Origin: Erwinia sp. E_sp_B01_1 | Lineage (GTDB): Bacteria; Pseudomonadota; Gammaproteobacteria; Enterobacterales; Enterobacteriaceae | DNA length: 64,000 nucleotides | Direction: 5' to 3' | Assembly (NCBI RefSeq): GCF_036865545.1 | Contig: NZ_CP142208.1 | Span: 2,232,001-2,296,000, forward strand | Shown here: piece by piece, positions 1 to 64,000 of the stretch | How positions within the stretch are numbered: position 1 is the first letter of the stretch | How the letters are laid out: each line of letters opens with the position of its first letter | Translations under genes and position numbers: made by a program | The notes under the pieces: model-generated | Databases searched by the model: none | Told to the model about the DNA's origin: nothing | The model's input: only the letters and a program-made list of their open reading frames with translations

Positions 1-1
1 T

Positions 2-157
2 CTTGAAGCGCCACATCTCTGGCAGTCAGTAGATAACGTGATCCTCTCACCCCATATTGCCGGGGTAAGCGATAACTCTTATGTGAAAATGGGCACGGTT
101 GCCGCCAGCAATGTTGTTCAAACGCTGGAAGCCAGTGACACCGTAAACGCTGGATGA
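2..157 (+). CDS. D-isomer-specific 2-hydroxyacid dehydrogenase, C-terminal end (5' end outside window)
   Basis: Only the last 51 codons are present. The segment reads LEAPHLWQSVDNVILSPHIAG and then a short helix; SPHIAG holds the conserved catalytic histidine and the return of the chain to the substrate domain, typical of NAD-dependent D-2-hydroxyacid dehydrogenases (glyoxylate/hydroxypyruvate reductase-like). The family reversibly reduces 2-oxoacids to D-2-hydroxyacids in the cytoplasm. The substrate cannot be told from this piece. The nearby ACS-family MFS carrier could import a hydroxyacid for it, but that gene is on the other strand. Confidence 0.8.
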   Translation, partial: LEAPHLWQSVDNVILSPHIAGVSDNSYVKMGTVAASNVVQTLEASDTVNAG

Positions 158-312
158 AGTTTGACTAAAGAAAGGCCCGCAGCATTGACTCATGCGTGAA
201 TATCTCCGTCAAACACGGCCGTGATGACTGGTCTACACATTACTGGCGTAGCGGTGGATCATTGATGCGGGCAGCTATCTGTTTATAACCCTCTGTAGGC
301 ACATCAAGCTAT

Positions 313-678
313 TTAATCTGAAGCATATTCAATGTTGGACAGCACTGAGCAGCGCGGCATGCCGAAAAATTCTCGTTGGGGCGCTTTTGAGATGCGGAAA
401 GGCACCAGTATTGCAGATGGTCCGATCTGAACTTCGTTAAGATTAACTGAGACATCATTCGCAGATAAGTGATACTTCGCAAAGACCTGATTGGTGGGAC
501 GGATGACATCCCGGATGACAGCCGCTATTGCTTCAGAAGGTTTAACGTTCGGACAGGCTTTCACATCAGCCTTATAACCCAGACGTATATCAATGTATAA
601 AGCCAGTACGCACAGACTCATTACAACGATGAGTCCAAAAATTAATCCAGAAGCTATCTTCAAAATCCTGCGCATCAC
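313..678 (-). CDS. Small hypothetical protein with one N-terminal membrane segment
   Basis: A 121-residue product (GTG start at 678, or the ATG of the next codon; AAGGGA lies just upstream). Residues about 5-29 form one strong hydrophobic helix after a basic start (RRILK), so it is probably anchored in the inner membrane with the rest in the periplasm. The soluble part has two cysteines (ACPNV and MPRCS) that could form a disulfide. I do not recognise the family. A Fur-box-like sequence lies 34 bases upstream of the start, suggesting iron control. Confidence 0.6.
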   Translation of the reverse strand: MMRRILKIASGLIFGLIVVMSLCVLALYIDIRLGYKADVKACPNVKPSEAIAAVIRDVIRPTNQVFAKYHLSANDVSVNLNEVQIGPSAILVPFRISKAPQREFFGMPRCSVLSNIEYASD

Positions 679-711
679 AAATTCCCTTTCATTTGATTAG
701 ATAATCTTATC

Positions 712-730
712 GAATGATAATCATTTTTAT
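712..730 (-). promoter_or_regulatory. Candidate Fur box
   Basis: The core ATGATAATCAT is palindromic and equals the centre of the enterobacterial Fur consensus (GATAATGATAATCATTATC); the flanks match partly. It lies where the promoter of the 313..678 gene should be. Found by eye only, no binding score. Confidence 0.5.
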
Positions 731-958
731 CTCTCATGAGCCACTAAAATCAGGCGATCGGATCTCCGAATCAGACAAAAGCTGAGAATAGCTCTGTACA
801 GCCTCAGGTTGGTTAACGCCTGCTGGTAGTCAGACTGGTTACCCTGATTCTTCTTCAGGATATCCGATCATATTAACCCTGTTGGCAGGTTCAGAGAGCG
901 TTTATGAAAAGTTGCTCAGCAGAGCCGAGTCCGCTGGCCGTGGGAGCATTACTCTGCT

Positions 959-992
959 GGAAAAAAGGCCCTGCACTGAATGCCGGGGCCTC
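959..992 (-). terminator. Rho-independent terminator of the MFS gene
   Basis: On the minus strand AGGCCC and GGGCCT arms form a stem with a loop of about 14 bases, followed by a run of six T, just downstream of the stop codon at 1017. Confidence 0.7.
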
Positions 993-1016
993 TGCAACAG
1001 ACGTAGTAAAGAAGCG

Positions 1017-2357
1017 TTATTTGCCCGTGCTGGTAACTGACTTTTTGATCTCCATATTAACGGCCTTTTTTCTTCCCATTACCAGTACGCTAATGCCGCC
1101 TGCCAGACAAAGCACCGCGAGAGGGAGCATGGCCAGCGCATGGCTGCCAGTACGTTCGTTGATCATGCCGTAAACGTTGACCATCAATCCCCCTCCGATA
1201 AGGTTAGCCATGGCACCAATGGCGGCCAGTCCTGCGGCCGCTGTGGAGGAAGAAAGCCAGCCGGATGCCAGTGCCCAGAACGGGCCTTTCATTGAATACG
1301 CTCCGACCAGAATCATCGACAGGATAATCACGCTGCCAGCCAGTGATTGCAGAACGAAGGCAGACAGTAAGCCAGCCGAAATCAGGAACAGGGTCAGTGC
1401 TGTATGCCAGCGGCGTTCGCCGGTGCGATCTGAACTGCGTCCCCAGACAATCATCAGCACAGAAGCCAGACCATAAGGAATGGCATTCACAAGACCGGTA
1501 GTAAAGTTATCCAGACCAAAGGATTTTAGTAACTGTGGCGACCAGACGCTCAGCGTGGAGCCTGCGGCAGAAGCGCCAGCGTAGATCAGTGCCATCACCC
1601 AGATATGTTTGTGGCGTAATAACTGCCACAGTGAGATATGACCAATAGCTTTACGTGAAGCGTTTTCTTCAGCGATTTTGTTACTTAACCACTCTCTTTG
1701 CGGCTTAGTCAGCCATGTGGCGTTTTCAGGACGATTGCTGAGCACGAAGAAGGCGGCAATGCCCAGGATAACAGCAGGGATGCCTTCAAGGATAAATAAC
1801 CAGTGCCAGCCACGTAAACCAAACCAGCCGTCCATCGAAAGAATGGCGCCAGAAATGGGGGAGCCAATAAAGTTAGCGGCTGGAATCGCAACCATAAAAG
1901 TAGCGATGACGCGTGCGCGGTATTTACCTGGGATCCAGTAAGTCAGATAGAGAATGACGCCGGGGAAAAATCCTGCCTCGGCGGCACCCAGTAAAAAACG
2001 CAGGACATAGAGCATCTGGGCGCTTTCAACAAAAGCGGTGCAGACTGAAACAATGCCCCAGCTGACCATGATGCGTGAGATCCAGATTTTAGCGCCCACT
2101 TTTTGCATGGCGAGATTACTGGGGACTTCAAAAATGAAATAGCCGATAAAGAATAAGCTACTGGCAAATCCAAACACCGCTTTAGAGAGGCCCAGATCTT
2201 CGTTCATCTGTAACGAAGCCATGCCGATATTGCCACGATCGATGATGGCAATCAGATAGCAGACGATAAGGAAAGGCAAGATCCGCCAGGTAACCCGTTT
2301 TACCGTCTCCTGCTCTATATCAGTGCCCGATGAGCTGTCATGAAATTTTTCAGACAT
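1017..2357 (-). CDS. MFS transporter, anion:cation symporter (ACS) family
   Basis: 446 residues, normal for the ACS family (phthalate, tartrate and hexuronate carriers). About twelve hydrophobic segments. The N-terminus carries the usual RILPFLIVCYLIAIIDRGNIG block and the motif SNLAMQKVGAKIWISRI between TM2 and TM3. It should move a small organic anion into the cell with protons. The start at 2357 (MSEKFHDS) is chosen because GGGGAAC precedes it at good spacing; a start nine codons upstream lacks one. The promoter region holds a CRP-like site and an inverted repeat. Substrate not resolved. Confidence 0.88.
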   Translation of the reverse strand: MSEKFHDSSSGTDIEQETVKRVTWRILPFLIVCYLIAIIDRGNIGMASLQMNEDLGLSKAVFGFASSLFFIGYFIFEVPSNLAMQKVGAKIWISRIMVSWGIVSVCTAFVESAQMLYVLRFLLGAAEAGFFPGVILYLTYWIPGKYRARVIATFMVAIPAANFIGSPISGAILSMDGWFGLRGWHWLFILEGIPAVILGIAAFFVLSNRPENATWLTKPQREWLSNKIAEENASRKAIGHISLWQLLRHKHIWVMALIYAGASAAGSTLSVWSPQLLKSFGLDNFTTGLVNAIPYGLASVLMIVWGRSSDRTGERRWHTALTLFLISAGLLSAFVLQSLAGSVIILSMILVGAYSMKGPFWALASGWLSSSTAAAGLAAIGAMANLIGGGLMVNVYGMINERTGSHALAMLPLAVLCLAGGISVLVMGRKKAVNMEIKKSVTSTGK

Positions 2358-2412
2358 GATGTTCCCCACATTTAAATGTTGCATGCAACCCGAAAAAAAA
2401 GCCGCCTGTTTT

Positions 2413-2439
2413 ACTGTGTAAAACTATGATGTACACAGT
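2413..2439. promoter_or_regulatory. Inverted repeat, possible operator
   Basis: Arms ACTGTGTA (2413-2420) and TACACAGT (2432-2439) are exact reverse complements 11 bases apart, 56 bases upstream of the MFS start codon. The position suits a repressor site; the regulator is unknown. Confidence 0.4.
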
Positions 2440-2491
2440 GAAATTAGTATCCTTTTTAACGGTCATCTGCGCCAAATGATTGTGAGAGTGT

Positions 2492-2507
2492 TGTGTTAAA
2501 TGTCACA
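2492..2507. promoter_or_regulatory. Candidate CRP-cAMP site
   Basis: TGTGT-TAAATG-TCACA matches the TGTGA-N6-TCACA consensus in nine of ten half-site bases. It is upstream of the minus-strand MFS gene, consistent with catabolite control of carboxylate uptake. Confidence 0.45.
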
Positions 2508-2665
2508 GATTTGTTGTGTTCATTGGTCTGTTATGTGATTTGCAGAGGGTTTATTACTTTCAGAGGGGGTACCAGCCAGTCTTTAGGCCAGACTGGCTGA
2601 TGAGGGGGAAACGATGGTCAGCGGCAGAAGCCTTTCTGCTGCATAATAGAATTCAGTCCACTAAC

Positions 2666-4051
2666 TCAATCCCCAGGCTTTCCAGCATCGCCATGCAAAT
2701 CCTCGTTTTGTTCAGCTGTAGGGTTTCCCCAACGGCTTTGAAGATAGCCGACCGCTTCCTGAGTCTGGGGCTGGTTGAGGTAATCTTCTCTGAATAAAAT
2801 CGTGCCGTTGATTTGTGGCAGGGCGTCATTTAAATCGAGCTGTTTCTGTAGTTCGGGCACGCCACCTTTGATCATCCAGTCAGGTTCCACCCTGGAAGGT
2901 TCACCAATTTTATACAGCGCAATCCCGATATAGAGACGGGTGTGGGTGTTTTTGACCGCGTTCGCCCACCAGTTTGCCAGCACATCGTAGCGGGCTGCAT
3001 CACGCGAAAAGGGCCAGTAAAGCTGCGGGGCAATATAATCCAGCAGGCCCTGTTGCACCCAGCCACGGGTATCGGCAAAGGATTCATCATAAGCTGCCGC
3101 GCCACGGGTTTCTGAACCTGCCGGATCGTGAGAAATGTTACGCCATACGCCAGACGGGCTGACGCCAAATTCAACATCCGGTTTAAGCTGTTTGATAGTG
3201 CGGGAAACCTGGGCAATCAGCTGCTGCGTATTATGACGCCGCCAGTCCGCTTTTGAGCTATATCCCTGGCCATACTTTTTCCATGTCTGGTTGTCGTTAA
3301 GGGCGGAGTCAGGCGAGTCGGTATAGAAATAGTCATCAAACTGCACGCCATCCACAGGGTAGTTGGCAACAACTTCAGCCACGATGCTGGTGATCCAGTC
3401 CCTGGCCTCCGGGATGCCGGGGTCCAGTACAAAGCGGTTACCTGAGGTACGGATCCAGTCGCGGTGCAGCACATAGACGCTGGCAGGATTTAACGACAGG
3501 GTGCGATTGAGTTCGGCAACGGTGGAGGGTCTGGTATTGACTGACACCCGGTAGGGATTAAACCAGGCATGCACTTTCATTCCCCGCTTGTGCGCTTCAT
3601 CCAGCATAAATTGCAGCGGATCATAGCCCGGGTTTTCACCGATATTGCCCGTCATCATATCTGACCACGGCAGGATTTTGGATGACCACAGCGCGGTGCC
3701 ATCGGGTTTCACCTGGAAGAACACCGTATTAATACCGAGACTTTTAAGCTTATCCAGTTTGTCTTTCAGCGCCTGCTGCTGCCGGTTAATGCGAAGGGCC
3801 GGGGAGCTGATATTCACGGATGAGACCGGTGGCCAGTCCAGACGGGAAACGGTGGTCAACCAGACGCCACGCACCGGCTGATGGGCCGGCTGAGGTTTGA
3901 CCGGAAGCGGGGCTTTAACAACAGGGGTAACCGGCGTGACCAGCGATTTCGGTGGCTCTGAAGCGCAGTGGGCAAGCAAAAGCGCAGCGACAATCAGTCC
4001 GCCAGATTTCAGGGCTGCGGAAACAGCAGGTAAGCGAGGGAAACTGGCGAT
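2666..4051 (-). CDS. digH: Glycosyl hydrolase DigH (YddW), outer-membrane lipoprotein acting on denuded peptidoglycan
   Basis: The chain from VRGVWLTTVSRLDWPPVSS through GINTVFFQVKPDGTALW, DEAHKRGMKVHAWFNPYRVS and PVDGVQFDDYFY matches E. coli DigH/YddW closely (GHL10/DUF187 fold). The family cleaves peptidoglycan strands lacking stem peptides, at division. A lipoprotein signal with Cys in ALLLAHCASE precedes a Pro-rich linker; the His at -1 of the lipobox is unusual. The start is uncertain: the first standard start codon in frame (TTG at 3979) would cut off the signal peptide. In frame upstream there is no ATG, GTG or TTG before a stop. An AAAAAGGA motif precedes an ATC codon at 4051, used here; CTG at 4012 is the other option. 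The C-terminus runs about 20 residues past the E. coli end. Confidence 0.9.
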   Translation of the reverse strand: MASFPRLPAVSAALKSGGLIVAALLLAHCASEPPKSLVTPVTPVVKAPLPVKPQPAHQPVRGVWLTTVSRLDWPPVSSVNISSPALRINRQQQALKDKLDKLKSLGINTVFFQVKPDGTALWSSKILPWSDMMTGNIGENPGYDPLQFMLDEAHKRGMKVHAWFNPYRVSVNTRPSTVAELNRTLSLNPASVYVLHRDWIRTSGNRFVLDPGIPEARDWITSIVAEVVANYPVDGVQFDDYFYTDSPDSALNDNQTWKKYGQGYSSKADWRRHNTQQLIAQVSRTIKQLKPDVEFGVSPSGVWRNISHDPAGSETRGAAAYDESFADTRGWVQQGLLDYIAPQLYWPFSRDAARYDVLANWWANAVKNTHTRLYIGIALYKIGEPSRVEPDWMIKGGVPELQKQLDLNDALPQINGTILFREDYLNQPQTQEAVGYLQSRWGNPTAEQNEDLHGDAGKPGD

Positions 4052-4166
4052 GAGAAATGTCCTTTTTCAGGCAGATGCGTAAAAAGAAACATTCTCTTCT
4101 TATCAGACCGTAAGTCAATCTCTCAGAAGAACAGCAGCGGCCTTACGTGGGTAAAGGCCGCCGGGG

Positions 4167-4901
4167 TCAGGGCCTTTGCGAGTTCTGTCTCAACGGGAAA
4201 AGCCGGGTATTGATCACCGCTATATTCACCTCGCAGGGCGTTTCATCGTCCAGATAAACGGTTTCATTGATCTCCAGAACGGCATCATTCTCCGTCAGAT
4301 TAAGTAAAAGCAGAATATCAGGATCGGTCAGGTTGATTGCCGTCAGATTTTGGTCCCTGCGCTGGATTTTTTTACCGGTAAGCTGCTCAAGGTAAGAGTA
4401 TTTCGATATTTCCAGTTTGCTGAACTCCATACTGCTGAACAGGCTTACCGGCAGATGGACATGCTCCAGCGCCACCGGGATATCATCAAAGCACATCAGG
4501 CGTAAGATTTTATACACCTGGTCACTGTTCTTGATGCGGAGCGCCTGCGCCATATCAGGCGAGGGGACTTTCATAATGCTGACAGAGATGACCTTCCTGA
4601 CGCCTTTATAACCGTGTTTCTGGGCCTGATAATCAAAAGGCGAGAGGGCATGGAATCTCCCCGACTGGTTACTTATTCCGATGGAACCCACAAAAAGCCC
4701 GGAGCCTTTCACCCGGTAGATCCTCTGCTGTTCAATCAGAATACGCGTAGCTTCACGCACGGTGGCGCGGGTGATCCCAATGTTTTTGGCGATAGCAATC
4801 TCAGTATCCAGCTTGTCTCCCGGCAGGAGGCTTTCATTTTTGATTTTGCTGAGGATGTATTCCACAACCTCTTTCTGCTTCTCTGTGATGCCATCGACCA
4901 T
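4167..4901 (-). CDS. GntR-family regulator, HutC subfamily (winged HTH + UTRA)
   Basis: Winged-helix domain in the first about 70 residues (LPGDKLDTEIAIAKNIGITR, TVREATRILIEQ) followed by a UTRA effector domain (KVPSPDMAQAL, QVYKILRLMCFDDIPVALEH, LEINETVYLDDETPCEVN). UTRA regulators bind a sugar phosphate or similar ligand and repress a neighbouring operon. It is divergent from the transketolase-PTS operon, with two GTnTAGAC boxes between them, so it is very likely the local repressor. The start at 4901 (MVDGITEKQK) is preferred: it has a GGGAAGAAAG leader and places the HTH where HutC members have it; the longer frame adds 18 residues. Confidence 0.85.
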   Translation of the reverse strand: MVDGITEKQKEVVEYILSKIKNESLLPGDKLDTEIAIAKNIGITRATVREATRILIEQQRIYRVKGSGLFVGSIGISNQSGRFHALSPFDYQAQKHGYKGVRKVISVSIMKVPSPDMAQALRIKNSDQVYKILRLMCFDDIPVALEHVHLPVSLFSSMEFSKLEISKYSYLEQLTGKKIQRRDQNLTAINLTDPDILLLLNLTENDAVLEINETVYLDDETPCEVNIAVINTRLFPLRQNSQRP

Positions 4902-5117
4902 CTGCTTTCTTCCCGCCAATTGTATAAAAGGGGCCTGGTTCAGCCCTGCCTGCACAGGTATGCCTGACTTTGCGTTATCAATACCTCTCAGAGCGCCTGA
5001 GATGTGATCAAGTTAACGAATTTGCACTCCCGTTGACCCTGTCCAGCGCAATTTGCACTTTACAGGTTGTATCTCTACACGTCCAGGTTCATCATCCAGA
5101 TGACTATACACCTTAAA

Positions 5118-5131
5118 GCTGTCTAGACGTG
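5118..5131. promoter_or_regulatory. Candidate GntR/HutC operator 1
   Basis: The palindrome GTCTAGAC (5121-5128) is the core of operators of UTRA-type GntR proteins (the DasR/NagR class uses TGGTCTAGACCA). Confidence 0.5.
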
Positions 5132-5308
5132 AAGGAATTAAGCACTTTCTGCAGATGATTCGGTAGTAAAGTTGCCAGCACGTTGTTTTAATAGCATGTA
5201 TATAAAGGCTTTAATTTCTATGATGCCGAAGGCCTGAGAAATGGCGTTTCTGACCATCACGATGCAATACAGCCAGTTATGCAGTGCAGCACCCGCTACA
5301 CGCCAGGG

Positions 5309-5322
5309 TATGTGTAGACATG
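5309..5322. promoter_or_regulatory. Candidate GntR/HutC operator 2
   Basis: ATGTGTAGACAT has ATGT/ACAT arms around a TA centre and shares GTnTAGAC with box 1. It ends 67 bases upstream of the transketolase start codon, a position suited to blocking transcription. Confidence 0.5.
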
Positions 5323-5389
5323 TTCAGGGCTCATAAGCCGCCTGAATAAACCTCAAATTGAAGCAGACAATGATTAAGAGAGAGAAATA

Positions 5390-7387
5390 ATGACCCGGAA
5401 AGATCTAGCCAACGCCATTCGATTTCTTAGCATTGATGCTATTCAGCAGGCCAATTCCGGCCACCCCGGTGCCCCTATGGGGATGGCCGATATTGCAGAG
5501 GTGATCTGGCGTCACCATCTTCGTCACAACCCTAAGAATCCGCAGTGGTCCAATCGCGACCGTTACGTTCAGTCCAACGGTCATGGCTCTATGCTGGTTT
5601 ATTCACTGCTGCACCTGACCGGCTATGACGTGACTATGGATGATATCCGTGCGTTTCGTCAGCTCCATGCCCGCACGCCGGGGCATCCGGAATATGGCTA
5701 TACCCCCGGTATTGAAACCACTACCGGACCATTAGGGCAGGGCATCGCTAATGCGGTAGGGATGGCGATTGCAGAGAAAGCGCTGGCGGCTCAGTTTAAT
5801 AAACCCGCTTTTGACATTGTCGATCATCACACCTGGCTGTTTATGGGGGATGGCTGTCTGATGGAGGGTATCTCCCATGAGGCGTGCAGCCTGGCCGGGA
5901 CCTTACAGCTCGGCAAGCTGATTGCCGTCTGGGACGATAACGGCATCTCCATTGATGGCCACGTAGAAGGTTGGTTCTCAGAAGATACCGCTGCACGCTT
6001 CCGCGCTTATGGCTGGCATGTGATCGAAGGCATTGATGGTCATAACGCTGATCAGGTTGATGCCGCAGTACGTGAAGCAAAAGCGGTAACTGACAAACCC
6101 AGCCTGCTGTGCTGCAAAACCGTCATTGGTTTTGGCTCACCCAACAAAGCCAACAGCCATGAAAGCCACGGTTCAGCGCTGGGTGCAGACGAAGTGGCTC
6201 TGGTGCGTAAAGAGCTTAGCTGGCCTTATAAAGCCTTCGAGATCCCCGCTGATATTTATAAAGAGTGGGATGCTACCGAACAGGGTGCCAGCAATGAGCA
6301 GCAATGGAGCGAACTTTTCGCGGGTTATCAGCAGGAATGGCCGGAACTGGCGGCAGAGTTTACCCGCCGGATGAGCGGGGAACTGCCTGATAGCTGGAGT
6401 GAAGAGATGGATCAGTACATCGCGAAGCTGCAGGCCAATCCTGCAAACCTGGCTACCCGTCAGGTCAGCCAGAAATGCCTGAACCAGTTCTCCACTCTGC
6501 TTCCTGAACTGATGGGGGGATCGGCCGATCTTTCTCCTTCAAACCTTACGCGCCACCAGAATTCTGTCGATTTCAGCGCTGAACAGCCGCACGGGAATTA
6601 TATCTCTTACGGCGTCCGTGAGTTCGGCATGTCAGCCATTATGAATGGTCTGGCGCTGCACGGCGGCTTTATCCCTTACGGCGGCACCTTCCTGATGTTT
6701 ATGGAATATGCCCGTAACGCCGTGCGCATGGCGGCGCTGATGAAAATCCGCACCGTATTTGTCTATACCCATGACACTATCGGACTGGGTGAAGATGGCC
6801 CCACGCATCAGCCGGTGGAGCAACTGGCCTCTCTGCGTCTGACGCCTAATATGGAAACCTGGCGTGGCTGCGATCAGGTAGAGGTGGCCGTTTCCTGGCA
6901 GCAGGCGGTAGAGCGTAAAGATGGGCCGACGGCATTGATCCTTACCCGTCAACCGTTGGAACAGCAACCCCGCACGCCAGTCCAGCTTGCGAATATTGCG
7001 CGTGGGGGTTATGTATTGATCGACTGCGAACAACAACCTGAAATCCTGCTGATCTCTTCAGGTTCTGAAGTGGAGCTGGTCGTGGCTACCGCGGCAGCGC
7101 TGAAAGAAGAGGGGCATCAGGTTCGTGTGGTTTCCATCCCCTGTACGGAACGTTTCGATAAACAGGATCAGGCGTACAGAGAATCTGTGTTGCCAGGTAA
7201 TGTTCGCACTCGTCTGGCAGTCGAGGCCAGTATTGAAGGGTTCTGGCAACGCTACACCGGCCTGGACGGCAAGGTAATCGGCATGAAGACCTTTGGTGAA
7301 TCCGCACCGGCAGCGGTACTTTTCCGGCACTTTGGCTTTACCAAAGAAAATGTCCTTGAAGTCGCCCGGGGCATGCTGAAGAAATAA
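5390..7387 (+). CDS. Transketolase
   Basis: 665 residues, full length. The thiamine-diphosphate motif [18 protein letters not shown] runs to DDNGISIDG (about residues 153-190); the substrate histidines are in SGHPGAPMG and GPLGQG; the central segment [17 protein letters not shown] is intact. It moves two-carbon ketol units between pentose phosphates and other sugar phosphates in the cytoplasm. It is first in an operon with an ascorbate-type PTS, so it is probably a specialised isozyme for the phosphorylated sugar or sugar acid that the PTS delivers, not the housekeeping tktA. Codon use is like its neighbours. AGAGAGAAATA precedes the ATG. Confidence 0.95.
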
Positions 7388-7426
7388 GCAAGCATTGATC
7401 ATCTCTTTTTAAAGCAGGAAAAAATT

Positions 7427-7891
7427 ATGTCACACCTGGGAAAGTGGTTGAACAACGAAAAAATTCAGTATGTTGAAGCGGTAGCAGACTGGAAAGAGGC
7501 CGTGCAGATTGCGGGGCGTCCATTACTGGCGGAGGGCGCAATTTCGCAGGATTACATTGACGCCATCATCCGTCAGAAAGAAGAGATCGGGCCCTATTTT
7601 GTTATCGCCCCCCGGATTGCCATGCCGCATGCCAGGCCTGAACAGGGCGCAAAAGCCCTGGGGTTATCGATTGTCAAACTGGCTAACCCGGTAAAGTTTG
7701 ATGCTGATGAGAACGATCCGGTAGACGCCATTTTTATGTTCGCGGCACCGGACAGCAACAGCCATATCGAAATGATTTCTCAGATGGCAGAAGTGCTTTC
7801 CGATGATGAAATAATGGAAACGATCTTTGCTGCGCGTAGCAAAGAAGAACTCAAAGCAATTCTACTGGCCGACAATAGTGTCAGTCAGTAA
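7427..7891 (+). CDS. PTS EIIA component, ascorbate (UlaC-like) type
   Basis: 154 residues, one PTS EIIA type-2 domain. The phospho-accepting histidine is His68 in APRIAMPHARPEQGA, the position used in UlaC. It passes phosphate from HPr to the EIIB next door. It lies 39 bases after transketolase with a good AGCAGGAAAA leader, in the order EIIA-EIIB-EIIC. The family imports L-ascorbate or a related compound; substrate unproven. Confidence 0.92.
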   Translation: MSHLGKWLNNEKIQYVEAVADWKEAVQIAGRPLLAEGAISQDYIDAIIRQKEEIGPYFVIAPRIAMPHARPEQGAKALGLSIVKLANPVKFDADENDPVDAIFMFAAPDSNSHIEMISQMAEVLSDDEIMETIFAARSKEELKAILLADNSVSQ

Positions 7892-7921
7892 ACAACAAAT
7901 AATTAACGGGTGAGGCAAGAT

Positions 7922-8194
7922 ATGAAAATTTTAGCGGTTTGTGGATCGGGTCTGGGCAGCAGCTTCATGATGGAAATGAACATCAAAAAAGTGTTGAAGA
8001 AACTTGAAGTGGAAGCTGAGGTAGACCATTCCGATTTAGGGTCTGTAACCCCCGATCTGGCTGATGTATTTGTGATGGCTAAAGACATTGCTTACAGTGC
8101 GAATCTTCCTGAAGACAAGGTCATTATCATCAACAACATCATTGACCTGAAAGAGGTCGAGCAAAAAATACGTGAGTATTTCGATAAGCACTGA
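7922..8194 (+). CDS. PTS EIIB component, ascorbate (UlaB-like) type
   Basis: 90 residues. The P-loop-like active site MKILAVCGSGLGSSF carries the phospho-Cys at residue 7. Start chosen at the ATG at 7922 because GAGG lies six bases upstream; a GTG start four codons earlier would overlap that ribosome binding site. It receives phosphate from EIIA and gives it to the sugar during transport by EIIC. Confidence 0.92.
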   Translation: MKILAVCGSGLGSSFMMEMNIKKVLKKLEVEAEVDHSDLGSVTPDLADVFVMAKDIAYSANLPEDKVIIINNIIDLKEVEQKIREYFDKH

Positions 8195-8232
8195 TTCCTG
8201 AATTCAGATTAACGCCTTAAGTAGAGGTTACT

Positions 8233-9605
8233 ATGTTTGCTCACAACCTTTTGCAGTTTGTCGTCGATGTCCTGAAAGTGCCCTCCATCCTTGTAGGACT
8301 GGTGGCATTGTTCGGACTGATGGCACAAAAAAGCCTTTCCCTGATGTTATCAAAGGGACAGTCAAAACTATCCTGGGCTTTTTAGTGCTGGCTGGTGGTG
8401 CATCCGTACTGGTCGGGTCACTGACGCCGCTGGGCGACATTTTCAAACAGGCTTTTGATGTTCAGGGGATCATCCCTAACAACGAAGCTATGGTCTCGAT
8501 TGCGCTGGCTAAATATGGTGCGCCAACCACGCTGATTATGGCATTCGGGATGGTGGCGAATATTGTTGTCGCCCGTTTTACCCGCCTGAAATATATCTAC
8601 CTGTCAGGGCATGTCACTTTCTATATGGCGTGCATGGTGGCGATCATCTTGTCAGTGGCTGGTTTTGAAGGTATTCAGCTTATTTACACCGGCTCTTTAC
8701 TGCTGGGTATGCTGATGGCCACTTTCCCGGCGCTGGCTCAGCCCTATATGCGTAAGATTACTGGCACTGACCAGGTTGCTTTAGCGCATACCGGGACGAT
8801 TGGGTATATCTTATCCGGCTGGATTGGATCCCTGGTAGGTAAAGGATCCAAATCTACCGAAGAGATGAACATGCCAAAAAACCTGAGTTTTTTGCGTGAC
8901 AGCACCATCTCTATCTCCCTGACGATGTTGATTATCTATTTGATTCTGTCGATTTCAGCGGGCAAAGAGTATGTGGAAAGCAACTTCAGTAATGGTCAGA
9001 ACTATCTGGTCTACTCCTTTATTCAGGCCATTACCTTTGCTGCGGGCGTATTTATCATTCTTCAGGGTGTACGTTTAATTCTGGCGGAAATTGTCCCGGC
9101 CTTTACAGGATTCTCTGAGAAGCTGGTGCCCAATGCAGTGCCTGCGCTGGATTGCCCAATCGTCTTCCCTTATGCGCCAAATGCCGTTCTGGTTGGGTTT
9201 ATCTCCAGCTTTATCGGCGGGCTGGTAGGGCTGTTCGTTCTGGGTCAGCTTCACTGGGTGCTGATCCTGCCGGGTGTGGTGCCGCACTTCTTCTGTGGGG
9301 CAACGGCTGGCGTATTTGGTAATGCCACCGGTGGTAAACGCGGGGCGATGCTGGGGGCTTTTGCTCACGGTATTTTGATCACCTTCCTGCCGGTTGCTCT
9401 GTTGCCGGTACTGGGTGCGATTGGCCTGACTAATACCACCTTCTCGGATACTGACTTTGGCGTGACGGGCATTATTCTCGGCAATATGGCGCGCTTTATG
9501 GATAAAGGCACCATCACCATGGTAATTACCGGTATCTTTGCGCTGATGGTTATTTATAACTTTACGGCTAAAAAGAAGCCAGTGGTGGAAGAGGAAGTGA
9601 GTTAA
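8233..9605 (+). pseudogene. PTS EIIC component, ascorbate (UlaA-like) type, frameshifted
   Basis: The gene starts at ATG 8233 after AGAGGTTACT and reads MFAHNLLQFVVDVLKVPSIL to about codon 33. There it leaves frame at CAAAAAAGCC (8325-8334): the run of six A would need to be seven. In frame 0 translation stops at TAG 8383; in the -1 frame the protein continues with KPFPDVIKGTVKTILGFL into the rest of a complete UlaA-type permease of about 11 membrane segments, ending at 9605. The body is otherwise uninterrupted. Either a recent inactivating deletion, a sequencing or assembly error at a homopolymer, or slippage. If real, EIIA and EIIB are stranded. Confidence 0.85.
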
Positions 9606-9645
9606 ACCTTTGACGTAACCTCAGGCAACATTTAGCAAGAGGATA

Positions 9646-9680
9646 TCCGGCATTTTCTGACAGTGAAAATGCCGGATTAT
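9646..9680 (+). terminator. Terminator of the PTS operon (first hairpin)
   Basis: Stem TCCGGCATTTTC/GAAAATGCCGGA (12 bp) with a 7-base loop, followed by TTATTTA, 40 bases after the EIIC stop codon. Confidence 0.65.
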
Positions 9681-9704
9681 TTACTGCTCCGGGAACTGTT
9701 CAGA

Positions 9705-9738
9705 CTGGAGAACGCCATTAAAAGCGTTCTCCAGTTTT
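9705..9738 (+). terminator. Second hairpin terminator between convergent operons
   Basis: Perfect 11-bp stem CTGGAGAACGC/GCGTTCTCCAG with an 8-base loop, then TTTTGCTTTC. It lies 15 bases beyond the end of the minus-strand gamma-glutamyltransferase gene and may serve both directions. Confidence 0.65.
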
Positions 9739-9752
9739 GCTTTCAGGAGCGT

Positions 9753-11351
9753 TTATTTCGCCAGAGCTAAGCCATCACGGCGATGATCTGACCCGGCAAC
9801 ATAGGCCACGCCATCCCGGCTTTCATCGTGATCGATGCGCTGAGCCAGTTGAGCGCTGCCGAAATCCAGATTACCCGGCGGCAATACTTCCGGCGCATGG
9901 CCCATCGCTTTCAACCCTTCAACGACTTCATCAGAGACAGTTGGCTCCAGAGTCAGCACCGAATCATCGTTGATACGCCAGCGTGGGGCATCAGAGCAGG
10001 CTTGAGGATTATGCCCCTCAGCGACACTGCGCAGCACCATCTGGACATGTCCCTGTGCCTGCATGTTGCCACCCATCACGCCAAATGCCATGACTGGCTT
10101 CTCATCACGGGTCAGAAACGCCGGGATAATACTGTGTAGCGGTTTTTTAGATGGGCCAACCTGGTTGACATGGCCGGGCGTGGTGACAAAACCGTAGCCG
10201 CGATTGTGCAATGAAATCCCTGTGCCCGGCACCACAACCCCCGAGCCAAAGCCACGGTAGTTAGACTGGATGTAGGAGACCATCCGGCCCTGGTCATCTG
10301 CGGCACAGAGATAGACAGTGCCACTGCTTTTAGGCGTTCCGGCAATGTGTTTACCCCGTAAAGCTGGGTTGATCGTTTTGGCGCGTTCAGCAAGGTACTC
10401 TTTGCTTAATAACGAGGTCGGATCAAAGCGCATATGCCGCGTATCACCAACGTGCTCATGCAGATCGGCGAAGGCGAGCCGCATTGCTTCAATTTCCAGA
10501 TGCATACGTTCGGCAGAACCCGGTGCCGTTTCGTTATAGGCAAGGTTATCCAGCAGACCCAGCGCAATCAGGGCGGCGATACCCTGACCATTAGGTGGGA
10601 TCTGATGCACTTTATAACCCTGGAAATCCACCGAGATCGGCTTAACCCATTCGCTTTTATGCGCGGCCAAATCTTCGAGGCTTAAAACTGCGCCGTGTTG
10701 TTCCGCGAAGTCGACGATTTTGCGCGCAAGGCGTCCACGATAAAACGATTCCCCTTCGGTCGCGGCAATCTCTTCCAGCGTGTCGGCCTGCTCAGGGAAA
10801 CGCCAGATTTCACCGGCTTTTGGCGCTCTTCCATCAATCGTGAAGGCGTTAAAACCAGGCTGCATATGCAGATCTTTAACCGACTGCTCCCACTGACGGG
10901 CAATCACCGGGCTGACCGGGAAGCCTTCGCGGGCATAGCGGATGGCATCAATAAAGAGATCTTTAAACGGCAGCTGGCCAAACTTTCTGGAAAGCTCAAC
11001 CCAGCCTGCAACCTGGCCTGGTACAGTAACGCTTTCCCAACCACGATAAGGCATAGAATCCAGACCGGCAAAGCGCTCAGGTGTCCAGCCAGCCGGGGAT
11101 AAGCCCGAGCTGTTCAGGCCGTGCAGCGTTTTGCCATCCCAGACCAGCGCAAAACCGTCGCCGCCAATGCCGTTCATCACCGGCTCAACCACGGTGAGCG
11201 TGATGGCCGTAGCCAGCGCCGCATCAATGGCGTTTCCGCCACGCGCCAGCGCAGCAGCACCCGCCTGAGCGGCCAGAGGCTGAGAGGTGGCCACAACGTT
11301 GCGGCCTGTTACAGGCTGTCTGCCTGATGAGAAAGGTAGATCCCAGTTCAT
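9753..11351 (-). CDS. Gamma-glutamyltransferase family Ntn-hydrolase
   Basis: 532 residues from the ATG at 11351 (AGGGG leader). The self-processing and catalytic threonine is Thr345 in PKSSGTVYLCAADDQG, followed by the small subunit with GSGVVVPGTGISLHNRG and FGVMGGNMQAQGHVQM. The family cleaves gamma-glutamyl bonds. There is no signal peptide, unlike periplasmic Ggt, so it should work in the cytoplasm, like the YwrD-type subgroup. Last gene of the operon, 13 bases after the PLP enzyme. It probably removes a gamma-glutamyl cap from an imported or made intermediate (inference). Other cytoplasmic members act on N-acyl amides, so substrate type is open. Confidence 0.88.
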   Translation of the reverse strand: MNWDLPFSSGRQPVTGRNVVATSQPLAAQAGAAALARGGNAIDAALATAITLTVVEPVMNGIGGDGFALVWDGKTLHGLNSSGLSPAGWTPERFAGLDSMPYRGWESVTVPGQVAGWVELSRKFGQLPFKDLFIDAIRYAREGFPVSPVIARQWEQSVKDLHMQPGFNAFTIDGRAPKAGEIWRFPEQADTLEEIAATEGESFYRGRLARKIVDFAEQHGAVLSLEDLAAHKSEWVKPISVDFQGYKVHQIPPNGQGIAALIALGLLDNLAYNETAPGSAERMHLEIEAMRLAFADLHEHVGDTRHMRFDPTSLLSKEYLAERAKTINPALRGKHIAGTPKSSGTVYLCAADDQGRMVSYIQSNYRGFGSGVVVPGTGISLHNRGYGFVTTPGHVNQVGPSKKPLHSIIPAFLTRDEKPVMAFGVMGGNMQAQGHVQMVLRSVAEGHNPQACSDAPRWRINDDSVLTLEPTVSDEVVEGLKAMGHAPEVLPPGNLDFGSAQLAQRIDHDESRDGVAYVAGSDHRRDGLALAK

Positions 11352-11364
11352 AATTTTCCCCTGC

Positions 11365-12717
11365 TTAAAGTGCAGCAAAAACAGCGTCGATGTCTTTCAG
11401 TAAACGTTCTGCATCCTGGGCGGTGAAAATAAGCTGTGGGCGGATCTTAAGCACGTTACCGTGGAACCCGGTTGCGGAGATCAGTACACGACGATCGCGC
11501 AGGGCATTAACCAGGCCCGCTGCCGTTTTCTGATCCGGCGTTTTGTTTTCAGCATCGCTGATGATTTCCACGCCCATATAGAGGCCAACGCCGCGCACAT
11601 CCCCGATCTGAGGATAACGTCTGGCAATACCCTGAACGCCTTCAAGCAGCAGACGGCCCACTTTATCGCAATTTTCCATCAGCTTGTCTTCGACAATAAC
11701 GTCTAACGTTGCCTGAGCCGCGGCGATTGCCACGGTATTGCCGCCAAAAGTATTGAAGTAACGCATATCACGGCCAAAGCTTTCCACCACCTCGTGCGTG
11801 ACGGCGATACCGGCAACCGGATAGCCGTTGCCCATTGGTTTGCCCATGGTGATGATGTCTGGATCGATACCGTGACGCTGATAACCCCACATCGCATCGC
11901 CGCAGCGGCCAAAGCCACACTGCACTTCATCGGCGATAAACAGGCCGCCCGCTTCTCTGACCACTTCAGCCACCGGTGCGAGGATATCCGGGTAAGGATA
12001 GATGCCGTCGGAGGTGAACAGGGAGTCAACCACAAAGGCTGCCAGGCCATCACCGTGACGTTCGAGATCTTTGATTTGCTCTCTGACATGGGCCGCCAGC
12101 AACTTGCCCATCTCTTCTGGTGATGTGCGGTAAGAATCCGGGGCAGGGACGCGACGAACCCAGGTGCCTAACGGCGAGTGCTCACCCAGCGAAGGGGAGA
12201 AGGAAGCCGTCATATCAGAGTTACCGTGATAGGCCTCAGAAGTGACGATAATGCCGTTTTTGCCGGTATGGTGTTTAGCAATACGAATCGCCAGATCGTT
12301 GGCTTCTGAGCCGGTACAGGTGAACATGGTATGGCCGGTTTCACTCATGCGGCCGCCAAAGGTTTTCAGCAGTTGCTCAGAGTAATTCAGAATATCGTCG
12401 CTGACATAACGGGTATGGGTGCAGAGTTTTTCCATCTGCTGAGCCACCGCCTGAACGACGCGAGGATTGCCATGCCCGATAGAAACCACGTTGTTGTAGG
12501 CATCAAGATATTCATTGCCGTTCTTATCCCAAAGCAGCACGCCTTTCGCTTTGCTGATTTCCACAGGATTGCTGTAGAACAGGCGGTAGGAAGGCCCAAG
12601 TAACCGCATACGACGCTGTACCAGCTCGCGGGTTTCTGCATCGAGATGATCAAGATCGTTCGGGTTAAATGCGTTGTTCATTTTACCGCGAGGTGCATTT
12701 GGCTTAGAAGTTGTCAT
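11365..12717 (-). CDS. Class III PLP-dependent enzyme, phospho-lyase-like
   Basis: 450 residues. The PLP lysine is Lys293 in ITMGKPMGNGYP and the ring-binding Asp263 is in FIADEVQCGFGRCG. Segments such as YLDAYNNVVSIGHGNP, TRYVSDDILNYSEQL and VPAPDSYR resemble the ethanolamine-phosphate and 5-phosphohydroxylysine phospho-lyases (AGXT2L1/2) more than classic omega-aminotransferases, as far as I can judge by eye. Those enzymes remove phosphate and ammonia from a phosphorylated amino alcohol to give an aldehyde. The gene directly follows an APH-fold kinase, the expected partner. Plain aminotransferase activity is the alternative. Confidence 0.85.
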   Translation of the reverse strand: MTTSKPNAPRGKMNNAFNPNDLDHLDAETRELVQRRMRLLGPSYRLFYSNPVEISKAKGVLLWDKNGNEYLDAYNNVVSIGHGNPRVVQAVAQQMEKLCTHTRYVSDDILNYSEQLLKTFGGRMSETGHTMFTCTGSEANDLAIRIAKHHTGKNGIIVTSEAYHGNSDMTASFSPSLGEHSPLGTWVRRVPAPDSYRTSPEEMGKLLAAHVREQIKDLERHGDGLAAFVVDSLFTSDGIYPYPDILAPVAEVVREAGGLFIADEVQCGFGRCGDAMWGYQRHGIDPDIITMGKPMGNGYPVAGIAVTHEVVESFGRDMRYFNTFGGNTVAIAAAQATLDVIVEDKLMENCDKVGRLLLEGVQGIARRYPQIGDVRGVGLYMGVEIISDAENKTPDQKTAAGLVNALRDRRVLISATGFHGNVLKIRPQLIFTAQDAERLLKDIDAVFAAL

Positions 12718-12754
12718 AAAAACAGTTCTCTTATTGATGGACTTGAGGATAAAA

Positions 12755-13855
12755 CTACTCTGCCAGGGCAGTAACGTTTTTTAAGGAGGCGGAAACTTCT
12801 TCTACTGAATGGGCAAGGAACCAGCGGAGTTGTGCCCAGCCCTGTTCGGTATTGCGCATGATGTAGGGTTCGTTTTCCGGGAAAAGCTTCACGCGCCAGT
12901 GGGTGATCAGGGTTCTGGCAATCACCCGCGCCATGGTCAGGTGCGGGATCAGCTCAAGCTCTTCCTCTGTGAGTTCAGTAACTTTGAGATAACCGGCTAA
13001 AAGATCTTTACCCGCGTTAAAAATATCTTCTCCGCGTTCACCCTGCGCATTACGGGGCAACTGGTTCAGCAGGGCAGTTGAAACATCAATGGCTATGGCT
13101 GTTTTCACCGCGTCACCAAAATCGATAATGCCGGTGACGAAGGCAGACGCATCGTGATCCACCACGATGTTGGACTGGCTGAAATCGTTGTGCAGCACCT
13201 GTGTGCGTAACGCTCTGATACGGGGAAGCAGAGCAAGATAGCGATCCATGCCCTGTTCGAGCAGTGCGCGTTGTTCTTCGTCGGCAATTTCGGGCAACAG
13301 ATGCTGAAGCTCTTTCAGATGCTGCACATCCCATGCCAGTACGCGGGAGTCGCCCAGATGAGAAAAACCGGTACAGGCCAGGCGTAACCGCCCGAGCACT
13401 TCCCCAATGTGCTCGCGTTCCGCCGCTGATGAGGTGGTTCTGTCCAGAGGTGTTCCCTCAAGATAAGTCATCAGGCGAACATGCCTTGTCTGTCCTGCCC
13501 GGTCGGTGATCACCGGGTGCAGAGAGCCGTCAAGCGCCTTGACCGTATGGGGGACAGGTAAGGAGGGATCCTGGGTAGTGATGTATTCCAGCAACTCTGT
13601 CTGAAAATCAATTTCCTCACTATCCTCAGAAGGATTAGCCACCTTAAGAATATATTTCTCGCCCTGGCTGGTTTTCATCAGGAAGGTGTCATCCTTCTCG
13701 GTATCCAGACGCTGTGCAGAAGCTGAAAGGCTGTAAACAGTGGAGGCCAGGCGGATAGCTTCATATTCCCCCATCACCGTATAGGCGCCGGCAAGGCCAC
13801 CTTCTTCTGCCACTTTCTCAATATTGTCATCGATAATTTGCGTGGTTGGTTTCAT
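12755..13855 (-). CDS. APH-fold small-molecule kinase (hydroxylysine/amino-alcohol kinase-like)
   Basis: 366 residues with the APH/choline-kinase fold: ATP lysine at Lys71 (KYILKVAN), catalytic HNDF at 222-225 and the metal aspartate in IIDFGD (245-248). The family phosphorylates hydroxyl groups of aminoglycosides, choline, homoserine or hydroxylysine. The neighbouring phospho-lyase-like PLP enzyme points to an amino alcohol or hydroxy-amino acid as substrate, as in the kinase/phospho-lyase pairs known for hydroxylysine in animals and for amino alcohols in Erwinia. No resistance role is suggested by context. A TTGTCGACAA operator lies 54 bases upstream, so it may head its own transcript. Confidence 0.85.
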   Translation of the reverse strand: MKPTTQIIDDNIEKVAEEGGLAGAYTVMGEYEAIRLASTVYSLSASAQRLDTEKDDTFLMKTSQGEKYILKVANPSEDSEEIDFQTELLEYITTQDPSLPVPHTVKALDGSLHPVITDRAGQTRHVRLMTYLEGTPLDRTTSSAAEREHIGEVLGRLRLACTGFSHLGDSRVLAWDVQHLKELQHLLPEIADEEQRALLEQGMDRYLALLPRIRALRTQVLHNDFSQSNIVVDHDASAFVTGIIDFGDAVKTAIAIDVSTALLNQLPRNAQGERGEDIFNAGKDLLAGYLKVTELTEEELELIPHLTMARVIARTLITHWRVKLFPENEPYIMRNTEQGWAQLRWFLAHSVEEVSASLKNVTALAE

Positions 13856-13908
13856 AGTGATTACTTAATTAGTGAGTATCAGTACACTCTTTCTGCCTTT
13901 GTTGTCGT

Positions 13909-13918
13909 TTGTCGACAA
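13909..13918. promoter_or_regulatory. TTGTCGACAA palindrome, candidate operator (kinase promoter)
   Basis: Perfect 10-bp palindrome, extended to AATTGTCGACAAA on the minus strand, in the gap upstream of the kinase gene. It recurs at 16041, 17427 and, with one change, 17637, all within this locus. The likely reader is the GntR/FCD protein at 18815. Confidence 0.6.
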
Positions 13919-14011
13919 TTTAAAAAGGCAGAAAGATCCCCATTTCAATGTGCTTATTCAGCCGCAAGCGCTACTGCCAGTTCCCTGCTGCAACTGAAGG
14001 TAATCAGTGAT

Positions 14012-14431
14012 TTATAATTCCGAAATTATCTGGTCGAACAGGGCAACCGACGCCCTGGCCACTTCAGCGGCCTGATGAGGTTTCACTCCGGCCACGCCTA
14101 CTGCACCTATCGTCTGTTCAAAAGCGATAAGTGGGATACCGCCTTCAAGAGCGCCTTTCACCGGCGCGCTGAGAAACGCAACCCGGCCACTGTTGATCTC
14201 GTCTTCAAAAACTTTGGTTTCGCGACGGGCAATGGCAGCCGTTTTAGCTTTATCCTGAGCGATATAAACGCTCACTGGCGAAGTGCCATCCGTTCGGGCG
14301 ACCATCACCGCGTGTCCACCGTCATCAACTACGGCTACAGCCACATTCCAGCCTTGTCCGGTCGCATAATTCATCGCCTGATTGCAGACTGCTCTGGCCG
14401 TGGCTAAATCAATAATCAGCTTACTTTTCAT
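14012..14431 (-). CDS. HbpS/GlcG-like protein
   Basis: 139 residues covering one HbpS/GlcG (PF03928) domain: ATARAVCNQAMNYATGQGWNV, AVVDDGGHAVMVARTDGTSP, GGIPLIAFEQTIGAVGVAG. The fold is known from a heme-binding sensor protein in Streptomyces and from GlcG of the glycolate locus, where its role is unclear; PduO-type members act with cobalamin. No signal peptide. It sits 18 bases after the TRAP membrane gene (AAGGATAAAAAT before the ATG), so it is part of the operon. Its molecular role here cannot be stated. Confidence 0.8.
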   Translation of the reverse strand: MKSKLIIDLATARAVCNQAMNYATGQGWNVAVAVVDDGGHAVMVARTDGTSPVSVYIAQDKAKTAAIARRETKVFEDEINSGRVAFLSAPVKGALEGGIPLIAFEQTIGAVGVAGVKPHQAAEVARASVALFDQIISEL

Positions 14432-14449
14432 ATTTTTATCCTTTTACCC

Positions 14450-16330
14450 TTACAGATCATTGAGCAAGCCGGTGGAGAACCACGGCACCAGAGCGACAAC
14501 CAACACCACTGCGATAAAAGCCAGCATGTAGATCCAGATATCTTTCATCACTTTATCTGGTGCTACCTGACCAATTGCACAGGCTGAGTAGAATCCGACG
14601 CCGAAAGGCGGAGAGAAGAGGCCAATCGACATTGAGAGCACCACCACCATTGCATAGTGCACGCCGTGAATACCGAATTCACTGGCGATAGGGAACATCA
14701 GAGGAGCAAACAGGACGATGGCCGGGAACCCTTCCAGAATGCTGCCCAGAATGGCGAAGAACACCACCGACACCAGAATGAAGCCAATCCAGCCACCGGG
14801 CAGGCTCTTCATCAGGGTCATCAGGTCATCTGAGAAGCCACTTTGAGTCAGCGCCCAGGCCATACCGCCCGCCAGGCCGGTCACCAGCATAATGGCGCCC
14901 GTCAGTGAAGCAGTGGCGATCATCGCGCGGTAAATACGTTTCAGCGGGAACTTACGGTAGACAAAGAGTCCACAGAAGATGGCGTAAACCACGCCTACCG
15001 TTGCCACTTCCGTTGCCGTCGCCACACCTTCCACCACTGCCGCGCGAATCAGTAAAGGAAGCGCGAGGGCCGGAAGGGCGATGACCAGCGCTTTAAACAC
15101 CTCTTTTTTACTGGCGCGTTCTGCACTGACCGTGGTGCTTTTGCGCTGGCGGAAGAAGACCACCGCCGCCAGAGCCAGCAGGCCGAGCAGGGCCGGAACA
15201 AGTCCACTGACAAACAGCGCGGCAATCGAGACGCCCGATGAAACCCCCACAGCGATAAGAATGATGCTTGGCGGGATAGTTTCAGCCATCGCCCCGGATA
15301 CCGAGAGCAGCGCGACAGTCTCGCCTTCGCTGTTTCCACGACGTTTCATTTCCGGCAGCAGGATCGGGGCAATTGCCGCCATATCAGCGGATTTTGAACC
15401 TGAAATTCCCGATACCAGGTACATCGCAGCAATCAGAACGTAATGGAAGCCGCCCTTCACATGGCCCAGCAGTTTCACCATCAGGTCGATCAGCGCTTTG
15501 GAAAGCCCGGTGGCTTCCAGCAGGACGCCGACGAAGATAAACAGCGGAATGGAAAGCAACACAAAGTCAGAGATAGCCGCATCCAGCCGGTTGATCACTA
15601 TGCTGAACGGCGCATGGGTCATGATGGCGATATAGGCCAGGGTCGCCATGGCAAAAGTCAGGGCAATTTCCAGGCCCGCTGCGATACAGACCAGCACCAT
15701 CAGCACAAAGAAGAAAATCAGGCTGTAATTGCCGATGCTGTTAAAAAAGGGCCCTGCTGCCCAGAAAGCGACCGCAATCACGCCGATAATTACCGCGGAT
15801 CCTAAAAGGGTGGAGAGACGGGCGATATCCTGCAGACGTGAAAGACAAGTCAGCAACATCAATGCAAAACCGACGGTGATAGAGGCCGCTCTGTATCCCA
15901 CTGAAATTTGAAGAGAAGGGGTCTTCTCAATCCAGGAGTGCAGGGTGTAATTCCATGAAGCGACCAGCAGAACGGCGATCACTGCCGTAAGCAGTGTCCA
16001 GGTAAACACCTGCAGGCGATGCTGAGTGGATTGTGAGAACTTGTCGACAATAAAACCGAGCTTCATATGCTGAGCGTTGCGCAGGGCCAGAACAGCGCCA
16101 AACATAGAGAGCCAGGCAAACAGGATTAATGCCAGTTCATCACTCCAGAAAATGGGCGAGTGCAACACGTAACGGGCGAATACCCCCATTGCAAGGAGCA
16201 CTGTCTCAAACAGGATAATAGCCGCAGCCAGGCCACCCACTATCTCTCCAGCGATCGCTTCGATACGCCCCAACAGCGTCGGGCGACGGTCGGAATACAG
16301 TGAATTTTCCACAGAAAAGGGGATACTCAT
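14450..16330 (-). CDS. TRAP transporter fused small and large membrane subunits (DctQM)
   Basis: 626 residues. The first about 175 residues are a four-helix DctQ-type domain (FETVLLAMGVFARYVLHSPIFWSDELALILFAW motif region); the rest is a DctM-type carrier with the typical FVGVLLEATGLSKALIDLM, SGSKSADMAAIAPILLPEM and PPSIILIAVG elements. It uses the sodium gradient to take up the ligand presented by the periplasmic receptor encoded 36 bases upstream. A TTGTCGACAA palindrome lies inside its 5' third (16041-16050). Confidence 0.93.
   Translation of the reverse strand: MSIPFSVENSLYSDRRPTLLGRIEAIAGEIVGGLAAAIILFETVLLAMGVFARYVLHSPIFWSDELALILFAWLSMFGAVLALRNAQHMKLGFIVDKFSQSTQHRLQVFTWTLLTAVIAVLLVASWNYTLHSWIEKTPSLQISVGYRAASITVGFALMLLTCLSRLQDIARLSTLLGSAVIIGVIAVAFWAAGPFFNSIGNYSLIFFFVLMVLVCIAAGLEIALTFAMATLAYIAIMTHAPFSIVINRLDAAISDFVLLSIPLFIFVGVLLEATGLSKALIDLMVKLLGHVKGGFHYVLIAAMYLVSGISGSKSADMAAIAPILLPEMKRRGNSEGETVALLSVSGAMAETIPPSIILIAVGVSSGVSIAALFVSGLVPALLGLLALAAVVFFRQRKSTTVSAERASKKEVFKALVIALPALALPLLIRAAVVEGVATATEVATVGVVYAIFCGLFVYRKFPLKRIYRAMIATASLTGAIMLVTGLAGGMAWALTQSGFSDDLMTLMKSLPGGWIGFILVSVVFFAILGSILEGFPAIVLFAPLMFPIASEFGIHGVHYAMVVVLSMSIGLFSPPFGVGFYSACAIGQVAPDKVMKDIWIYMLAFIAVVLVVALVPWFSTGLLNDL
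16041..16050. promoter_or_regulatory. TTGTCGACAA palindrome inside the TRAP gene
   Basis: An exact third copy of the locus palindrome, within the coding sequence of dctQM about 280 bases after its start codon. It could be an auxiliary operator for looping or a roadblock. Confidence 0.4.
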
Positions 16331-16366
16331 ATTTACCTCAGGAACTTAGGGTAATGAAACAAACAA

Positions 16367-17383
16367 TCATGCGGTGGCATACTTTTCGTAAAGCGCCCAC
16401 ACTTCCTCACCAACAATCCCGCGCCACTTTTTATAAAAACCGGCATCAACCAGCTTCTGGCGGAAGGGTTCTCTGTCGACATCATTAAACGCCATGCCTT
16501 TTTTGCTCAGAGAGTCACGAAGCTGGGTATTCAGCGCAACCATGTCCTTACGCTGTAACAGGGCAGTATCATTAAAGGTCTGAGTAAACACGGTGCGAAG
16601 GTTATCCGGAATACCGCTGTAGATATCACTGTTACACACCACGGTCAGCCCATCCCACATGTGGCTGGTCATTGAGCAATACTTCTGCACTTCATAAAAC
16701 TTCCAGAACTCAGCGTGGGTAAGGGCATTCTCCTGACCATCAACCACATGCGTTTTCAGGGCTGAGTAAGTCTCTTTAATGCTCAGTGAAGTGGGCGCTG
16801 CCCCCAGTGAAACGAACAAATCCTGTTGTATACGTGCGCTGGGAACACGAATTTTCATCCCGGCGAGATCCCCAACGGTCTTAATCGGGTGCACGTTGTT
16901 GGTAATCTGACGGAATCCGTTGTCCCAGGTTTTTTCAAGGGGAGTGATACCCAGTTTGGACAAACGCTGGCGGACGTAGTGGCCCACATCGCCATCCCAG
17001 GCTGCCCAGACGGTATCGTAGTTCTTATAGCCGAAACCCAGACCGGCAATGTTAGCGGAAGGCTCCAGAGATTCGAAAAACAGCAGAGAGGTGCAGACGG
17101 CATCCAGTGCACCAGAACGGACCTGGCTCATCATGTCGCTGTCAGATCCCAATGCGCTGTCAGCGAAGATTCGGACTTTTAACTGACCGTTGGTTTTGGC
17201 TTCAACGGCTTTAGCCGCCTCTTTCAAACGCACGTTAAGAGGGTGCGCGCTGGGAAAAGAATTTCCAATTTTGAGTGTGTAGCTGGATCCTGCAGCAAAG
17301 GCTTTCGAAAAAGTTCCCGCTAAAGGCAACGTCAGCACTGCGGCGGCCGATGCTTTTAAAAACTTGCGACGGTTAATGCTCAT
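16367..17383 (-). CDS. TRAP transporter substrate-binding protein (DctP family), Tat-exported
   Basis: 338 residues from the ATG at 17383 (GGAG six bases upstream). The N-terminus NRRKFLKASAAAVLTLPLAG and cleavage near AFAAG is a twin-arginine signal, so it is probably exported folded. The DctP domain follows: LKIGNSFPSAHPLNVRLKEA, GMKIRVPSARIQQDLFVSLGA (with the conserved carboxylate-binding Arg) and PTSLSIKETYSALKTHVVDGQENAL. It binds an organic acid or a zwitterion carrying a carboxylate and hands it to DctQM. First gene of the minus-strand operon. Confidence 0.93.
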   Translation of the reverse strand: MSINRRKFLKASAAAVLTLPLAGTFSKAFAAGSSYTLKIGNSFPSAHPLNVRLKEAAKAVEAKTNGQLKVRIFADSALGSDSDMMSQVRSGALDAVCTSLLFFESLEPSANIAGLGFGYKNYDTVWAAWDGDVGHYVRQRLSKLGITPLEKTWDNGFRQITNNVHPIKTVGDLAGMKIRVPSARIQQDLFVSLGAAPTSLSIKETYSALKTHVVDGQENALTHAEFWKFYEVQKYCSMTSHMWDGLTVVCNSDIYSGIPDNLRTVFTQTFNDTALLQRKDMVALNTQLRDSLSKKGMAFNDVDREPFRQKLVDAGFYKKWRGIVGEEVWALYEKYATA

Positions 17384-17426
17384 GGCAATCTCCACAAAAG
17401 GACTGATTTTCATTATTAAGTGATGA

Positions 17427-17436
17427 TTGTCGACAA
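17427..17436. promoter_or_regulatory. TTGTCGACAA palindrome, candidate operator (TRAP promoter)
   Basis: Exact copy of the locus palindrome, 44 bases upstream of the dctP start codon. Confidence 0.6.
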
Positions 17437-17636
17437 CCAACCATGCTGTTTTTTACTGAAGCAATTTAAAGGCCAATATTCAAATTTGCGCAAAATATTA
17501 TTTATAATTGTATGTTTTAAATGGATTTATTGTTAATTTCAGACTGAATGGTAAATATTAATCTGGGGGTGTGGTGGCTTTTTGATTGCACCAAATAAAC
17601 GCACTGAAGCACTATTTTGGGGAGGATTAAATTATA

Positions 17637-17646
17637 TTGACGACAA
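17637..17646. promoter_or_regulatory. TTGACGACAA, degenerate copy of the locus palindrome
   Basis: One mismatch to TTGTCGACAA, about 105 bases upstream of the MocA-type dehydrogenase gene on the plus strand. Confidence 0.45.
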
Positions 17647-17751
17647 TCGCCGATGGTCGTAGCATCTTATTTAAACCCCACCCGTTATCCTGTGTCAGGG
17701 GCGTTTTTTAATAGCAATCAGCTACTGATTCTTTATAAATAAGGTAAATAT

Positions 17752-18759
17752 ATGTCGGATACTATCAAGCCTGTAGGAATGGCCGTTGTTGGCGCAGGCC
17801 GCGTTTCAGATGCCCACCTCGGTGCCATCACCTCGCAGCCGGAGAAAGGGAAACTGATCGCGGTTATCGATCAGAACATTGAGCTGGCCAGAGCTTCTGC
17901 CGCAAAGCATGGCGCGCTTTATGCCTTTTCCTCCGTTGAAGAAGCGTTAAATTGTTCAGAAATTGAAGCCTTCGATCTTTGCCTGCCTAACCAGTTACAT
18001 GCTCCTGTGGCCATTGAATGTCTTCGCGGTGGCCGACATGTGCTGGTTGAAAAACCCATGACGGATGATTACCAGACGGCAATGCAGATGGCCGCCGTGG
18101 CAGATGAAACGAAACTTGTTCTCGCCATTGGGCAGTCGCGTCGTCATGGTTCAGCAGTGCGTTACGTTCAGGACAATATGGCGCGTTTTGGCACCTTGCG
18201 TGCCGTTCAGGCCTCATTCTGCATGTACTGGGATGGCCCACAGGCACCCTGGTGGAAAGATCGCACGCGTGAAGAAGGTCTGGTTTTCCCGATGCTGGGA
18301 TCGCATGCGATTGATTTTGTCCAGGCAATGCTGGGAGACTACCCGCTGCGGGTTCATGCGGAAGCGGCCGGACTGCGTGACTGCTGGAAAGCAGAAGATG
18401 AAGCGATGATCCTGATCCGCTATCCGGATGATAAGATGGCTACCGTTCATTTGTCTTACAATCAACAGCCATTCTTCGAGCGCTACGTGCTGTTGTTTAA
18501 CGGATATGTTGTGGAAATCCGCGATGTGAACACCGTCTTAGTCAATGGGGAAGTTGTGCTTTCTCCGCCAGAAGGCGAGGGCGCTACGCTGTTGGTCACG
18601 AATGAACTGTTCCGCAATCAATTTACTGAATTTGCGCATGCAATTCGTGGCTTGCCTAACAGAAGCGTTCTGCACCATCCGGGTGCGGCACTTATCAGAG
18701 TCATTGAAGCTTCACTGACCTCTGCGCTGAAAGGCGAAACCGTTCACTTCGACTGGTAA
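17752..18759 (+). CDS. Gfo/Idh/MocA family oxidoreductase
   Basis: 335 residues. N-terminal Rossmann domain with GMAVVGAGRVSDAHLGAI and the family motif VEKPM; C-terminal alpha/beta substrate domain. Members oxidise or reduce sugars, inositols or related polyols with NAD(P). First gene of the plus-strand arm of the locus, with AAGGTAAATAT before the ATG, followed by a regulator and a peptidase. The substrate is unknown; with the opposite operon it may process the carbon skeleton after deamination. Confidence 0.87.
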   Translation: MSDTIKPVGMAVVGAGRVSDAHLGAITSQPEKGKLIAVIDQNIELARASAAKHGALYAFSSVEEALNCSEIEAFDLCLPNQLHAPVAIECLRGGRHVLVEKPMTDDYQTAMQMAAVADETKLVLAIGQSRRHGSAVRYVQDNMARFGTLRAVQASFCMYWDGPQAPWWKDRTREEGLVFPMLGSHAIDFVQAMLGDYPLRVHAEAAGLRDCWKAEDEAMILIRYPDDKMATVHLSYNQQPFFERYVLLFNGYVVEIRDVNTVLVNGEVVLSPPEGEGATLLVTNELFRNQFTEFAHAIRGLPNRSVLHHPGAALIRVIEASLTSALKGETVHFDW

Positions 18760-18814
18760 TTCCCGCCGGTTGATCCAGAGCTAACTTAACCAGGTTTCAG
18801 AAAGGATACTTATT

Positions 18815-19516
18815 GTGGTTGTTAAACGTTCACTCGCGCCGTTAGAAAAGCGGTCAATAGAAGCACTGGCTACAGACAGCCTGCGGGAATTTATCCTTTC
18901 TGGCGCACTGCAGCCAGGTGAGCGGATCACAGAAACCACGCTGGCGGATCAGATGGGGATTGGCCGGGCAACCCTGCGTACCGGCTTGCACCAGTTGGCC
19001 TCGGAAGGATTACTGGTCAAAAAACCCTATACCAGTTGGGAAGTGAAATCCCTGACCGCTGACGATGCCTGGGAACTCTGGACACTGCGGGCCAGCCTTG
19101 AAAGTCTGGCGATCAGGCTGGCCGCGGAGAATATGACGCCTCATTTGCAGTCCCTGATTGAAGAGGCGATGAACAACCTTGTCCATGCCTGCATGAATGG
19201 CGATGTGCATGAGGCAAGTGAATGCGATTTCGCGCTTCACCGCACGTTGATTGAATGCGTTGGGCATACACGCCTTGCCGATCAGTATCGTCTGGTTGAG
19301 CAGCAGGTCCGCCTTTATATCCAGATCAGCAACCAGTTAATGACCGGTAATCTGCCTGGCATCATTGAGCAGCACCGGCCCATGATCGATGCGTTGCTGC
19401 GGGGCGATGGCCTGGCGGCCGCACATGAAGCCTGGGCGCACAATGAAAGCGAGGGTGGCAAGCTGGTGGCCTGGTTACATCAGCGTGCAAGGCTCGAGTC
19501 CGCAACTAAACGTTAA
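18815..19516 (+). CDS. GntR-family regulator, FCD (FadR) subfamily
   Basis: 233 residues starting with GTG at 18815 (AAAGGATACTTATT upstream). Winged HTH in residues about 15-80 (DSLREFILSGALQPGERITE, LADQMGIGRATLRTGLHQLASEGLL), then an all-helical FCD ligand domain with metal-binding His/Asp positions (ECDFALHRTLIE, IIEQHRPMIDALLRGD). FCD repressors bind short palindromes of the form TTGTnnACAA; the locus contains three exact TTGTCGACAA sites and one near copy, so it is the obvious reader. Encoded between a dehydrogenase and a peptidase gene in one transcript. Confidence 0.9.
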   Translation: MVVKRSLAPLEKRSIEALATDSLREFILSGALQPGERITETTLADQMGIGRATLRTGLHQLASEGLLVKKPYTSWEVKSLTADDAWELWTLRASLESLAIRLAAENMTPHLQSLIEEAMNNLVHACMNGDVHEASECDFALHRTLIECVGHTRLADQYRLVEQQVRLYIQISNQLMTGNLPGIIEQHRPMIDALLRGDGLAAAHEAWAHNESEGGKLVAWLHQRARLESATKR

Positions 19517-19532
19517 TAACAGGAAATGAAAA

Positions 19533-20720
19533 ATGGGTACCACCGCTATTCCAGTGACTAAGGGAAGGCCTCCCTTCGACAGTAAGAAACTTGATACTTA
19601 TCTCGAGAATGCCGGATTAGACGTTATTCTGGTGTCATCACGCCATAATCTGCGTTATTTACTCGGTGGTTATACGTTTTTCTTTTTTGACTCTTTTGAA
19701 GCCTTTGGCACCAGTAAATATTTCCCGTTGATGGCCTATTTCCGGGGGAAACCGGAAAAAACAGTCTATATCGGTCATGGTATGGAATCCTTTGAACTGG
19801 AGCTGGATAAGTTCTGGATGCATGAAGTCAGCACCAAAGCCTGGGGTATTCAGGATTCGCTGAACTTTGCCGTGCCCTATATCCGGGATATGGGGGCAGA
19901 TATTACCAAAATCGGCATTGAACCTGACTTCCTGCCTTATGAAGCCGCACTGGCATTAAAGAAACATTTGCCCGGCACTGAACTGGTCAATTGCCAGCGT
20001 CCTCTGGAACTGTTGCGGTCGATCAAAACTTCCCGTGAACTTGAGATGATCAAAAAGGCTTCCGATGACGTGGTTCACTCAATGCTGGCCGTTGTGGCTG
20101 CGCACGGTCCTGGCGCCACTAAACATCAGTTGGTTTCGGCACTTGCAGCCGAAGAGATCAAACGTGGCCTCTCTTATGAATACTGCCTCATTACCGCAGG
20201 AACCAGCCTTAACCGCGCTCCTTCTGATTACGTTCTGAAGCAGGGCGATATTGTCTCTATCGACTCAGGTGGACAACTCGGAGGTTACATTGGCGATCTT
20301 TGCCGTATGGCCATTGTGGGTGAGCCGGATGCGGAACAGGAAGACTTGATCGCGGAAGTTGATGCCATCCAGACGGCAGCCCGCGGTGCCATTCAGGCAG
20401 GTGTATCAGGCAAAGAGATCTACACTGCCGCCAATGCGCAGATTGCACGTTCGCCTAATGCAAAATATGTCGACTTTGTGGCTCACGGCCTGGGGCTTGT
20501 CACCCACGAGACTCCGCGTCTTGCCCCATCTGGCTACCCGTACGACAACCCGGATGCTGAACGCCCGCTGGAGCCAGGCATGGTGATATCTGTTGAAGCG
20601 GCGATTAAACATCCCCGCGTAGGCTTTATCAAACTGGAAGATACCCTGGCCATTGAACTTGATGGTTCCGTAAAGGCTTATGGGGACTTTGGCCGTGGCT
20701 GGACTCGCTTCGGCGGTTGA
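19533..20720 (+). CDS. M24 family metallopeptidase (Xaa-Pro dipeptidase/creatinase-like)
   Basis: 395 residues: N-terminal creatinase-like domain (LENAGLDVILVSSRHNLRYLLGG) and a pita-bread catalytic domain. The five metal ligands are visible: Asp in SIDSGGQ, Asp in GDLCRMA, His in VAHGLGL, Glu in VISVEAAI, Glu in IKLEDTLA. Members cleave Xaa-Pro bonds or C-N bonds of creatine or ectoine. In this context it may hydrolyse a small amide or modified amino acid, not a peptide (inference). It follows the GntR gene by 16 bases and ends the plus operon ahead of a terminator. Confidence 0.88.
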   Translation: MGTTAIPVTKGRPPFDSKKLDTYLENAGLDVILVSSRHNLRYLLGGYTFFFFDSFEAFGTSKYFPLMAYFRGKPEKTVYIGHGMESFELELDKFWMHEVSTKAWGIQDSLNFAVPYIRDMGADITKIGIEPDFLPYEAALALKKHLPGTELVNCQRPLELLRSIKTSRELEMIKKASDDVVHSMLAVVAAHGPGATKHQLVSALAAEEIKRGLSYEYCLITAGTSLNRAPSDYVLKQGDIVSIDSGGQLGGYIGDLCRMAIVGEPDAEQEDLIAEVDAIQTAARGAIQAGVSGKEIYTAANAQIARSPNAKYVDFVAHGLGLVTHETPRLAPSGYPYDNPDAERPLEPGMVISVEAAIKHPRVGFIKLEDTLAIELDGSVKAYGDFGRGWTRFGG

Positions 20721-20805
20721 AGAGAGTTTTACCCTGTGACTTGAAGGGCGGAGTCCCTGTTTATATTAACGTCAGTTTCTATCGTGATGGATGAGAATGG
20801 TTAAT

Positions 20806-20833
20806 CCCGGGCAGGATAGCGCCCGGTTTTTTC
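20806..20833 (+). terminator. Rho-independent terminator after the M24 gene
   Basis: CCGGGC/GCCCGG stem with an 8-base loop followed by six T. Confidence 0.75.
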
Positions 20834-20880
20834 AATACGAAAAAGTAATACACTTTAGCGAAGTATTGTAAATTGTATTA

Positions 20881-21672
20881 TTATTTGCTTATCTTGTGTA
20901 CTGAGGTGCCTTCATAAAGTTCTGCAGGCAAAAAAGTCACTTTTGGGGCCGAAGTGGGGTTCGCAAGTCGTTCGCCAATATTTTTAAATATTCCTTCAGC
21001 CTGAAGCTCAGCGGTTGAACCAAGCGTGGTAAATGCGGATGAGTGATTTTGTGCCTCATCCGGACCGCCAAGAAGAATTACGCTTAACTCCTCCGGGACT
21101 TTTATATGGCTGAGAGACATCGCCTCAAGAAGACGCGCGTGATGCTCTACTCCCCAACAGATCAAGGCAGTAAAAGGGAGTTTACCTGTGCTCTTCCGTT
21201 TTTGTTGCAGCGTCTCAGCAACGGCCATTTCGTAGTCGCCCTGGATCACCACAGGCATGCGGATTAAATACTCATCAGCGGAATATTGACGCTCATCACA
21301 CCAGTTAAGAAAACGACGAATTCCCATCAGGTTAGCCATGAAAGGACGATCTGTAGTGACGAAGCCGATCTGCTTATGGCCTTTACCGGACAAAATTCTT
21401 AGTGCTTGTGAGACTGAGGAACCCCAGTCGTGGCCAATACAATCCACTTCTGTTCCGGTCAGCCCCAGCCCGTGAAGAATAATACCCGACGCTTTTTCTC
21501 TTATTGCCTGGAGCGTTTGAATAGCAATGATTTTGAATGAGGACTGAACCACACAGGCATCAAATGCTGGAAGTCCCTGAATAGCCAGTCGGGCGTGATC
21601 GGCATCGTTATAGGAGACTTCAAGAACTTTACTCCCAGCCGATGTCAGTCTGTCCTCCAGTTTCTGAAGCAC
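20881..21672 (-). pseudogene. LacI-type effector-binding domain lacking its DNA-binding domain
   Basis: The 263-residue frame aligns with the periplasmic-binding-protein-like core of LacI/GalR regulators (VLQKLEDRLTSAGSKVLEV, IILHGLGLTG, VSQALRILSGKGHKQIGFVT, FTALICWGVEHHARLLEAM, LSVILLGGPDEAQNHSSAFTT). Open frame continues upstream to about 21795 but contains no HTH (the usual TVSRVLN helix is absent). Proteins of this family are about 330-345 residues, so the 5' end is lost or replaced. The first start is a GTG without a good ribosome binding site. Probably a decaying repressor; a ligand-sequestering protein is a less likely alternative. Confidence 0.6.
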
Positions 21673-21789
21673 AGTCCGGCCATAGCCGGCGCTGACCGAA
21701 CGGCGTAAAAACAGGATGTTCCGCGATAAATAGACGGATATTTCTGGAGCCGAAAGTAGAGAACTCCCCCTTTGTTGCTGACCGCAAAA

Positions 21790-21981
21790 AAGTTAGTGGA
21801 TATGGCTGTGGCCATCAAAGAGGGGCGCGATCACCGGGCATCTGGCGAAATGGCGCTGCATATTTTTGAAATTCTTGACGGGTTGGAAAAATCCGCAGGT
21901 AAGGAAATTGTGCTTCAGACTACCTGCGAACGCCCGACACCAATCCGAAGAGGCGCGGGAGAGCAAACGTTGCAGGGATAG
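21790..21981 (+). pseudogene. C-terminal remnant of a Gfo/Idh/MocA oxidoreductase
   Basis: The translation VDMAVAIKEGRDHRASGEMALHIFEILDGLEKSAG ... CERPTPI matches the closing helix and strand of MocA-type dehydrogenases (RASGELALHVLE ... ERPxPL). Everything upstream of this tail is missing. Together with the truncated LacI gene it marks a deleted sugar or inositol cassette. A strong terminator follows at 22022. Confidence 0.65.
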
Positions 21982-22021
21982 TCGAAACGCATGGAGTGCA
22001 ACAGCTTTGTCGCGCCAGGAA

Positions 22022-22070
22022 AGCCCCCTGATGCAGAATCTCTATCCCTGAGGACAGGGGGCTATTTTTT
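22022..22070 (+). terminator. Rho-independent terminator of the decayed cassette
   Basis: AGCCCCCTG/CAGGGGGCT 9-bp stem followed by ATTTTTT. It lies downstream of the MocA tail, as expected for the end of the lost operon. Confidence 0.75.
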
Positions 22071-22090
22071 AATGCAATAACCGGGGCGAT

Positions 22091-23488
22091 TTAGTGATTG
22101 CTTCTGCCCGGCACCAGAAGGGCTTCCGCCCGCCGTTCTGTTTTGTTATAGCCGAGTGCGTAATAAAGGATTGTCAACATGGCTATCCAGCCAAAGCCAA
22201 TGACGACGGATACTCTCAGTTCAGCCTGTGAGAGCATGATGGCGACGATACCCAGCAGAAATAACACGGCAAGCCAGGAGGTGACAGGGTAGAGCGGGAC
22301 CAGCAAAAAGGTTTTTGATTTCTCTAAGGGAGAAAGAGAAGCACGGAATTTAATATGCGAGAGAAGGATGATTAGCCAGGTCCAGACCGAAGCAAAAGTA
22401 GAAACGGCGCTGAGCCAGATAAACAGCTCTTTTGGAGCGAGATAGTTTAAGGCCACTCCAATCAACAGCATTATTACTGAGAACGCTATCGCAAACCCTG
22501 GCACGCCATTCTTATTAATTCGCTTAAATAATCCCAGCGCATGACCTTGTTGAGAAAGATTAAGCAGCATTCTGCCCGTACCAAATATGCCACTGTTACA
22601 GGAGGAGAGAGCGGCTGTAATCACGACAAAGTTAATAATACCGGCAGCGGAAGGGATGCCCATTTTTTCAAAGGTCATTACAAAGGGGCTTCCCTGAGTC
22701 CCCAGCTGATCCCAGGGATAAACAGACATAATAACCAGTAAGGCACCCACGTAAAAAATCAATATCCGCCAGAAAACGGTATTAACTGCTTTACTGATAG
22801 ACTTCTCCGGGTTTTGCGCTTCTCCTGCGGTAACCCCCAAAATTTCAATGCCGCCGTAGGAAAACATCACCAGTGGCATAGCCATTATAATACCGGTAAT
22901 ACCATAAGGCAGAAAGCCGTGATTACTCCAGAGGTTATGAAACCCTGTGGGAATGCCGTGGTGTCCTAATCCAAAAAAGATCGCACCAGAACCCGCAACA
23001 ATCATCAGCACGATGGTGACGATTTTGATCATCGCAAACCAGAATTCAAATTCCCCATAAAACTTCACCGCGAAAAAATTCACTGAAGCCATGGCAGTCA
23101 GTGCGGCAAGCGCCCAGATCCAGTTCGCCGTTTCAGGGAACCAGATATGCATGTAGATCCCTACGGCGGTGATTTCCGCCATGCAGGTCACTATCCACAT
23201 AAACCAGTACGTCCAGCCGGTAAGATAGCCGCTGAGGGGCCCAAGATAGTCACGCGCATAGCGGCTGAAAGAACCGGAAACAGGATTTTTGATTGCCATC
23301 TCACCCAGAGAACGCATGATGATAAAGATAGCCAGTCCTCCCACTAAATACCCCACCAGGATGGCGGGTCCGGCTATTTTTATGGCGGCTGCGGATCCAA
23401 GGAAAAGACCTACTCCTATTGCCGCACCCAATGCCATCAAACTCAGATGTCTTTCTTTAAGTCCACGCTGTTGTTCACCCTGGGCCAT
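22091..23488 (-). CDS. Amino-acid permease, APC superfamily (ProY/AnsP-like)
   Basis: 465 residues, 12 membrane segments. The start RGLKERHLSLMALGAAIGVG and LGEMAIKNPVSGSFSRYA are hallmark blocks of enterobacterial AAT-family permeases; the closest by eye is ProY (cryptic proline permease), for example GGIEILGVTAGEAQNPEKSI and SVYPWDQLGTQGSPFV. It takes up an amino acid with protons. AGAGGTAAACCGTT precedes the ATG. It stands alone on the minus strand, with 449 bases upstream. The specific amino acid is not certain. Confidence 0.88.
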   Translation of the reverse strand: MAQGEQQRGLKERHLSLMALGAAIGVGLFLGSAAAIKIAGPAILVGYLVGGLAIFIIMRSLGEMAIKNPVSGSFSRYARDYLGPLSGYLTGWTYWFMWIVTCMAEITAVGIYMHIWFPETANWIWALAALTAMASVNFFAVKFYGEFEFWFAMIKIVTIVLMIVAGSGAIFFGLGHHGIPTGFHNLWSNHGFLPYGITGIIMAMPLVMFSYGGIEILGVTAGEAQNPEKSISKAVNTVFWRILIFYVGALLVIMSVYPWDQLGTQGSPFVMTFEKMGIPSAAGIINFVVITAALSSCNSGIFGTGRMLLNLSQQGHALGLFKRINKNGVPGFAIAFSVIMLLIGVALNYLAPKELFIWLSAVSTFASVWTWLIILLSHIKFRASLSPLEKSKTFLLVPLYPVTSWLAVLFLLGIVAIMLSQAELRVSVVIGFGWIAMLTILYYALGYNKTERRAEALLVPGRSNH

Positions 23489-23937
23489 AACGGTTTACCT
23501 CTTAATTGCAGGGAAAATAAAAAACAATTTTTGCCACCTTTAAGTATCTGCAAAGGCTATGCCACAAACATCTTTCCGCATTCATTTATAAAAAATAATG
23601 GGCAGAGCAGGGGCGGCAAAGTTATCCGCAGGTCAGATTCACACAGATAATAGCGAGAAAAAATGCAATTTAAATGAAAAGCAGGGTGATGACATGGCTG
23701 TTATTTGTGATTGGCGGGGGAAGTCACAGTAATAATAAATAATTTACGCACCCTGATGGTTATGCTGATTTATTGTGGTGCATCTGGCTTTTAATGATTA
23801 AATTCAGCAACGCAAAGCACTCCCTTGTAATAAATAATAAGGGAGTGAATATAGTTAAGTGTCAATATTATCACTGTTACTCAACGCTGCAATATCATAC
23901 CGGGATTATGTTGTTGCTAAAAACAGAACGCTGTAAA
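23489..23937. other. Intergenic region, 449 bases, upstream of the permease gene
   Basis: AT-rich. It must hold the permease promoter. The only structure I see is a hairpin with 9-bp arms CACTCCCTT/AAGGGAGTG (23818-23847, 12-base loop), about 90 bases past the LysR stop codon; it has no T-run but may end lysR transcription. No gene seen. Confidence 0.5.
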
Positions 23938-24849
23938 TCAGGATGCCTTTTGTTCTTTAAATAAATTCCCGGTGATCTTCTGCAAAAGTTTGTTCACGCC
24001 GGATCCGTGTTGCCTTCCCAGACGGGTCACGATCTGCGTTTCAGTAAAAGCAAACAGCCGGTGATGCAGTGGGATAGCCACCAGACTGCCAGCCCGTACT
24101 TCATCCCGCACCATAAAATCCGGTAACAAAGAGACGCCCCCCTCTTTGGCGTAGTTTTTCAGCAGCAGCAGATTATTACAGACTACGGCCGGTTCCAGAG
24201 TGATGCCGGTATCCTCTTCAACGCGACTGACGATTTGCCGGATACCGTGGGAGACTCTGGTCAGAGCCAGCCTGTGTTCACCCAGGCTCTGGATCTCAAC
24301 CGCTTTAGCCTGTAAGGCCAGCGGATGCTCAGGATTGGTGATTACACACAACGGGTGCGTGTAAGACTGATGAGTCCGTAATTTTGTATCCCTGGAGGGG
24401 TTATAAAGGATGCCAATGTGCGCTTCATCCTCAACGATAAGCCGTATGACATCATTGCTGCCGCAAATCTCAATATTGATTCTGATAGCGGGATAGTGAG
24501 CAGAAAAATCGGAGAGGATCCCTGAAATACTCTCTATATACCCTTCACCTATTGCCAGCGTCAGGCTGCCTGACTGCAACCCCCGCAAGGCCTGTAAAGA
24601 ATCAATCAACAGTTCCTGTTCACCCAGATGGTGTTGATAAAAAGCCAGGACTCTGTCACCCGCTTCCGTAGGCCGGACGCCACGGCGATGTCTTTCGATC
24701 AGCTGGCTGTTCAGTTCAAGTTCAAGCTGGGAGATCTGTCGGCTTACTGCGGAAGGGGCCACATTCAGGTAATCCGCGGCGCCCCGGACGCTTTTCAGCC
24801 TCACAGCTTCAAAAAAATAGCGCAGCCGGTTAAAGCTAATTCCGTTCAT
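23938..24849 (-). CDS. LysR-family transcriptional regulator
   Basis: 303 residues. HTH in the first 60 residues (FNRLRYFFEAVRLKSVRGAA, LNVAPSAVSRQISQLELELN) and a LysR substrate domain (LTLAIGEGYIESISGIL, GGVSLLPDFMVRDEVRAGSL). It is divergent from the five-gene operon starting at 24963, 113 bases away, so it most likely activates that operon in response to the pathway compound. Confidence 0.92.
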   Translation of the reverse strand: MNGISFNRLRYFFEAVRLKSVRGAADYLNVAPSAVSRQISQLELELNSQLIERHRRGVRPTEAGDRVLAFYQHHLGEQELLIDSLQALRGLQSGSLTLAIGEGYIESISGILSDFSAHYPAIRINIEICGSNDVIRLIVEDEAHIGILYNPSRDTKLRTHQSYTHPLCVITNPEHPLALQAKAVEIQSLGEHRLALTRVSHGIRQIVSRVEEDTGITLEPAVVCNNLLLLKNYAKEGGVSLLPDFMVRDEVRAGSLVAIPLHHRLFAFTETQIVTRLGRQHGSGVNKLLQKITGNLFKEQKAS

Positions 24850-24962
24850 TCTCAGTTCCTGTGTTGATCTAAACGCAACAAAGCAGACATAAGCTGATTA
24901 TTGTTTAGAGCGCTGACAGCTGTCTATACTGCGGTTAAATTAAATATGCAAAGGTTAACACT

Positions 24963-25736
24963 ATGTTGTGGCGCGACATTTGTGAGCAGGCCGGCTTGCT
25001 GACTCAACGCAATCCCCGGCTTAAAGAGTATCTGAAATCACTGATCCTGGATTTCGACGATCTGCCTTCAGCGCTTTGTGGGAATCTTGCGCATCACCTT
25101 TCTCTCCATGCGCCGGGCGTTGATCTCAAGGGGTGGTTCGCCGAAGTAATGCAGAATTTCCCCGATATTGCTGATGACACAAAGTATGACCTGCGCAAAC
25201 TGGCGGCGGTAAATCCTGCCTGTCCGGATGAGCTGACCGGGCTTCTGAGCTTCAGGGGCATTCTGGCTTTAACCTCTCAACGTCTCTCTCATCAGGTCTG
25301 GCTTTCAGGAGACCGGCAAAGTGCGGTGCTCCTGCAAAACTGGACTTCGCAACACTGGAATATTGATATTCATCCTGCGGCCAGCATGGGACGCGGACTG
25401 TTTGTTGATCATGGCATTGGCATCGTGATTGGCGAAACTGCGGTGGTGGAAGATGACGTCAGCCTCTGGCATGGCGTCACGCTGGGCAGCACCCTGACTG
25501 AAGCCGGAGAGCGACATCCCAAAATTGGCCGGGGGGCGCTTATCTGTGCCGGTGCTACCGTGCTCGGCAATATTACCGTGGGGCCGGGCGCCATTGTGGC
25601 GGCCAGTGCTGTGGTTACTAAAGCTGTTCCTGCTGGCGTGATCGTTGCCGGATCGCCTGCAAAAATTATTGCGGACGTACCCGCAGAGCTACAAACCCTT
25701 TCCTCTAAGCCCTGTAAGACCAAGGAGTCGTTATGA
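24963..25736 (+). CDS. Serine-acetyltransferase-like (CysE family) acyltransferase
   Basis: 257 residues with the SATase N-terminal helical domain and a left-handed beta-helix of hexapeptide repeats (IDIHPAASMGRGLFVDHGIG, VVEDDVSLWHGVTLG, ATVLGNITVGPGAIVAA). His residues in DHGIGIVIGETA and LWHGVTLG are the catalytic/substrate set of CysE. Housekeeping CysE makes O-acetylserine; as first gene of a catabolic operon ending with an M20 deacylase this copy probably acetylates a cysteine- or serine-like pathway compound (inference). Its stop overlaps the next start (ATGA). Confidence 0.82.
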   Translation: MLWRDICEQAGLLTQRNPRLKEYLKSLILDFDDLPSALCGNLAHHLSLHAPGVDLKGWFAEVMQNFPDIADDTKYDLRKLAAVNPACPDELTGLLSFRGILALTSQRLSHQVWLSGDRQSAVLLQNWTSQHWNIDIHPAASMGRGLFVDHGIGIVIGETAVVEDDVSLWHGVTLGSTLTEAGERHPKIGRGALICAGATVLGNITVGPGAIVAASAVVTKAVPAGVIVAGSPAKIIADVPAELQTLSSKPCKTKESL

Positions 25737-26641
25737 TCCCTCCAGCACAAACCAGATTTGGTCTGGAACATCCGTTAGTTACCGTAAAAGATCACGCCCG
25801 GACATTACAGCTCTATATCCGGATGGGTTTTTCACCTTCACCGGTCAGTTACCACCCCTGGGGAACCGTCACCTCGTTGATGATGTTTCGCAATAATTTC
25901 ATTGAGCTGATAGGCGTTGACGACGCCACGAAATTTGGCACCAATTCGGTTAATGGCTTCTGTTTTGGCAGGCAGCTTGGCTCTTTCCTGGAACGGGGTG
26001 AAGAGGGGATTTCGCTGGTGGCCCTGCACAGCAAAGATGCTGATAAAGATTATGAAGATCTGACTACTGCCGGTCTTGCAGGACAGGGGCGTATAGATTT
26101 TCGCCGCAGGATGACCCTGCCAGATGGTTCACCAGATGAAGCTGTGGTTTCCCTGGGTTTGTTTATTGATGAACAGCAGCCTGATATCTCTAACTTTATC
26201 TGCCATCAGCACAAACCAGAACTTATCTGGGTGCCGGGCTGGCAACACCACCCCAATGGCGTGGATGCCATTGTTGCCGTCACCTGGCTAGCTGATCCAG
26301 CCTCTCTGGTTGAGCGCTGGAAAACCTTCTACGGCGAGAATGTGGTGCTTAAGGATGGCGTGCTCACAGCGGAAACCGGGTATGGCCAGCTACGCGCAAT
26401 GGATCAGGAAACAGCAGAGAAACATTATCCCGGCATTCCTCTTCCTGAACGGAAAGAACCGGGCGCGCATGGAATTGCTATCACCCTGAACACCCATAAA
26501 CCCGACGATCTGAAACTGATCCTTGAGCATCAGAACATCCCCTTTAGCGAATTTTCTGACCGTATCCTGGTTGCCCCCGACTGGACGGGCAACGTCATTT
26601 TCGAATTTATTACGGGTATTCAGGAGGGCGACCAATTATGA
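25733..26641 (+). CDS. VOC/glyoxalase-like domain protein
   Basis: 302 residues with an N-terminal glyoxalase-3-like domain: LEHPLVTVKDHARTLQLYIR, a metal-type His, then MFRNNFIELIGVDD; a second half-repeat ends with NVIFEFI. VOC proteins are metal enzymes of many reactions (isomerisation, ring opening, dioxygenation), so no reaction is assigned. Translationally coupled to both neighbours through ATGA overlaps, which ties it firmly to the operon. Confidence 0.75.
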   Translation: MIPPAQTRFGLEHPLVTVKDHARTLQLYIRMGFSPSPVSYHPWGTVTSLMMFRNNFIELIGVDDATKFGTNSVNGFCFGRQLGSFLERGEEGISLVALHSKDADKDYEDLTTAGLAGQGRIDFRRRMTLPDGSPDEAVVSLGLFIDEQQPDISNFICHQHKPELIWVPGWQHHPNGVDAIVAVTWLADPASLVERWKTFYGENVVLKDGVLTAETGYGQLRAMDQETAEKHYPGIPLPERKEPGAHGIAITLNTHKPDDLKLILEHQNIPFSEFSDRILVAPDWTGNVIFEFITGIQEGDQL

Positions 26642-27528
26642 GTTTCAACATTGGGGTAATCGGCCTGGGCAATATGGGGGCGGGGATGGCAACAACCCTG
26701 TCCGGAAAAGGGTTTTCAGTTACCGGCTTCGACCTGTCAGAGCAGGCCCGTAGCAGGCTCAGCCAGAAAGGGATAGCCTGCACCACCAGCGTCAGCGAGC
26801 TGCTAAAAAGCACCGATATTCTGATCCTCTCATTGCCTAAAGCGGAGCATGTCGAGGCCGTTTGTCTGGGTGAAAAAGGGGTTATTCATTCCGGAAAGCC
26901 CGGACTGATCATTATAGATACCACTACGTCGACCCCGGAGGTCAGTCGTGCCACAGCGAAAAAATTACAGGAAAAAGGCATCGGTTTTATCGACGCGCCC
27001 GTATCAGGTGGGCCAGCAGGTGCTGCTACCGGAACCCTGTCCATGGTTATTGGCGCCAGTGAAGAGCAGTACCGGGACGTGTTGCCCGTCCTTGAAGCCA
27101 TGAGCACCACGCAGGTTCATGTGGGGGAATGTGGCGCAGGAAACGTGGCCAAAATCGCCAACAATATGTTGTGCGCTGCCCATCTGATCTCTACAGCAGA
27201 AGCCCTCTCCATGGCGGTTCATGCCGGGGTGGATCCGGAGCGGGTCCTGCAGGGCATCAATGCCGGATCTGGCGGCAGCACCGTGAGCAAAGTCTCTTTT
27301 GAGAAGTGGATACTGAATAAAGCCTGGAATTCAGGCTTTACCATGGGTCTGATGCGCAAAGATGTCGGCCTGGCCCTGAAACTGGCCGATCAGCTCGAAC
27401 TGGACCTGCCACTGTTTGCCTCTGTCGGCCAGCTCTGGCAGAAAAGTCTGGCCACTATCCCGGATGATGAGGATTTCACTTTTATCGTCTCACAGACCGA
27501 TAAATCACTGTTTGCCAAAGGAGAGTAA
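26638..27528 (+). CDS. 3-hydroxyisobutyrate dehydrogenase-family beta-hydroxyacid dehydrogenase
   Basis: 296 residues. Rossmann motif IGVIGLGNMGAGMATTL, substrate motif FIDAPVSGGPAGAATGTL and the catalytic lysine in GAGNVAKIANNML. The family oxidises 3-hydroxyacids (3-hydroxyisobutyrate, tartronate semialdehyde, threonate) with NAD(P). Start codon overlaps the VOC gene stop. With the aldehyde dehydrogenase 4 bases downstream it gives an alcohol-to-semialdehyde-to-acid sequence. Confidence 0.9.
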   Translation: MSFNIGVIGLGNMGAGMATTLSGKGFSVTGFDLSEQARSRLSQKGIACTTSVSELLKSTDILILSLPKAEHVEAVCLGEKGVIHSGKPGLIIIDTTTSTPEVSRATAKKLQEKGIGFIDAPVSGGPAGAATGTLSMVIGASEEQYRDVLPVLEAMSTTQVHVGECGAGNVAKIANNMLCAAHLISTAEALSMAVHAGVDPERVLQGINAGSGGSTVSKVSFEKWILNKAWNSGFTMGLMRKDVGLALKLADQLELDLPLFASVGQLWQKSLATIPDDEDFTFIVSQTDKSLFAKGE

Positions 27529-27532
27529 CGTC

Positions 27533-29050
27533 ATGAGCATCAGCAAATTGCAGGAAAAACTCGCTGACTACTGGGGCGATCATCAGGGTGTGGCCAGCTA
27601 TGTTGACGGGCGTTTCATCGCCGGCGAGGGTGACATCATCACCGTTAAAAAAGCGCATGACGGCACTGATTTGTTCAGTTACAGAGATGCGGGAGCCGCG
27701 CTTCTCCCGGTGCTGAAAACAGCGACTGGCCGGGCACAAACCCAATGGTGGGCGCTTACGGCGCAGGCCCGTGGACGCATCATGTATAACATCGGCGCTG
27801 AGATTCGCAAAGAAGCGGATAACCTCGCCGAAATCGAAGCCCTTTACGCGAACAAACCTGTTCGTGATGCAAAAGGTGAAGTGCAAAAAGTCGCGGAGAT
27901 GTTCGAATACTATGCTGGCTGGGCCGACAAACTTCATGGTGAGGTTATCCCGGTGCCCACCACCCATCTGAACTATGTTACCTATGAACCCCTGGGCACC
28001 GTATTGCAGATCACCCCGTGGAACGCACCGATTTTCACCTGTGGCTGGCAAATAGCCCCGGCTATTGCTGCGGGCAATGCGGTGATCCTCAAACCCTCTG
28101 AAATGACGCCACTGACTTCACTGATCGTTGCAGTGCTGGCTGAACGTGCCGGCGCGCCAAAAGGGCTGATCAATGTCATTGCCGGGTATGGTCATACGAT
28201 TGGTCAGCAGCTGATTGCCGAAGCGCCCATTCGTAAGGTTGTCTTCGTCGGCTCTCCGGCCACAGGCAAGCTGATCGCTGTTGCTGCTGCACAGCGTGGG
28301 ATCCCGGCAGTACTTGAGCTGGGTGGCAAGTCGGCCAATATCGTGTTTGAAGACGCCGACTGGGATAAAGCGCTGCGGGGTGCACAGGGCGCCATATTCG
28401 GCGGTGCCGGGCAGAGCTGCGTTTCAGGTTCCCGTCTGCTGGTTCAGGAAAGTATCTACGAGAAATTTGTGGCTGATATGGCTGAAGCCGCTAAAAAGTT
28501 CCGCGTGGGAAATCCGGAAGAGCCAGAAACGCAGATTGGCCCGATCCACAACGAGAAGCAGTATCGTCACGTATGCAGCATGCTGGATAAAGCCCATGCG
28601 GAGGGCGCAAAAGTGGCCGGGCAGAACGCCATCCCGGTGCCGGACTCTGAAGGCTACTACATCAATCCGACCATTCTTAAGGGGAATAATCAGATGTTCG
28701 TCGCCCAGGAAGAGATTTTTGGGCCCGTGGTGATTGCCATTCCTTTTAAAGATGAGGAAGAGGCTATACGCATTGCCAATGAGAGTCGGTTTGGCCTTGC
28801 GGGTGCGGTCTGGACCAACAACGTTGGCCGTGCGCATCGGGTAGCCCGACAAATTAAAGCGGGAACATTCTGGATCAATGGTTACAAAACCATCAATGTG
28901 GCTTCCCCGTTCGGGGGCTATGGCGAAAGTGGGTATGGACGGTCCTCCGGGCTTGAAGCGCTCAGGGAATACAGCGAAGTGAAAAGCGTATGGGTGGAAA
29001 CCGCTGCCGATCCCCTGGTCAACTTTGGTTACGGAGCCCAGGAGAAATAA
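27533..29050 (+). CDS. NAD(P)-dependent aldehyde dehydrogenase
   Basis: 505 residues from the ATG at 27533 (GGAG upstream); a longer frame into the preceding gene is rejected. Catalytic Cys296 in GAGQSCVSGS, general base Glu262 in LELGGKSANI, and Asn164 in TPWNAP are all present. It oxidises an aldehyde to a carboxylic acid in the cytoplasm, probably the product of the upstream dehydrogenase. Confidence 0.94.
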   Translation: MSISKLQEKLADYWGDHQGVASYVDGRFIAGEGDIITVKKAHDGTDLFSYRDAGAALLPVLKTATGRAQTQWWALTAQARGRIMYNIGAEIRKEADNLAEIEALYANKPVRDAKGEVQKVAEMFEYYAGWADKLHGEVIPVPTTHLNYVTYEPLGTVLQITPWNAPIFTCGWQIAPAIAAGNAVILKPSEMTPLTSLIVAVLAERAGAPKGLINVIAGYGHTIGQQLIAEAPIRKVVFVGSPATGKLIAVAAAQRGIPAVLELGGKSANIVFEDADWDKALRGAQGAIFGGAGQSCVSGSRLLVQESIYEKFVADMAEAAKKFRVGNPEEPETQIGPIHNEKQYRHVCSMLDKAHAEGAKVAGQNAIPVPDSEGYYINPTILKGNNQMFVAQEEIFGPVVIAIPFKDEEEAIRIANESRFGLAGAVWTNNVGRAHRVARQIKAGTFWINGYKTINVASPFGGYGESGYGRSSGLEALREYSEVKSVWVETAADPLVNFGYGAQEK

Positions 29051-29054
29051 GCAG

Positions 29055-30218
29055 ATGACAATACCGGTTTCACTTCTGGAGGCGGCGGTAAGCTGGCGGC
29101 GGGAAATTCATGCTCACCCCGAGATTGCGTATCAGGAGTTCAGAACGGCCAGCATGATTGCCGGGTTGCTGACAGGCTTTGGTCTGGAAGTGCGGACCGG
29201 CATTGGCGGCACGGGCGTTGTCGGCACCCTGAGCAACGGGCAGGGGCCCACTATTGGGCTGCGTGCCGACATAGATGCGCTGCCCATCGCTGAACTTTCT
29301 GAGGTCAGTTACCGATCCACAAATCCGGGCTGTATGCATGCCTGCGGGCATGATGGCCATACGGCGATACTTCTTGCGGCCGCACGCCAGCTCAGTGAAA
29401 CAAGGAATTTTCACGGCACCGTCCATTATATTTTCCAGCCCGCAGAGGAGGGGTTTGCCGGCGCGAAGGCGATGATTGAAGACGGGCTCTTTGAAGAGTT
29501 TGCCGTGGACAGCGTTTACAGCCTGCATAACTGGCCAGGCCTGGAGGCCGGGCTGGTTGGCGTCAGCGAAGGGGCCATGATGGCCTCTCTGGATACGTTT
29601 GATATTGAGCTGACCGGAAAGGGCTGCCATGCAGCCATGCCAGAAACAGGCACGGACAGCATTCTGATTGCAGGCGAACTGATCGCTTCCCTTAACCGGA
29701 TTGTCTCCCGGAAGATCTCACCGCTGGCCAATGCCGTGATAAGCGTGACGCAGATTCATGCAGGAGAGGCCTATAACGTCATACCGGAAAAGGTGATGAT
29801 CAGGGGAACCGTTCGCTGTTTGCAGCAGCCAACGCGCGAAAAGATTGAGGCATTAATCAGGGAACTGACAGAGGCAACCGCCGTGGCTGAAAAGATAACC
29901 TGTGAGCTTGGCTATCAGCAGGGCTACCCGGTGACCCTGAATCATCCGGAAGCCGCAGCGAATGTCCGTAAGGCCGCTATTTCAGTGCTGGGCGAGTCCG
30001 GGGTGATCTGGAATATCAGCCCTTCAATGGCCTCTGAAGATTTCTCCTTTATGCTGGAAAGCTGTAAAGGGGCTTATTTCTGGTTGGGTGCAAAAGAGCA
30101 GGGCGATCCCGCCACGCATTATCCGCTTCACAGCCCCTGGTTTGACTTTAATGATGGGATTATCGAAACCGGTATCAGGCTCTGGCAATCGCTAGTCGAG
30201 AGTCAGTTGAGTAAATAA
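29055..30218 (+). CDS. M20-family amidohydrolase (N-acyl-amino acid hydrolase)
   Basis: 387 residues from the ATG at 29055 (GGAG upstream). Metal-binding residues: Cys/His in GCMHACGHDGHTA, Glu-Glu in QPAEEGFAGA, His in VYSLHNWPG and the C-terminal His in HYPLHSPWF. The dimerisation domain lies at about 180-290. The family hydrolyses N-acyl amino acids (hippurate, IAA-amino acids, N-acetylcysteine derivatives). Last gene of the LysR-linked operon; pairing with the CysE-like acyltransferase suggests an acylated intermediate. Confidence 0.92.
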   Translation: MTIPVSLLEAAVSWRREIHAHPEIAYQEFRTASMIAGLLTGFGLEVRTGIGGTGVVGTLSNGQGPTIGLRADIDALPIAELSEVSYRSTNPGCMHACGHDGHTAILLAAARQLSETRNFHGTVHYIFQPAEEGFAGAKAMIEDGLFEEFAVDSVYSLHNWPGLEAGLVGVSEGAMMASLDTFDIELTGKGCHAAMPETGTDSILIAGELIASLNRIVSRKISPLANAVISVTQIHAGEAYNVIPEKVMIRGTVRCLQQPTREKIEALIRELTEATAVAEKITCELGYQQGYPVTLNHPEAAANVRKAAISVLGESGVIWNISPSMASEDFSFMLESCKGAYFWLGAKEQGDPATHYPLHSPWFDFNDGIIETGIRLWQSLVESQLSK

Positions 30219-30374
30219 TCCCTACGGTTATCGTGGATAATTCCCCACCGGGCGGTTTAAGGAGCAATTTAAATGCTTATGGCTTGCGGGAGTGAAAGCA
30301 ATCCCTGATACTCAAAAAGCACAGAAAGTAACCCACTGAATAGCCTGTTTTTATAGCGAGGTCTGGTAAAAGAA

Positions 30375-30794
30375 ATGACGGATAAAAACATCACTTACAA
30401 AATCAATGAACCCATAACGGAACAGGAGTTTGTTGCCCTGCTAGGTGAAACTTCACTGGGTGAGAGAAGGCCTTTAGCCGATAAAGCGCGCATCACGTCA
30501 ATGCTTGAACATGCAAACCTGCTGGTGACGGCATGGGCTGAGGATAAGCTGGTTGGGGTCGCCAGATCCCTGACCGACTTCACCTTCTGCTGTTATCTGT
30601 CAGATTTAGCGGTTTCTGGCAGCATTCAGAAAGCAGGGATAGGCAAGGCACTGATCTCGAAAACTGCAGAACAGCTTCATCCGCAATGCCGGGTTATCCT
30701 GTTAGCTGCGCCCCAGGCGGTAAATTATTATCCGAAAATTGGCTTTGAGCAGCACCCCAGCTCATGGACGTTGCTTGCTGCAGAACTGGTATAA
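30375..30794 (+). CDS. GNAT-family N-acetyltransferase
   Basis: 139 residues. The acetyl-CoA loop appears as IQKAGIGKALISKTAEQL (variant of QxxGxG) and is followed by VILLAAPQAVNYYPKIGFEQH, the usual beta-bulge and Tyr. Cytoplasmic. No clear operon; it lies between the M20 gene and the resolvase scar. Substrate unknown. Confidence 0.85.
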   Translation: MTDKNITYKINEPITEQEFVALLGETSLGERRPLADKARITSMLEHANLLVTAWAEDKLVGVARSLTDFTFCCYLSDLAVSGSIQKAGIGKALISKTAEQLHPQCRVILLAAPQAVNYYPKIGFEQHPSSWTLLAAELV

Positions 30795-30894
30795 CCTCTG
30801 ACAGGGCAGAACCGCTGCCAGAGTGGGTGCCCGTTGCACACTTTGGCAGGTAACAGGAAAGGGTTCAGTGCTCATCTCCTCGAAAAGCGCCACG

Positions 30895-30927
30895 GCATGA
30901 TAAATTATCATTATTTATCATGCTTTT
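30895..30927. terminator. AT-rich hairpin, possible terminator
   Basis: Ten-bp arms GCATGATAAA/TTTATCATGC around a 9-base loop, followed on the plus strand by TTTT. It may end the GNAT transcript and also borders the acidic tail fragment on the minus strand. Confidence 0.4.
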
Positions 30928-30933
30928 AGTGTT

Positions 30934-31346
<413 letters not shown>

Positions 31347-31425
31347 CGCTGGCACTAAATTTTGGTTAAGTCATGCCATCCGGTTACTATGGGACAAGTA
31401 ACCACAGGAATAAGAGGGATTTTAT

Positions 31426-31716
31426 ATGGAACAGCAGTATACCAACGAACTGACCCCGGAATTAGCCGCCTCACTGGCGCGTCCGCCCTTCTCAGCGGAG
31501 AAAAAGGCCGGGATGTCTGCAGGTGCCCGTCAGACGGTTGAAGAGCAGGAGGCATTTCTGCTTGAACATCCGGTGGTGGCGATTTACCGGATCGCGCTGG
31601 TCGGCAGCCGGCTGAGTAACGGTGATGTGATTATCAGCACCCCACAGGCGGAATGTACGCTGAATGAGCAGAAAGGTCTGCCAATGGATGCTGATTTTTT
31701 ACCGGCAGAGGGCTGA
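31426..31716 (+). CDS. Small hypothetical protein upstream of the PAAR effector
   Basis: 96 residues, no signal peptide or membrane segment; Ala/Glu-rich start then an alpha/beta stretch (HPVVAIYRIALVGSRLSNGD). AGAGGGATTTTAT precedes the ATG. It ends 4 bases before the PAAR-DUF2235 start, so they are co-transcribed. Family not recognised; adaptor or chaperone for loading the effector is a reasonable guess from position only. Confidence 0.6.
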   Translation: MEQQYTNELTPELAASLARPPFSAEKKAGMSAGARQTVEEQEAFLLEHPVVAIYRIALVGSRLSNGDVIISTPQAECTLNEQKGLPMDADFLPAEG

Positions 31717-31720
31717 GCCG

Positions 31721-33580
31721 ATGATCCGAAGAGGCTGTATCATTCACGGTAAAAACGTCGGGCTGCACGGGGACAGGACTTCAACGGGGGCGCAATGTAT
31801 CGCGGCCCGTCCCGGTATGTCGGTCATGGGGCTGCTGAAGCTCTATATTGGCGACAAGACTACTCCCTGCCCGAAGTGCGGGGAAGTGGGGATAATTGTG
31901 GACGGCGATCACCGGCACTCAAACAGCGCCGCAGTCGCGGTGGATGGCTCGGCAATCCGTTGCGGGTGCCCACAGGGAACCAATTTTCTGATTGCGCCGG
32001 GTACGATACCGCAGCTTTCAGCGGCAAAAGCCGGGATGACCCCGGCAGTCGCTCCGGAGCCGGAACAGCATGCGCAGACGGTGATGAGAAAGAAACGGAA
32101 GATCATGCTGACGATAGGCTTGTTCTTCGACGGTACCGGCAACAATGCCGTTAACACACAGAACATGCTGAAGGCGTATACCGCAGGTCATTACAATCTG
32201 GATGACCCGGAAGCTGAGTCCATTCTGGCAAAATGCGCCCGTGACAATTTTGGTGTGTCGGGCAGCGGTGCAACCAGCTATACCGGGTACTACACCAATA
32301 TTCACTGGCTGAGCACGCTCTACAGCCGTCGCCTTACTGAAGACAGCCCCGATGTGCAGCGAGCTGTATATATTGACGGTATTGGCACTGACGCGGGAAA
32401 ACCTGACAGCAAGCTGGGCCAGGGGTTTGGTATTTCTGATACCGGTGTTGTTGCCAAAACGGATAAAGCGGTTTCCATGCTTGCTGACAGTATTCAGGAT
32501 GCGCTGGATGCGGTCAGTAAAAAGCAGACTGACTGCACGCTCATCATCAGTGCCCTGCAATTCGATATTTTTGGCTTCAGCCGCGGTGCAGCGGCGGCCC
32601 GCCATTTTGCCAACCGCATCCAGTCTGAAGACCCCGCTATTATCAGCGCAATCAGGCAGGGTGTAACTGGCACGGACTTCAATGGTTCTCCTGCCGGTAA
32701 AATACGCTTCATCGGCATTTTCGATACCGTTGCCGCCATAGGTACGCCGGTTAACGGTCTGAATCCGCACAGCGCGGATACCGGTGACGTGAAACTCACT
32801 CTGCGCCCCGGCGTGGCGGAGAAGGTGTTTCATATCACTGCCGCGAACGAATGCCGGTTCAACTTTGCGCTGAACAGCGTGAAACCGGCGTGGCCGGAAC
32901 TGGCGCTGCCCGGCGTGCATTCCGATATTGGCGGCGGCTATCTGCCCGTCACGAAGGAACATCTTTTTCTGACGCGGCCTGCAACGGAAACCGTACCATA
33001 CAGTCAGCCCGGCGAAAAGACGCAGGCCTACCGGCAGGCCGTGGCGCAGTTGCAGGCGCTGGATAAATCGCCTTGCCTGGCCCCGCTGCTGCGGACAAAT
33101 GAAATATCGGCAGAAACCTGGCATGACGACAGGCTTCCTCCGGATCGGTATGGCCAGATGCAGAAGCGCAGCTTTGCGGCACTGACCCTGCGTGAGCGGA
33201 CCGTCAGAAACGACTGGTCCCGCGTGGCGCTGAGGGTGATGCTTGAGGCTGCGCAGGAAGCCGGGGTGGTGTTTGACCCTATTCGCGCAACGAATCATGA
33301 ATTACACCTCCCGGATGAGCTGTCTTCTTTGTGTGATAAGGCGTTGACTATGGGGAAAGCTGTCCGCAGCGGCCAGACGCCACCGGCTTTCAGCCAGGAT
33401 GAGGTGGACGTGATTGCGGAGAAGTATATTCACTGTTCGGCCAACTGGAATGCCATCGTGGTGAATACGGACGGCTTCATTCACGGGGGCGCATCACCCT
33501 CAGAGCTGATTGGCTTTATCGACCGCCCGGATGAGCAGTGGAAACGTTCCGTCTATAGCATGGACGGGAAGAAGGTATGA
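31721..33580 (+). CDS. Type VI secretion PAAR-DUF2235 effector (Tle1-type phospholipase)
   Basis: 619 residues from the ATG at 31721. Residues 1-95 are a PAAR spike-tip domain (IIHGKNVGLHGD, CPKCGE, NFLIAPG) that sharpens VgrG. Residues about 125-500 are a DUF2235 alpha/beta hydrolase: GLFFDGTGNN, the nucleophile elbow GFSRG with Ser287, the Asp in IGIFDTVAAIGTP and a His in LPGVHSDIGGGY. Tle1 enzymes degrade phospholipids of rival cells. No vgrG or structural T6SS gene is in the window, so it is an orphan cargo. The stop overlaps the start of the probable immunity gene (ATGA). Confidence 0.9.
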   Translation: MIRRGCIIHGKNVGLHGDRTSTGAQCIAARPGMSVMGLLKLYIGDKTTPCPKCGEVGIIVDGDHRHSNSAAVAVDGSAIRCGCPQGTNFLIAPGTIPQLSAAKAGMTPAVAPEPEQHAQTVMRKKRKIMLTIGLFFDGTGNNAVNTQNMLKAYTAGHYNLDDPEAESILAKCARDNFGVSGSGATSYTGYYTNIHWLSTLYSRRLTEDSPDVQRAVYIDGIGTDAGKPDSKLGQGFGISDTGVVAKTDKAVSMLADSIQDALDAVSKKQTDCTLIISALQFDIFGFSRGAAAARHFANRIQSEDPAIISAIRQGVTGTDFNGSPAGKIRFIGIFDTVAAIGTPVNGLNPHSADTGDVKLTLRPGVAEKVFHITAANECRFNFALNSVKPAWPELALPGVHSDIGGGYLPVTKEHLFLTRPATETVPYSQPGEKTQAYRQAVAQLQALDKSPCLAPLLRTNEISAETWHDDRLPPDRYGQMQKRSFAALTLRERTVRNDWSRVALRVMLEAAQEAGVVFDPIRATNHELHLPDELSSLCDKALTMGKAVRSGQTPPAFSQDEVDVIAEKYIHCSANWNAIVVNTDGFIHGGASPSELIGFIDRPDEQWKRSVYSMDGKKV

Positions 33581-34236
33581 GGCTGAAATCCCTTTTTCCC
33601 CTGGTGATGCTGGTCATGGTCAGCGGCTGTTGTGCAGGCGAAGCGCAGACGCCGGAAGACACCGGTGAAATGCCCTATGGTGAGGTCGGTTTTGCGTTTT
33701 TCACCCCCAGGGCATTACCAGCGGTAGTGACGAAAGCGCTGATTATCGACAACGAAAAGGTGGTATCCACCTTCCGGACACTGGACAGTACCCAGAATGA
33801 CCCTGATGTTGTGGGGATCTGGAACAGCAGAACAGATGACGGGGGGATCCAGTTCAACAAGGTCCGGCATCCGCCCGCGCTAATGCTGTTCTGCTGGGAT
33901 TCGGTCATCGATAAAAAGACCTACGAGACGCGTATCACCTTCTCATCCGCTCTTCGGGAAAAAATGTCTGTACCAACCGGCAGGGACAGAAGAGGTAATA
34001 CGGCCTGGTATAAAACATTACTGTTCGGGCTGGCACCAGAGGGTAAAGTCCGTATCTGGCTTCAGAACAGCGCAGGCGGTGATAACCTGCCGGTTGAACC
34101 GGTAAAAATGACCACGCTGTCCGGGGATAAACTGGATGCCTGTAAAGGGATTACGCAGAGTGACTTTTCTTACGGATATGATCAGGACATAAAGGATTTT
34201 ATCAAAGGGAAAACCTATCCCTATGGTAGCTGGTAG
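33577..34236 (+). CDS. DUF2931-type lipoprotein, probable immunity protein of the T6SS lipase
   Basis: 219 residues. Lipobox MLVMVSGC gives a lipid-anchored periplasmic protein, the compartment where Tle lipases act. The domain features FCWDSVIDKKTYETRITF and the loop before QNSAGGDNLP look like DUF2931, a family that often follows DUF2235 effectors. Translational coupling (ATGA) with the effector supports the toxin-immunity pair. A terminator follows directly. Confidence 0.82.
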   Translation: MRLKSLFPLVMLVMVSGCCAGEAQTPEDTGEMPYGEVGFAFFTPRALPAVVTKALIIDNEKVVSTFRTLDSTQNDPDVVGIWNSRTDDGGIQFNKVRHPPALMLFCWDSVIDKKTYETRITFSSALREKMSVPTGRDRRGNTAWYKTLLFGLAPEGKVRIWLQNSAGGDNLPVEPVKMTTLSGDKLDACKGITQSDFSYGYDQDIKDFIKGKTYPYGSW

Positions 34237-34246
34237 TAGCCCCTGT

Positions 34247-34272
34247 AAAGGATCCCGTGCGGATCCTTTTTT
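34247..34272 (+). terminator. Rho-independent terminator of the effector-immunity operon
   Basis: GGATCC/GGATCC palindromic arms with a 5-base loop and six T, 11 bases after the immunity stop codon. Confidence 0.75.
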
Positions 34273-34293
34273 ATAATCGCCTGACCAAAATCT

Positions 34294-34330
34294 CTTAACG
34301 TGAGTTTTCGTTCCACTGAGCGCCAGCCCC
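34294..34330. mobile_element. Tn3 terminal inverted repeat remnant
   Basis: CTTAACGTGAGTTTTCGTTC followed by CACTGAGCG and then CCAGCCCC matches the 38-bp Tn3 end (recalled from the bla/ori junction of pBR322) except for one substitution and one missing base. The 14 bases before it (CTGACCAAAATCTC) also match the Tn3 interior. No transposase is present. Confidence 0.75.
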
Positions 34331-34343
34331 TTAACAGAGCCTG

Positions 34344-34423
34344 TTTTTATAGGTTAATAGTATGATAATAATAATTTTTTAGACGCCAGGTGGCACTTTT
34401 CGGGGAAATGTGCGCGAAACCCC
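34344..34423 (+). mobile_element. Tn3 leader segment (normally between tnpR and bla), without bla
   Basis: TTTTTATAGGTTAAT, ATGATAATAAT, AGACGCCAGGTGGCACTTTT and CGGGGAAATGTGCGCGAAAC follow the Tn3/pBR322 sequence upstream of bla with scattered differences. The segment stops at ACCCC and is followed by an Hrp box. About ten percent divergence argues for an old insertion and against vector contamination. Confidence 0.7.
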
Positions 34424-34442
34424 AGGAAGATTCAGGTGATAA

Positions 34443-34470
34443 GGAACTCCCGGAGCTAAAAAGCCACACA
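34443..34470 (+). promoter_or_regulatory. Hrp box (HrpL-dependent promoter)
   Basis: GGAACT-N15-CCACACA fits the HrpL consensus GGAACC-N15/16-CCACNNA with one change, 30 bases upstream of the HrpK-like start codon. It predicts expression with the Hrp type III system. Confidence 0.75.
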
Positions 34471-34500
34471 GTACCTCCATACTTACGGGAGGGGATCCTG

Positions 34501-36099
34501 ATGCGTCTTTCTGGCTTTTCACCACCTGCTACAAATAAACCCATGATCGGTACGTTGCCGGATAAAGGCACCACGCCAACCCAGCAGCCGGCCACCAAAT
34601 CCGGCGTGCTTTCATTTATATCATCCCTGGAGGGACAGGCACAGTCAGCCGAAAGCAACCGCAACCCGGCAGCTCAGCTCAGCCAGGATAGCCCGCAATC
34701 CTTAGAGACGATGATCAAACAACTGATCTCGTCGCTGCTGGGTAACCTGATAACCCAGGCGGGCGGGGAAGCGGCCCCTGCCACCTCAGCCGCTACCGCC
34801 AGACTCGATCAGCCGCTGACGGCAGAAAGCGCCGCTGAAGGCGAATCCAGCAACGGTCAGATGCCGTTTGAGCAGGTGGTGACTACGCTGGGGCGGCATG
34901 AAGATCTCCTTAAGAAAGCCACTAACCGCGAGGGCATGGAGAAGCTCCGCGACGACCCCGACACGCCAACCGATGAGAAAAAAGCGCTGGAGACCCTGCT
35001 GAACGATCCGCAAATGTTCGATCGGCTGGATTCGGCAAAGAATGGTAAGCACGACGGAAAAATCAGTTCGAAAGATATTCGCAAGTGGCAGGAAGATCCG
35101 GCGGTTAAAGAGTATGCCAGCGCCAAAGCTGAGAGTTATACCCACGATTATGTGCCTTCCGACGCTCAGCCAGGCTCGGCACCGCGCGAGATGTCATCCA
35201 ATGATGCCATGCGCGAGCTTTATCAGTATTCCGAAAGCCTGCCAAAAAACATCAATGCGGAGACGTTAAAGAAAATCGCCGATGGCTCGCAGGATATGGG
35301 TAAATGTCCGCCACAAGTCGCTGCTGCTGCGAAATATTACACCGATCATCCCGATGAATGGCAGAAGTTGACCGGCAAGGATGATCCAAATGCCGGTGTC
35401 TCGCGCGACCGTCTTTGCGATCTCGCCTCTTATAACGTGAAGCTCTCACCGCAGGAGAGTAAAGCGGTTGAAACGCTGAAAAATAATCAGGATATCTTCT
35501 TTAAAGGCGGAGGCCTGAAGACCGGTAAACTGGCCGATATCGCTAACGACAAAAATAACAGTCAGGATGTGCGTGATGCGGCAAATCTGCTGAGTCAGCC
35601 AGAGTCAATGCTGTTTACCATGCTTGATAACGGTAAACACGGGGCTGGCGGCAACTTCTTCAACAAAGCCAATGACAAGAACATCAGTAAAGGGGACCTG
35701 GATGCCTTTATCAAAAAAGGCAGTAATCAGGTAGCCACCCCTGACTCGTTATCGGGCACCGCCAAAACGGTGGGCGAGATGACCGCCCGGCAGGATATGG
35801 CAACCGGCCAGGAGACGCAGCCGGACACCAAAAAAGAGAAGGGCGGCGGCATCTTTAAATTGCTGGATATACTCAGCTATATCGGTTCCGCGCTTACCGT
35901 CTTTATTCCGGGCGTTGGCGCTGCAGGTCTGGCGGCCACAGCCGGACGCGCTGCGGTGACTGCCGGGCTGAAGGAAGGTCTGAAGCAGGGCGTGAAGGAG
36001 GGGATAAAAGAGGGTGCTGGTCAGGTACTGGATGCCGCACAGACAGCCTCCAGGGGCAATCCGCAGATCGATGGCCCGCGCGTCTGGGCACAGAGTTAG
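34501..36099 (+). CDS. HrpK-like type III secretion translocator/effector
   Basis: 532 residues from the ATG at 34501 with a GGAGGGGATCCTG leader. The N-terminus is Ser/Thr/Pro/Gln-rich without Asp/Glu in the first 20 residues, as in type III substrates. The middle resembles HrpK (DPDTPTDEKKALETLLNDPQ, MFDRLDSAKNGKHDGKISSK, and a repeat of that block LFTMLDNGKHGAGGNFFNKA). A hydrophobic segment near 455-490 (LLDILSYIGSALTVFIPGVG) could enter the host membrane; it is followed by a GLKEGLKQGVKEGIKEG amphipathic repeat. HrpK of Pseudomonas syringae acts at the translocon. No hrp/hrc gene is nearby, so the machine is elsewhere. Confidence 0.8.
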   Translation: MRLSGFSPPATNKPMIGTLPDKGTTPTQQPATKSGVLSFISSLEGQAQSAESNRNPAAQLSQDSPQSLETMIKQLISSLLGNLITQAGGEAAPATSAATARLDQPLTAESAAEGESSNGQMPFEQVVTTLGRHEDLLKKATNREGMEKLRDDPDTPTDEKKALETLLNDPQMFDRLDSAKNGKHDGKISSKDIRKWQEDPAVKEYASAKAESYTHDYVPSDAQPGSAPREMSSNDAMRELYQYSESLPKNINAETLKKIADGSQDMGKCPPQVAAAAKYYTDHPDEWQKLTGKDDPNAGVSRDRLCDLASYNVKLSPQESKAVETLKNNQDIFFKGGGLKTGKLADIANDKNNSQDVRDAANLLSQPESMLFTMLDNGKHGAGGNFFNKANDKNISKGDLDAFIKKGSNQVATPDSLSGTAKTVGEMTARQDMATGQETQPDTKKEKGGGIFKLLDILSYIGSALTVFIPGVGAAGLAATAGRAAVTAGLKEGLKQGVKEGIKEGAGQVLDAAQTASRGNPQIDGPRVWAQS

Positions 36100-36131
36100 G
36101 CGGGGCCGGTCAGAATCGGGGAGCAGAGGTC

Positions 36132-36167
36132 CGGGATCAGGGACTCTTTTCCCGATCCCGCTGTTTT
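36132..36167 (+). terminator. Terminator after the HrpK-like gene
   Basis: GGGATC(A)GGG/CCCGATCCC stem with an 8-base loop then CTGTTTTATC; it reaches into the stop codon of the convergent racemase-like gene. Confidence 0.55.
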
Positions 36168-36822
36168 ATCCACGCAGTGCTGCGCGCATCTTTCTCACTG
36201 CCGCGTGGGGTGCAGTCAGCACCGGAACAGAGACACGCTGCCGTACCGCCTCTGCGGCGCGTGAAGTGGAGAAGTGAGCGAGCATAATCGCATCACAGTG
36301 GCTCAACTGCGGCGCATACTCCGCCACCAGCCGGTTATGGCTGGCGACATCCCCTTTGCGCAGCAGATCTATGGCCTCCGGCACCAGCACGGTTTCCAGC
36401 GTGGCGCTGGAGTCAATCTGCGCCGCATAGCGATCAAACTCGTCGCACATGGTGACCAGCGACGGGCCAAAAGTCGCCAGCATACCGATGCGTTCGCCCT
36501 GCTGCAGCGCCGCTTCAAACATCGCCTCGTTGGGTTTCAGCACCGGGATGGGCAGCGCTTCAGCCAGTTCGTCAATGGCCGGACCAAAGGCGGAACAGGT
36601 TACCAGTATGCCTTGTGCCTTCATGGCGTAGCCGTAACGGCCAAGGGCGACAAAGCGGTCAGTTAATCCGCGTGAAAGCTGCTCCTCTTTAGCACGATCA
36701 ATCGTCAGCCCATCATCCAGCAGATTAACAATTTCAGCTTCCGGCCATAAATCGTTGAAGGCCTCCTGAATGGGAGTCATCGCCACCGGGGTGGCATGCA
36801 GTAAAACTATGCGTTGGCTCAT
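36166..36822 (-). CDS. Asp/Glu/hydantoin racemase-fold protein, paralogue A
   Basis: 218 residues of the Asp/Glu racemase superfamily (also maleate isomerase and arylmalonate decarboxylase). One catalytic Cys is kept in LVTCSAFGPAIDELAEAL; at the place of the second catalytic Cys the chain reads IMLAHFSTS, so a two-base racemase mechanism is unlikely and isomerase or decarboxylase chemistry is more plausible. Clear paralogue of the product at 60808 (shared blocks QRIVLxHATP, LWPEAEI, PxLKPNEAMFEAAL). Divergent from the FMN dehydrogenase operon. Confidence 0.82.
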   Translation of the reverse strand: MSQRIVLLHATPVAMTPIQEAFNDLWPEAEIVNLLDDGLTIDRAKEEQLSRGLTDRFVALGRYGYAMKAQGILVTCSAFGPAIDELAEALPIPVLKPNEAMFEAALQQGERIGMLATFGPSLVTMCDEFDRYAAQIDSSATLETVLVPEAIDLLRKGDVASHNRLVAEYAPQLSHCDAIMLAHFSTSRAAEAVRQRVSVPVLTAPHAAVRKMRAALRG

Positions 36823-36993
36823 CGTTGTCTCCGTTATCAGCCGCAGGATCGCTCAGCTACACCAGACCATAAATAGCGCCGAATGAAAATGTAAGGGCTT
36901 ACAAAAATAGCAAAATAGTGACGGGAGTCACATAAAAAAACTGGGCGTCTGGCAGGATATATCCAGCACGCATTCCTGTGAATGTCTATTTTT

Positions 36994-37005
36994 GAAATCG
37001 CTTAC
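36994..37005. promoter_or_regulatory. LacI-type operator (GAAATCGCTTAC)
   Basis: Half-palindromic box ending 24 bases before the FMN dehydrogenase start codon. Near-identical boxes (GAAAGCGCTTAC, GTAATCGCTTAC) lie upstream of the lacI-MFS pair at 40128 and 40160. Confidence 0.55.
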
Positions 37006-37029
37006 TTACTTCTGATACTGAGAATGCCT

Positions 37030-38277
37030 ATGACAATTCGTGGAGAAACCACCGCTATCAACATCGCCGTTACGCCGGAAGCGACTACCCGTCCGGTCAG
37101 CACTGTACCAGGCCATTTTCGTGACCTGCTGGCGCTGGATGACTTTGAACGTCATGCCCGTAAGCGTTTGCCCAATATGATTTTTCAGTATGTTAAGGGG
37201 GGCGCTGAAACCGGAAGAGGTCTGGCTGCTGCTTATGAGGCTTACCAGCAGTATGCCTTTGTGCCACGCATGTTCAGGGACGTCTCAGGGCGCGATCAGC
37301 AGGTTAATCTGCTGGGCCATGACTGGTCACACCCCTTTGGTGTTGCTCCGCTTGGCGGCGCGTCTTTTGTCAGCTACCGTGCCGACCTGATGCTGGCAAA
37401 AGCGGCGCGGGCGATGAACGTGCCGATGATCCTCAGCGCCTCCTCGCTGATCCCGCTTGAGGAGGTGATTGCCGCCAACCCTGATGCGTGGTTCCAGGCC
37501 TATCTGGCAGGCGATCAGCCGCGTATTGACCGGCTGGTGGAGCGCGTTGAACGTGCGGGTTACAAAACGCTGGTCGTAACCGGAGATACTCCGATGCTGG
37601 GCAACCGCGAACATAACACGCGCAGTGGTTTCAGCATGCCGATAAAACTGACGCCAAAGGTAATGTGGCAGAGCGCCATCAGCCCACGCTGGCTGCTGGG
37701 TACCGTAGCACAAACCTATCTGCGCCACGGCGCACCCCACTTTGAAAACACCGATGCCGAGCGCGGCCCACCCATGATGTCGAACAAGGTGCGCAACACC
37801 AACGCGCGCGACAAACTGAGCTGGAAACACGTCGAAGCCATCCGCAAAAAATGGAAAGGTAACCTGGTGATTAAAGGGCTGATGTCGCCTGAGGATGCGT
37901 TTATTGCGCGGGATGCAGGGGCCGATGCGGTGATCCTCTCCAACCACGGTGGGCGCCAGCTCGATCATACCATTCCCCCGTTACATACCCTGCCTGAGAT
38001 TGCCGCTGCCAAAGGGAATATGAAAGTGATTATCGACAGCGGCATTCGCCGGGGCACAGACGTGATGAAAGCGATGGCGCTTGGGGCCGACTTTGTGTTT
38101 CTCGGACGCCCGTTCCTGTATGGCTCCGTTATCGGCGCTCAGGCCGGAATTGAACATGCGATGCATATTCTGCGCGATGAAATTGACCGGGATATGGCAC
38201 TGATTGGAGTGAGCCGTCCCGGACAACTCGATTCCGCATTGCTGCGTCGTGCTCCCCTGTTTGCACGCGAGGGATAA
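37030..38277 (+). CDS. FMN-dependent alpha-hydroxy-acid dehydrogenase/oxidase
   Basis: 415 residues. FMN TIM barrel with the family signature SNHGGRQLD holding the catalytic His, plus PFGVAPLGGASFV, LVVTGDTPMLGNRE and SGIRRGTDVMKAMALGADFV. It oxidises an L-2-hydroxyacid such as lactate, glycolate or mandelate to the 2-oxoacid. The start is set at 37030 (MTIRGETT; or 37024) because a longer frame would swallow the LacI operator and add a spurious hydrophobic peptide. Its 3' end is duplicated just downstream. Confidence 0.9.
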   Translation: MTIRGETTAINIAVTPEATTRPVSTVPGHFRDLLALDDFERHARKRLPNMIFQYVKGGAETGRGLAAAYEAYQQYAFVPRMFRDVSGRDQQVNLLGHDWSHPFGVAPLGGASFVSYRADLMLAKAARAMNVPMILSASSLIPLEEVIAANPDAWFQAYLAGDQPRIDRLVERVERAGYKTLVVTGDTPMLGNREHNTRSGFSMPIKLTPKVMWQSAISPRWLLGTVAQTYLRHGAPHFENTDAERGPPMMSNKVRNTNARDKLSWKHVEAIRKKWKGNLVIKGLMSPEDAFIARDAGADAVILSNHGGRQLDHTIPPLHTLPEIAAAKGNMKVIIDSGIRRGTDVMKAMALGADFVFLGRPFLYGSVIGAQAGIEHAMHILRDEIDRDMALIGVSRPGQLDSALLRRAPLFAREG

Positions 38278-38365
38278 TCATGAAATCAGTTTCATACAGT
38301 GCACTGCTGCGTTGCACTACCCTGTTTGTACGTGAGGGATAATCATGAAATTAGTCATTTACAGC
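38236..38365 (+). repeat. Tandem duplication of the gene junction (two diverged 65-bp units)
   Basis: Units 38236-38300 and 38301-38365 align without gaps at roughly 80 percent. Each contains the end of the dehydrogenase (LLRRAPLFAREG / LLRCTTLFVREG), the shared string GAGGGATAATCATGAAAT and the start of the next gene. Confidence 0.85.
38280..38342 (+). CDS. 20-codon minigene created by the duplication
   Basis: ATG-AAA with its own GAGGG leader reads MKSVSYSALLRCTTLFVREG and stops just before the true downstream start. It fuses the first codons of the binding-protein-like gene to the last codons of the dehydrogenase. Probably a by-product, but both copies keep the ribosome binding site and frame. 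Confidence 0.4.
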   Translation: MKSVSYSALLRCTTLFVREG

Positions 38366-39034
38366 GCCCTGACCCTGAGCGCCCCGTTCAGTTTGCTGAC
38401 GGAACAGTGGCAGAAGCAGCAGCCCGATACGCGGCTGGAGATACGCTGGCACCCCAGCACAGTTATTGAAAAAACGCTCAGGCAGGGCGAGCAGGCTGAC
38501 CTGGTCATTGCCACTGTTGCAACGGTCAGTAACCTGATTCAGTCCGGGCTGGCTGATGCCGGGAGCCGCATTGAACTGGTTGACTCTCCGATTGGCATCG
38601 CGGTGGTGGAGGGCGCGCCGAAGCCGGATATCAGCAGCCGCGACAGGTTGGTTGAGAGCCTGCTCGCGGCGCGATCTGTGGCCTGGTCGGAAGCCGGAGC
38701 CAGTGGCGTCTGGTTTTCACAGTTGATGAAGCAGCTCGGCATTGATCAGGAGCTGCGTTCGCGTGGCACCGTCATTCCTGCCGGTTTTACCGCTGAGCAA
38801 CTGGTGAAGGGAAACGCGGACCTGGCGGTGCAGCAGATCAGCGAGCTGTTGATGGTCAGGGGTATTGATATCGCAGGCCCGCTGCCGCCCGGCACACAGC
38901 AGCCCATTTCGATTTCGGCTGCTGTGCTGGCCCAGGCTGAGCTTCCTGCGCGGGCAGGAGAATTTCTGGCGTGGCTGAAGCAGCCTCAGGTGACGGAGAT
39001 TTTCACCCAGTTTGGTCTGGTGCGCCGCGATTAA
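38345..39034 (+). CDS. ModA-like substrate-binding-domain protein without signal peptide
   Basis: 229 residues. The fold is that of molybdate-type periplasmic binding proteins (IYSALTLSAPFSLLTEQWQK, ADLVIATVATVSNLIQSGLA, VAWSEAGASGVWFSQLM, GNADLAVQQISELL), but the chain starts directly with the first strand and has no export signal, and no ABC permease or ATPase gene is nearby. So it probably acts in the cytoplasm, as a ligand sensor or an enzyme helper. GAGGG precedes the ATG. It ends in a 4-base overlap with the convergent LacI gene. Confidence 0.78.
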   Translation: MKLVIYSALTLSAPFSLLTEQWQKQQPDTRLEIRWHPSTVIEKTLRQGEQADLVIATVATVSNLIQSGLADAGSRIELVDSPIGIAVVEGAPKPDISSRDRLVESLLAARSVAWSEAGASGVWFSQLMKQLGIDQELRSRGTVIPAGFTAEQLVKGNADLAVQQISELLMVRGIDIAGPLPPGTQQPISISAAVLAQAELPARAGEFLAWLKQPQVTEIFTQFGLVRRD

Positions 39035-40062
39035 GGCTCTCGCGGCACAGATCCGGTGCTGCCCCGGACTATAAGCTCGGTTTTGATTGCCGTATGCGCT
39101 TCAGCGGTCTGATTATTCAGCGTATTTAACAGATACCGTGCGGCGTGTTGACCAATCGACGCCAGATCAACGCGCATGGTGGTCAGCGGATGTTCCAGGT
39201 GCTCGGCATACTCGTAATCGTTGAAGCCGACGATAGAGATGTCATTTGGAATGCGCAGGTAACGTTCGCTGGCCGCCCGCATCGCCCCGAAAGCCAGCAG
39301 ATCGTTACCGCAGACAATCGCAGTAGGGGGTTCAGCGCCATCAAGCAGACGGAAAACCGCCTTACGCGCCTCATTCATGGTAAAGGCATTGTCGATCAGG
39401 TGTGTATCAGGCAGCGAAAGGCCATGCTGCTGCAACGCCCGCCGTGTGCCTTTAAGGCGTTCTGAGACACGGTCGTTGGTAGGCGGTGTCCCCACAATCA
39501 CGGCGAAACGCCGGTGCCCCAGTCCAAGCAGGTGATTGGCAAGCGTCTCCGCTGCCCCCTCGCTGTCGTAACCGACGCTGGGTTTTTCCCGATCCTGAGA
39601 AAAGGCCTGCACACAGGCGATATTTTGCTGCTCTATACGCTCCCACAGCCTCGGATGATGGGTATTACCCACCAGCATGAGGCCGTCAATACCGTATTCA
39701 ATCAGCTTGTTGACCTCTTTCAGCTCGGTCTCCGGGTCAAAATTAGAATTTGCCAGCAGCAGGGTATAACCCGCTTCATGTATCAGTTGTTGAAATGCTG
39801 CAAGCGGTCGCGAAAAAGTTTCTGTTGCAAGCGTGGGGACCACGGCACCAATGGTCATACTCCGGCGTGAAGCCAGAGTGCGCGCGGCACGGTTAATAAC
39901 GTACCCCAGTTCTTCACAGGCTTTTTCCACCGCTTCGCGGCGTGCTGCTTTCACCGTGCTGCTGCCGTTCAGCACCCGTGAGACCGTGGCGGTGGATACC
40001 CCTGAGAGACGTGCAACATCTTCCAGTGATACGCGGCCAGATCCATTTTGTTTCTCACTCAT
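39031..40062 (-). CDS. LacI-family regulator (GntR/IdnR-like)
   Basis: 343 residues from the ATG at 40062 (AGGAG upstream). HTH with hinge: VSLEDVARLSGVSTATVSRV and ARTLASRRSMTIG; effector core with GLMLVGNTHHP, TAIVCGNDLLAFGAMRAA and VGFNDYEYAEHLEHPLTTMR. Closest by eye to gluconate-type repressors. Operators of the GAAAnCGCTTAC form in its own upstream region and before 37030 indicate that it governs both flanking operons and probably itself. Confidence 0.92.
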   Translation of the reverse strand: MSEKQNGSGRVSLEDVARLSGVSTATVSRVLNGSSTVKAARREAVEKACEELGYVINRAARTLASRRSMTIGAVVPTLATETFSRPLAAFQQLIHEAGYTLLLANSNFDPETELKEVNKLIEYGIDGLMLVGNTHHPRLWERIEQQNIACVQAFSQDREKPSVGYDSEGAAETLANHLLGLGHRRFAVIVGTPPTNDRVSERLKGTRRALQQHGLSLPDTHLIDNAFTMNEARKAVFRLLDGAEPPTAIVCGNDLLAFGAMRAASERYLRIPNDISIVGFNDYEYAEHLEHPLTTMRVDLASIGQHAARYLLNTLNNQTAEAHTAIKTELIVRGSTGSVPREP

Positions 40063-40127
40063 CAAGTTACTCCTGCTGAAAGAGTGAGCTCACCCACAAA
40101 ATTTGCAGACAACTCACCGTCAAATTT

Positions 40128-40139
40128 GAAAGCGCTTAC
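40128..40139. promoter_or_regulatory. LacI-type operator (GAAAGCGCTTAC)
   Basis: Box with palindromic centre AGCGCT in the lacI/MFS divergent gap, 66 bases upstream of the lacI start. Confidence 0.6.
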
Positions 40140-40159
40140 TTTTGGCTTGACTGTATTTT

Positions 40160-40171
40160 GTAATCGCTTAC
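40160..40171. promoter_or_regulatory. LacI-type operator (GTAATCGCTTAC)
   Basis: Second box, 20 bases beyond the first toward the MFS gene, sharing CGCTTAC. Confidence 0.5.
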
Positions 40172-40327
40172 TTTCTACATTATGTTATCAGTTTGGCGAA
40201 ACATGCTCACGTATTATTAACAATCTCATGACGTGCATCGCCAGATTCTAACCGCAACGCGGGCTGCTGCAGGCTGATATGCCGCAGAATCTCTGTAACC
40301 TATGCATAAATAATAAAGGAATTCACC

Positions 40328-41635
40328 ATGCGCAGATATCCACGAATTCGCTGGCTGATGATCGTGTTCTGCTTTTTTGCCATCGCCATCAATTACATCG
40401 ACCGCATTAACCTGGCTATTGCCGCTCCGCATATCAAAGCCGACCTGGGTCTTGATGACACCAGCATGGGCCTGGTGCTGGGCGCGTTCTTCTGGACCTA
40501 TGCGCTGATGCAGATCCCGGCGGGACGCCTGATTGACCGCCTTGGCGCGCGTACTGGCCTTGCGCTGGCGGTGGGCTGGTGGTCTCTCTTCACCGTGTTT
40601 ACTTCATTCGGGAAAGGATTTACCTCACTGTTTGCTGCCCGTCTGGCACTGGGTATTGGTGAAGCGGGAGGCAATCCCGGCTGCGTTAAGGTGGTTTACA
40701 GCTGGTTTCCTAAAAAACAGCGCGCCACCGCCAGTGGGATCTTTGATGCCGGCCCGCGTGCCGGGAGTGCGCTGGCGCTGCCGCTGGTCGCCTGGCTGAT
40801 CAGTACCTGGGACTGGGAAACCTCTTTTGTGGTCACCGGTGCACTAGGCCTGGTATGGGTGGTCATCTGGCTGGTGTTCTACCGCGATCCCGAAAAGATG
40901 AAAGGGCTGGATGAAACGGAACGCCAGAACCTTATCGAAGATCGCGCTGTACCGGTGACCGATGAAAACGCGAAGGTCGAGCTCTGGTCGTTGTTCCGCC
41001 ACCGTAACGTCTGGGGCATGATGATTGGATTCTTCTGCATGAACTTTGCCACCTACTTCTTTGTGACCTGGTTCCCGACCTACCTGACGATGGCGCACGG
41101 CTTCTCGCTGAAAGAGTTGGGCACTTTGGGGGCGATCCCGGCTCTGATGGGCATTCCCGGCAGTCTGTTAGGCGGTCTGGTTTCCGACACGCTCTACCGT
41201 AAAGGATTCAGCCTGACAGCAGCACGTAAAACCTGTCTGGTCACAGGCATGCTGCTCTCTTCCGTAATAGCTTTCGCTGCCTTCACCGACAGCATTGCGG
41301 TGATCCTGACGCTGTTCTCCATCACCTACGCCGGTCTGGCGTTTACCGCAGCCAATATCTGGACGCTGCCTGCTGATGTGGCTCCGGCCAGTAACTATGT
41401 TGCCACCCTGGGAGGCATCCAGAACTTTGCGGGAAATCTCGCCGGGATTGTTACCGCCTCGTTCACCGGATTAATGCTCAGCCTCAGCCACGGTTCTTTC
41501 GTGGTGCCTTTAGTGGTAGCGGGGGGCATCTGCGTGCTGGGCGCGCTGACCTTCATGTTTGTACTCGGCAAGCTGGAGCCGCTTCCTGTCAGCACCAGTC
41601 CCAAAAGGAATGTGGTTGCCACTGCCAACGACTGA
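40328..41635 (+). CDS. MFS transporter, ACS family (hexuronate/aldarate-like)
   Basis: 435 residues, 12 membrane segments. Strong ACS blocks: AINYIDRINLAIAAPHIKAD, ALMQIPAGRLIDRLGART and IGEAGGNPGCVKVVYSWFPK. Family members import glucarate, galactarate, hexuronates, tartrate or phthalate with protons. First gene of the plus operon controlled by the divergent LacI protein; a lactonase and a cupin follow, which suggests a sugar acid substrate. Confidence 0.92.
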   Translation: MRRYPRIRWLMIVFCFFAIAINYIDRINLAIAAPHIKADLGLDDTSMGLVLGAFFWTYALMQIPAGRLIDRLGARTGLALAVGWWSLFTVFTSFGKGFTSLFAARLALGIGEAGGNPGCVKVVYSWFPKKQRATASGIFDAGPRAGSALALPLVAWLISTWDWETSFVVTGALGLVWVVIWLVFYRDPEKMKGLDETERQNLIEDRAVPVTDENAKVELWSLFRHRNVWGMMIGFFCMNFATYFFVTWFPTYLTMAHGFSLKELGTLGAIPALMGIPGSLLGGLVSDTLYRKGFSLTAARKTCLVTGMLLSSVIAFAAFTDSIAVILTLFSITYAGLAFTAANIWTLPADVAPASNYVATLGGIQNFAGNLAGIVTASFTGLMLSLSHGSFVVPLVVAGGICVLGALTFMFVLGKLEPLPVSTSPKRNVVATAND

Positions 41636-41692
41636 GCAAAAACAACAGGCATAACGATTTTGTACCCGTACCCTGAAAAAAAGAGACTGATA

Positions 41693-42841
41693 ATGAAAAA
41701 GGTGGTCATGGTCGCCGGCATGATGCTGATCGCATCAGCCGCAATGGCGCAGGAAAAGACATTTGTTTACGTATCAAACGGGGACAGCGGCACGGTGAAC
41801 GCCTACGCACTGGATAAGGGGAAGCATAAACTGACGCCCGTTGGCGACTATCCAACCGGCCTGAAAAGCATGCCTCTGGTGGTCTCCGGCGATAAAAAGA
41901 CGCTCTATGTCTCTGTGCGCAGCCAGCCTTATCATATATCGGCCTGGCATATTCAGACGGATGGGTCGTTGACCCATTTTGCCGATACGCCGCTGCCGGA
42001 AGCGATGGCTTATGTCGCGCTGGATAAAACCGGGCGATTTCTCCTCTCCTCATCTTATGGCGGCGATATGTTCAGCATTAACCGCATCGCTGATGACGGT
42101 AAAGTGGAAAGCGCGCCTGTACAGGTGGTGCACACTGGCAAACGTGCCCACTCCATTCAGACCGATCCCACTAACCGCTATCTGTATGTTCCACTGCTTG
42201 GTGCAGATCAGATGTTGCAGTACCGGTTTGACAGTCAGAGCGGCAAAGTCACTGCTAATACTCCAGGCTTTGTGAATATTCAGCGTGAAGCGGCTACCGG
42301 ACCCCGTCATTTTGTTTTTGCACCGAAACGTGATGGGAAGGGCGAGCAGAACATCTATCTGCTGACGGAGATGGCAGGCAATATCTCACGGCTGACGCAG
42401 GATAAAGACGGCACTCTGCAGGAAAAAGAAGTGACACCGTCACTCGATCCGGTTATTGCCGGTGGGATGCAGCGGGGGGAGCCAAGGCCGCTGACCGGCG
42501 ACGATGATTTACCTCAGTCAGCGAAACCGCGGATATGGCAGGCCGACATTCATATTACGCCTGACGGGCGTTTTCTCTATTCCACTGAGCGTACCAGCAG
42601 CACTATCACGGCATTTCGCGTCTCCCCGGAGGATGGCAGGTTATCTTTTATTAGCAGCCTGAAAACTGAAACCCAGCCACGCGGATTTGCTATAGATAAG
42701 ACAGGCCATTACTTAATCGAATCAGGACAGAAGTCGAATAAGGTGGCGCTCTATTCTATTGATCAGGGAAATGGCCGGCTCAATTTACTTGAGCGTGTGC
42801 CAACGGGTAACGGAGCCAACTGGGTGACAATCGTCGAATAA
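41693..42841 (+). CDS. Periplasmic beta-propeller lactonase-family protein (YkgB/Pgl-like)
   Basis: 382 residues from the ATG at 41693. Sec signal VVMVAGMMLIASAAMAQ is followed by a seven-bladed propeller of the lactonase family (FVYVSNGDSGTVNAYALDKG, SMPLVVSGDKKTLYVSVRSQ, RKRAHSIQ-type blade His, HITPDGRFLYSTERTSSTIT, GFAIDKTGHYLI). Cytosolic relatives hydrolyse 6-phosphogluconolactone; an exported one fits opening of aldonolactones made in the periplasm by the dehydrogenase encoded downstream. Confidence 0.85.
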   Translation: MKKVVMVAGMMLIASAAMAQEKTFVYVSNGDSGTVNAYALDKGKHKLTPVGDYPTGLKSMPLVVSGDKKTLYVSVRSQPYHISAWHIQTDGSLTHFADTPLPEAMAYVALDKTGRFLLSSSYGGDMFSINRIADDGKVESAPVQVVHTGKRAHSIQTDPTNRYLYVPLLGADQMLQYRFDSQSGKVTANTPGFVNIQREAATGPRHFVFAPKRDGKGEQNIYLLTEMAGNISRLTQDKDGTLQEKEVTPSLDPVIAGGMQRGEPRPLTGDDDLPQSAKPRIWQADIHITPDGRFLYSTERTSSTITAFRVSPEDGRLSFISSLKTETQPRGFAIDKTGHYLIESGQKSNKVALYSIDQGNGRLNLLERVPTGNGANWVTIVE

Positions 42842-42923
42842 AAAATCGTTGTCACTTGAGCGCTCTTACATTCACTGAGGTCATCAGAAAGATATTCTAT
42901 GCTTTCACGCAAAAGGAAAAGTT

Positions 42924-43631
42924 ATGTCCGGAAGTAAACAGAAGTTACTGACGAGTTTATTAGTCCCTTTATTTTTTTCTGCCGGAATGCAGGCGCAGGC
43001 CGCAGAGAAAGTTGTGGCTACCGATCTGGAACCCCTGCATCACGTTATTCTGGAGAATAAATATGTCACGGTTATGCGGGTGCTGATCCAGCCCGGACAC
43101 TCCACGCTGTTTCATGAGCAGCACCTCGATTATGTTAATACACATATTCAGGGCAGCCCGGTAAGCATTAACTATCCCGACAAGCCGGTAAATAACACCG
43201 AGATGAAAAGCGGTAACGTAAAATTCGGCGAGCATCAGGGAAAATCTGACACCGATAAAGTTACCAATACCGGGACCAGCGTCAATCATCAGGTCGCGTT
43301 TGAAATCAACATTCCCGGCCCACAACATTTTGGCGGGGCGACCCGGCCTTCAGGGCAGGCCTTCCAGCAGGTGCTGGATAAAAAAACCGTTAAGGGATGG
43401 AAGGTCACGCTGAAACCAGGCGAAAGCACTGGCGACTATACCCAGCACGGCCCTGGCGTGCGCGTGTTCTTTACGGAAGGCAGGGTGCTCATCGCCGATC
43501 CCGCGCATAATAACCGGGTTAAGGAAGTCTGGGTTCATGCGGGGGACGCCTTTTTGACCGAGCCGGGTAAGGTCGATTTAACCGCCGCCAGTGGCGAAAA
43601 TATCGTCTTCAATGATTATGAACTGTTATAG
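42924..43631 (+). CDS. Periplasmic cupin-like protein
   Basis: 235 residues with a Sec signal ending FFSAGMQAQAAE. The mature part has cupin-type strands with metal-ligand candidates in QPGHSTLFHEQHLDYVNTHI and a second half with TLKPGESTGDYTQHGPGVRV. No reaction can be assigned. It follows the lactonase by 82 bases and precedes a terminator, so it belongs to the MFS-lactonase unit. Confidence 0.65.
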   Translation: MSGSKQKLLTSLLVPLFFSAGMQAQAAEKVVATDLEPLHHVILENKYVTVMRVLIQPGHSTLFHEQHLDYVNTHIQGSPVSINYPDKPVNNTEMKSGNVKFGEHQGKSDTDKVTNTGTSVNHQVAFEINIPGPQHFGGATRPSGQAFQQVLDKKTVKGWKVTLKPGESTGDYTQHGPGVRVFFTEGRVLIADPAHNNRVKEVWVHAGDAFLTEPGKVDLTAASGENIVFNDYELL

Positions 43632-43670
43632 CACTGTTTGTAAGTTGTTAATCAAACCCTTTTGATACTC

Positions 43671-43710
43671 TGCCTCTCTGCGGTGATACCGCAGAGGGGC
43701 ATTTATTATT
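43671..43710 (+). terminator. Rho-independent terminator after the cupin gene
   Basis: Stem TGCCTCTCTGCGG/CCGCAGAGGGGCA (one mismatch) with a 5-base loop then TTTATTATT. Confidence 0.75.
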
Positions 43711-43744
43711 GACACCTTTTAGTTATTTACCGGAAGCAATCATA

Positions 43745-45145
43745 ATGAAGGCAAGACAACGTTGTCTGCCTTTTGCATTAAGCATATTGATCTCTGCACC
43801 CTTTTTAGCTCAGGCTGAAAAGGCGGATGACTCTGTGTCTCTTATAGCAAAAGGCAAGTATCTGGCCATAGCTGCAGATTGTGGTGCCTGTCATACAGCG
43901 CCCTCCCACGGCCCGGAAATGTCAGGCGGTTATATTATCTCCTCGCCGCTGGGAAATATCGTGGCCAGCAATATCACCCCCTCTAAAATTGCAGGGATAG
44001 GGAACTATACCGAAGAAGATTTTGCCAGTGCCGTGCGCAATGGCGTTAATAAGCAGGGGCAACACCTGTATCCGGCTATGCCTTACACCTCATACGCAAA
44101 AATTACCGATGATGATATTCATGCACTCTATGCTTATTTTATGCATGGCGTGAAAGCAGACGATAATGTCCCGCAGGCCACTGATTTACCTTTCCCGTTT
44201 AATATCCGCTCAACTATGTTCATCTGGAACAGGCTGTTCGCCGATAAAACCGTGTTTATTCCGCAAAAAGATAAATCCGCTCTGATCAATCGCGGTGATT
44301 ATCTGGTCAATGCGCTGGCGCACTGCGATACCTGTCACACGCCGCGCAATGCGCTGATGGGGCAGGACAACGACCAGGCTTTAGGTGGCGGTAGCCTCGG
44401 AAGCTGGTATGCCCCGAACATCACCCCGGATAAGCAGGCAGGTATCGGTAACTGGCGCGACACAGAGATCGCCCAGTATCTGAAAACCGGTCATGTCGCG
44501 GGCAAAGCTCAGGCCGCCGGGCCAATGGCTGAAGCGGTTGAACACAGCCTGCAACACCTTTCCGACGACGATATCACTGCCATAGTCGCCTATTTGCGTC
44601 AGATCCCCGCAGTCAGCCAGCCCGTGAAGACATCACGGGACAACCTGGGGCAACCGGCAACCAGTGAAGCGGAAATGCGCGCAGTAAAAGATCCCGATCC
44701 CGGCTGGAAAGTGTATGGCAGCACCTGCGCCAACTGCCACCAGCCAGACGGTTCTGGCAACCGTATTTATCCTTCGCTGTTCCATAACACCACAACCGGC
44801 GCTCCTCAGGCCGACAACCTGATTGCGGCCATCGTTTACGGTGTCCATCGCACGGTGGATGGCAAAGTGGTGGATATGCCGGGCTTTGGTCCTGATGGGT
44901 TGTTCACCGACCGCCTGAGCGACCAGCAAATCTCGGATGTCAGTAATTATGTGTTGAAGAACTTTGGCAATGCACAGCTCAGGGTAACGCCAGAGCAGGT
45001 GAAAACCGTGCGTGAAGGTGGCGAACGTCCGCTGATTGCCCGTCTGGCGCAGCCTGCTGTCTGGGTGGCGGGGGCTGTGGTGACGATCGTGCTGTTGCTG
45101 ATCGTTGTTTCATTTTCTCGCAGGGGTAAAAAACATGAGGCATAA
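43745..45145 (+). CDS. Three-heme cytochrome c subunit of a membrane-bound dehydrogenase
   Basis: 466 residues from the ATG at 43745. Sec signal ALSILISAPFLAQA; heme c sites CGACH (46-50), CDTCH (194-198) and CANCH (328-332); a C-terminal membrane anchor (AVVTIVLLLIVVSF). This is the architecture of the cytochrome subunit of gluconate, 2-ketogluconate, sorbitol and alcohol dehydrogenases, which pass electrons to ubiquinone at the periplasmic face. It overlaps the gamma-subunit gene by 11 bases. The gene order here is cytochrome-gamma-alpha. Confidence 0.93.
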   Translation: MKARQRCLPFALSILISAPFLAQAEKADDSVSLIAKGKYLAIAADCGACHTAPSHGPEMSGGYIISSPLGNIVASNITPSKIAGIGNYTEEDFASAVRNGVNKQGQHLYPAMPYTSYAKITDDDIHALYAYFMHGVKADDNVPQATDLPFPFNIRSTMFIWNRLFADKTVFIPQKDKSALINRGDYLVNALAHCDTCHTPRNALMGQDNDQALGGGSLGSWYAPNITPDKQAGIGNWRDTEIAQYLKTGHVAGKAQAAGPMAEAVEHSLQHLSDDDITAIVAYLRQIPAVSQPVKTSRDNLGQPATSEAEMRAVKDPDPGWKVYGSTCANCHQPDGSGNRIYPSLFHNTTTGAPQADNLIAAIVYGVHRTVDGKVVDMPGFGPDGLFTDRLSDQQISDVSNYVLKNFGNAQLRVTPEQVKTVREGGERPLIARLAQPAVWVAGAVVTIVLLLIVVSFSRRGKKHEA

Positions 45146-45662
45146 CTCTCCGTCAGCGATTTCCCGGCGGCGTTTGCTGCAGGGCATGGGCATATTGTCC
45201 CTCGGCGCGATGTGCAATTCCCTGTTTCCGGCACGCGCAGTGGCCGCCGGGCAGATGTCTGACAACGCTTTTCTCCCGGTTTCAGCGTTCCTGGTCAGCC
45301 GCCAGGTTGGCCCGGTACTGGGTCAGCGCTACTACGATGGCCTGACGCGCCACGATGCGCAGTTCCCGCAAAAACTCAGCAGCCTGAACACGCTGTTGCA
45401 GCAGCATCAATTTGCGCACGTTGATGATTTCCTCGCGGCGTTTGGTGCGGACAACAGTGACTGGCAGACAGCAAAAACGATGATATCAGCCTGGTACTCA
45501 GGCGTGGTGGGCAAGGGCAGCGATCTGGAATTGATAGCTTACGCCGGTGCGCTGATGTACCTGCCGACCAGAGACATTCTGGTGGTGCCGACCTACGGCG
45601 GTGGGCCGTTCTATTGGGCAGTGACGCAGGGCAAAGTGGCTACTACAGGAGAAGGCGAATGA
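45135..45662 (+). CDS. Gamma (small) subunit of the membrane-bound dehydrogenase, Tat signal
   Basis: 175 residues from the ATG at 45135. The twin-arginine signal ISRRRLLQGMGILSLGAM is followed by the small-subunit domain typical of gluconate 2-dehydrogenase subunit 3/sorbitol dehydrogenase. The subunit carries the folded GMC alpha subunit out through Tat; the alpha subunit has no signal of its own. It overlaps both neighbours (ATGA with the alpha gene). Confidence 0.88.
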   Translation: MRHNSPSAISRRRLLQGMGILSLGAMCNSLFPARAVAAGQMSDNAFLPVSAFLVSRQVGPVLGQRYYDGLTRHDAQFPQKLSSLNTLLQQHQFAHVDDFLAAFGADNSDWQTAKTMISAWYSGVVGKGSDLELIAYAGALMYLPTRDILVVPTYGGGPFYWAVTQGKVATTGEGE

Positions 45663-47302
45663 GTGCACAAAAAGTGGATGCGGATGTCATCATCATAGGC
45701 TCCGGCGTGATGGGCGGGGTGATTGCAACGCAGATGGCTAAAGCCGGTAAATCAGTGATCATTCTTGAGGCGGGGCCACGCGTTTCGCGACAGGAGATCG
45801 TTGAGCGCTTCCGCAACTCGCCGTTTAAAATGTCACTTACCAACATTAAATTGCAGGGCGTGGGGTCACCGTATCCCAATCCGCCGCATATACCGTCCAC
45901 CTACGGAGATTACCTTCAACAGGTCGGGCCGGTGAAATATCCGACTAAATACCTGCGCGTGGTTGGCGGCACAACCTGGCATTTTGGTTCCGCGTTGTGG
46001 CGGATGATCCCCAACGATTTCAAACTCAACAGCCTCTACGGTCGTGGCCGTGACTGGCCATTCGGTTACGATGAGCTTGAGCCCTGGTATGGCAAAGCAG
46101 AGCATGAGCTGGGGGTATCCGGAATGGAGGGTCAGGACGAAAGTGGACAGGGTGGCAAAGCCTGGCCGCCACGCTCCACGCCGTTCCCGATGCCGGGTTT
46201 GCCAACCAGTTACCTGTTCGATCGCCTGACCGACATGCTTGGTAAAGGCGGCTACAATCCGGTGCTGGAACCTAACGGACGCGCAACCAAACCCTGGGGT
46301 AAACGTCCGGTGTGTGGTGGTAACAATAACTGTAACCCGGTCTGTCCGATTGCGGCCAAATATGATGGTTCAATGCACATTGATGAAGCTGAACGTCTTG
46401 GCGCAAAGCTGCTCGACAATGCGGTGGTATACCGTATCGAAGCGGGAGAGGACGGGAGCATTACCGGCGTAAGGTACAAAAAGCCGGATGGGTCTGAACA
46501 TCATCTCACCGCAAACTACTTTGTGCTGGCCGCGTACGGTATTGAATCACCCAAGCTGTTGTTGATGTCCACTTCGGAAAAGTATCCCAACGGCATCGCC
46601 AACTCTTCCGATCAGGTCGGGCGTAATCTGATGGGGCATACCGGGATCAGCATGAATGTGATGATGTCAGAGGATGTCTGGCCGGGTCAGGGGCCGACAG
46701 AACTGCTGGTCTGGCTGAATAACCGTGATGGCGCATTCCGCAAAAATTTCCCCAGCTACAAAATCAAGGTGCGTAATACGGTGCCGACGGCGGATTACGC
46801 GGCTTCACTGATTGAGAAAGGGGTACTGGGATCTAAGCTTGATTCGGAACTCCGCCGCCTGTCAGCGCGTTCACTTAACTTCGCTATCGACTTTGAAACG
46901 CTGCCGTTGCCGGAGAACCGCGTAACGCCCAGCAAAACTAAAAAAGATGCGATTGGGATCCCCCTGCCGGAAATCTACTATAGCGTGACGGATTACTGGC
47001 ACGCCGGGAAAGAAGAGGGCATCAAGGATTTTCATAAGTTCGCTGAGCTGCTGAACGCCGAGATACTGTCGATCGATACCAAATTCCAGGATCGTCAGCA
47101 CATCATGGGTACCACCATTATGGGCAACGATCCAAAGAACTCGGTGGTGAACAGTGACTGCCGTACCCACGATCATCCAAATCTGTGGATTGCCGGCACC
47201 AGCGTGATGCCCTCCGCCTCCTGCATGAATCCGACCTTAACAGGCGCGGCTTTAAGCTTACGGCTGGCCGATAATATGCTGAAAGGGATGAAACAAAGCT
47301 GA
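45659..47302 (+). CDS. GMC-family FAD dehydrogenase, alpha subunit (gluconate/ketogluconate-type)
   Basis: 547 residues from the ATG at 45659. FAD motif VIIIGSGVMGGVIATQMAKA, GGTTWHFGSALWRM, the Cys-rich loop VCGGNNNCNPVCPIAAKYDG that holds an iron-sulfur cluster in this subgroup, and the C-terminal catalytic region PNLWIAGTSVMPSASCMNPT. It oxidises a sugar, aldonate or ketoaldonate in the periplasm. The nearby lactonase and ACS carrier fit oxidation to a lactone, hydrolysis and import. Exact substrate open: gluconate, 2-ketogluconate and other polyols are all possible. Confidence 0.9.
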   Translation: MSAQKVDADVIIIGSGVMGGVIATQMAKAGKSVIILEAGPRVSRQEIVERFRNSPFKMSLTNIKLQGVGSPYPNPPHIPSTYGDYLQQVGPVKYPTKYLRVVGGTTWHFGSALWRMIPNDFKLNSLYGRGRDWPFGYDELEPWYGKAEHELGVSGMEGQDESGQGGKAWPPRSTPFPMPGLPTSYLFDRLTDMLGKGGYNPVLEPNGRATKPWGKRPVCGGNNNCNPVCPIAAKYDGSMHIDEAERLGAKLLDNAVVYRIEAGEDGSITGVRYKKPDGSEHHLTANYFVLAAYGIESPKLLLMSTSEKYPNGIANSSDQVGRNLMGHTGISMNVMMSEDVWPGQGPTELLVWLNNRDGAFRKNFPSYKIKVRNTVPTADYAASLIEKGVLGSKLDSELRRLSARSLNFAIDFETLPLPENRVTPSKTKKDAIGIPLPEIYYSVTDYWHAGKEEGIKDFHKFAELLNAEILSIDTKFQDRQHIMGTTIMGNDPKNSVVNSDCRTHDHPNLWIAGTSVMPSASCMNPTLTGAALSLRLADNMLKGMKQS

Positions 47303-47310
47303 ATGTTATC

Positions 47311-47334
47311 GCCCTCAACCTGCTGGTTAAGGGC
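47311..47334 (+). terminator. Hairpin after the dehydrogenase operon
   Basis: GCCCT-C-AACC/GGTT-A-AGGGC stem with TGCT loop, 9 bases after the alpha-subunit stop. It lacks the T-run, which may have been cut off when the truncated MFS gene was joined here. Confidence 0.45.
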
Positions 47335-47337
47335 GTC

Positions 47338-48177
47338 ATGCGGTTAGATCTTTCCGGATTAGTGAGTGCCTGCGCGGCGCTGACTTTGTTTCTTTTGGGA
47401 CTGACTTATCTCGGTGAGGCTGATCAGACGCTGAAAGGAGCAGCGTTATTGATCGCTGGCACCCTCTCTTTAATCTGGTATGTGCGTGGCGCTTTGAATA
47501 AAGCAAATCCCTTACTTAATCTGCGTTTGGTAAAGGATCCTTTGTTGCAAACTGCGATGCTGATTTACCAGTTTATTCCAGGCATCTTTACCGGGGTTAG
47601 CCTCATTGCGATGCTCTACCTGCAAAATCAACTTGGCATGCGTGCCACGATGGTAGGCACAATGATGATCCCCTGGGCGCTGGCTTCATTTGCAGCAATC
47701 AGCCTGACTGGTAGAAAGTTTAACCATACTGGTCCGCGTCCTCTGTTTATTGCCGGTTGCCTGGTTCAGGGAGCAGGCATTGGATTACTGGCAACCATCG
47801 GTGATGCTGGTGACGTACTCACGACAGTGCTGGCTTACACACTCATGGGGTTCGGTAGCAGTTTATGCAGCAGCACGGCACAAAGCTCTGCTTTCATTCA
47901 GATAGCCGACAGTGGCCTGGCTGATGCCAGTGCCCTGTGGAATATTAACCGGCAGCTCAGCTTTTGCTTTGGCGTCACCATAATAAGCTTACTCCTCAAC
48001 CTGATGCTGAACTCCGGCATTCCGGCAAACGAGGCTTTTCATCTTTGCTTTATATTAGCCGCCTGTAGCATTGCCATCCCCATAGCGTGTTGCCTGCGAA
48101 TTTCTAACCAAAATGTCATCACACTTATTCAGGAAAAAAATGAATCGTTATTTTCAGGAAGTTTCAGAGGCTCATGA
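47338..48177 (+). pseudogene. DHA2-type MFS drug transporter, 3' half only
   Basis: 279 residues matching the second half of a 14-TM DHA2 exporter: LSGLVSACAALTLFLLGLTY, NPLLNLRLVKDPLLQTAML, LYLQNQLGMRATMVGTMMIP, NINRQLSFCFGVTIISLL. The first six or seven membrane segments are missing, and the frame opens 35 bases after the dehydrogenase stop. The join probably records a deletion. Its end overlaps the next gene by 38 bases. Confidence 0.75.
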
Positions 48178-48538
48178 GCTTATTGGTAACTGGCTGGGGC
48201 ATTCTGAGGTTGCCCCAGAGGTATGCGAGAAGTTACTGGCTCGCTTCAGTCCGGTCTATTCAATGGTGACGCCGGGCGGTGCCTTGCTCGATTTTGCTGC
48301 GTTAAGTGCTTTTTTTCGCGCGCAGCGTGGTGCAAAAAAGGGGCTGCTGATTGAAGTGATGAATATGCAATTGATTGCCGAAAGTGCTGATGGTGCAACG
48401 GTGACGTATCAGGAAAAACAGCAGCTTCCCGGGCAAAGTGCCACATTGCGGTTCTCTACCGTGGTATTTGAATTATGTGAAGGTCAGATTATCTGGCGGC
48501 ATCTTCATGAAACTGCGCTGCCCGAAAAAAATACGTGA
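48140..48538 (+). CDS. NTF2-like (SnoaL/DUF4440-type) small protein
   Basis: 132 residues from the ATG at 48140 (AGGAAAAAA leader). Small cone-shaped fold suggested by HELIGNWLGHS, FSPVYSMVTPGGALLDFAAL and VFELCEGQIIWRHLHET. Members are enzymes or ligand binders of many kinds; no function is assigned. It overlaps the truncated exporter and was probably its operon partner. Confidence 0.6.
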   Translation: MNRYFQEVSEAHELIGNWLGHSEVAPEVCEKLLARFSPVYSMVTPGGALLDFAALSAFFRAQRGAKKGLLIEVMNMQLIAESADGATVTYQEKQQLPGQSATLRFSTVVFELCEGQIIWRHLHETALPEKNT

Positions 48539-48719
48539 AAGGGTGAGAAACTACCGCTAATGGAGCTTGCCGGAAAAAAAGCGCTGGTGATCGAAGTCCC
48601 TGCAGGATTGTGCGATAGCCAGCCATAAGCATCCCCTGTAACGACGCCTTCGCCGGTGAGCGCAGAGGACAATGTAATCCCGGATGGAAGAGGTCGGGAG
48701 TATGCAGTAAGCCTTTATC

Positions 48720-48745
48720 AACAGATCGCCTGCAGGCGATCTGTT
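48720..48745. repeat. Perfect 26-bp palindrome
   Basis: Each 13-base half reads AACAGATCGCCTG on its own strand. It lies in the 283-base gap between the NTF2-like gene and iolE, 77 bases past the iolE stop codon. No T-run on either side, so terminator or protein-binding site is open. Confidence 0.55.
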
Positions 48746-48821
48746 TGAAAAAGCTTCCCTTTTGAGTCTGTAATGACAATCTCTTATGCTCACACATCTG
48801 GCAGTTCAGCTAGTGTAAGAG

Positions 48822-49718
48822 TTAAAGTCCCACATTCTGCAATGCCCATTGACGCGCCCGGACAACTGTTTCAAAGGAGGGGGCTTTTTGGGGGTCTTGC
48901 TCCGCTTCTATGATTATCCATCCACTGTATGACGATTTTTGCAGGAAATTCAGCACGGGCTGATAATCGACAATGCCTTCCCCCGGGACCGTAAACAGGC
49001 CTTCTCTGACCGCTTCGTTAAAACTTTTATCCTGACTGAGCACGGCATCCAGTATATCGCCACGGACATCCTTCAAATGCAGATGAACAATGCGATGGCC
49101 GTAATGATCGATTATCCAGCTGATATCTACGGCAGCCGCAGTGGCATGACCGCAATCCAGAACAATGCCAACATGGTCATTCGTAGCCTTCAGAAAGGCT
49201 TTCACTTCTTCATCCTTTTCTACCAGCATCATCAGATGATGGTGATACGCTAACTTCAGGGCGTAGCGTTGCCAGAGTCTCTCTGCAAAGAGGCAAAGCT
49301 TAGCGGCATACTCTTCAAGACTAACCTGTTCTAATGCAGGTGAAGCAGATAAAGGGAGATCCAGAGGCGCCTCACCCGGCATTGCTCCACATTCACCATA
49401 GACCAAGACTTTGCAGCCTAAGGCATTTAATAGCTGAGCATGCTCATGTACCGCAGTAAGTTCCTCTTCTACCGATCTTTCAGCAAGAAAACCATTAAAC
49501 CAACCCGATGCGAGCTGCAGGCCTTCCTCATCCAGCAAAGGCTGAAGCTCATGCTGAGTGCGCGGGAATTTTCTGCCCAGCTCAATGCCCTGGTAGCCAG
49601 CAAGCGCGGCTTCACGCAAACAGGTAAGAAGTGGAATTTCACCACCCAGATCTTCGAGAACATCATTAGTCCAGGACAGCGGACTCACACCAACGCGAAT
49701 TCGTTCTTTTAGTGACAT
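48822..49718 (-). CDS. iolE: Myo-inosose-2 dehydratase-type protein (IolE)
   Basis: 298 residues, xylose-isomerase-like TIM barrel. The N-terminus VGVSPLSWTNDVLEDLGGEI and LREAALAGYQGIELGRKFPR are IolE hallmarks. Metal ligands are visible in HHHLMMLVEKDEE, LDCGHATA and HLHLKDVRGD. IolE removes water from scyllo-inosose in inositol breakdown. It ends the minus-strand inositol unit. The next enzymes (IolD, IolB, IolC, IolJ, IolA) are not in the window. Confidence 0.88.
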   Translation of the reverse strand: MSLKERIRVGVSPLSWTNDVLEDLGGEIPLLTCLREAALAGYQGIELGRKFPRTQHELQPLLDEEGLQLASGWFNGFLAERSVEEELTAVHEHAQLLNALGCKVLVYGECGAMPGEAPLDLPLSASPALEQVSLEEYAAKLCLFAERLWQRYALKLAYHHHLMMLVEKDEEVKAFLKATNDHVGIVLDCGHATAAAVDISWIIDHYGHRIVHLHLKDVRGDILDAVLSQDKSFNEAVREGLFTVPGEGIVDYQPVLNFLQKSSYSGWIIIEAEQDPQKAPSFETVVRARQWALQNVGL

Positions 49719-49813
49719 TAAAAACTCCTCAGATGACTGTTTTTCTGCCCGATAATTCTGCCGTCAATTTGTATGATGAGCGGCGGTTACCTTTGAATAA
49801 TCATCAATCATCC

Positions 49814-50251
49814 TTATTCGTTCACCTGATTAAGAATTCGCAGAAAATCATCTTTACCTGATATTATTGAAAGTGCATTAGCAATAATCTCATCGCTGAA
49901 AATAGATGCCACTTCACGAAGAACATCGATATGCTCTTTTTCCCGGGCTATTACCCCTATGGTAATAAACATGACGTTGCTCCTGTCCCATATCACTCCG
50001 TCCGGGAACTGAAAAATCTCAATGCCTGTTTTAAGAATGATATTGGTTGCCGTTTTAGGCAGGTGGGGAAGGGTAATGCCATTCCCCAGAAAAGTGGACA
50101 CCTGTTTCTCCCTCTCATGAAGAAATGTGATGCACTCCTGACTGACATAACCTTTATCCAAAAATGTCTTTCCCACCATCGCAATAACGTCTGACTTGTT
50201 TTTCGCGCGGCAATCCATATGAAGGTTGTCTGGGGTCATATTTTCAATCAT
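49814..50251 (-). CDS. PTS EIIA domain protein, fructose/mannitol type
   Basis: 145 residues. Phospho-histidine His63 in GNGITLPHLPKTATN. The start at 50251 (MIENMTPD) is preferred for its AGGA leader; the frame is open eight codons further. It is a single EIIA without EIIB or EIIC nearby, placed between a proton symporter and iolE. It may regulate the symporter or the sigma-54 activator through its phosphorylation state instead of feeding a PTS permease (inference). Confidence 0.85.
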   Translation of the reverse strand: MIENMTPDNLHMDCRAKNKSDVIAMVGKTFLDKGYVSQECITFLHEREKQVSTFLGNGITLPHLPKTATNIILKTGIEIFQFPDGVIWDRSNVMFITIGVIAREKEHIDVLREVASIFSDEIIANALSIISGKDDFLRILNQVNE

Positions 50252-50292
50252 AAATTCATTCCTCATTAACATCACTAAGAGATGTTTTAACG

Positions 50293-51690
50293 CTATCTGG
50301 AGGCAGATAACTCCATCTCCAACTGCTCCAGAGATTTATTGGACGTTTCAGGGAGTGCCCTGACCACAAAAATAATGGCAAGGTAATTGATTACCGCAAA
50401 GATGAGGAACACCGATCCCAACCCAATTTTTGCTTCTAACAACGGGAACAGGTAGCTGACAATTGAATTGGTGACCCAGAGGAAAAATACACAAATTCCC
50501 ATAGCAAATCCGCGATATTTCAGAGGGAACAGTTCAGCCAGAACGACCCAGGTCAGGAAACCCATAGTACATTGCATTATGCCGGTAAACAGTGCACCCA
50601 GAAGCCAAATCGCTGTGGCCTTCATATCACCTGACAGATAATAGTCGGCTCCGGCAATGATAAGGTGCAGGGTTGCCATAGCGATAAAACCAAAAGTGAT
50701 AAGCGATTTTCTTTTGTATCTGTCAACCAGGTACAGGACGCCAAATAACATTCCACCGACCGAAAAAACCCCGTTCAGAACATTACATATCAACGCGGTT
50801 TGCTCGGAGAACCCGGCTGATTTAAGAATGTCAGTTCCGTAATAAAGGATGACGTTCACGCCAGTGGTTTGTTGAAGAGCAGCCCAGACAATGCCCACCA
50901 GGATCAGTTTCATCAACCATGGCGTTGTTGTGATAGTTTTCAGATAACTGTGAGAATGCTGCTTTTTGGCTTTTTCGTATTGAAGAAGTTTAACAATATC
51001 ATCAATTTCTTTTTCCGCACGGGCTGCAGGACGAATTTGTTTCAGGATGGCCAGAGCTTCCTGATGCCGTCCTTTGCTGGCTAACCAGCGTGGACTTTCC
51101 GGCGCACGGAGCATACCTGCTAACAGGCAGAGAGCAGGAACGGCCTGCACAACCAGCATGTAGCGCCACACCTCAGGCAAATGTCCCCAGAAGTAGCCAA
51201 TAAAGGCGTTAACTGAATAGGCCAGAAACATTCCGATAATAATGGCCACCTCATTTATTCCGGTCAGCTTGCCCCGCATTTCAGTAGGGGCAACTTCTGA
51301 AATAAAGGTAGGTGCAGTTACTGAGGCCCCTCCAACGGCGTAACCCAGAATAAAACGGGCAATTAAAAGTAGGGTGAGGTTTGGTGAGGCCGCTGACATC
51401 AGTGCCCCTGCAAGAAACAGAACGGACAGATATAACAGGTATTTTCGGCGGCCAAAATAATCGGCAAAAATGCCGCCGCATATTCCACCTATTGCCGCCC
51501 CCATCAAGAGTACGCTCATCACCAGACCTTCAGTAAAGGAGGTCAGTGCCATGCTGACTTTAAGGGAGGTAAATGCGCCATTAATAACACCTGTATCATA
51601 ACCAAAGAGTAAACCGCCAAACGTTACAGCCAGGGTTACCTGATGCAATCGTTTCTTTTGCTGTCCATTGAGGTTCATTGCCAATGACAT
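50293..51690 (-). CDS. MFS sugar:proton symporter (IolT/inositol-transporter-like)
   Basis: 465 residues, sugar porter family: TFGGLLFGYDTGVINGAF, DYFGRRKYLLYLSVLFLAG, PESPRWLASKGR, and FLTWVVLAELFPLKYRGFAMG. These are the family's full signature set. In this operon inositol or an inosose is the most likely substrate. Start at 51690 has AAAAGG at good spacing. Confidence 0.92.
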   Translation of the reverse strand: MSLAMNLNGQQKKRLHQVTLAVTFGGLLFGYDTGVINGAFTSLKVSMALTSFTEGLVMSVLLMGAAIGGICGGIFADYFGRRKYLLYLSVLFLAGALMSAASPNLTLLLIARFILGYAVGGASVTAPTFISEVAPTEMRGKLTGINEVAIIIGMFLAYSVNAFIGYFWGHLPEVWRYMLVVQAVPALCLLAGMLRAPESPRWLASKGRHQEALAILKQIRPAARAEKEIDDIVKLLQYEKAKKQHSHSYLKTITTTPWLMKLILVGIVWAALQQTTGVNVILYYGTDILKSAGFSEQTALICNVLNGVFSVGGMLFGVLYLVDRYKRKSLITFGFIAMATLHLIIAGADYYLSGDMKATAIWLLGALFTGIMQCTMGFLTWVVLAELFPLKYRGFAMGICVFFLWVTNSIVSYLFPLLEAKIGLGSVFLIFAVINYLAIIFVVRALPETSNKSLEQLEMELSASR

Positions 51691-51754
51691 AATGTTCACC
51701 TTTTATTTCTGGTATTCGGATATATTAAAAATACACAATAAAATTTAACCCCTG

Positions 51755-51783
51755 AATCCTCCCCTGAAGGATCAGGGGGGATT
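51755..51783 (-). terminator. Intergenic hairpin between isomerase and symporter genes
   Basis: AATCC(T)CCCCTGA/TCAGGGGGGATT stem with a 4-base loop. On the minus strand a T-rich stretch (TTAAATTTTATT) follows soon after. It may lower expression of the downstream symporter, EIIA and iolE relative to iolG. Confidence 0.5.
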
Positions 51784-51808
51784 CCGTTATTAATAATTAA
51801 TTTTTATT

Positions 51809-52588
51809 TTATACAGTAAAGGCTTCGCGGAATGCATGGAGCGCTTTTTCAGAATCACCGGATGCCCAGCCTTCCAGTGCCACCACACCCGCGTAATTAA
51901 TATTTTTTAGTGACTGAGCTATTGCTTTATAATTAATTTCACCTGTGCCGGGTTCTTTTCGCCCCGGAACATCGGCAACCTGAATCTCACCAATATTGCT
52001 ACCGCATCGTTGTATTAATTCAATAAGGTTTCCCTCACCAATTTGAGCGTGATAGAGATCAAGATTCATTTTTAGCCACGGACTGTTAACAGCCTGTACC
52101 AGAGCTAAGGTCTCGTCTGCTTTTGCAAAGGGTGTTCCGGGGTGATCAACCGCGGTATTCAGATTTTCCAGCGTAAAGACCCGATTGGCTTTTTCCCCTA
52201 AAGCTGCAAGGCTCTCAAGAGTCTGTTTTGCTTTCAGCCACATCGCCCCCGTAACCACTTCAACAGGTTTAACGGGGAGTCCAACATTGTTCAGGCCTGT
52301 TCCATGGAGATTGAGAGAGGGACAATTTAGCTGTTCAGCCACGGCAATTGACTCAGCGGCACTATGAAGCAGTGCCCCGATTTCATCATCATCCGTGAGG
52401 TTGCCACATATATACCCCGTCATTGAAGTGAAACGTGCGCCTGTGGACGCCAGCTGGGCAATATCCTTTTGTGTCCAGTCCCAGATTTCCACGCCAAACC
52501 CCATGGCATGGATGCGCTGAACCCGCTCAATAAAGGGTAAATCCAGGAATACCATTTCGGCGCAAACTGAAAGTGTGTAATGAGGCAT
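51809..52588 (-). CDS. TIM-barrel isomerase (hydroxypyruvate isomerase/IolI-like)
   Basis: 259 residues from the ATG at 52588. LSVCAEMVFLDLPFIERVQR, GVEIWDWTQKDIAQLASTGA, and metal-site residues in LENLNTAVDHPGTPFAKADE, LDLYHAQIGEG and VADVPGRKEPGTGEINYKAI match the Hyi family. Candidates are hydroxypyruvate isomerase or an inosose isomerase; the context with iolG favours the second. It starts 13 bases after iolG. Confidence 0.82.
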   Translation of the reverse strand: MPHYTLSVCAEMVFLDLPFIERVQRIHAMGFGVEIWDWTQKDIAQLASTGARFTSMTGYICGNLTDDDEIGALLHSAAESIAVAEQLNCPSLNLHGTGLNNVGLPVKPVEVVTGAMWLKAKQTLESLAALGEKANRVFTLENLNTAVDHPGTPFAKADETLALVQAVNSPWLKMNLDLYHAQIGEGNLIELIQRCGSNIGEIQVADVPGRKEPGTGEINYKAIAQSLKNINYAGVVALEGWASGDSEKALHAFREAFTV

Positions 52589-52601
52589 AGAACGTTTTTC
52601 C

Positions 52602-53609
52602 TTACAGGGTGACAGGTTTTGACTGCACGACAGAAGTAATACAGGCCAGGGCAATTTCGAGCGCATTACGTGCATCCTGCCCGGTTGCTTTAGGTGTCTC
52701 TCCAGTTGCAACGCAACGCACAAAGTCTGTCAGTTCTGCAACATAGGCATCACGTAATAAATCCGTATCTTTGCGGGCTGTATCAACCGAGATGCCTTCT
52801 GCGGTGTAACGTACGCAGTTGTTAACATTTATATTGCCTGCCTGAACCATTCCTTTGCTGGCAAAAACCTCGCCCCGTACGTCGTAACCATAGACGGCCT
52901 GGAAATTTGCCTCCGCTGTAGCAATGGCACCGTTGTCGAAGCGAATATTGACCACCGCCGTATCGAGCAGTCCGCGATCTTTGAAATCCGGACGAACCAG
53001 GGCATCAGCCATTGCATATACCTGTACCGGTCTTGCCCCGGGATTCAGGTGGAGCAGAATGTCAAAATCGTGGATCAGGGTTTCCAGGAAAATAGTCCAC
53101 TGTGGGATTGGGGTCGGGTCACCAAGACCAGGATCGCGGGTAACTGAACGCATTAACTGAGGGATACCAATTTTGCCCGCTTTGATATCCTGAAAGGCGG
53201 CGGCAAAACCGCTTACAAACCGGCGATTGAAGCCTACCTGCAGTACGACCCCGGCCTCTTTTGCCGCATTGATGGCCCGGTCCGCTTCATCCAGCGTGAC
53301 AGCCATAGGTTTTTCACAAAATACGCCTTTGCCAGCTTTTGCCGCCGCAATCACCAGTTCTGCATGTGTGCGGGCGGGTGAGGCAATGACAACAGCATCA
53401 ATATCGTTATCTGCAAATAAAGCCTGAGGATCGGTATAGGATTTTTCCGCGCCAAGCGTCGCGGCGAGTTTTTCTGCAGCGCCCGGTACCGGATCGGCTA
53501 CTGCTACCAATACCGCTCCTGGAATAAGCTGGGCTACTGTTTGTCCATGGAAACTTCCCATACGGCCTGCACCAATCAGGCCTACGCGTACGATATTTTG
53601 AACTGCCAT
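52602..53609 (-). CDS. iolG: Inositol 2-dehydrogenase (IolG), Gfo/Idh/MocA family
   Basis: 335 residues. VGLIGAGRMGSFHGQTVAQL, the VFCEKPMAVTLDEAD motif with the catalytic Lys, QVGFNRRFVSGFAAAFQDIK and the catalytic Asp/His in LETLIHDFDILLHLNP fit IolG well. It oxidises myo-inositol to 2-inosose with NAD. First gene of the operon behind a sigma-54 promoter. Confidence 0.87.
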   Translation of the reverse strand: MAVQNIVRVGLIGAGRMGSFHGQTVAQLIPGAVLVAVADPVPGAAEKLAATLGAEKSYTDPQALFADNDIDAVVIASPARTHAELVIAAAKAGKGVFCEKPMAVTLDEADRAINAAKEAGVVLQVGFNRRFVSGFAAAFQDIKAGKIGIPQLMRSVTRDPGLGDPTPIPQWTIFLETLIHDFDILLHLNPGARPVQVYAMADALVRPDFKDRGLLDTAVVNIRFDNGAIATAEANFQAVYGYDVRGEVFASKGMVQAGNINVNNCVRYTAEGISVDTARKDTDLLRDAYVAELTDFVRCVATGETPKATGQDARNALEIALACITSVVQSKPVTL

Positions 53610-53686
53610 ATATCCTCCTTCTCTACAGGGTTAAGAGCGTGTGATTATCGTTATGAACATGTTTATTTTTATCGCTGCTATAGATA

Positions 53687-53702
53687 AGCAATTAGTATGC
53701 CA
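53687..53702 (-). promoter_or_regulatory. Sigma-54 promoter of the iolG operon
   Basis: On the minus strand TGGCATACTAATTGCT: TGGCA at -24 and TTGC at -12 with the exact spacing of the consensus TGGCAYRNNNNTTGCW. It is 78 bases upstream of the iolG start. A sigma-54 activator gene is divergent from it. Confidence 0.75.
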
Positions 53703-53766
53703 AAAATTAACTTGCTGTTTTTAATGATTTTTATAAAATTTATATGTAAATAAAATGTTCACATAG

Positions 53767-53791
53767 TTTACATGTAAAGTTAACATGTTTA
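53767..53791. promoter_or_regulatory. Candidate enhancer sites for the sigma-54 activator
   Basis: Two adjacent palindromic boxes, TTTACATGTAAA (53767-53778) and TTAACATGTTTA (53780-53791), both centred on ACATGT, lie about 65-105 bases upstream of the sigma-54 promoter, the usual place for activator binding. AACATGTT recurs at 53656-53663 in the iolG leader. Confidence 0.5.
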
Positions 53792-53833
53792 TAAAACAGA
53801 CATACTGTTCAGAGAAAATTTCAAGGGGTTTAC

Positions 53834-55798
53834 ATGGAAGGGGATGACCGAAATGAAGAATGGGAGCTTATCGCAAGACTCAATAATGAACAGAGTGCCA
53901 CCAAAGAGGCTGAAGATGTCCACAGATTCTGGGAAGCCTTTGAACAGGGTGTTAAGCCTGTGGGACTCAGGTCAACTGTTTATGCTTCCTGGCAGCGGAG
54001 TCGTGACCAGGGGATCACAGGTAAAGTTTTTAAATATCAATTTGCTGATGCCGTTCAATTAAAAGCAATTTTGCAGAAAAATGCCCAGCTGATCATTACG
54101 GCTCGGGACATTATGACTAATTTACTCACTTATAATCCTGACGGTCACATCAACCTCACAGACGCCGATGGCGTGACTCTCTGTTATTGTGGTCAGGATA
54201 TAACACCTGTGGGCAGCTTACTCAGGGAGGAGATATTGGGCACCAACTGCACAGGTCGCTGCCTGAGTGAAAACCATCTGGTTTACCTGCTTAGTGAAGA
54301 AAACTACAAATATTCCCTGCGTGCTCGCGGTAAACATTGTGCGGCAGCCCCAGTCAGAGATGAGCATGGAAAAACAATCGCTGTACTGACGTTAACTGCC
54401 AATCCCGGCTACTTTCACTACCATACTGTGGGCACCGTACAGGCAGCTGCCGAGGCGATAGCACAGCAGTTGATTCTCCGAAGGGTGGTGGGTGAGCAGC
54501 AATCGGTTCTGGAATCCATTAATGAAGGGGTTATTGTTTTAGCGCCAACGGGCACTGTTCGTCAGTTTAATCGCTACGCATTGAAAGTTATGGATATTGT
54601 GGAAGCTAAGGAAGGTGATGATATCGATAACATATTGCTTCTTGATACGGGTTCTTTAAAGGAACTTCCTGTATGTAAAGACCGTAATGTAACGTTTTGC
54701 CCCGTGCTGAAAAACCCCATAAATTGTCTGATCTCCGTTGTCTTAACTCATGACGGCGGCAAAGTGATCTCGCTAAGAGAAAATCGCCGTATTCGCGACA
54801 TCACCCATAAGGTTATGGGCAGCAAAGCCAGCTACCATTTCGACATGATTCTCGGCCAGTCAAAAGTCATGCAGGATATTCGACGTAAAGCCCGCATTGC
54901 GGGAAAAAGCGACAGCACGGTACTGCTGATGGGAGAGAGTGGAACAGGCAAAGAGCTCTTCGCACAATCCATCCATAACGTCAGCCAGCGTAATAATGGT
55001 CCTTTCCTTGCGGTAAACTGCGGCGCTATACCCCGGGATTTAGTTCAGAGTGAATTGTTTGGCTATGAAGACGGGGCTTTTACCGGCTCAAGACGGGGAG
55101 GGGCAGCAGGTAAGTTCGAACTCGCCGATGGGGGAACATTGTTTCTTGATGAAATAGGTGACATGCCGTTAGAGGCACAAACCAATTTATTAAGGGTGCT
55201 TCAGGAGAGTGAGATTACCCGCATAGGGAGTGACCGTTCAGTGAAAGTTAATGTCCGGATCATTGCTGCAACTAATCGTGATTTAAAGAAAGATGTGGAA
55301 CATGGCGCCTTCCGCCGCGATCTCTGGTTTCGTCTGAATGTTATTGGCTTGCTGATACCTCCACTCCGGCAGAGAACGGAGGATATAACGGAGTTAGCCC
55401 AACTGTTTAGTGAGCAAGTTTGCCGGTCGCTGGGGAAAGATCCTTCGCATTTTACACCTGAGTCGATCCGTGCACTGGAAGCCCACAACTGGCCGGGGAA
55501 CGTACGTGAACTTGAAAATATTGTTGAGAGAACAATCAATATGACCGAAAGTTCTGTCATTGGTCTGGAGGATTTACCTGATGATATCCAACATGCTACC
55601 CGTCCGGATAATAAAAAAAGTCATCCTTCAGCAGTAAGATATAATCTTCAGGAAGGGGAAAAGTATTTAATTGAATTATGTCTTTTAGAAAAGAATGGCA
55701 ATCTTCGTCAGGTTGCGCTGGCCATGAACCTCTCGCGTACGGCACTCTATAACAAAATCAAACGCTACTCTATTGATGTTGAGAGTTTTCGTAAATGA
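53834..55798 (+). CDS. Sigma-54-dependent transcriptional activator (AcoR/DhaR-like)
   Basis: 654 residues: GAF-like sensor about 80-215, PAS-like segment 222-320, AAA+ domain about 337-565 with Walker A GESGTGKE (367-374), the sigma-contact loop GAFTGS (414-419, normally GAFTGA) and Walker [15 protein letters not shown], and a Fis-type HTH at the end ([20 protein letters not shown]). It activates the divergent iolG operon from the sigma-54 promoter. Inositol operons of enterobacteria are usually repressed by RpiR-type IolR, so this control is uncommon. The Ala-to-Ser change in GAFTGA is tolerated in some members. Confidence 0.93.
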
Positions 55799-56007
55799 TA
55801 AGGCTTTTACCCCATATGAATTCAAATTCGATGATTTTATTTAAAATAATTGATTTCAAAAATCACTTAATTTTATCTCCCTCTGTCTGCTTTTATGAAA
55901 TGAAAAACCATGACCCTGGGGAGCAAAATCACTATAATAAGGCCTTAAATCAAAATCGGCTGTGACCGAGCATGAATACGTCATTTTAATAACCCGGAGA
56001 TGTTGTT

Positions 56008-56628
56008 ATGTCCATCATGGATGCGCTTCTGGCGTTTAGTTTTGCTGCAGTGCTGTTAACCTTAACCCCAGGCCTGGATACTGCCCTGGTATTGCGAACC
56101 GCCACTGTGGAAGGAAGAAAACAGGCTGTTCGCGCTGCGCTTGGTATCAGTGCCGGCTGCTTAATATGGGGCGTAGCAGTGGCTTTCGGGTTAGGAGCCC
56201 TGGTGGCTGTTTCCGAACTTGCCTATGACATTCTGAAGTACTGCGGTGCAGCTTATCTGAGCTGGCTGGGCATAAATATGTTGCTGCGTCCAAGGAAGCA
56301 GTTCGCAGTGGCAGAGACTTCCAATAAACCGGCTGAAAACTGGTTTTTGAAAGGCGTTCTCGGCAATGCCCTGAACCCTAAAGTGGGCATCTTCTATGTT
56401 TCTTTTTTACCTCAGTTTATTCCACAGGGGCACTCGCCCGTTATCTGGACTTTTGCACTGGTGAGTATTCATATGGTGATTGGCATTATCTGGTCGATGA
56501 TGTTGATTGGTGCGACGCGCCCGCTGGCAGCTTTGTTGCGTAAAGAGAAAGTTATCCGCTGGCTGGATCGCACAACCGGGATGATTTTTCTGCTGTTTGC
56601 AGCCCGGCTGGCGTTCAGTAAGCGCTAG
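56008..56628 (+). CDS. LysE/RhtB-family amino-acid exporter
   Basis: 206 residues, about six membrane segments. The signature LTPGLDTALVLRTATVEGRK (NPGPD-like block), AYLSWLGINMLLRP and GVLGNALNPKVGIFYVSFLP is characteristic. It exports an amino acid such as homoserine, threonine or lysine. Single gene ending at a strong terminator; no regulator beside it. Confidence 0.92.
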   Translation: MSIMDALLAFSFAAVLLTLTPGLDTALVLRTATVEGRKQAVRAALGISAGCLIWGVAVAFGLGALVAVSELAYDILKYCGAAYLSWLGINMLLRPRKQFAVAETSNKPAENWFLKGVLGNALNPKVGIFYVSFLPQFIPQGHSPVIWTFALVSIHMVIGIIWSMMLIGATRPLAALLRKEKVIRWLDRTTGMIFLLFAARLAFSKR

Positions 56629-56676
56629 ACAGCGCTGAAAAAATCAGGGGTTAAGTCAGTCTTTTGTTTACAGCCA

Positions 56677-56709
56677 GAGTGATGCGAACGGATTCGCATC
56701 ACTCAATCT
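56677..56709 (+). terminator. Terminator between convergent exporter genes
   Basis: Perfect 12-bp stem GAGTGATGCGAA/TTCGCATCACTC with a 4-base loop, then a T-rich tail (AATCTCATTTTT from 56705). May also serve the minus-strand MFS gene. Confidence 0.75.
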
Positions 56710-56733
56710 CATTTTTACACTGATGCGTTTTAC

Positions 56734-57936
56734 TTATTTAACGGCAGCATCTCTGGTTAAAGCCAACTTGCGACGACGCATCGCAAGCCATAAAAGCGTC
56801 AGGGTAGTTACCGCTAACCAGGGCAGCAGCATCAGATTCATTTTTTCCCACCCTATCGAGCTAAGAAGCGCGGCAGCGCAGAGTGAGCACGCCAGCCCCA
56901 CCACAAAAATCGTCATATCATTGACCGCCTGCGCCACACCTTTTTCCGCAGAGGAAAACGTGGTAGTGACCAGAGTGGTCCCGCCAATATAGAGAAAATT
57001 CCATCCCAGACCGACAAAAATCAGTGCGCCTGCAAATGAAGCAAATCCCGTTCCGGTAAGCGTAAGTAAAATGTGAACGATAAAAAATAAAATCCCCGTC
57101 AGCATAATGCTGATAACACCAAAACGTTCAATCAACCTGCCGGTAAAAAATGAGGGAAGAAACATACCCAACACATGTAACTGTATGACTATGGATGTTT
57201 CAGCAAGAGGATGATCATGGTGCATCATGGCAAGGGGTGTCGCGGTCATTGCCAGGATCATTATTCCGTAGCCTGTGGCCGCGCCGAAAAGGGCAATAAG
57301 ATAGGCGGGTTGAGAGATAACGGTATGCCAGGGTCTTCCGGAGATGGCATTCATCTGCGTGGAGACCGGTTCATCTGTCTTCAGGCGGGTTAAGGTCAGA
57401 AGGCCCACCAGCGAGATAACAATGAGCAGGGCAAATGAACCAGCATAAGGCACTGCTGACAGGTTGCTTCCCAGTTGGGCCAGAAGAGGGCCAGCCAACG
57501 CAGCAACAATACCCCCCGCCATTACCAGTGAAATTGCTTTCGGTCTGAAAGCAGGCGTTGCAACCTCACTGGCTGCAAACCGGTAGAACTGAGCGAAGGC
57601 CTGGTATACTCCGACCAGAAATGTTCCAAAACAGAGCAGGAAAAAAGAGCTGGTTATAAGACCCATGGCGCCGGAGATGCCGCCCACTATTCCGGCAACC
57701 GTCCCTGCACAAAAGCCCCTCTTTCGCCCGACCTTACTCATCCAGAGTGACGCAGGGAAAGTCATCACGGCCGTGCCTAAAAACATGGTGGCTACTGGCA
57801 GAGTGGCATAATCCGGAGAAGGAGCCAGCTGACCTCCTGCCAGTCCGCCTATGGTAGCCACCAGCACGGAAGCCGTCTGAAAAATAGCTTGAGAACCTGC
57901 AAGTACACCGATCTGACGGTACATATTTTTATTCAC
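56734..57936 (-). CDS. MFS transporter, DHA1-like (putative efflux)
   Basis: 400 residues, 12 membrane segments: GVLAGSQAIFQTASVLVATI, SLWMSKVGRKRGFCAGTVAG (motif A form), FLVGVYQAFAQFYRFAASEV. It belongs to a less-studied MFS branch without a clear substrate. It lies 94 bases downstream of the CitMHS gene on the same strand and may share its transcript. Confidence 0.83.
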   Translation of the reverse strand: MNKNMYRQIGVLAGSQAIFQTASVLVATIGGLAGGQLAPSPDYATLPVATMFLGTAVMTFPASLWMSKVGRKRGFCAGTVAGIVGGISGAMGLITSSFFLLCFGTFLVGVYQAFAQFYRFAASEVATPAFRPKAISLVMAGGIVAALAGPLLAQLGSNLSAVPYAGSFALLIVISLVGLLTLTRLKTDEPVSTQMNAISGRPWHTVISQPAYLIALFGAATGYGIMILAMTATPLAMMHHDHPLAETSIVIQLHVLGMFLPSFFTGRLIERFGVISIMLTGILFFIVHILLTLTGTGFASFAGALIFVGLGWNFLYIGGTTLVTTTFSSAEKGVAQAVNDMTIFVVGLACSLCAAALLSSIGWEKMNLMLLPWLAVTTLTLLWLAMRRRKLALTRDAAVK

Positions 57937-58030
57937 ATCTTAACCCTTAATAAAACCGGTTGAATTTTTTCGACGGTCACCGCCAGGAGATCTCTACAAC
58001 CAGGATAACATAGCGTAGTACCAATCCTCA

Positions 58031-59332
58031 TCACACAGGAATAATGCCAAGAACAACAGCGGCTAACAGAGCACACACACTCATGATCCAGATTTTCACC
58101 ATAGAGTGACGAATATGCTCACCGACCTGGAGATTTAGCAGCCCCAGTCCAAGATGCGTTGCCGGTATAACCGGACTTAACAGCAAACCTATCTGTTCGG
58201 TAATAAGCATAGCGATGGTGACATGGAGTGGCGATATGTCAAAGCTTTGCCCAAGTCCGACAGCGAGAGGAAGAAGCGCAAAATAGAATGCATCAGAACC
58301 GATAAGAATAACAATCGGAACGCTGAAAGCAGCCAGAATAATATAAAGGTAGGGTCCTAAACTTGAGGGCAGAACGGCTGCGAGTTCATTTACTAATACT
58401 TTAATGATCCCCGTATTTTGTAATATCCCGACGAATACCCCAATGGTTAAGAAGATCACGATGACCGGGAAGATAGTCAGCGCATAATCTTTGATTTTCT
58501 GCTGTGCTTTTTTAGCATCAGGATAATTGATCATCACCGCCAGCGAGAAAGCGATCATAAACAGGAAATTACCCGCGACTAAACCCGAAACCAGGATAAC
58601 AATTGTGGCAATCACCAACACAAAGTTAGCGCGTAACAGCCAGGGATTATGGTCGCCTTTGCTCGATAGCATTTCCTGACGCATCAGCAGGAAGGCTTCT
58701 TTGCCGATCCCTGAACCGCTTTTATTTTCCACTCTGGCCATGTACCAGCAGAGAATAACGCCGAGCGCAAACAGTACGGCCTGAAGAGGAATGAGTTTGT
58801 AATAGACGTCAAGGATATCAAGATGCGTCACGGCAATGGCGCGGTTCAGCGATCCTCCCCACGGGGTAATACCCGTTACGCCGACACCCACAGTAACCAG
58901 CATCAACAAGGTCTTTCGGCTGATATTCATTTTTTCATACAAGGGCAACAGCGCTGGGACAGTCACCAGCAGGGTGGCGTACGCATTACCATCCAGGCTA
59001 CATACTGAAGCTATAACCAGCGTAGCCAGCAGAACAGAAAAAGTTGACTGCGTAACGAAGCGCAGGATAAAGCGTACAATAACGTCAAACACACCCGCTT
59101 CTTTCATCAGAGTAAAGAACATCGCACTGAAGGCTACCAGCGTTGCGGTGCCCACCACCGATTTCAAGCCTGATGCAACATATTCACCCAACTCCTTAAA
59201 GCCAAACCCGCAGACCAGTGCAGCGACCGTCGGTAATACAATAAAAAGCACACTGGGAGGGAACTTATTTTTCAATAAGCACCATGTCAAAATAACAAAC
59301 ATGACAATGCCAGTAATAAGCATTAGTGACAT
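58031..59332 (-). CDS. CitMHS-family citrate-type carrier
   Basis: 433 residues, 11-12 membrane segments. FAVLLATLVIASVCSLDGNA-type block, GVTGITPWGGSLNRAIAVTH and SVPIVILIGSDAFYFALLPL are conserved in the CitM/CitH citrate-metal:proton symporters. Divergent from the beta-decarboxylating dehydrogenase operon across a region with a CRP site, so it likely imports the di- or tricarboxylate that those enzymes use. Confidence 0.87.
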   Translation of the reverse strand: MSLMLITGIVMFVILTWCLLKNKFPPSVLFIVLPTVAALVCGFGFKELGEYVASGLKSVVGTATLVAFSAMFFTLMKEAGVFDVIVRFILRFVTQSTFSVLLATLVIASVCSLDGNAYATLLVTVPALLPLYEKMNISRKTLLMLVTVGVGVTGITPWGGSLNRAIAVTHLDILDVYYKLIPLQAVLFALGVILCWYMARVENKSGSGIGKEAFLLMRQEMLSSKGDHNPWLLRANFVLVIATIVILVSGLVAGNFLFMIAFSLAVMINYPDAKKAQQKIKDYALTIFPVIVIFLTIGVFVGILQNTGIIKVLVNELAAVLPSSLGPYLYIILAAFSVPIVILIGSDAFYFALLPLAVGLGQSFDISPLHVTIAMLITEQIGLLLSPVIPATHLGLGLLNLQVGEHIRHSMVKIWIMSVCALLAAVVLGIIPV

Positions 59333-59680
59333 AACTTATCCTTACTATTTCCGCAGTCAAAAGTGTCAGGGGTAACGGTTCCGGTTTATATTGCTTTTAT
59401 GTGTAAAGAAGTGCAATTGATCCGCGTGTTGTTTTGTGCTTCAGATCACATAAATGGGGTTATTTATTAACAAATGCAGGTTTGTGGGTATCTGAAGGTA
59501 CCTGTCACTCTGACGACCAAATTACTGACCCGAACAGGCTTTACCTAACCTGATGATTAAACAGGAGAATATGGCGATGTGTCTTTTTTGTATCAAAAAT
59601 GTGATCTCAATCACCTTGCACTAGGTGCATTTCTTGGTATAAAAATGCAATCGAAAACAAATCATCTATCTGGAGTATTT
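59333..59680. other. Divergent promoter region, 348 bases
   Basis: Lies between the CitMHS gene and the dehydrogenase operon. It contains one CRP-like site at 59435-59450. An open frame runs through its end in phase with the dehydrogenase but lacks a ribosome binding site. No local regulator gene was seen on either side. Confidence 0.55.
59435..59450. promoter_or_regulatory. Candidate CRP-cAMP site
   Basis: TGTGC-TTCAGA-TCACA matches TGTGA-N6-TCACA at nine of ten half-site bases, near the middle of the divergent gap. Confidence 0.55.
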
Positions 59681-60751
59681 ATGCGTATTTTGGTTCTGCC
59701 TTGTGACGGTATCGGCCCTGAGATCACTTCTGCTGCGGTAAGCGTGCTGGAGTCACTGGATAAAGCCTATGGTCTGAACTTTGAGTTCGATTATGAAGAC
59801 GTAGGTTTTAAAAGCCTGGAATTACACGGTACCACTCTGCGTCAGGAATCTCTTGACCGTGCTAAAACTTATGACGGCATTATCCTGGGCACACAGTCCC
59901 ATGCTGATTATCCTGCACCGGAAAAAGGAGGACGTAATGTTTCTGCCGGCTTCCGTATCGGTCTGGACCTTTATGCAAACGTACGTCCTGCGCGCACCCG
60001 TCCTTTCCTGACTTCTAATATGAAGGAAGGTAAATCAATGGATCTGGTGATCATGCGTGAAGCAACCGAAGGCTTCTACCCAGACCGCAACATGACTCGC
60101 GGCTGGGGTGAAGTGATGCCAAGCCCGGATATGGCGCTTTCGACCCGTAAAATCACCCGTCATTGTTCTGAGCGTATTGCACGCAAAGCCTTTGAGCTGG
60201 CGATGCAGCGTCGTAAAAAAGTGACGGCAATTCATAAGGCTAACAGTTTCCACATGACCGATGGTCTGTTCCTTGAGGCTGTGCGCCACGTTGCAAAAGA
60301 GTTCCCGGAAGTTGAACTGGACGATCTGTTAGTTGACGCCTCCACTGCGCACCTGGTGCGTAACCCGGAGCGCTTCGACGTGCTGGTTGCCACTAACTTC
60401 TACGGCGACATCATCAGCGACCTGGCAAGCGAATTATCAGGCAGCCTCGGCCTGGCCGGTTCCATCATGGCCAGCGACACCCACTGCTGTGCGCAGGCCC
60501 AGCACGGTTCAGCGCCGGATATTCAGAATCAGGACAAAGCTAATCCTGTCTCTATGATTCTGTCCGTTGCGATGATGCTGCAGTGGTACGCAGAGAAACA
60601 TAATCAGCCCAAATTCCTGAAAGCCGCGGAAGAGATCAACCGTGCAGTTGATGAAGTGCTGGAAAATCCGGACACCCGTACACCTGATTTGGGCGGCAAG
60701 TGCGGTACTAAAGCCTTTGCTGAGAAAGTGGCTGCATCCATTCGCGCCTGA
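59681..60751 (+). CDS. Isocitrate/isopropylmalate-family beta-decarboxylating dehydrogenase
   Basis: 356 residues from the ATG at 59681 (TGGAG leader). The family core is intact: LPCDGIGPEITSAAVSVLES, MREATEGFYPDRNMTRGW, catalytic Lys in VTAIHKANSFHMTDG, Asp pair in ATNFYGDIISDLASELSGSL and GSAPDIQNQDKANP. Members oxidise and decarboxylate 2-hydroxy-dicarboxylates or tricarboxylates (D-malate, tartrate, isopropylmalate, isocitrate). It differs from E. coli DmlA in the substrate segment, so the substrate is open. First gene of a plus-strand operon. Confidence 0.9.
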   Translation: MRILVLPCDGIGPEITSAAVSVLESLDKAYGLNFEFDYEDVGFKSLELHGTTLRQESLDRAKTYDGIILGTQSHADYPAPEKGGRNVSAGFRIGLDLYANVRPARTRPFLTSNMKEGKSMDLVIMREATEGFYPDRNMTRGWGEVMPSPDMALSTRKITRHCSERIARKAFELAMQRRKKVTAIHKANSFHMTDGLFLEAVRHVAKEFPEVELDDLLVDASTAHLVRNPERFDVLVATNFYGDIISDLASELSGSLGLAGSIMASDTHCCAQAQHGSAPDIQNQDKANPVSMILSVAMMLQWYAEKHNQPKFLKAAEEINRAVDEVLENPDTRTPDLGGKCGTKAFAEKVAASIRA

Positions 60752-60807
60752 TTTAGCGTCAGAGGGTTGCCGCACTTCAGCGGCAGCCTGCTTTTAGGAA
60801 GACGAAG

Positions 60808-61464
60808 ATGAATCAACGTATTGTTTTAATCCACGCCACTCCGCTGGCTGTTGAGCCCATTAACCAGGCTTTTGCTGACCTGTGGCCAGAAGCTGAAATC
60901 AGTAACCTGCTGGATGACGCGCTAAGCGTTGACCGCCGCAAAGTCACTGTATTGACCGATCCTCTGTATCAGAGGATTAATTCACTGGTGGACTATGCTG
61001 GCAGCATTCATGCCGGGGCAGTTTTGTTTACCTGTTCAGCTTTTGGTGAAGCTATTGATGCCAGCGCAGCCAAAAACAGCTTTCCCATACTCAAGCCAAA
61101 TGAAGCCATGTTTGAAGCGGCATTAGTGAAGGGTAAAAATATTGTCATGCTCGCAACCTTTGCTCCCGCTATTGCGGGGATGGAGTCTGAATTCAAAGAA
61201 CTGGCGCGCAAAAGTTCTTCTGAAGCCACGCTTACCAGCATTCTGGTCGAAGGAGCGCGTGATGCACTTGAGCAGGGTGATGAAGAACGGCATAACCAGT
61301 TGATCGTGCAGACGGCACGTGAACACAGCGATGCCGATGCCATTCTCCTTGCGCACTTCTCGATGGCCATTGCCTGGCACCAGGTTCAGTCAGCGGTGAA
61401 GTGTCCGGTATTAAGCAGTCCGCATGCGGCCGTTTCAAAACTGAAAATAGTAATGGCTGATTAA
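60808..61464 (+). CDS. Asp/Glu/hydantoin racemase-fold protein, paralogue B
   Basis: 218 residues, same length as the product at 36166. One catalytic Cys in LFTCSAFGEAIDASAA; the second Cys position is LLAHFSMA. The conserved block KPNEAMFEAAL is shared with paralogue A. Likely a cofactor-free isomerase or decarboxylase of a carboxylate and not an amino-acid racemase. Starts 56 bases after the dehydrogenase with AGGAAGACGAAG upstream. Confidence 0.83.
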   Translation: MNQRIVLIHATPLAVEPINQAFADLWPEAEISNLLDDALSVDRRKVTVLTDPLYQRINSLVDYAGSIHAGAVLFTCSAFGEAIDASAAKNSFPILKPNEAMFEAALVKGKNIVMLATFAPAIAGMESEFKELARKSSSEATLTSILVEGARDALEQGDEERHNQLIVQTAREHSDADAILLAHFSMAIAWHQVQSAVKCPVLSSPHAAVSKLKIVMAD

Positions 61465-61496
61465 TCCAGTCTCTTTCAAGTTAAAAAGGCATTATC

Positions 61497-62372
61497 GTGG
61501 AAAGCAGAGATATTTCGGCGGAGGTGAAGTATAGCCATATTTCACACCTGCCTGAGATCGTATTGCCTGAAAATAGCTGTGACTGCCATCATCATATCTA
61601 TGACCGACGTTATCCCTATGCCGCGAATGACACGCGTAACTTACCTGACGCGACCGTCAACGATTACCAGCGGTTTAAAAACTGGCTGGGACATTCTCGT
61701 CATATTCTGGTGCAACCCTCATCTTATGGAACCGATAACAGTTGCCTGACCGATGCGCTGCGGGCTTTTGGCGCGAACGCGCGCGGTGAAGCTGTGGTAA
61801 ACGAAGCTGTCACTGAGGCAGAACTGGATGCGCTGGAGAAGGCTGGTGTTACAGGTGTTCGTTTCAATCTCGGAGCAGGCAACGTAACGCCCCCTGAGAT
61901 GCTGTTACCCGTGGCGCACCGCGTGGCAGAACGTGGCTGGCATGTGCAGATCCATGCCACTGCCGATCAACTGTGGCAACTGCGTTCTGTGTTGCTTCAG
62001 ATCCCTGGCAATCTGGTTATCGATCACTACTTCCGGCTGCCGCAGCCTGACCCGATGGCACACCCGTGCTGGACGCTGGCGTGGGAGCTGATTGAAAAAG
62101 GCAGATGCTGGGTAAAACTCTCTGCGCTTTATCATCAGTCACAACGAAATGATGTGTCTGATATGGCGCCTTTAATTACGCGCTTATTTCGTGAAGCCAC
62201 TGAACGTGTTTTATGGGGAAGTGACTGGCCACATCCCAATTTGATAAGTGCCAATAAAAAAATGCCAGATGATGCATTGATATTATCGAAAATATACCAC
62301 TGGGCGCATAACGATCAGGTTCGACGCAAGTTATTTGTGGCTAACCCGGCTGAACTTTACCGATTTAATTAA
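61497..62372 (+). CDS. Amidohydrolase family 2 TIM-barrel hydrolase (LigI/PDC-hydrolase-like)
   Basis: 291 residues from the GTG at 61497 (AAAAAGGC upstream). The N-terminal DCHHHIYDRRYPYA, VQPSSYGTDN, VTGVRFNLGAG, and C-terminal GSDWPHPNLI motifs are those of the 2-pyrone-4,6-dicarboxylate lactonase group, which opens lactones of dicarboxylic acids. Fits an operon handling cyclic or lactonised carboxylates. Confidence 0.87.
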   Translation: MESRDISAEVKYSHISHLPEIVLPENSCDCHHHIYDRRYPYAANDTRNLPDATVNDYQRFKNWLGHSRHILVQPSSYGTDNSCLTDALRAFGANARGEAVVNEAVTEAELDALEKAGVTGVRFNLGAGNVTPPEMLLPVAHRVAERGWHVQIHATADQLWQLRSVLLQIPGNLVIDHYFRLPQPDPMAHPCWTLAWELIEKGRCWVKLSALYHQSQRNDVSDMAPLITRLFREATERVLWGSDWPHPNLISANKKMPDDALILSKIYHWAHNDQVRRKLFVANPAELYRFN

Positions 62373-62398
62373 TCGTACGCCAGAAAAGGCCGAATATT

Positions 62399-63784
62399 AT
62401 GATTACTCTGAATTCTACAGTGAAAAAGAACCGACCGACGCATTATCGTTATATGATTTTGCTGATGGTGTTTCTCAGTATTGCAATAAATCATGGCGAC
62501 AGAGCGACTTTCTCTATTGCCGGTACGGATATGGTGAAATCTGCTGGCTTGGATATTGTCGCGCTCGGTTATCTGATTTCAACCTTTACCTGGGCCTATG
62601 TTCTGGGACAATATCCAGGCGGCTGGTTACTGGATCGCTACGGTTCCAAAAAAGTGCTGGTGACAGGCGTTTTCACCTGGTCTCTGTTTGTCTTCCTGGT
62701 TGGTTTTAGCACCTCTTTCGACAACATCTGGGTGACACGCGTACTGATGTTCGGTTTCATCTTTATGATGGGGCTGATTGAGGCACCCACCTTACCGGCG
62801 AACTCCCGGTTTCTTGCCGCCTGGTTCCCGGCCAAAGAGCGCGGTAAAGCCTCGGGATTCACTACCGCAGCGCAATATTTTGCTCTGGTGGTTTTCTTAC
62901 CCTTGATGGGCTGGTTCTCTTATTCGTTTGGCTGGGAATCGGTGTTCTGGTTCATGGGCGTGACGGGCATTCTGGTTTCGTTGCTGATGACGCGGGTACT
63001 CACCGATACGCCAAAAGTTCATCCATTGGTCAATGATGCTGAACTTGAATATATCCAGGCCGGCGGTGGACTGACTAACATGAAGGCCAGTAAAAAAGGC
63101 GATAATGTTGGCAAAGGCTACACCCGCAAATTGCTGACTAACCGGTTAGCGCTGGGCGTTTATATGGGGCAATTCTTCTTTACCGTGCTGTCATACTTTT
63201 TCCTGACCTGGTTCCCGGTTTATCTGGTACATGACCGTGGCATGACCATCCTTAAAGCGGGCTTTATTGCTTCACTGCCTGCGCTCTGCGGCTGTGCCGG
63301 GGCGCTGCTGGGTGGCGTGTTATCCGATTACATGTTGGCACGGGGTTTCAGTCTGTCTGCAGCACGTAAAACCCCCATTGTTATCGGTATGCTGCTGGCC
63401 GTGAGCATGGTGATCTGTAATTACGTAGATTCGGCGTGGATTGTGGTCGGCATCATGTCGCTGGCTTTCTTCGGCAAAGGGTTTGGTGCAATGGGGTGGT
63501 GCGTGGTTTCCGATTTTTCCCCTAAAGAGGCTGTAGGCCTGAGCGGCGGCTTATTTAATATGATTGGAAACGTGTCCGGGATCTTCACGCCAATCATTAT
63601 TGCCTACATCATTAAAGATACCGGTTCATTCAATGGCGCATTGATTTTTGTCGGCGTCTGCGCTTTCCTCAATCTGTGCTGTTATCTGTTTGTGGCCGGA
63701 AAAATCCAACGCCTGAATTTTGAAACGCCAAAGCAGGGCCAGGATAACGAATTAACGGGAGAACCGCATGTCAGCCACCGATAA
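62399..63784 (+). CDS. MFS transporter, ACS family (aldarate/glucarate-like)
   Basis: 461 residues, 12 membrane segments: SIAINHGDRATFSIAGTDMV, LGQYPGGWLLDRYGSKKVLV, MGLIEAPTLPANSRFLAAWF. Similar to the carrier at 40328 in its second half (LARGFSLSAARKTPIVIGML against LYRKGFSLTAARKTCLVTGM). It imports an organic acid with protons and gives this operon a second uptake route beside CitMHS. It overlaps the next gene by 17 bases. Confidence 0.92.
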   Translation: MITLNSTVKKNRPTHYRYMILLMVFLSIAINHGDRATFSIAGTDMVKSAGLDIVALGYLISTFTWAYVLGQYPGGWLLDRYGSKKVLVTGVFTWSLFVFLVGFSTSFDNIWVTRVLMFGFIFMMGLIEAPTLPANSRFLAAWFPAKERGKASGFTTAAQYFALVVFLPLMGWFSYSFGWESVFWFMGVTGILVSLLMTRVLTDTPKVHPLVNDAELEYIQAGGGLTNMKASKKGDNVGKGYTRKLLTNRLALGVYMGQFFFTVLSYFFLTWFPVYLVHDRGMTILKAGFIASLPALCGCAGALLGGVLSDYMLARGFSLSAARKTPIVIGMLLAVSMVICNYVDSAWIVVGIMSLAFFGKGFGAMGWCVVSDFSPKEAVGLSGGLFNMIGNVSGIFTPIIIAYIIKDTGSFNGALIFVGVCAFLNLCCYLFVAGKIQRLNFETPKQGQDNELTGEPHVSHR

Positions 63785-64000
63785 CGCCTTACCACTACGT
63801 TTTGCCATAAACCTCGGAAACGCCGTGTTAGCCAAAACACTGCCCAACGGACAACCCGCCGGGATTACAGTTGAGATTGCGCACAAAATCGCGGAAGAAC
63901 AGGGGAAAGTCGCGCACTTCGTCACTTATCCAACCGCGGGGAAGGTGGTGGACGATGCCGGTAACGATTGTTGGGACGTTGCCTTTCTGGCAATAGATCC
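63768..64000 (+). CDS. Substrate-binding-domain protein without signal peptide (3' end outside window)
   Basis: The first 77 codons are seen: MSATDNALPLRFAINLGNAV, LAKTLPNGQPAGITVEIAHK, then GNDCWDVAFLAIDP. This is the first lobe of a family-3 amino-acid/organic-acid binding protein (ligand-gated type II periplasmic fold). There is no export signal and no ABC transporter gene in view, so it is probably cytoplasmic, parallel to the ModA-like protein at 38345. Confidence 0.72.
   Translation, partial: MSATDNALPLRFAINLGNAVLAKTLPNGQPAGITVEIAHKIAEEQGKVAHFVTYPTAGKVVDDAGNDCWDVAFLAID

What the first reader, a model, noticed from the sequence alone, without database searches (positions are those of the whole stretch)
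9753..20720. Candidate amino-alcohol catabolic system: TRAP uptake, APH kinase, phospho-lyase-like PLP enzyme, gamma-glutamyl hydrolase, M24 hydrolase, MocA dehydrogenase
Seen: two divergent operons with an unusual combination, kinase next to a class III PLP enzyme whose segments look like phospho-lyases, plus a cytoplasmic GGT homologue, an HbpS/GlcG-like protein and a Tat-exported TRAP receptor. Known: kinase plus phospho-lyase pairs degrade hydroxylysine in animals and amino alcohols (ethanolamine, 1-aminopropan-2-ol) in Erwinia. Inference: a compound carrying a free or gamma-glutamylated amino alcohol is imported, uncapped, phosphorylated, and split to an aldehyde, phosphate and ammonia. 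I know no described pathway with this full set.
Basis: partly seen in the sequence, partly recalled or inferred. Interest (0 to 1): 0.72.

Follow-up and report, generated by a model that had tools for sequence, protein, structure and literature searches.

The report
Gene cluster for degrading amino-alcohol compounds
A bacterium related to Pantoea carries a co-regulated set of genes that probably imports an acid-bearing, amide-capped amino-alcohol compound and breaks it down by adding a phosphate and then eliminating it, a chemistry known from a few enzymes but, as far as I could find, not described with this set of genes.

Summary
The genes are real and correctly named: GGT-family hydrolase, class III PLP enzyme, APH-type kinase, HbpS-like protein, fused TRAP permease and Tat-type TRAP receptor, divergent from MocA dehydrogenase, GntR regulator and M24 hydrolase. 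The PLP enzyme belongs to the phospho-lyase family: it falls in a 100/100-supported clade with human ETNPPL and the Arthrobacter phospholyase, apart from nine aminotransferase-type enzymes, and shares their signature residues. A kinase relative lies beside, or is fused to, the PLP gene in 24 of 28 loci examined. New here: the palindrome TTGTCGACAA occurs at six places in the 4.8 Mb genome, three of them in this cluster, and in 5 of 6 plasmid loci that encode close relatives of this GntR. One, in Thioclava, holds kinase, phospho-lyase, another GGT, amidases and a metallopeptidase in two divergent operons. The full set is rare: of 25 related loci, one has a GGT relative and none TRAP or M24. The substrate is unknown; a carboxylated beta-hydroxy amine carried as an amide fits best.

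The parts
9753..11351 (-). GGT-family Ntn-hydrolase homologue, no export signal seen, probable start ATG 11351
   Evidence: PF01019 484 bits; below the g_glut_trans equivalog cut-off, 339.6 vs 357.85; best solved relative 2nlz 475 bits; nucleophile Thr354 and Gly436/Gly437 kept, Arg114/Asn411/Gln430/Asp433/Ser462 equivalents replaced; start
11365..12717 (-). class III PLP enzyme, phospho-lyase family
12755..13855 (-). APH-family small-molecule kinase
   Evidence: PF01636 102 bits; HNDFSQSN and IIDFGD motifs visible in the ORF; relatives paired with or fused to the phospho-lyase
13909..13918 (.). TTGTCGACAA palindrome in the gap before the kinase gene, putative GntR operator
14012..14431 (-). 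HbpS/GlcG-like protein
   Evidence: PF03928 92 bits
14450..16330 (-). fused TRAP membrane subunits DctQ-DctM
   Evidence: PF04290 and PF06808 in one ORF
16041..16050 (.). TTGTCGACAA palindrome inside the dctQM reading frame, function unclear
16367..17383 (-). TRAP solute receptor DctP with twin-arginine signal, probable start ATG 17383
   Evidence: TIGR00787 213.6 bits vs 175.05 and TIGR01409 21.3 vs 16.7; Arg in KIRVP aligned with the Arg of KLRVP in SiaP 8cp7, chain position 148, taken as Arg-147
17427..17436 (.). TTGTCGACAA palindrome upstream of dctP, putative GntR operator
17637..17646 (.). TTGACGACAA, one-base variant upstream of the mocA operon, in the same gap
17752..18759 (+). Gfo/Idh/MocA-family dehydrogenase
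   Evidence: PF01408, PF22725; best solved relative only 88 bits
18815..19516 (+). GntR-family regulator with FCD ligand domain
   Evidence: PF00392, PF07729; about 48% to Thioclava and K84 regulators in loci that hold phospho-lyase genes
19533..20720 (+). M24/creatinase-fold metallohydrolase
   Evidence: PF00557, PF01321; the Asp, Asp, His, Glu, Glu positions of solved prolidases (roles recalled) are kept in the alignment

Best explanation
This is one GntR-controlled catabolic regulon made of two divergent operons and an internal promoter. The TRAP system imports a carboxylate-bearing compound that contains a beta-hydroxy primary amine, probably held as an amide or small peptide. The GGT-family hydrolase and/or the M24 hydrolase free the amine (inferred). 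The APH-type kinase phosphorylates the hydroxyl next to the CH2-NH3+ group, and the PLP enzyme eliminates phosphate and ammonia to leave a semialdehyde (inferred from family membership, not measured). MocA would oxidise or reduce a precursor or product (inferred). The regulator binds TTGTCGACAA-type sites before dctP, before mocA and before the kinase gene and is relieved by the substrate or a product (site conservation shown, binding inferred).
For: PLP enzyme in a 100/100 clade (branch length 2.33) with ETNPPL and 5g4i, apart from nine aminotransferase-type rows; still 100/99 after six long-branched rows were taken out. The 24 rows of that clade share N75, N76, R103, W277, P294, M295, N297, N322, S414 and K424, which none of the nine has. 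Kinase relative adjacent or fused in 24 of 28 PLP loci examined, one 867-aa fusion. TTGTCGACAA: six places in the genome, three in this cluster, 0 of 200 shuffles of the window reach three; the other three lie inside open reading frames. Palindrome present in 5 of 6 loci with a GntR of at least 40% identity and 0 of 15 with a more distant GntR, Fisher p = 0.0003. Thioclava: kinase, phospho-lyase, C69-like and amidase genes divergent from an ABC transporter, M81 peptidase, two amidases, a GGT and the 48% GntR, with two palindromes in the central gap. Two Thioclava strains keep both palindromes in a gap that has largely diverged beyond its first 70 or so bases. DctP keeps the carboxylate-selecting Arg.
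Against: No activity, ligand or binding was measured. Of 25 kinase/PLP-type loci examined, a GGT relative is in one (L135), and TRAP and M24 relatives are in none. Among 249 genomes of the family of G682 close PLP and GGT relatives never co-occur. Close GGT relatives often stand without the pair: L041, L042, L043, L046 by annotation and L097. K84 (L029) has the phospho-lyase and regulator but a DUF4147/MOFRL kinase in place of the APH kinase. The genome-wide number of palindromes (6) is not raised: the reversed control pattern has 10; only the clustering is unusual. One of the three palindromes in the cluster lies inside dctQM. In K84 and Thioclava the palindromes lie 2 kb and 11 kb from the GntR gene, in transporter promoter gaps.
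Confidence: 0.58

Rival explanations
1. The set degrades plain amino alcohols (ethanolamine, 1-aminopropan-2-ol) by kinase and phospho-lyase, as recalled for Erwinia; TRAP brings the free amino alcohol in.
For: Kinase plus phospho-lyase is the right chemistry; a TRAP receptor that binds ethanolamine exists (passages).
Against: That receptor lacks the Arg-147 equivalent, while this one keeps it. A free amino alcohol needs no GGT-type or M24 hydrolase, yet amide hydrolases recur in the Thioclava cluster.
Confidence: 0.12
2. The substrate is a free hydroxy amino acid such as 5-hydroxylysine: imported by TRAP as a zwitterion, phosphorylated and split to 2-aminoadipate semialdehyde, as in animals.
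For: It has a carboxylate and a terminal beta-hydroxy amine; hydroxylysine kinase and phospho-lyase are the characterised animal pair (Veiga-da-Cunha 2012, seen only as a reference; the pathway itself is recalled).
Against: Does not explain the GGT and M24 hydrolases; none of the nine genes is assigned to lysine or aminoadipate metabolism.
Confidence: 0.15
3. Unrelated operons that happen to be neighbours: a TRAP/HbpS uptake operon, a kinase/phospho-lyase/GGT operon and a MocA/M24 operon with different substrates.
For: The four TRAP relatives read elsewhere sit with sugar-acid, keto-acid or other genes, not with kinase/phospho-lyase; M24 and GGT relatives mostly have other neighbours; TRAP and M24 relatives are absent from 25 of 25 related loci.
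Against: An M24 relative (50%) lies beside a more distant PLP/phosphotransferase pair in Sinorhizobium meliloti LMB1.
Confidence: 0.12
4. The PLP enzyme is an ordinary aminotransferase or racemase.
For: Class III fold; automatic names in public records say aminotransferase.
Against: Tree and signature residues; nearest solved chains are two phospho-lyases at 348 and 321 bits, the next a racemase at 179.
Confidence: 0.03

Closest known systems
Ethanolamine-phosphate phospho-lyase ETNPPL (AGXT2L1, 6tor) and the Arthrobacter phospholyase (5g4i)
   Same: One well-supported clade, same signature residues and catalytic Lys
   Different: Separate bacterial branch; substrate unknown; gene paired with a dedicated kinase gene
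Fused kinase / phospho-lyase-type proteins of the PRK06148 and PRK06149 models
   Same: Window kinase and PLP enzyme match the two ends of these models
   Different: Separate genes here; both are far below the model cut-offs; the middle segment of those models (an M23-type domain, recalled) has no counterpart between the two genes
2nlz-type GGT-related hydrolases ('cephalosporin acylase' of Bacillus halodurans, listed as BhGGT in PMC8062742)
   Same: 475-bit match over nearly the whole length; Ser and His at the Arg114 and Ser462 positions, as described for extremophile GGTs
   Different: Gene context here is a kinase/phospho-lyase operon; natural substrate unknown here
DctP-type TRAP transporters, nearest solved receptor 4oan
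   Same: 305-bit match, next 138; carboxylate-binding Arg kept
   Different: Ligand of this receptor unknown; a 2-acetolactate-like ligand for 4oan is recalled, not checked
Thioclava plasmid cluster (L135)
   Same: GntR 48%, palindrome, kinase 45%, phospho-lyase 64%, a GGT, a metallopeptidase, two divergent operons
   Different: ABC instead of TRAP transporter, GGT only 29% identical, M81 instead of M24, three amidases and a C69-like gene, no MocA gene annotated

Membership tests
Phospho-lyase branch of class III PLP enzymes | Groups with characterised phospho-lyases, not aminotransferases | tested here: met
   100/100 support in a 35-row tree, 100/99 in a 29-row tree without the longest branches
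Phospho-lyase branch of class III PLP enzymes | Signature residues shared with ETNPPL and 5g4i and absent from aminotransferases | tested here: met
   24 phospho-lyase-clade rows against 9 aminotransferase-type rows
Phospho-lyase branch of class III PLP enzymes | Releases phosphate and ammonia from a phospho-amine | not testable with these tools
   needs enzyme assay
APH-type kinase partnered with a phospho-lyase | APH domain; gene adjacent to or fused with phospho-lyase | tested here: met
   PF01636; 24 of 28 PLP loci, fusion
APH-type kinase partnered with a phospho-lyase | Phosphorylates an amino alcohol | not testable with these tools
   needs assay
Classical gamma-glutamyltransferase | Catalytic Thr and oxyanion Gly-Gly | tested here: met
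   T354, G436, G437
Classical gamma-glutamyltransferase | Arg114, Asn411, Gln430, Asp433, Ser462 (E. coli numbers) of the gamma-glutamate pocket | tested here: not met
   S, Y, R, G, H at these places; extremophile GGTs share the Arg-to-Ser and Ser-to-His changes
Classical gamma-glutamyltransferase | NCBIfam g_glut_trans equivalog cut-off | tested here: not met
   339.6 against 357.85 bits
DctP-family TRAP transporter | Receptor above family cut-off, DctQ and DctM present, Arg-147 equivalent | tested here: met
Erwinia amino-alcohol kinase/phospho-lyase pathway | Free amino alcohol as imported substrate | tested here: inconclusive
   receptor Arg argues against it, no ligand measured
Ectoine hydrolase DoeA/EutD (M24) | Equivalog cut-off | tested here: not met
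   29-30 bits against 575 and 613
FCD-type GntR regulon | Regulator in the cluster and a shared palindrome before its operons | tested here: met
   binding itself not tested

The most novel reading that the evidence does not exclude
The regulon degrades isoserine (3-amino-2-hydroxypropanoate) or a close carboxylated relative, carried as an amide: the phospho-lyase splits the 2-phosphate to malonate semialdehyde, phosphate and ammonia. Reasons: the TRAP receptor demands a carboxylate; the chemistry demands a phosphate next to CH2-NH3+; and in K84 a glycerate-kinase-type (DUF4147/MOFRL) gene stands directly before a 63% identical phospho-lyase in place of the APH kinase, with a 48% identical GntR and the same palindrome in the locus. 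Isoserine is glycerate with an amine in place of the terminal hydroxyl. Against it: clusters of DUF4147 and enolase-type genes with this GntR type but no phospho-lyase exist, so the K84 kinase may serve glycerate itself.
Probability: 0.2. Interest if true: 0.72.

Novelty: new variant of a known kind. Interest (0 to 1): 0.56.

Why it matters
Relatives of this PLP enzyme are very common (7996 of the 8000 candidates scored at E <= 1e-60), and in the 120 rows listed every name given by a source is an aminotransferase name. In the ten paper searches made here (open-licence PubMed Central only, listings and a few passages seen) I met no bacterial kinase/phospho-lyase operon tied to amide hydrolases. 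A regulator with a recognisable operator that links kinase, phospho-lyase and amide hydrolases in distant bacteria gives a handle for finding the substrate, and the receptor arginine narrows the search to acids. It would also correct many misleading names.

Tried and rejected
The single-protein scan of genome contigs gave only five distant class III enzymes (25-29% identity) and was no help for synteny. Searches for close PLP relatives: 1 of 369 class genomes (own only, E <= 1e-180), 5 of 398 phylum genomes (own included, E <= 1e-165), 5 of 249 in the family of G682, 7 of 144 in the genus of G998. Kinase in the own family: 24 of 392 genomes, own included, all others at most 36% identical. M24 in the genus: 1 of 37, the own genome. 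So the island is rare and probably acquired, not a genus trait.

Rejected: the PLP enzyme as aminotransferase; the M24 protein as ectoine hydrolase or DddP (far below cut-offs); the own-genome paralogue at C1:38202 as part of the system (the only relative of the window kinase in the genome at E <= 1e-5 is itself; the paralogue sits by a DeoR-type gene and sodA, gene names by eye). Promoter and terminator scans were at chance level (11 vs 11.0 and 14 vs 14.4) and are not used. I first read the missing gamma-glutamate residues of the GGT as excluding gamma-glutamyl substrates; one search shows that extremophile GGTs share two of these changes, so I withdrew that. Paper searches for 4oan and acetolactate did not give the ligand of 4oan. 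No structure prediction was run. The Fisher test compares loci found in different ways, of different lengths and partly related, so its p value is a guide only. It used loci of at least 10,000 bases; L030 was left out because it lies inside L135, and the own-genome loci L109 and L110 and the window were left out; 2 of 28 loci without a GntR hit have the palindrome (L134, whose plasmid carries the GntR outside the stretch; and L128). In one search I used 28 longer PLP loci, not the short ones; three of them (L080-L082) had been found through the kinase, which leaves 21 of 25; L044 was counted as without kinase although its record annotates a phosphotransferase next to the PLP gene. Of the contig-length matches between I dropped 3843, because the two sources differ.
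Full report
What is there. The window lies in a 4.80 Mb, one-contig genome. A neighbouring 2.2 kb PTS stretch (7427-9578) is about 81% identical to Pantoea agglomerans plasmids, and the closest named relatives of the PLP and M24 proteins are in Pantoea cypripedii, 87% and 85%. The reported genes are all present: leftward GGT-like, PLP class III, APH kinase, HbpS-like, fused DctQM, DctP; rightward MocA, GntR/FCD, M24. The DctP and GGT-like starts in the ORF list are upstream of the likely ones (17383 and 11351). G+C content does not set the cluster off from its surroundings, but the genus does not share it: M24 at E <= 1e-80 in 1 of 37 genomes, the own one.

The PLP enzyme. Its nearest solved chains are the Arthrobacter phospholyase 5g4i (348 bits) and ETNPPL 6tor (321 bits); the next is a racemase at 179 bits. 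In a 35-row maximum-likelihood tree it falls in a clade with both phospho-lyases, support 100/100 on a branch of 2.33, with nine aminotransferase-type rows outside (anchors named by NCBIfam, among them ArgD, AstC, BioA, GABA transaminases and HemL, the last an aminomutase; one row, from L034, was named from its annotation only). Several anchors had long branches, so I rebuilt without six long rows: 29 rows, 100/99 (one anchor is still long). Residues fixed in all 24 rows of the clade and found in none of the nine others include N75, N76, V77, R103, G222, G258, W277, P294, M295, N297, N322, S414 and K424, around the invariant Lys293.

The kinase and the pair. The kinase is an APH-family protein. 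In 24 of 28 loci with a PLP relative, a kinase relative lies within 300 bases on the same strand or is fused; without the three loci that were found through the kinase it is 21 of 25. One locus, L108, encodes both in one 867-residue ORF. The four without are K84, L044, the own-genome paralogue and its same-genus relative L111. In K84 a DUF4147/MOFRL glycerate-kinase-type gene stands directly before the phospho-lyase.

The regulator and its site. TTGNCGACAA matches eight times in the window counting both strands, that is at five places, against 0.54 expected. Three of them lie before dctP and before mocA (as TTGACGACAA), in the one divergent gap, and before the kinase gene; one lies inside dctQM and one far away at 31848. 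The strict palindrome TTGTCGACAA occurs at six places in the whole genome; three are in this cluster. The other three lie inside open reading frames (positions). The genome total is not raised (reversed control 10), only the clustering is. No shuffle of the window of 200 reaches three. Searching 72,556 plasmid records with the GntR protein, the best hits are five Thioclava plasmids (48%), all five already met here through the kinase or phospho-lyase, then Ensifer adhaerens (48%) and Rhizobium rhizogenes K84 (47.6%). Of six loci with a GntR of at least 40% identity, five hold the exact palindrome (L029, L135, L137, L138, L139), and the sixth, L136, has a one-base variant in a promoter gap; of 15 loci with a more distant GntR none has the exact one (Fisher p = 0.0003, loci not independent). 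In L137, L138 and L139 a palindrome is right beside the GntR gene; in K84 and Thioclava it lies 2 and 11 kb away in transporter promoter gaps. In two Thioclava strains the gap between the divergent operons has diverged beyond its first 70 or so bases, but both palindromes are kept. Six aligned GntR proteins share the RAT(L/V)R segment. This is good evidence for the operator, without a binding experiment.

A distant sister regulon. The Thioclava cluster (L135) runs: PLP, kinase, C69-like gene, amidase, small ORF, then two palindromes, then ABC receptor, two permeases, ATPase, M81 metallopeptidase, amidase, GGT, amidase, GntR. Its PLP and kinase are 64% and 45% identical to the window's, its GGT only 29% and closer to classical GGTs than to 2nlz (170 against 104 bits). 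So a GGT of another branch, another transporter and another metallopeptidase accompany the same kinase, phospho-lyase and regulator. Other pairs also have amide hydrolases beside them by annotation: an amidase in Thioclava FTW29, a deacetylase-type and a Zn-dependent hydrolase in Chelatococcus. PLP and GGT relatives carry the same organism name and contig length in Paraburkholderia fungorum (589409) and P. tropica (85249), and the same length with a shared source in two unnamed contigs (151817, 13183); PLP and M24 do so in P. cypripedii (1498851) and two unnamed contigs (21363, 151817). Contig length is a proxy; I could not read these contigs. In both trees the two Paraburkholderia PLP proteins lie in the five-row clade of the window protein (96/96; 100/98).

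Results against. Of 25 related loci examined, a GGT relative at E <= 1e-10 is in one, L135, and DctQM, DctP, HbpS, MocA and M24 relatives are in none. In 249 genomes of the family of G682 (unnamed; I take it for Burkholderiaceae) the PLP relative (E <= 1e-165) is in 5, the GGT relative (E <= 1e-180) in 33, none in both. The 73% identical GGT of G821 has no kinase or PLP relative within its 20 kb (L097). Four annotated GGT loci lack the pair. By the families, 14 of 20 kinase/PLP-type loci have a haloacid-dehalogenase-type gene, an FAD oxidoreductase or an aldehyde dehydrogenase nearby (names from the annotation of L031). The four TRAP loci read stand with sugar-acid, keto-acid or other genes, not with the pair.

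What enters the cell. TRAP DctP receptors use a conserved arginine (Arg-147 of SiaP) to hold a carboxylate; 5943 of 6142 sequences have it, and the Chromohalobacter receptor that binds ethanolamine lacks it (passages of PMC4646407). In the alignment with SiaP 8cp7 the window receptor has Arg at this place (KIRVP against KLRVP, chain position 148 of a chain with one extra first residue). So the imported compound most likely carries a carboxylate.

The GGT homologue. It keeps the nucleophile Thr and the oxyanion glycines, but Arg114, Asn411, Gln430, Asp433 and Ser462 of the E. coli enzyme are Ser, Tyr, Arg, Gly and His (roles in passages of PMC8062742). Extremophile GGTs share the Ser and His changes. 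It is thus a member of the GGT superfamily near 2nlz, able in principle to cut a gamma-glutamyl or another acyl amide; which one is open.

Mechanism, shown and inferred. Shown by sequence: family of each protein, pairing, shared putative operator, carboxylate-type receptor. Inferred: import of an acidic amide, release of a beta-hydroxy amine, phosphorylation, elimination to a semialdehyde, ammonia and phosphate, MocA redox step, relief of GntR repression. Substrate identity is a guess; isoserine is offered as the boldest reading because of the glycerate-kinase-type replacement in K84.

Comparison and novelty. The core works like the hydroxylysine and ethanolamine-phosphate routes of animals and the amino-alcohol route of Erwinia (both recalled; Veiga-da-Cunha 2012 was seen only as a reference in PMC8154272). 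Membership in the phospho-lyase branch is met by sequence tests; membership in a specific named pathway is not established. I call it a new variant of a known kind.

Noticed in passing
G000:C1:38202-39506 (L109 8098-9516), outside the window: A second phospho-lyase-clade enzyme, 49-50% identical, without a kinase nearby, beside a DeoR-type regulator and sodA (names by eye). In 28 of 35 other same-genus genomes searched some relative of the window enzyme has E <= 1e-60, at 41-51% identity. It may act on a phospho-amine that arises in the cell.
   Followed up: partly
window 20881-22000: A LacI-type reading frame without a normal start, followed by what reads by eye like the C-terminal end of a MocA/inositol-dehydrogenase gene: the right border looks like a decayed locus.
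   Followed up: no
L134 (NZ_CP135445.1 25687-38700): Thioclava sp. FTW29 has the amidase/C69/kinase operon with both palindromes, but uvrB follows where the phospho-lyase stands in its relative L135.
   Followed up: partly
L136, L137, L138: The same GntR type also stands beside DUF4147 glycerate-kinase-type and enolase-type genes without a phospho-lyase, suggesting that the regulator family senses small hydroxy acids.
   Followed up: partly
plasmid collection: Klebsiella plasmid records hold matches to the PLP enzyme (122 records) and the kinase (39 records); not looked at.
   Followed up: no
window 25733-30218: Next operon by eye: VOC protein, HIBADH-like dehydrogenase, aldehyde dehydrogenase, M20 amidohydrolase; another acid or amide catabolic set a few kb away, possibly linked.
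   Followed up: no
window 31664-36099: By eye a PAAR/DUF2235-like reading frame followed by a long secreted-looking protein, perhaps a type VI secretion cargo; not searched.
   Followed up: no
G000:C1:2211940-2213182 (outside the window): A class III aminotransferase gene read as two overlapping half-length frames, probably a broken gene.
   Followed up: no
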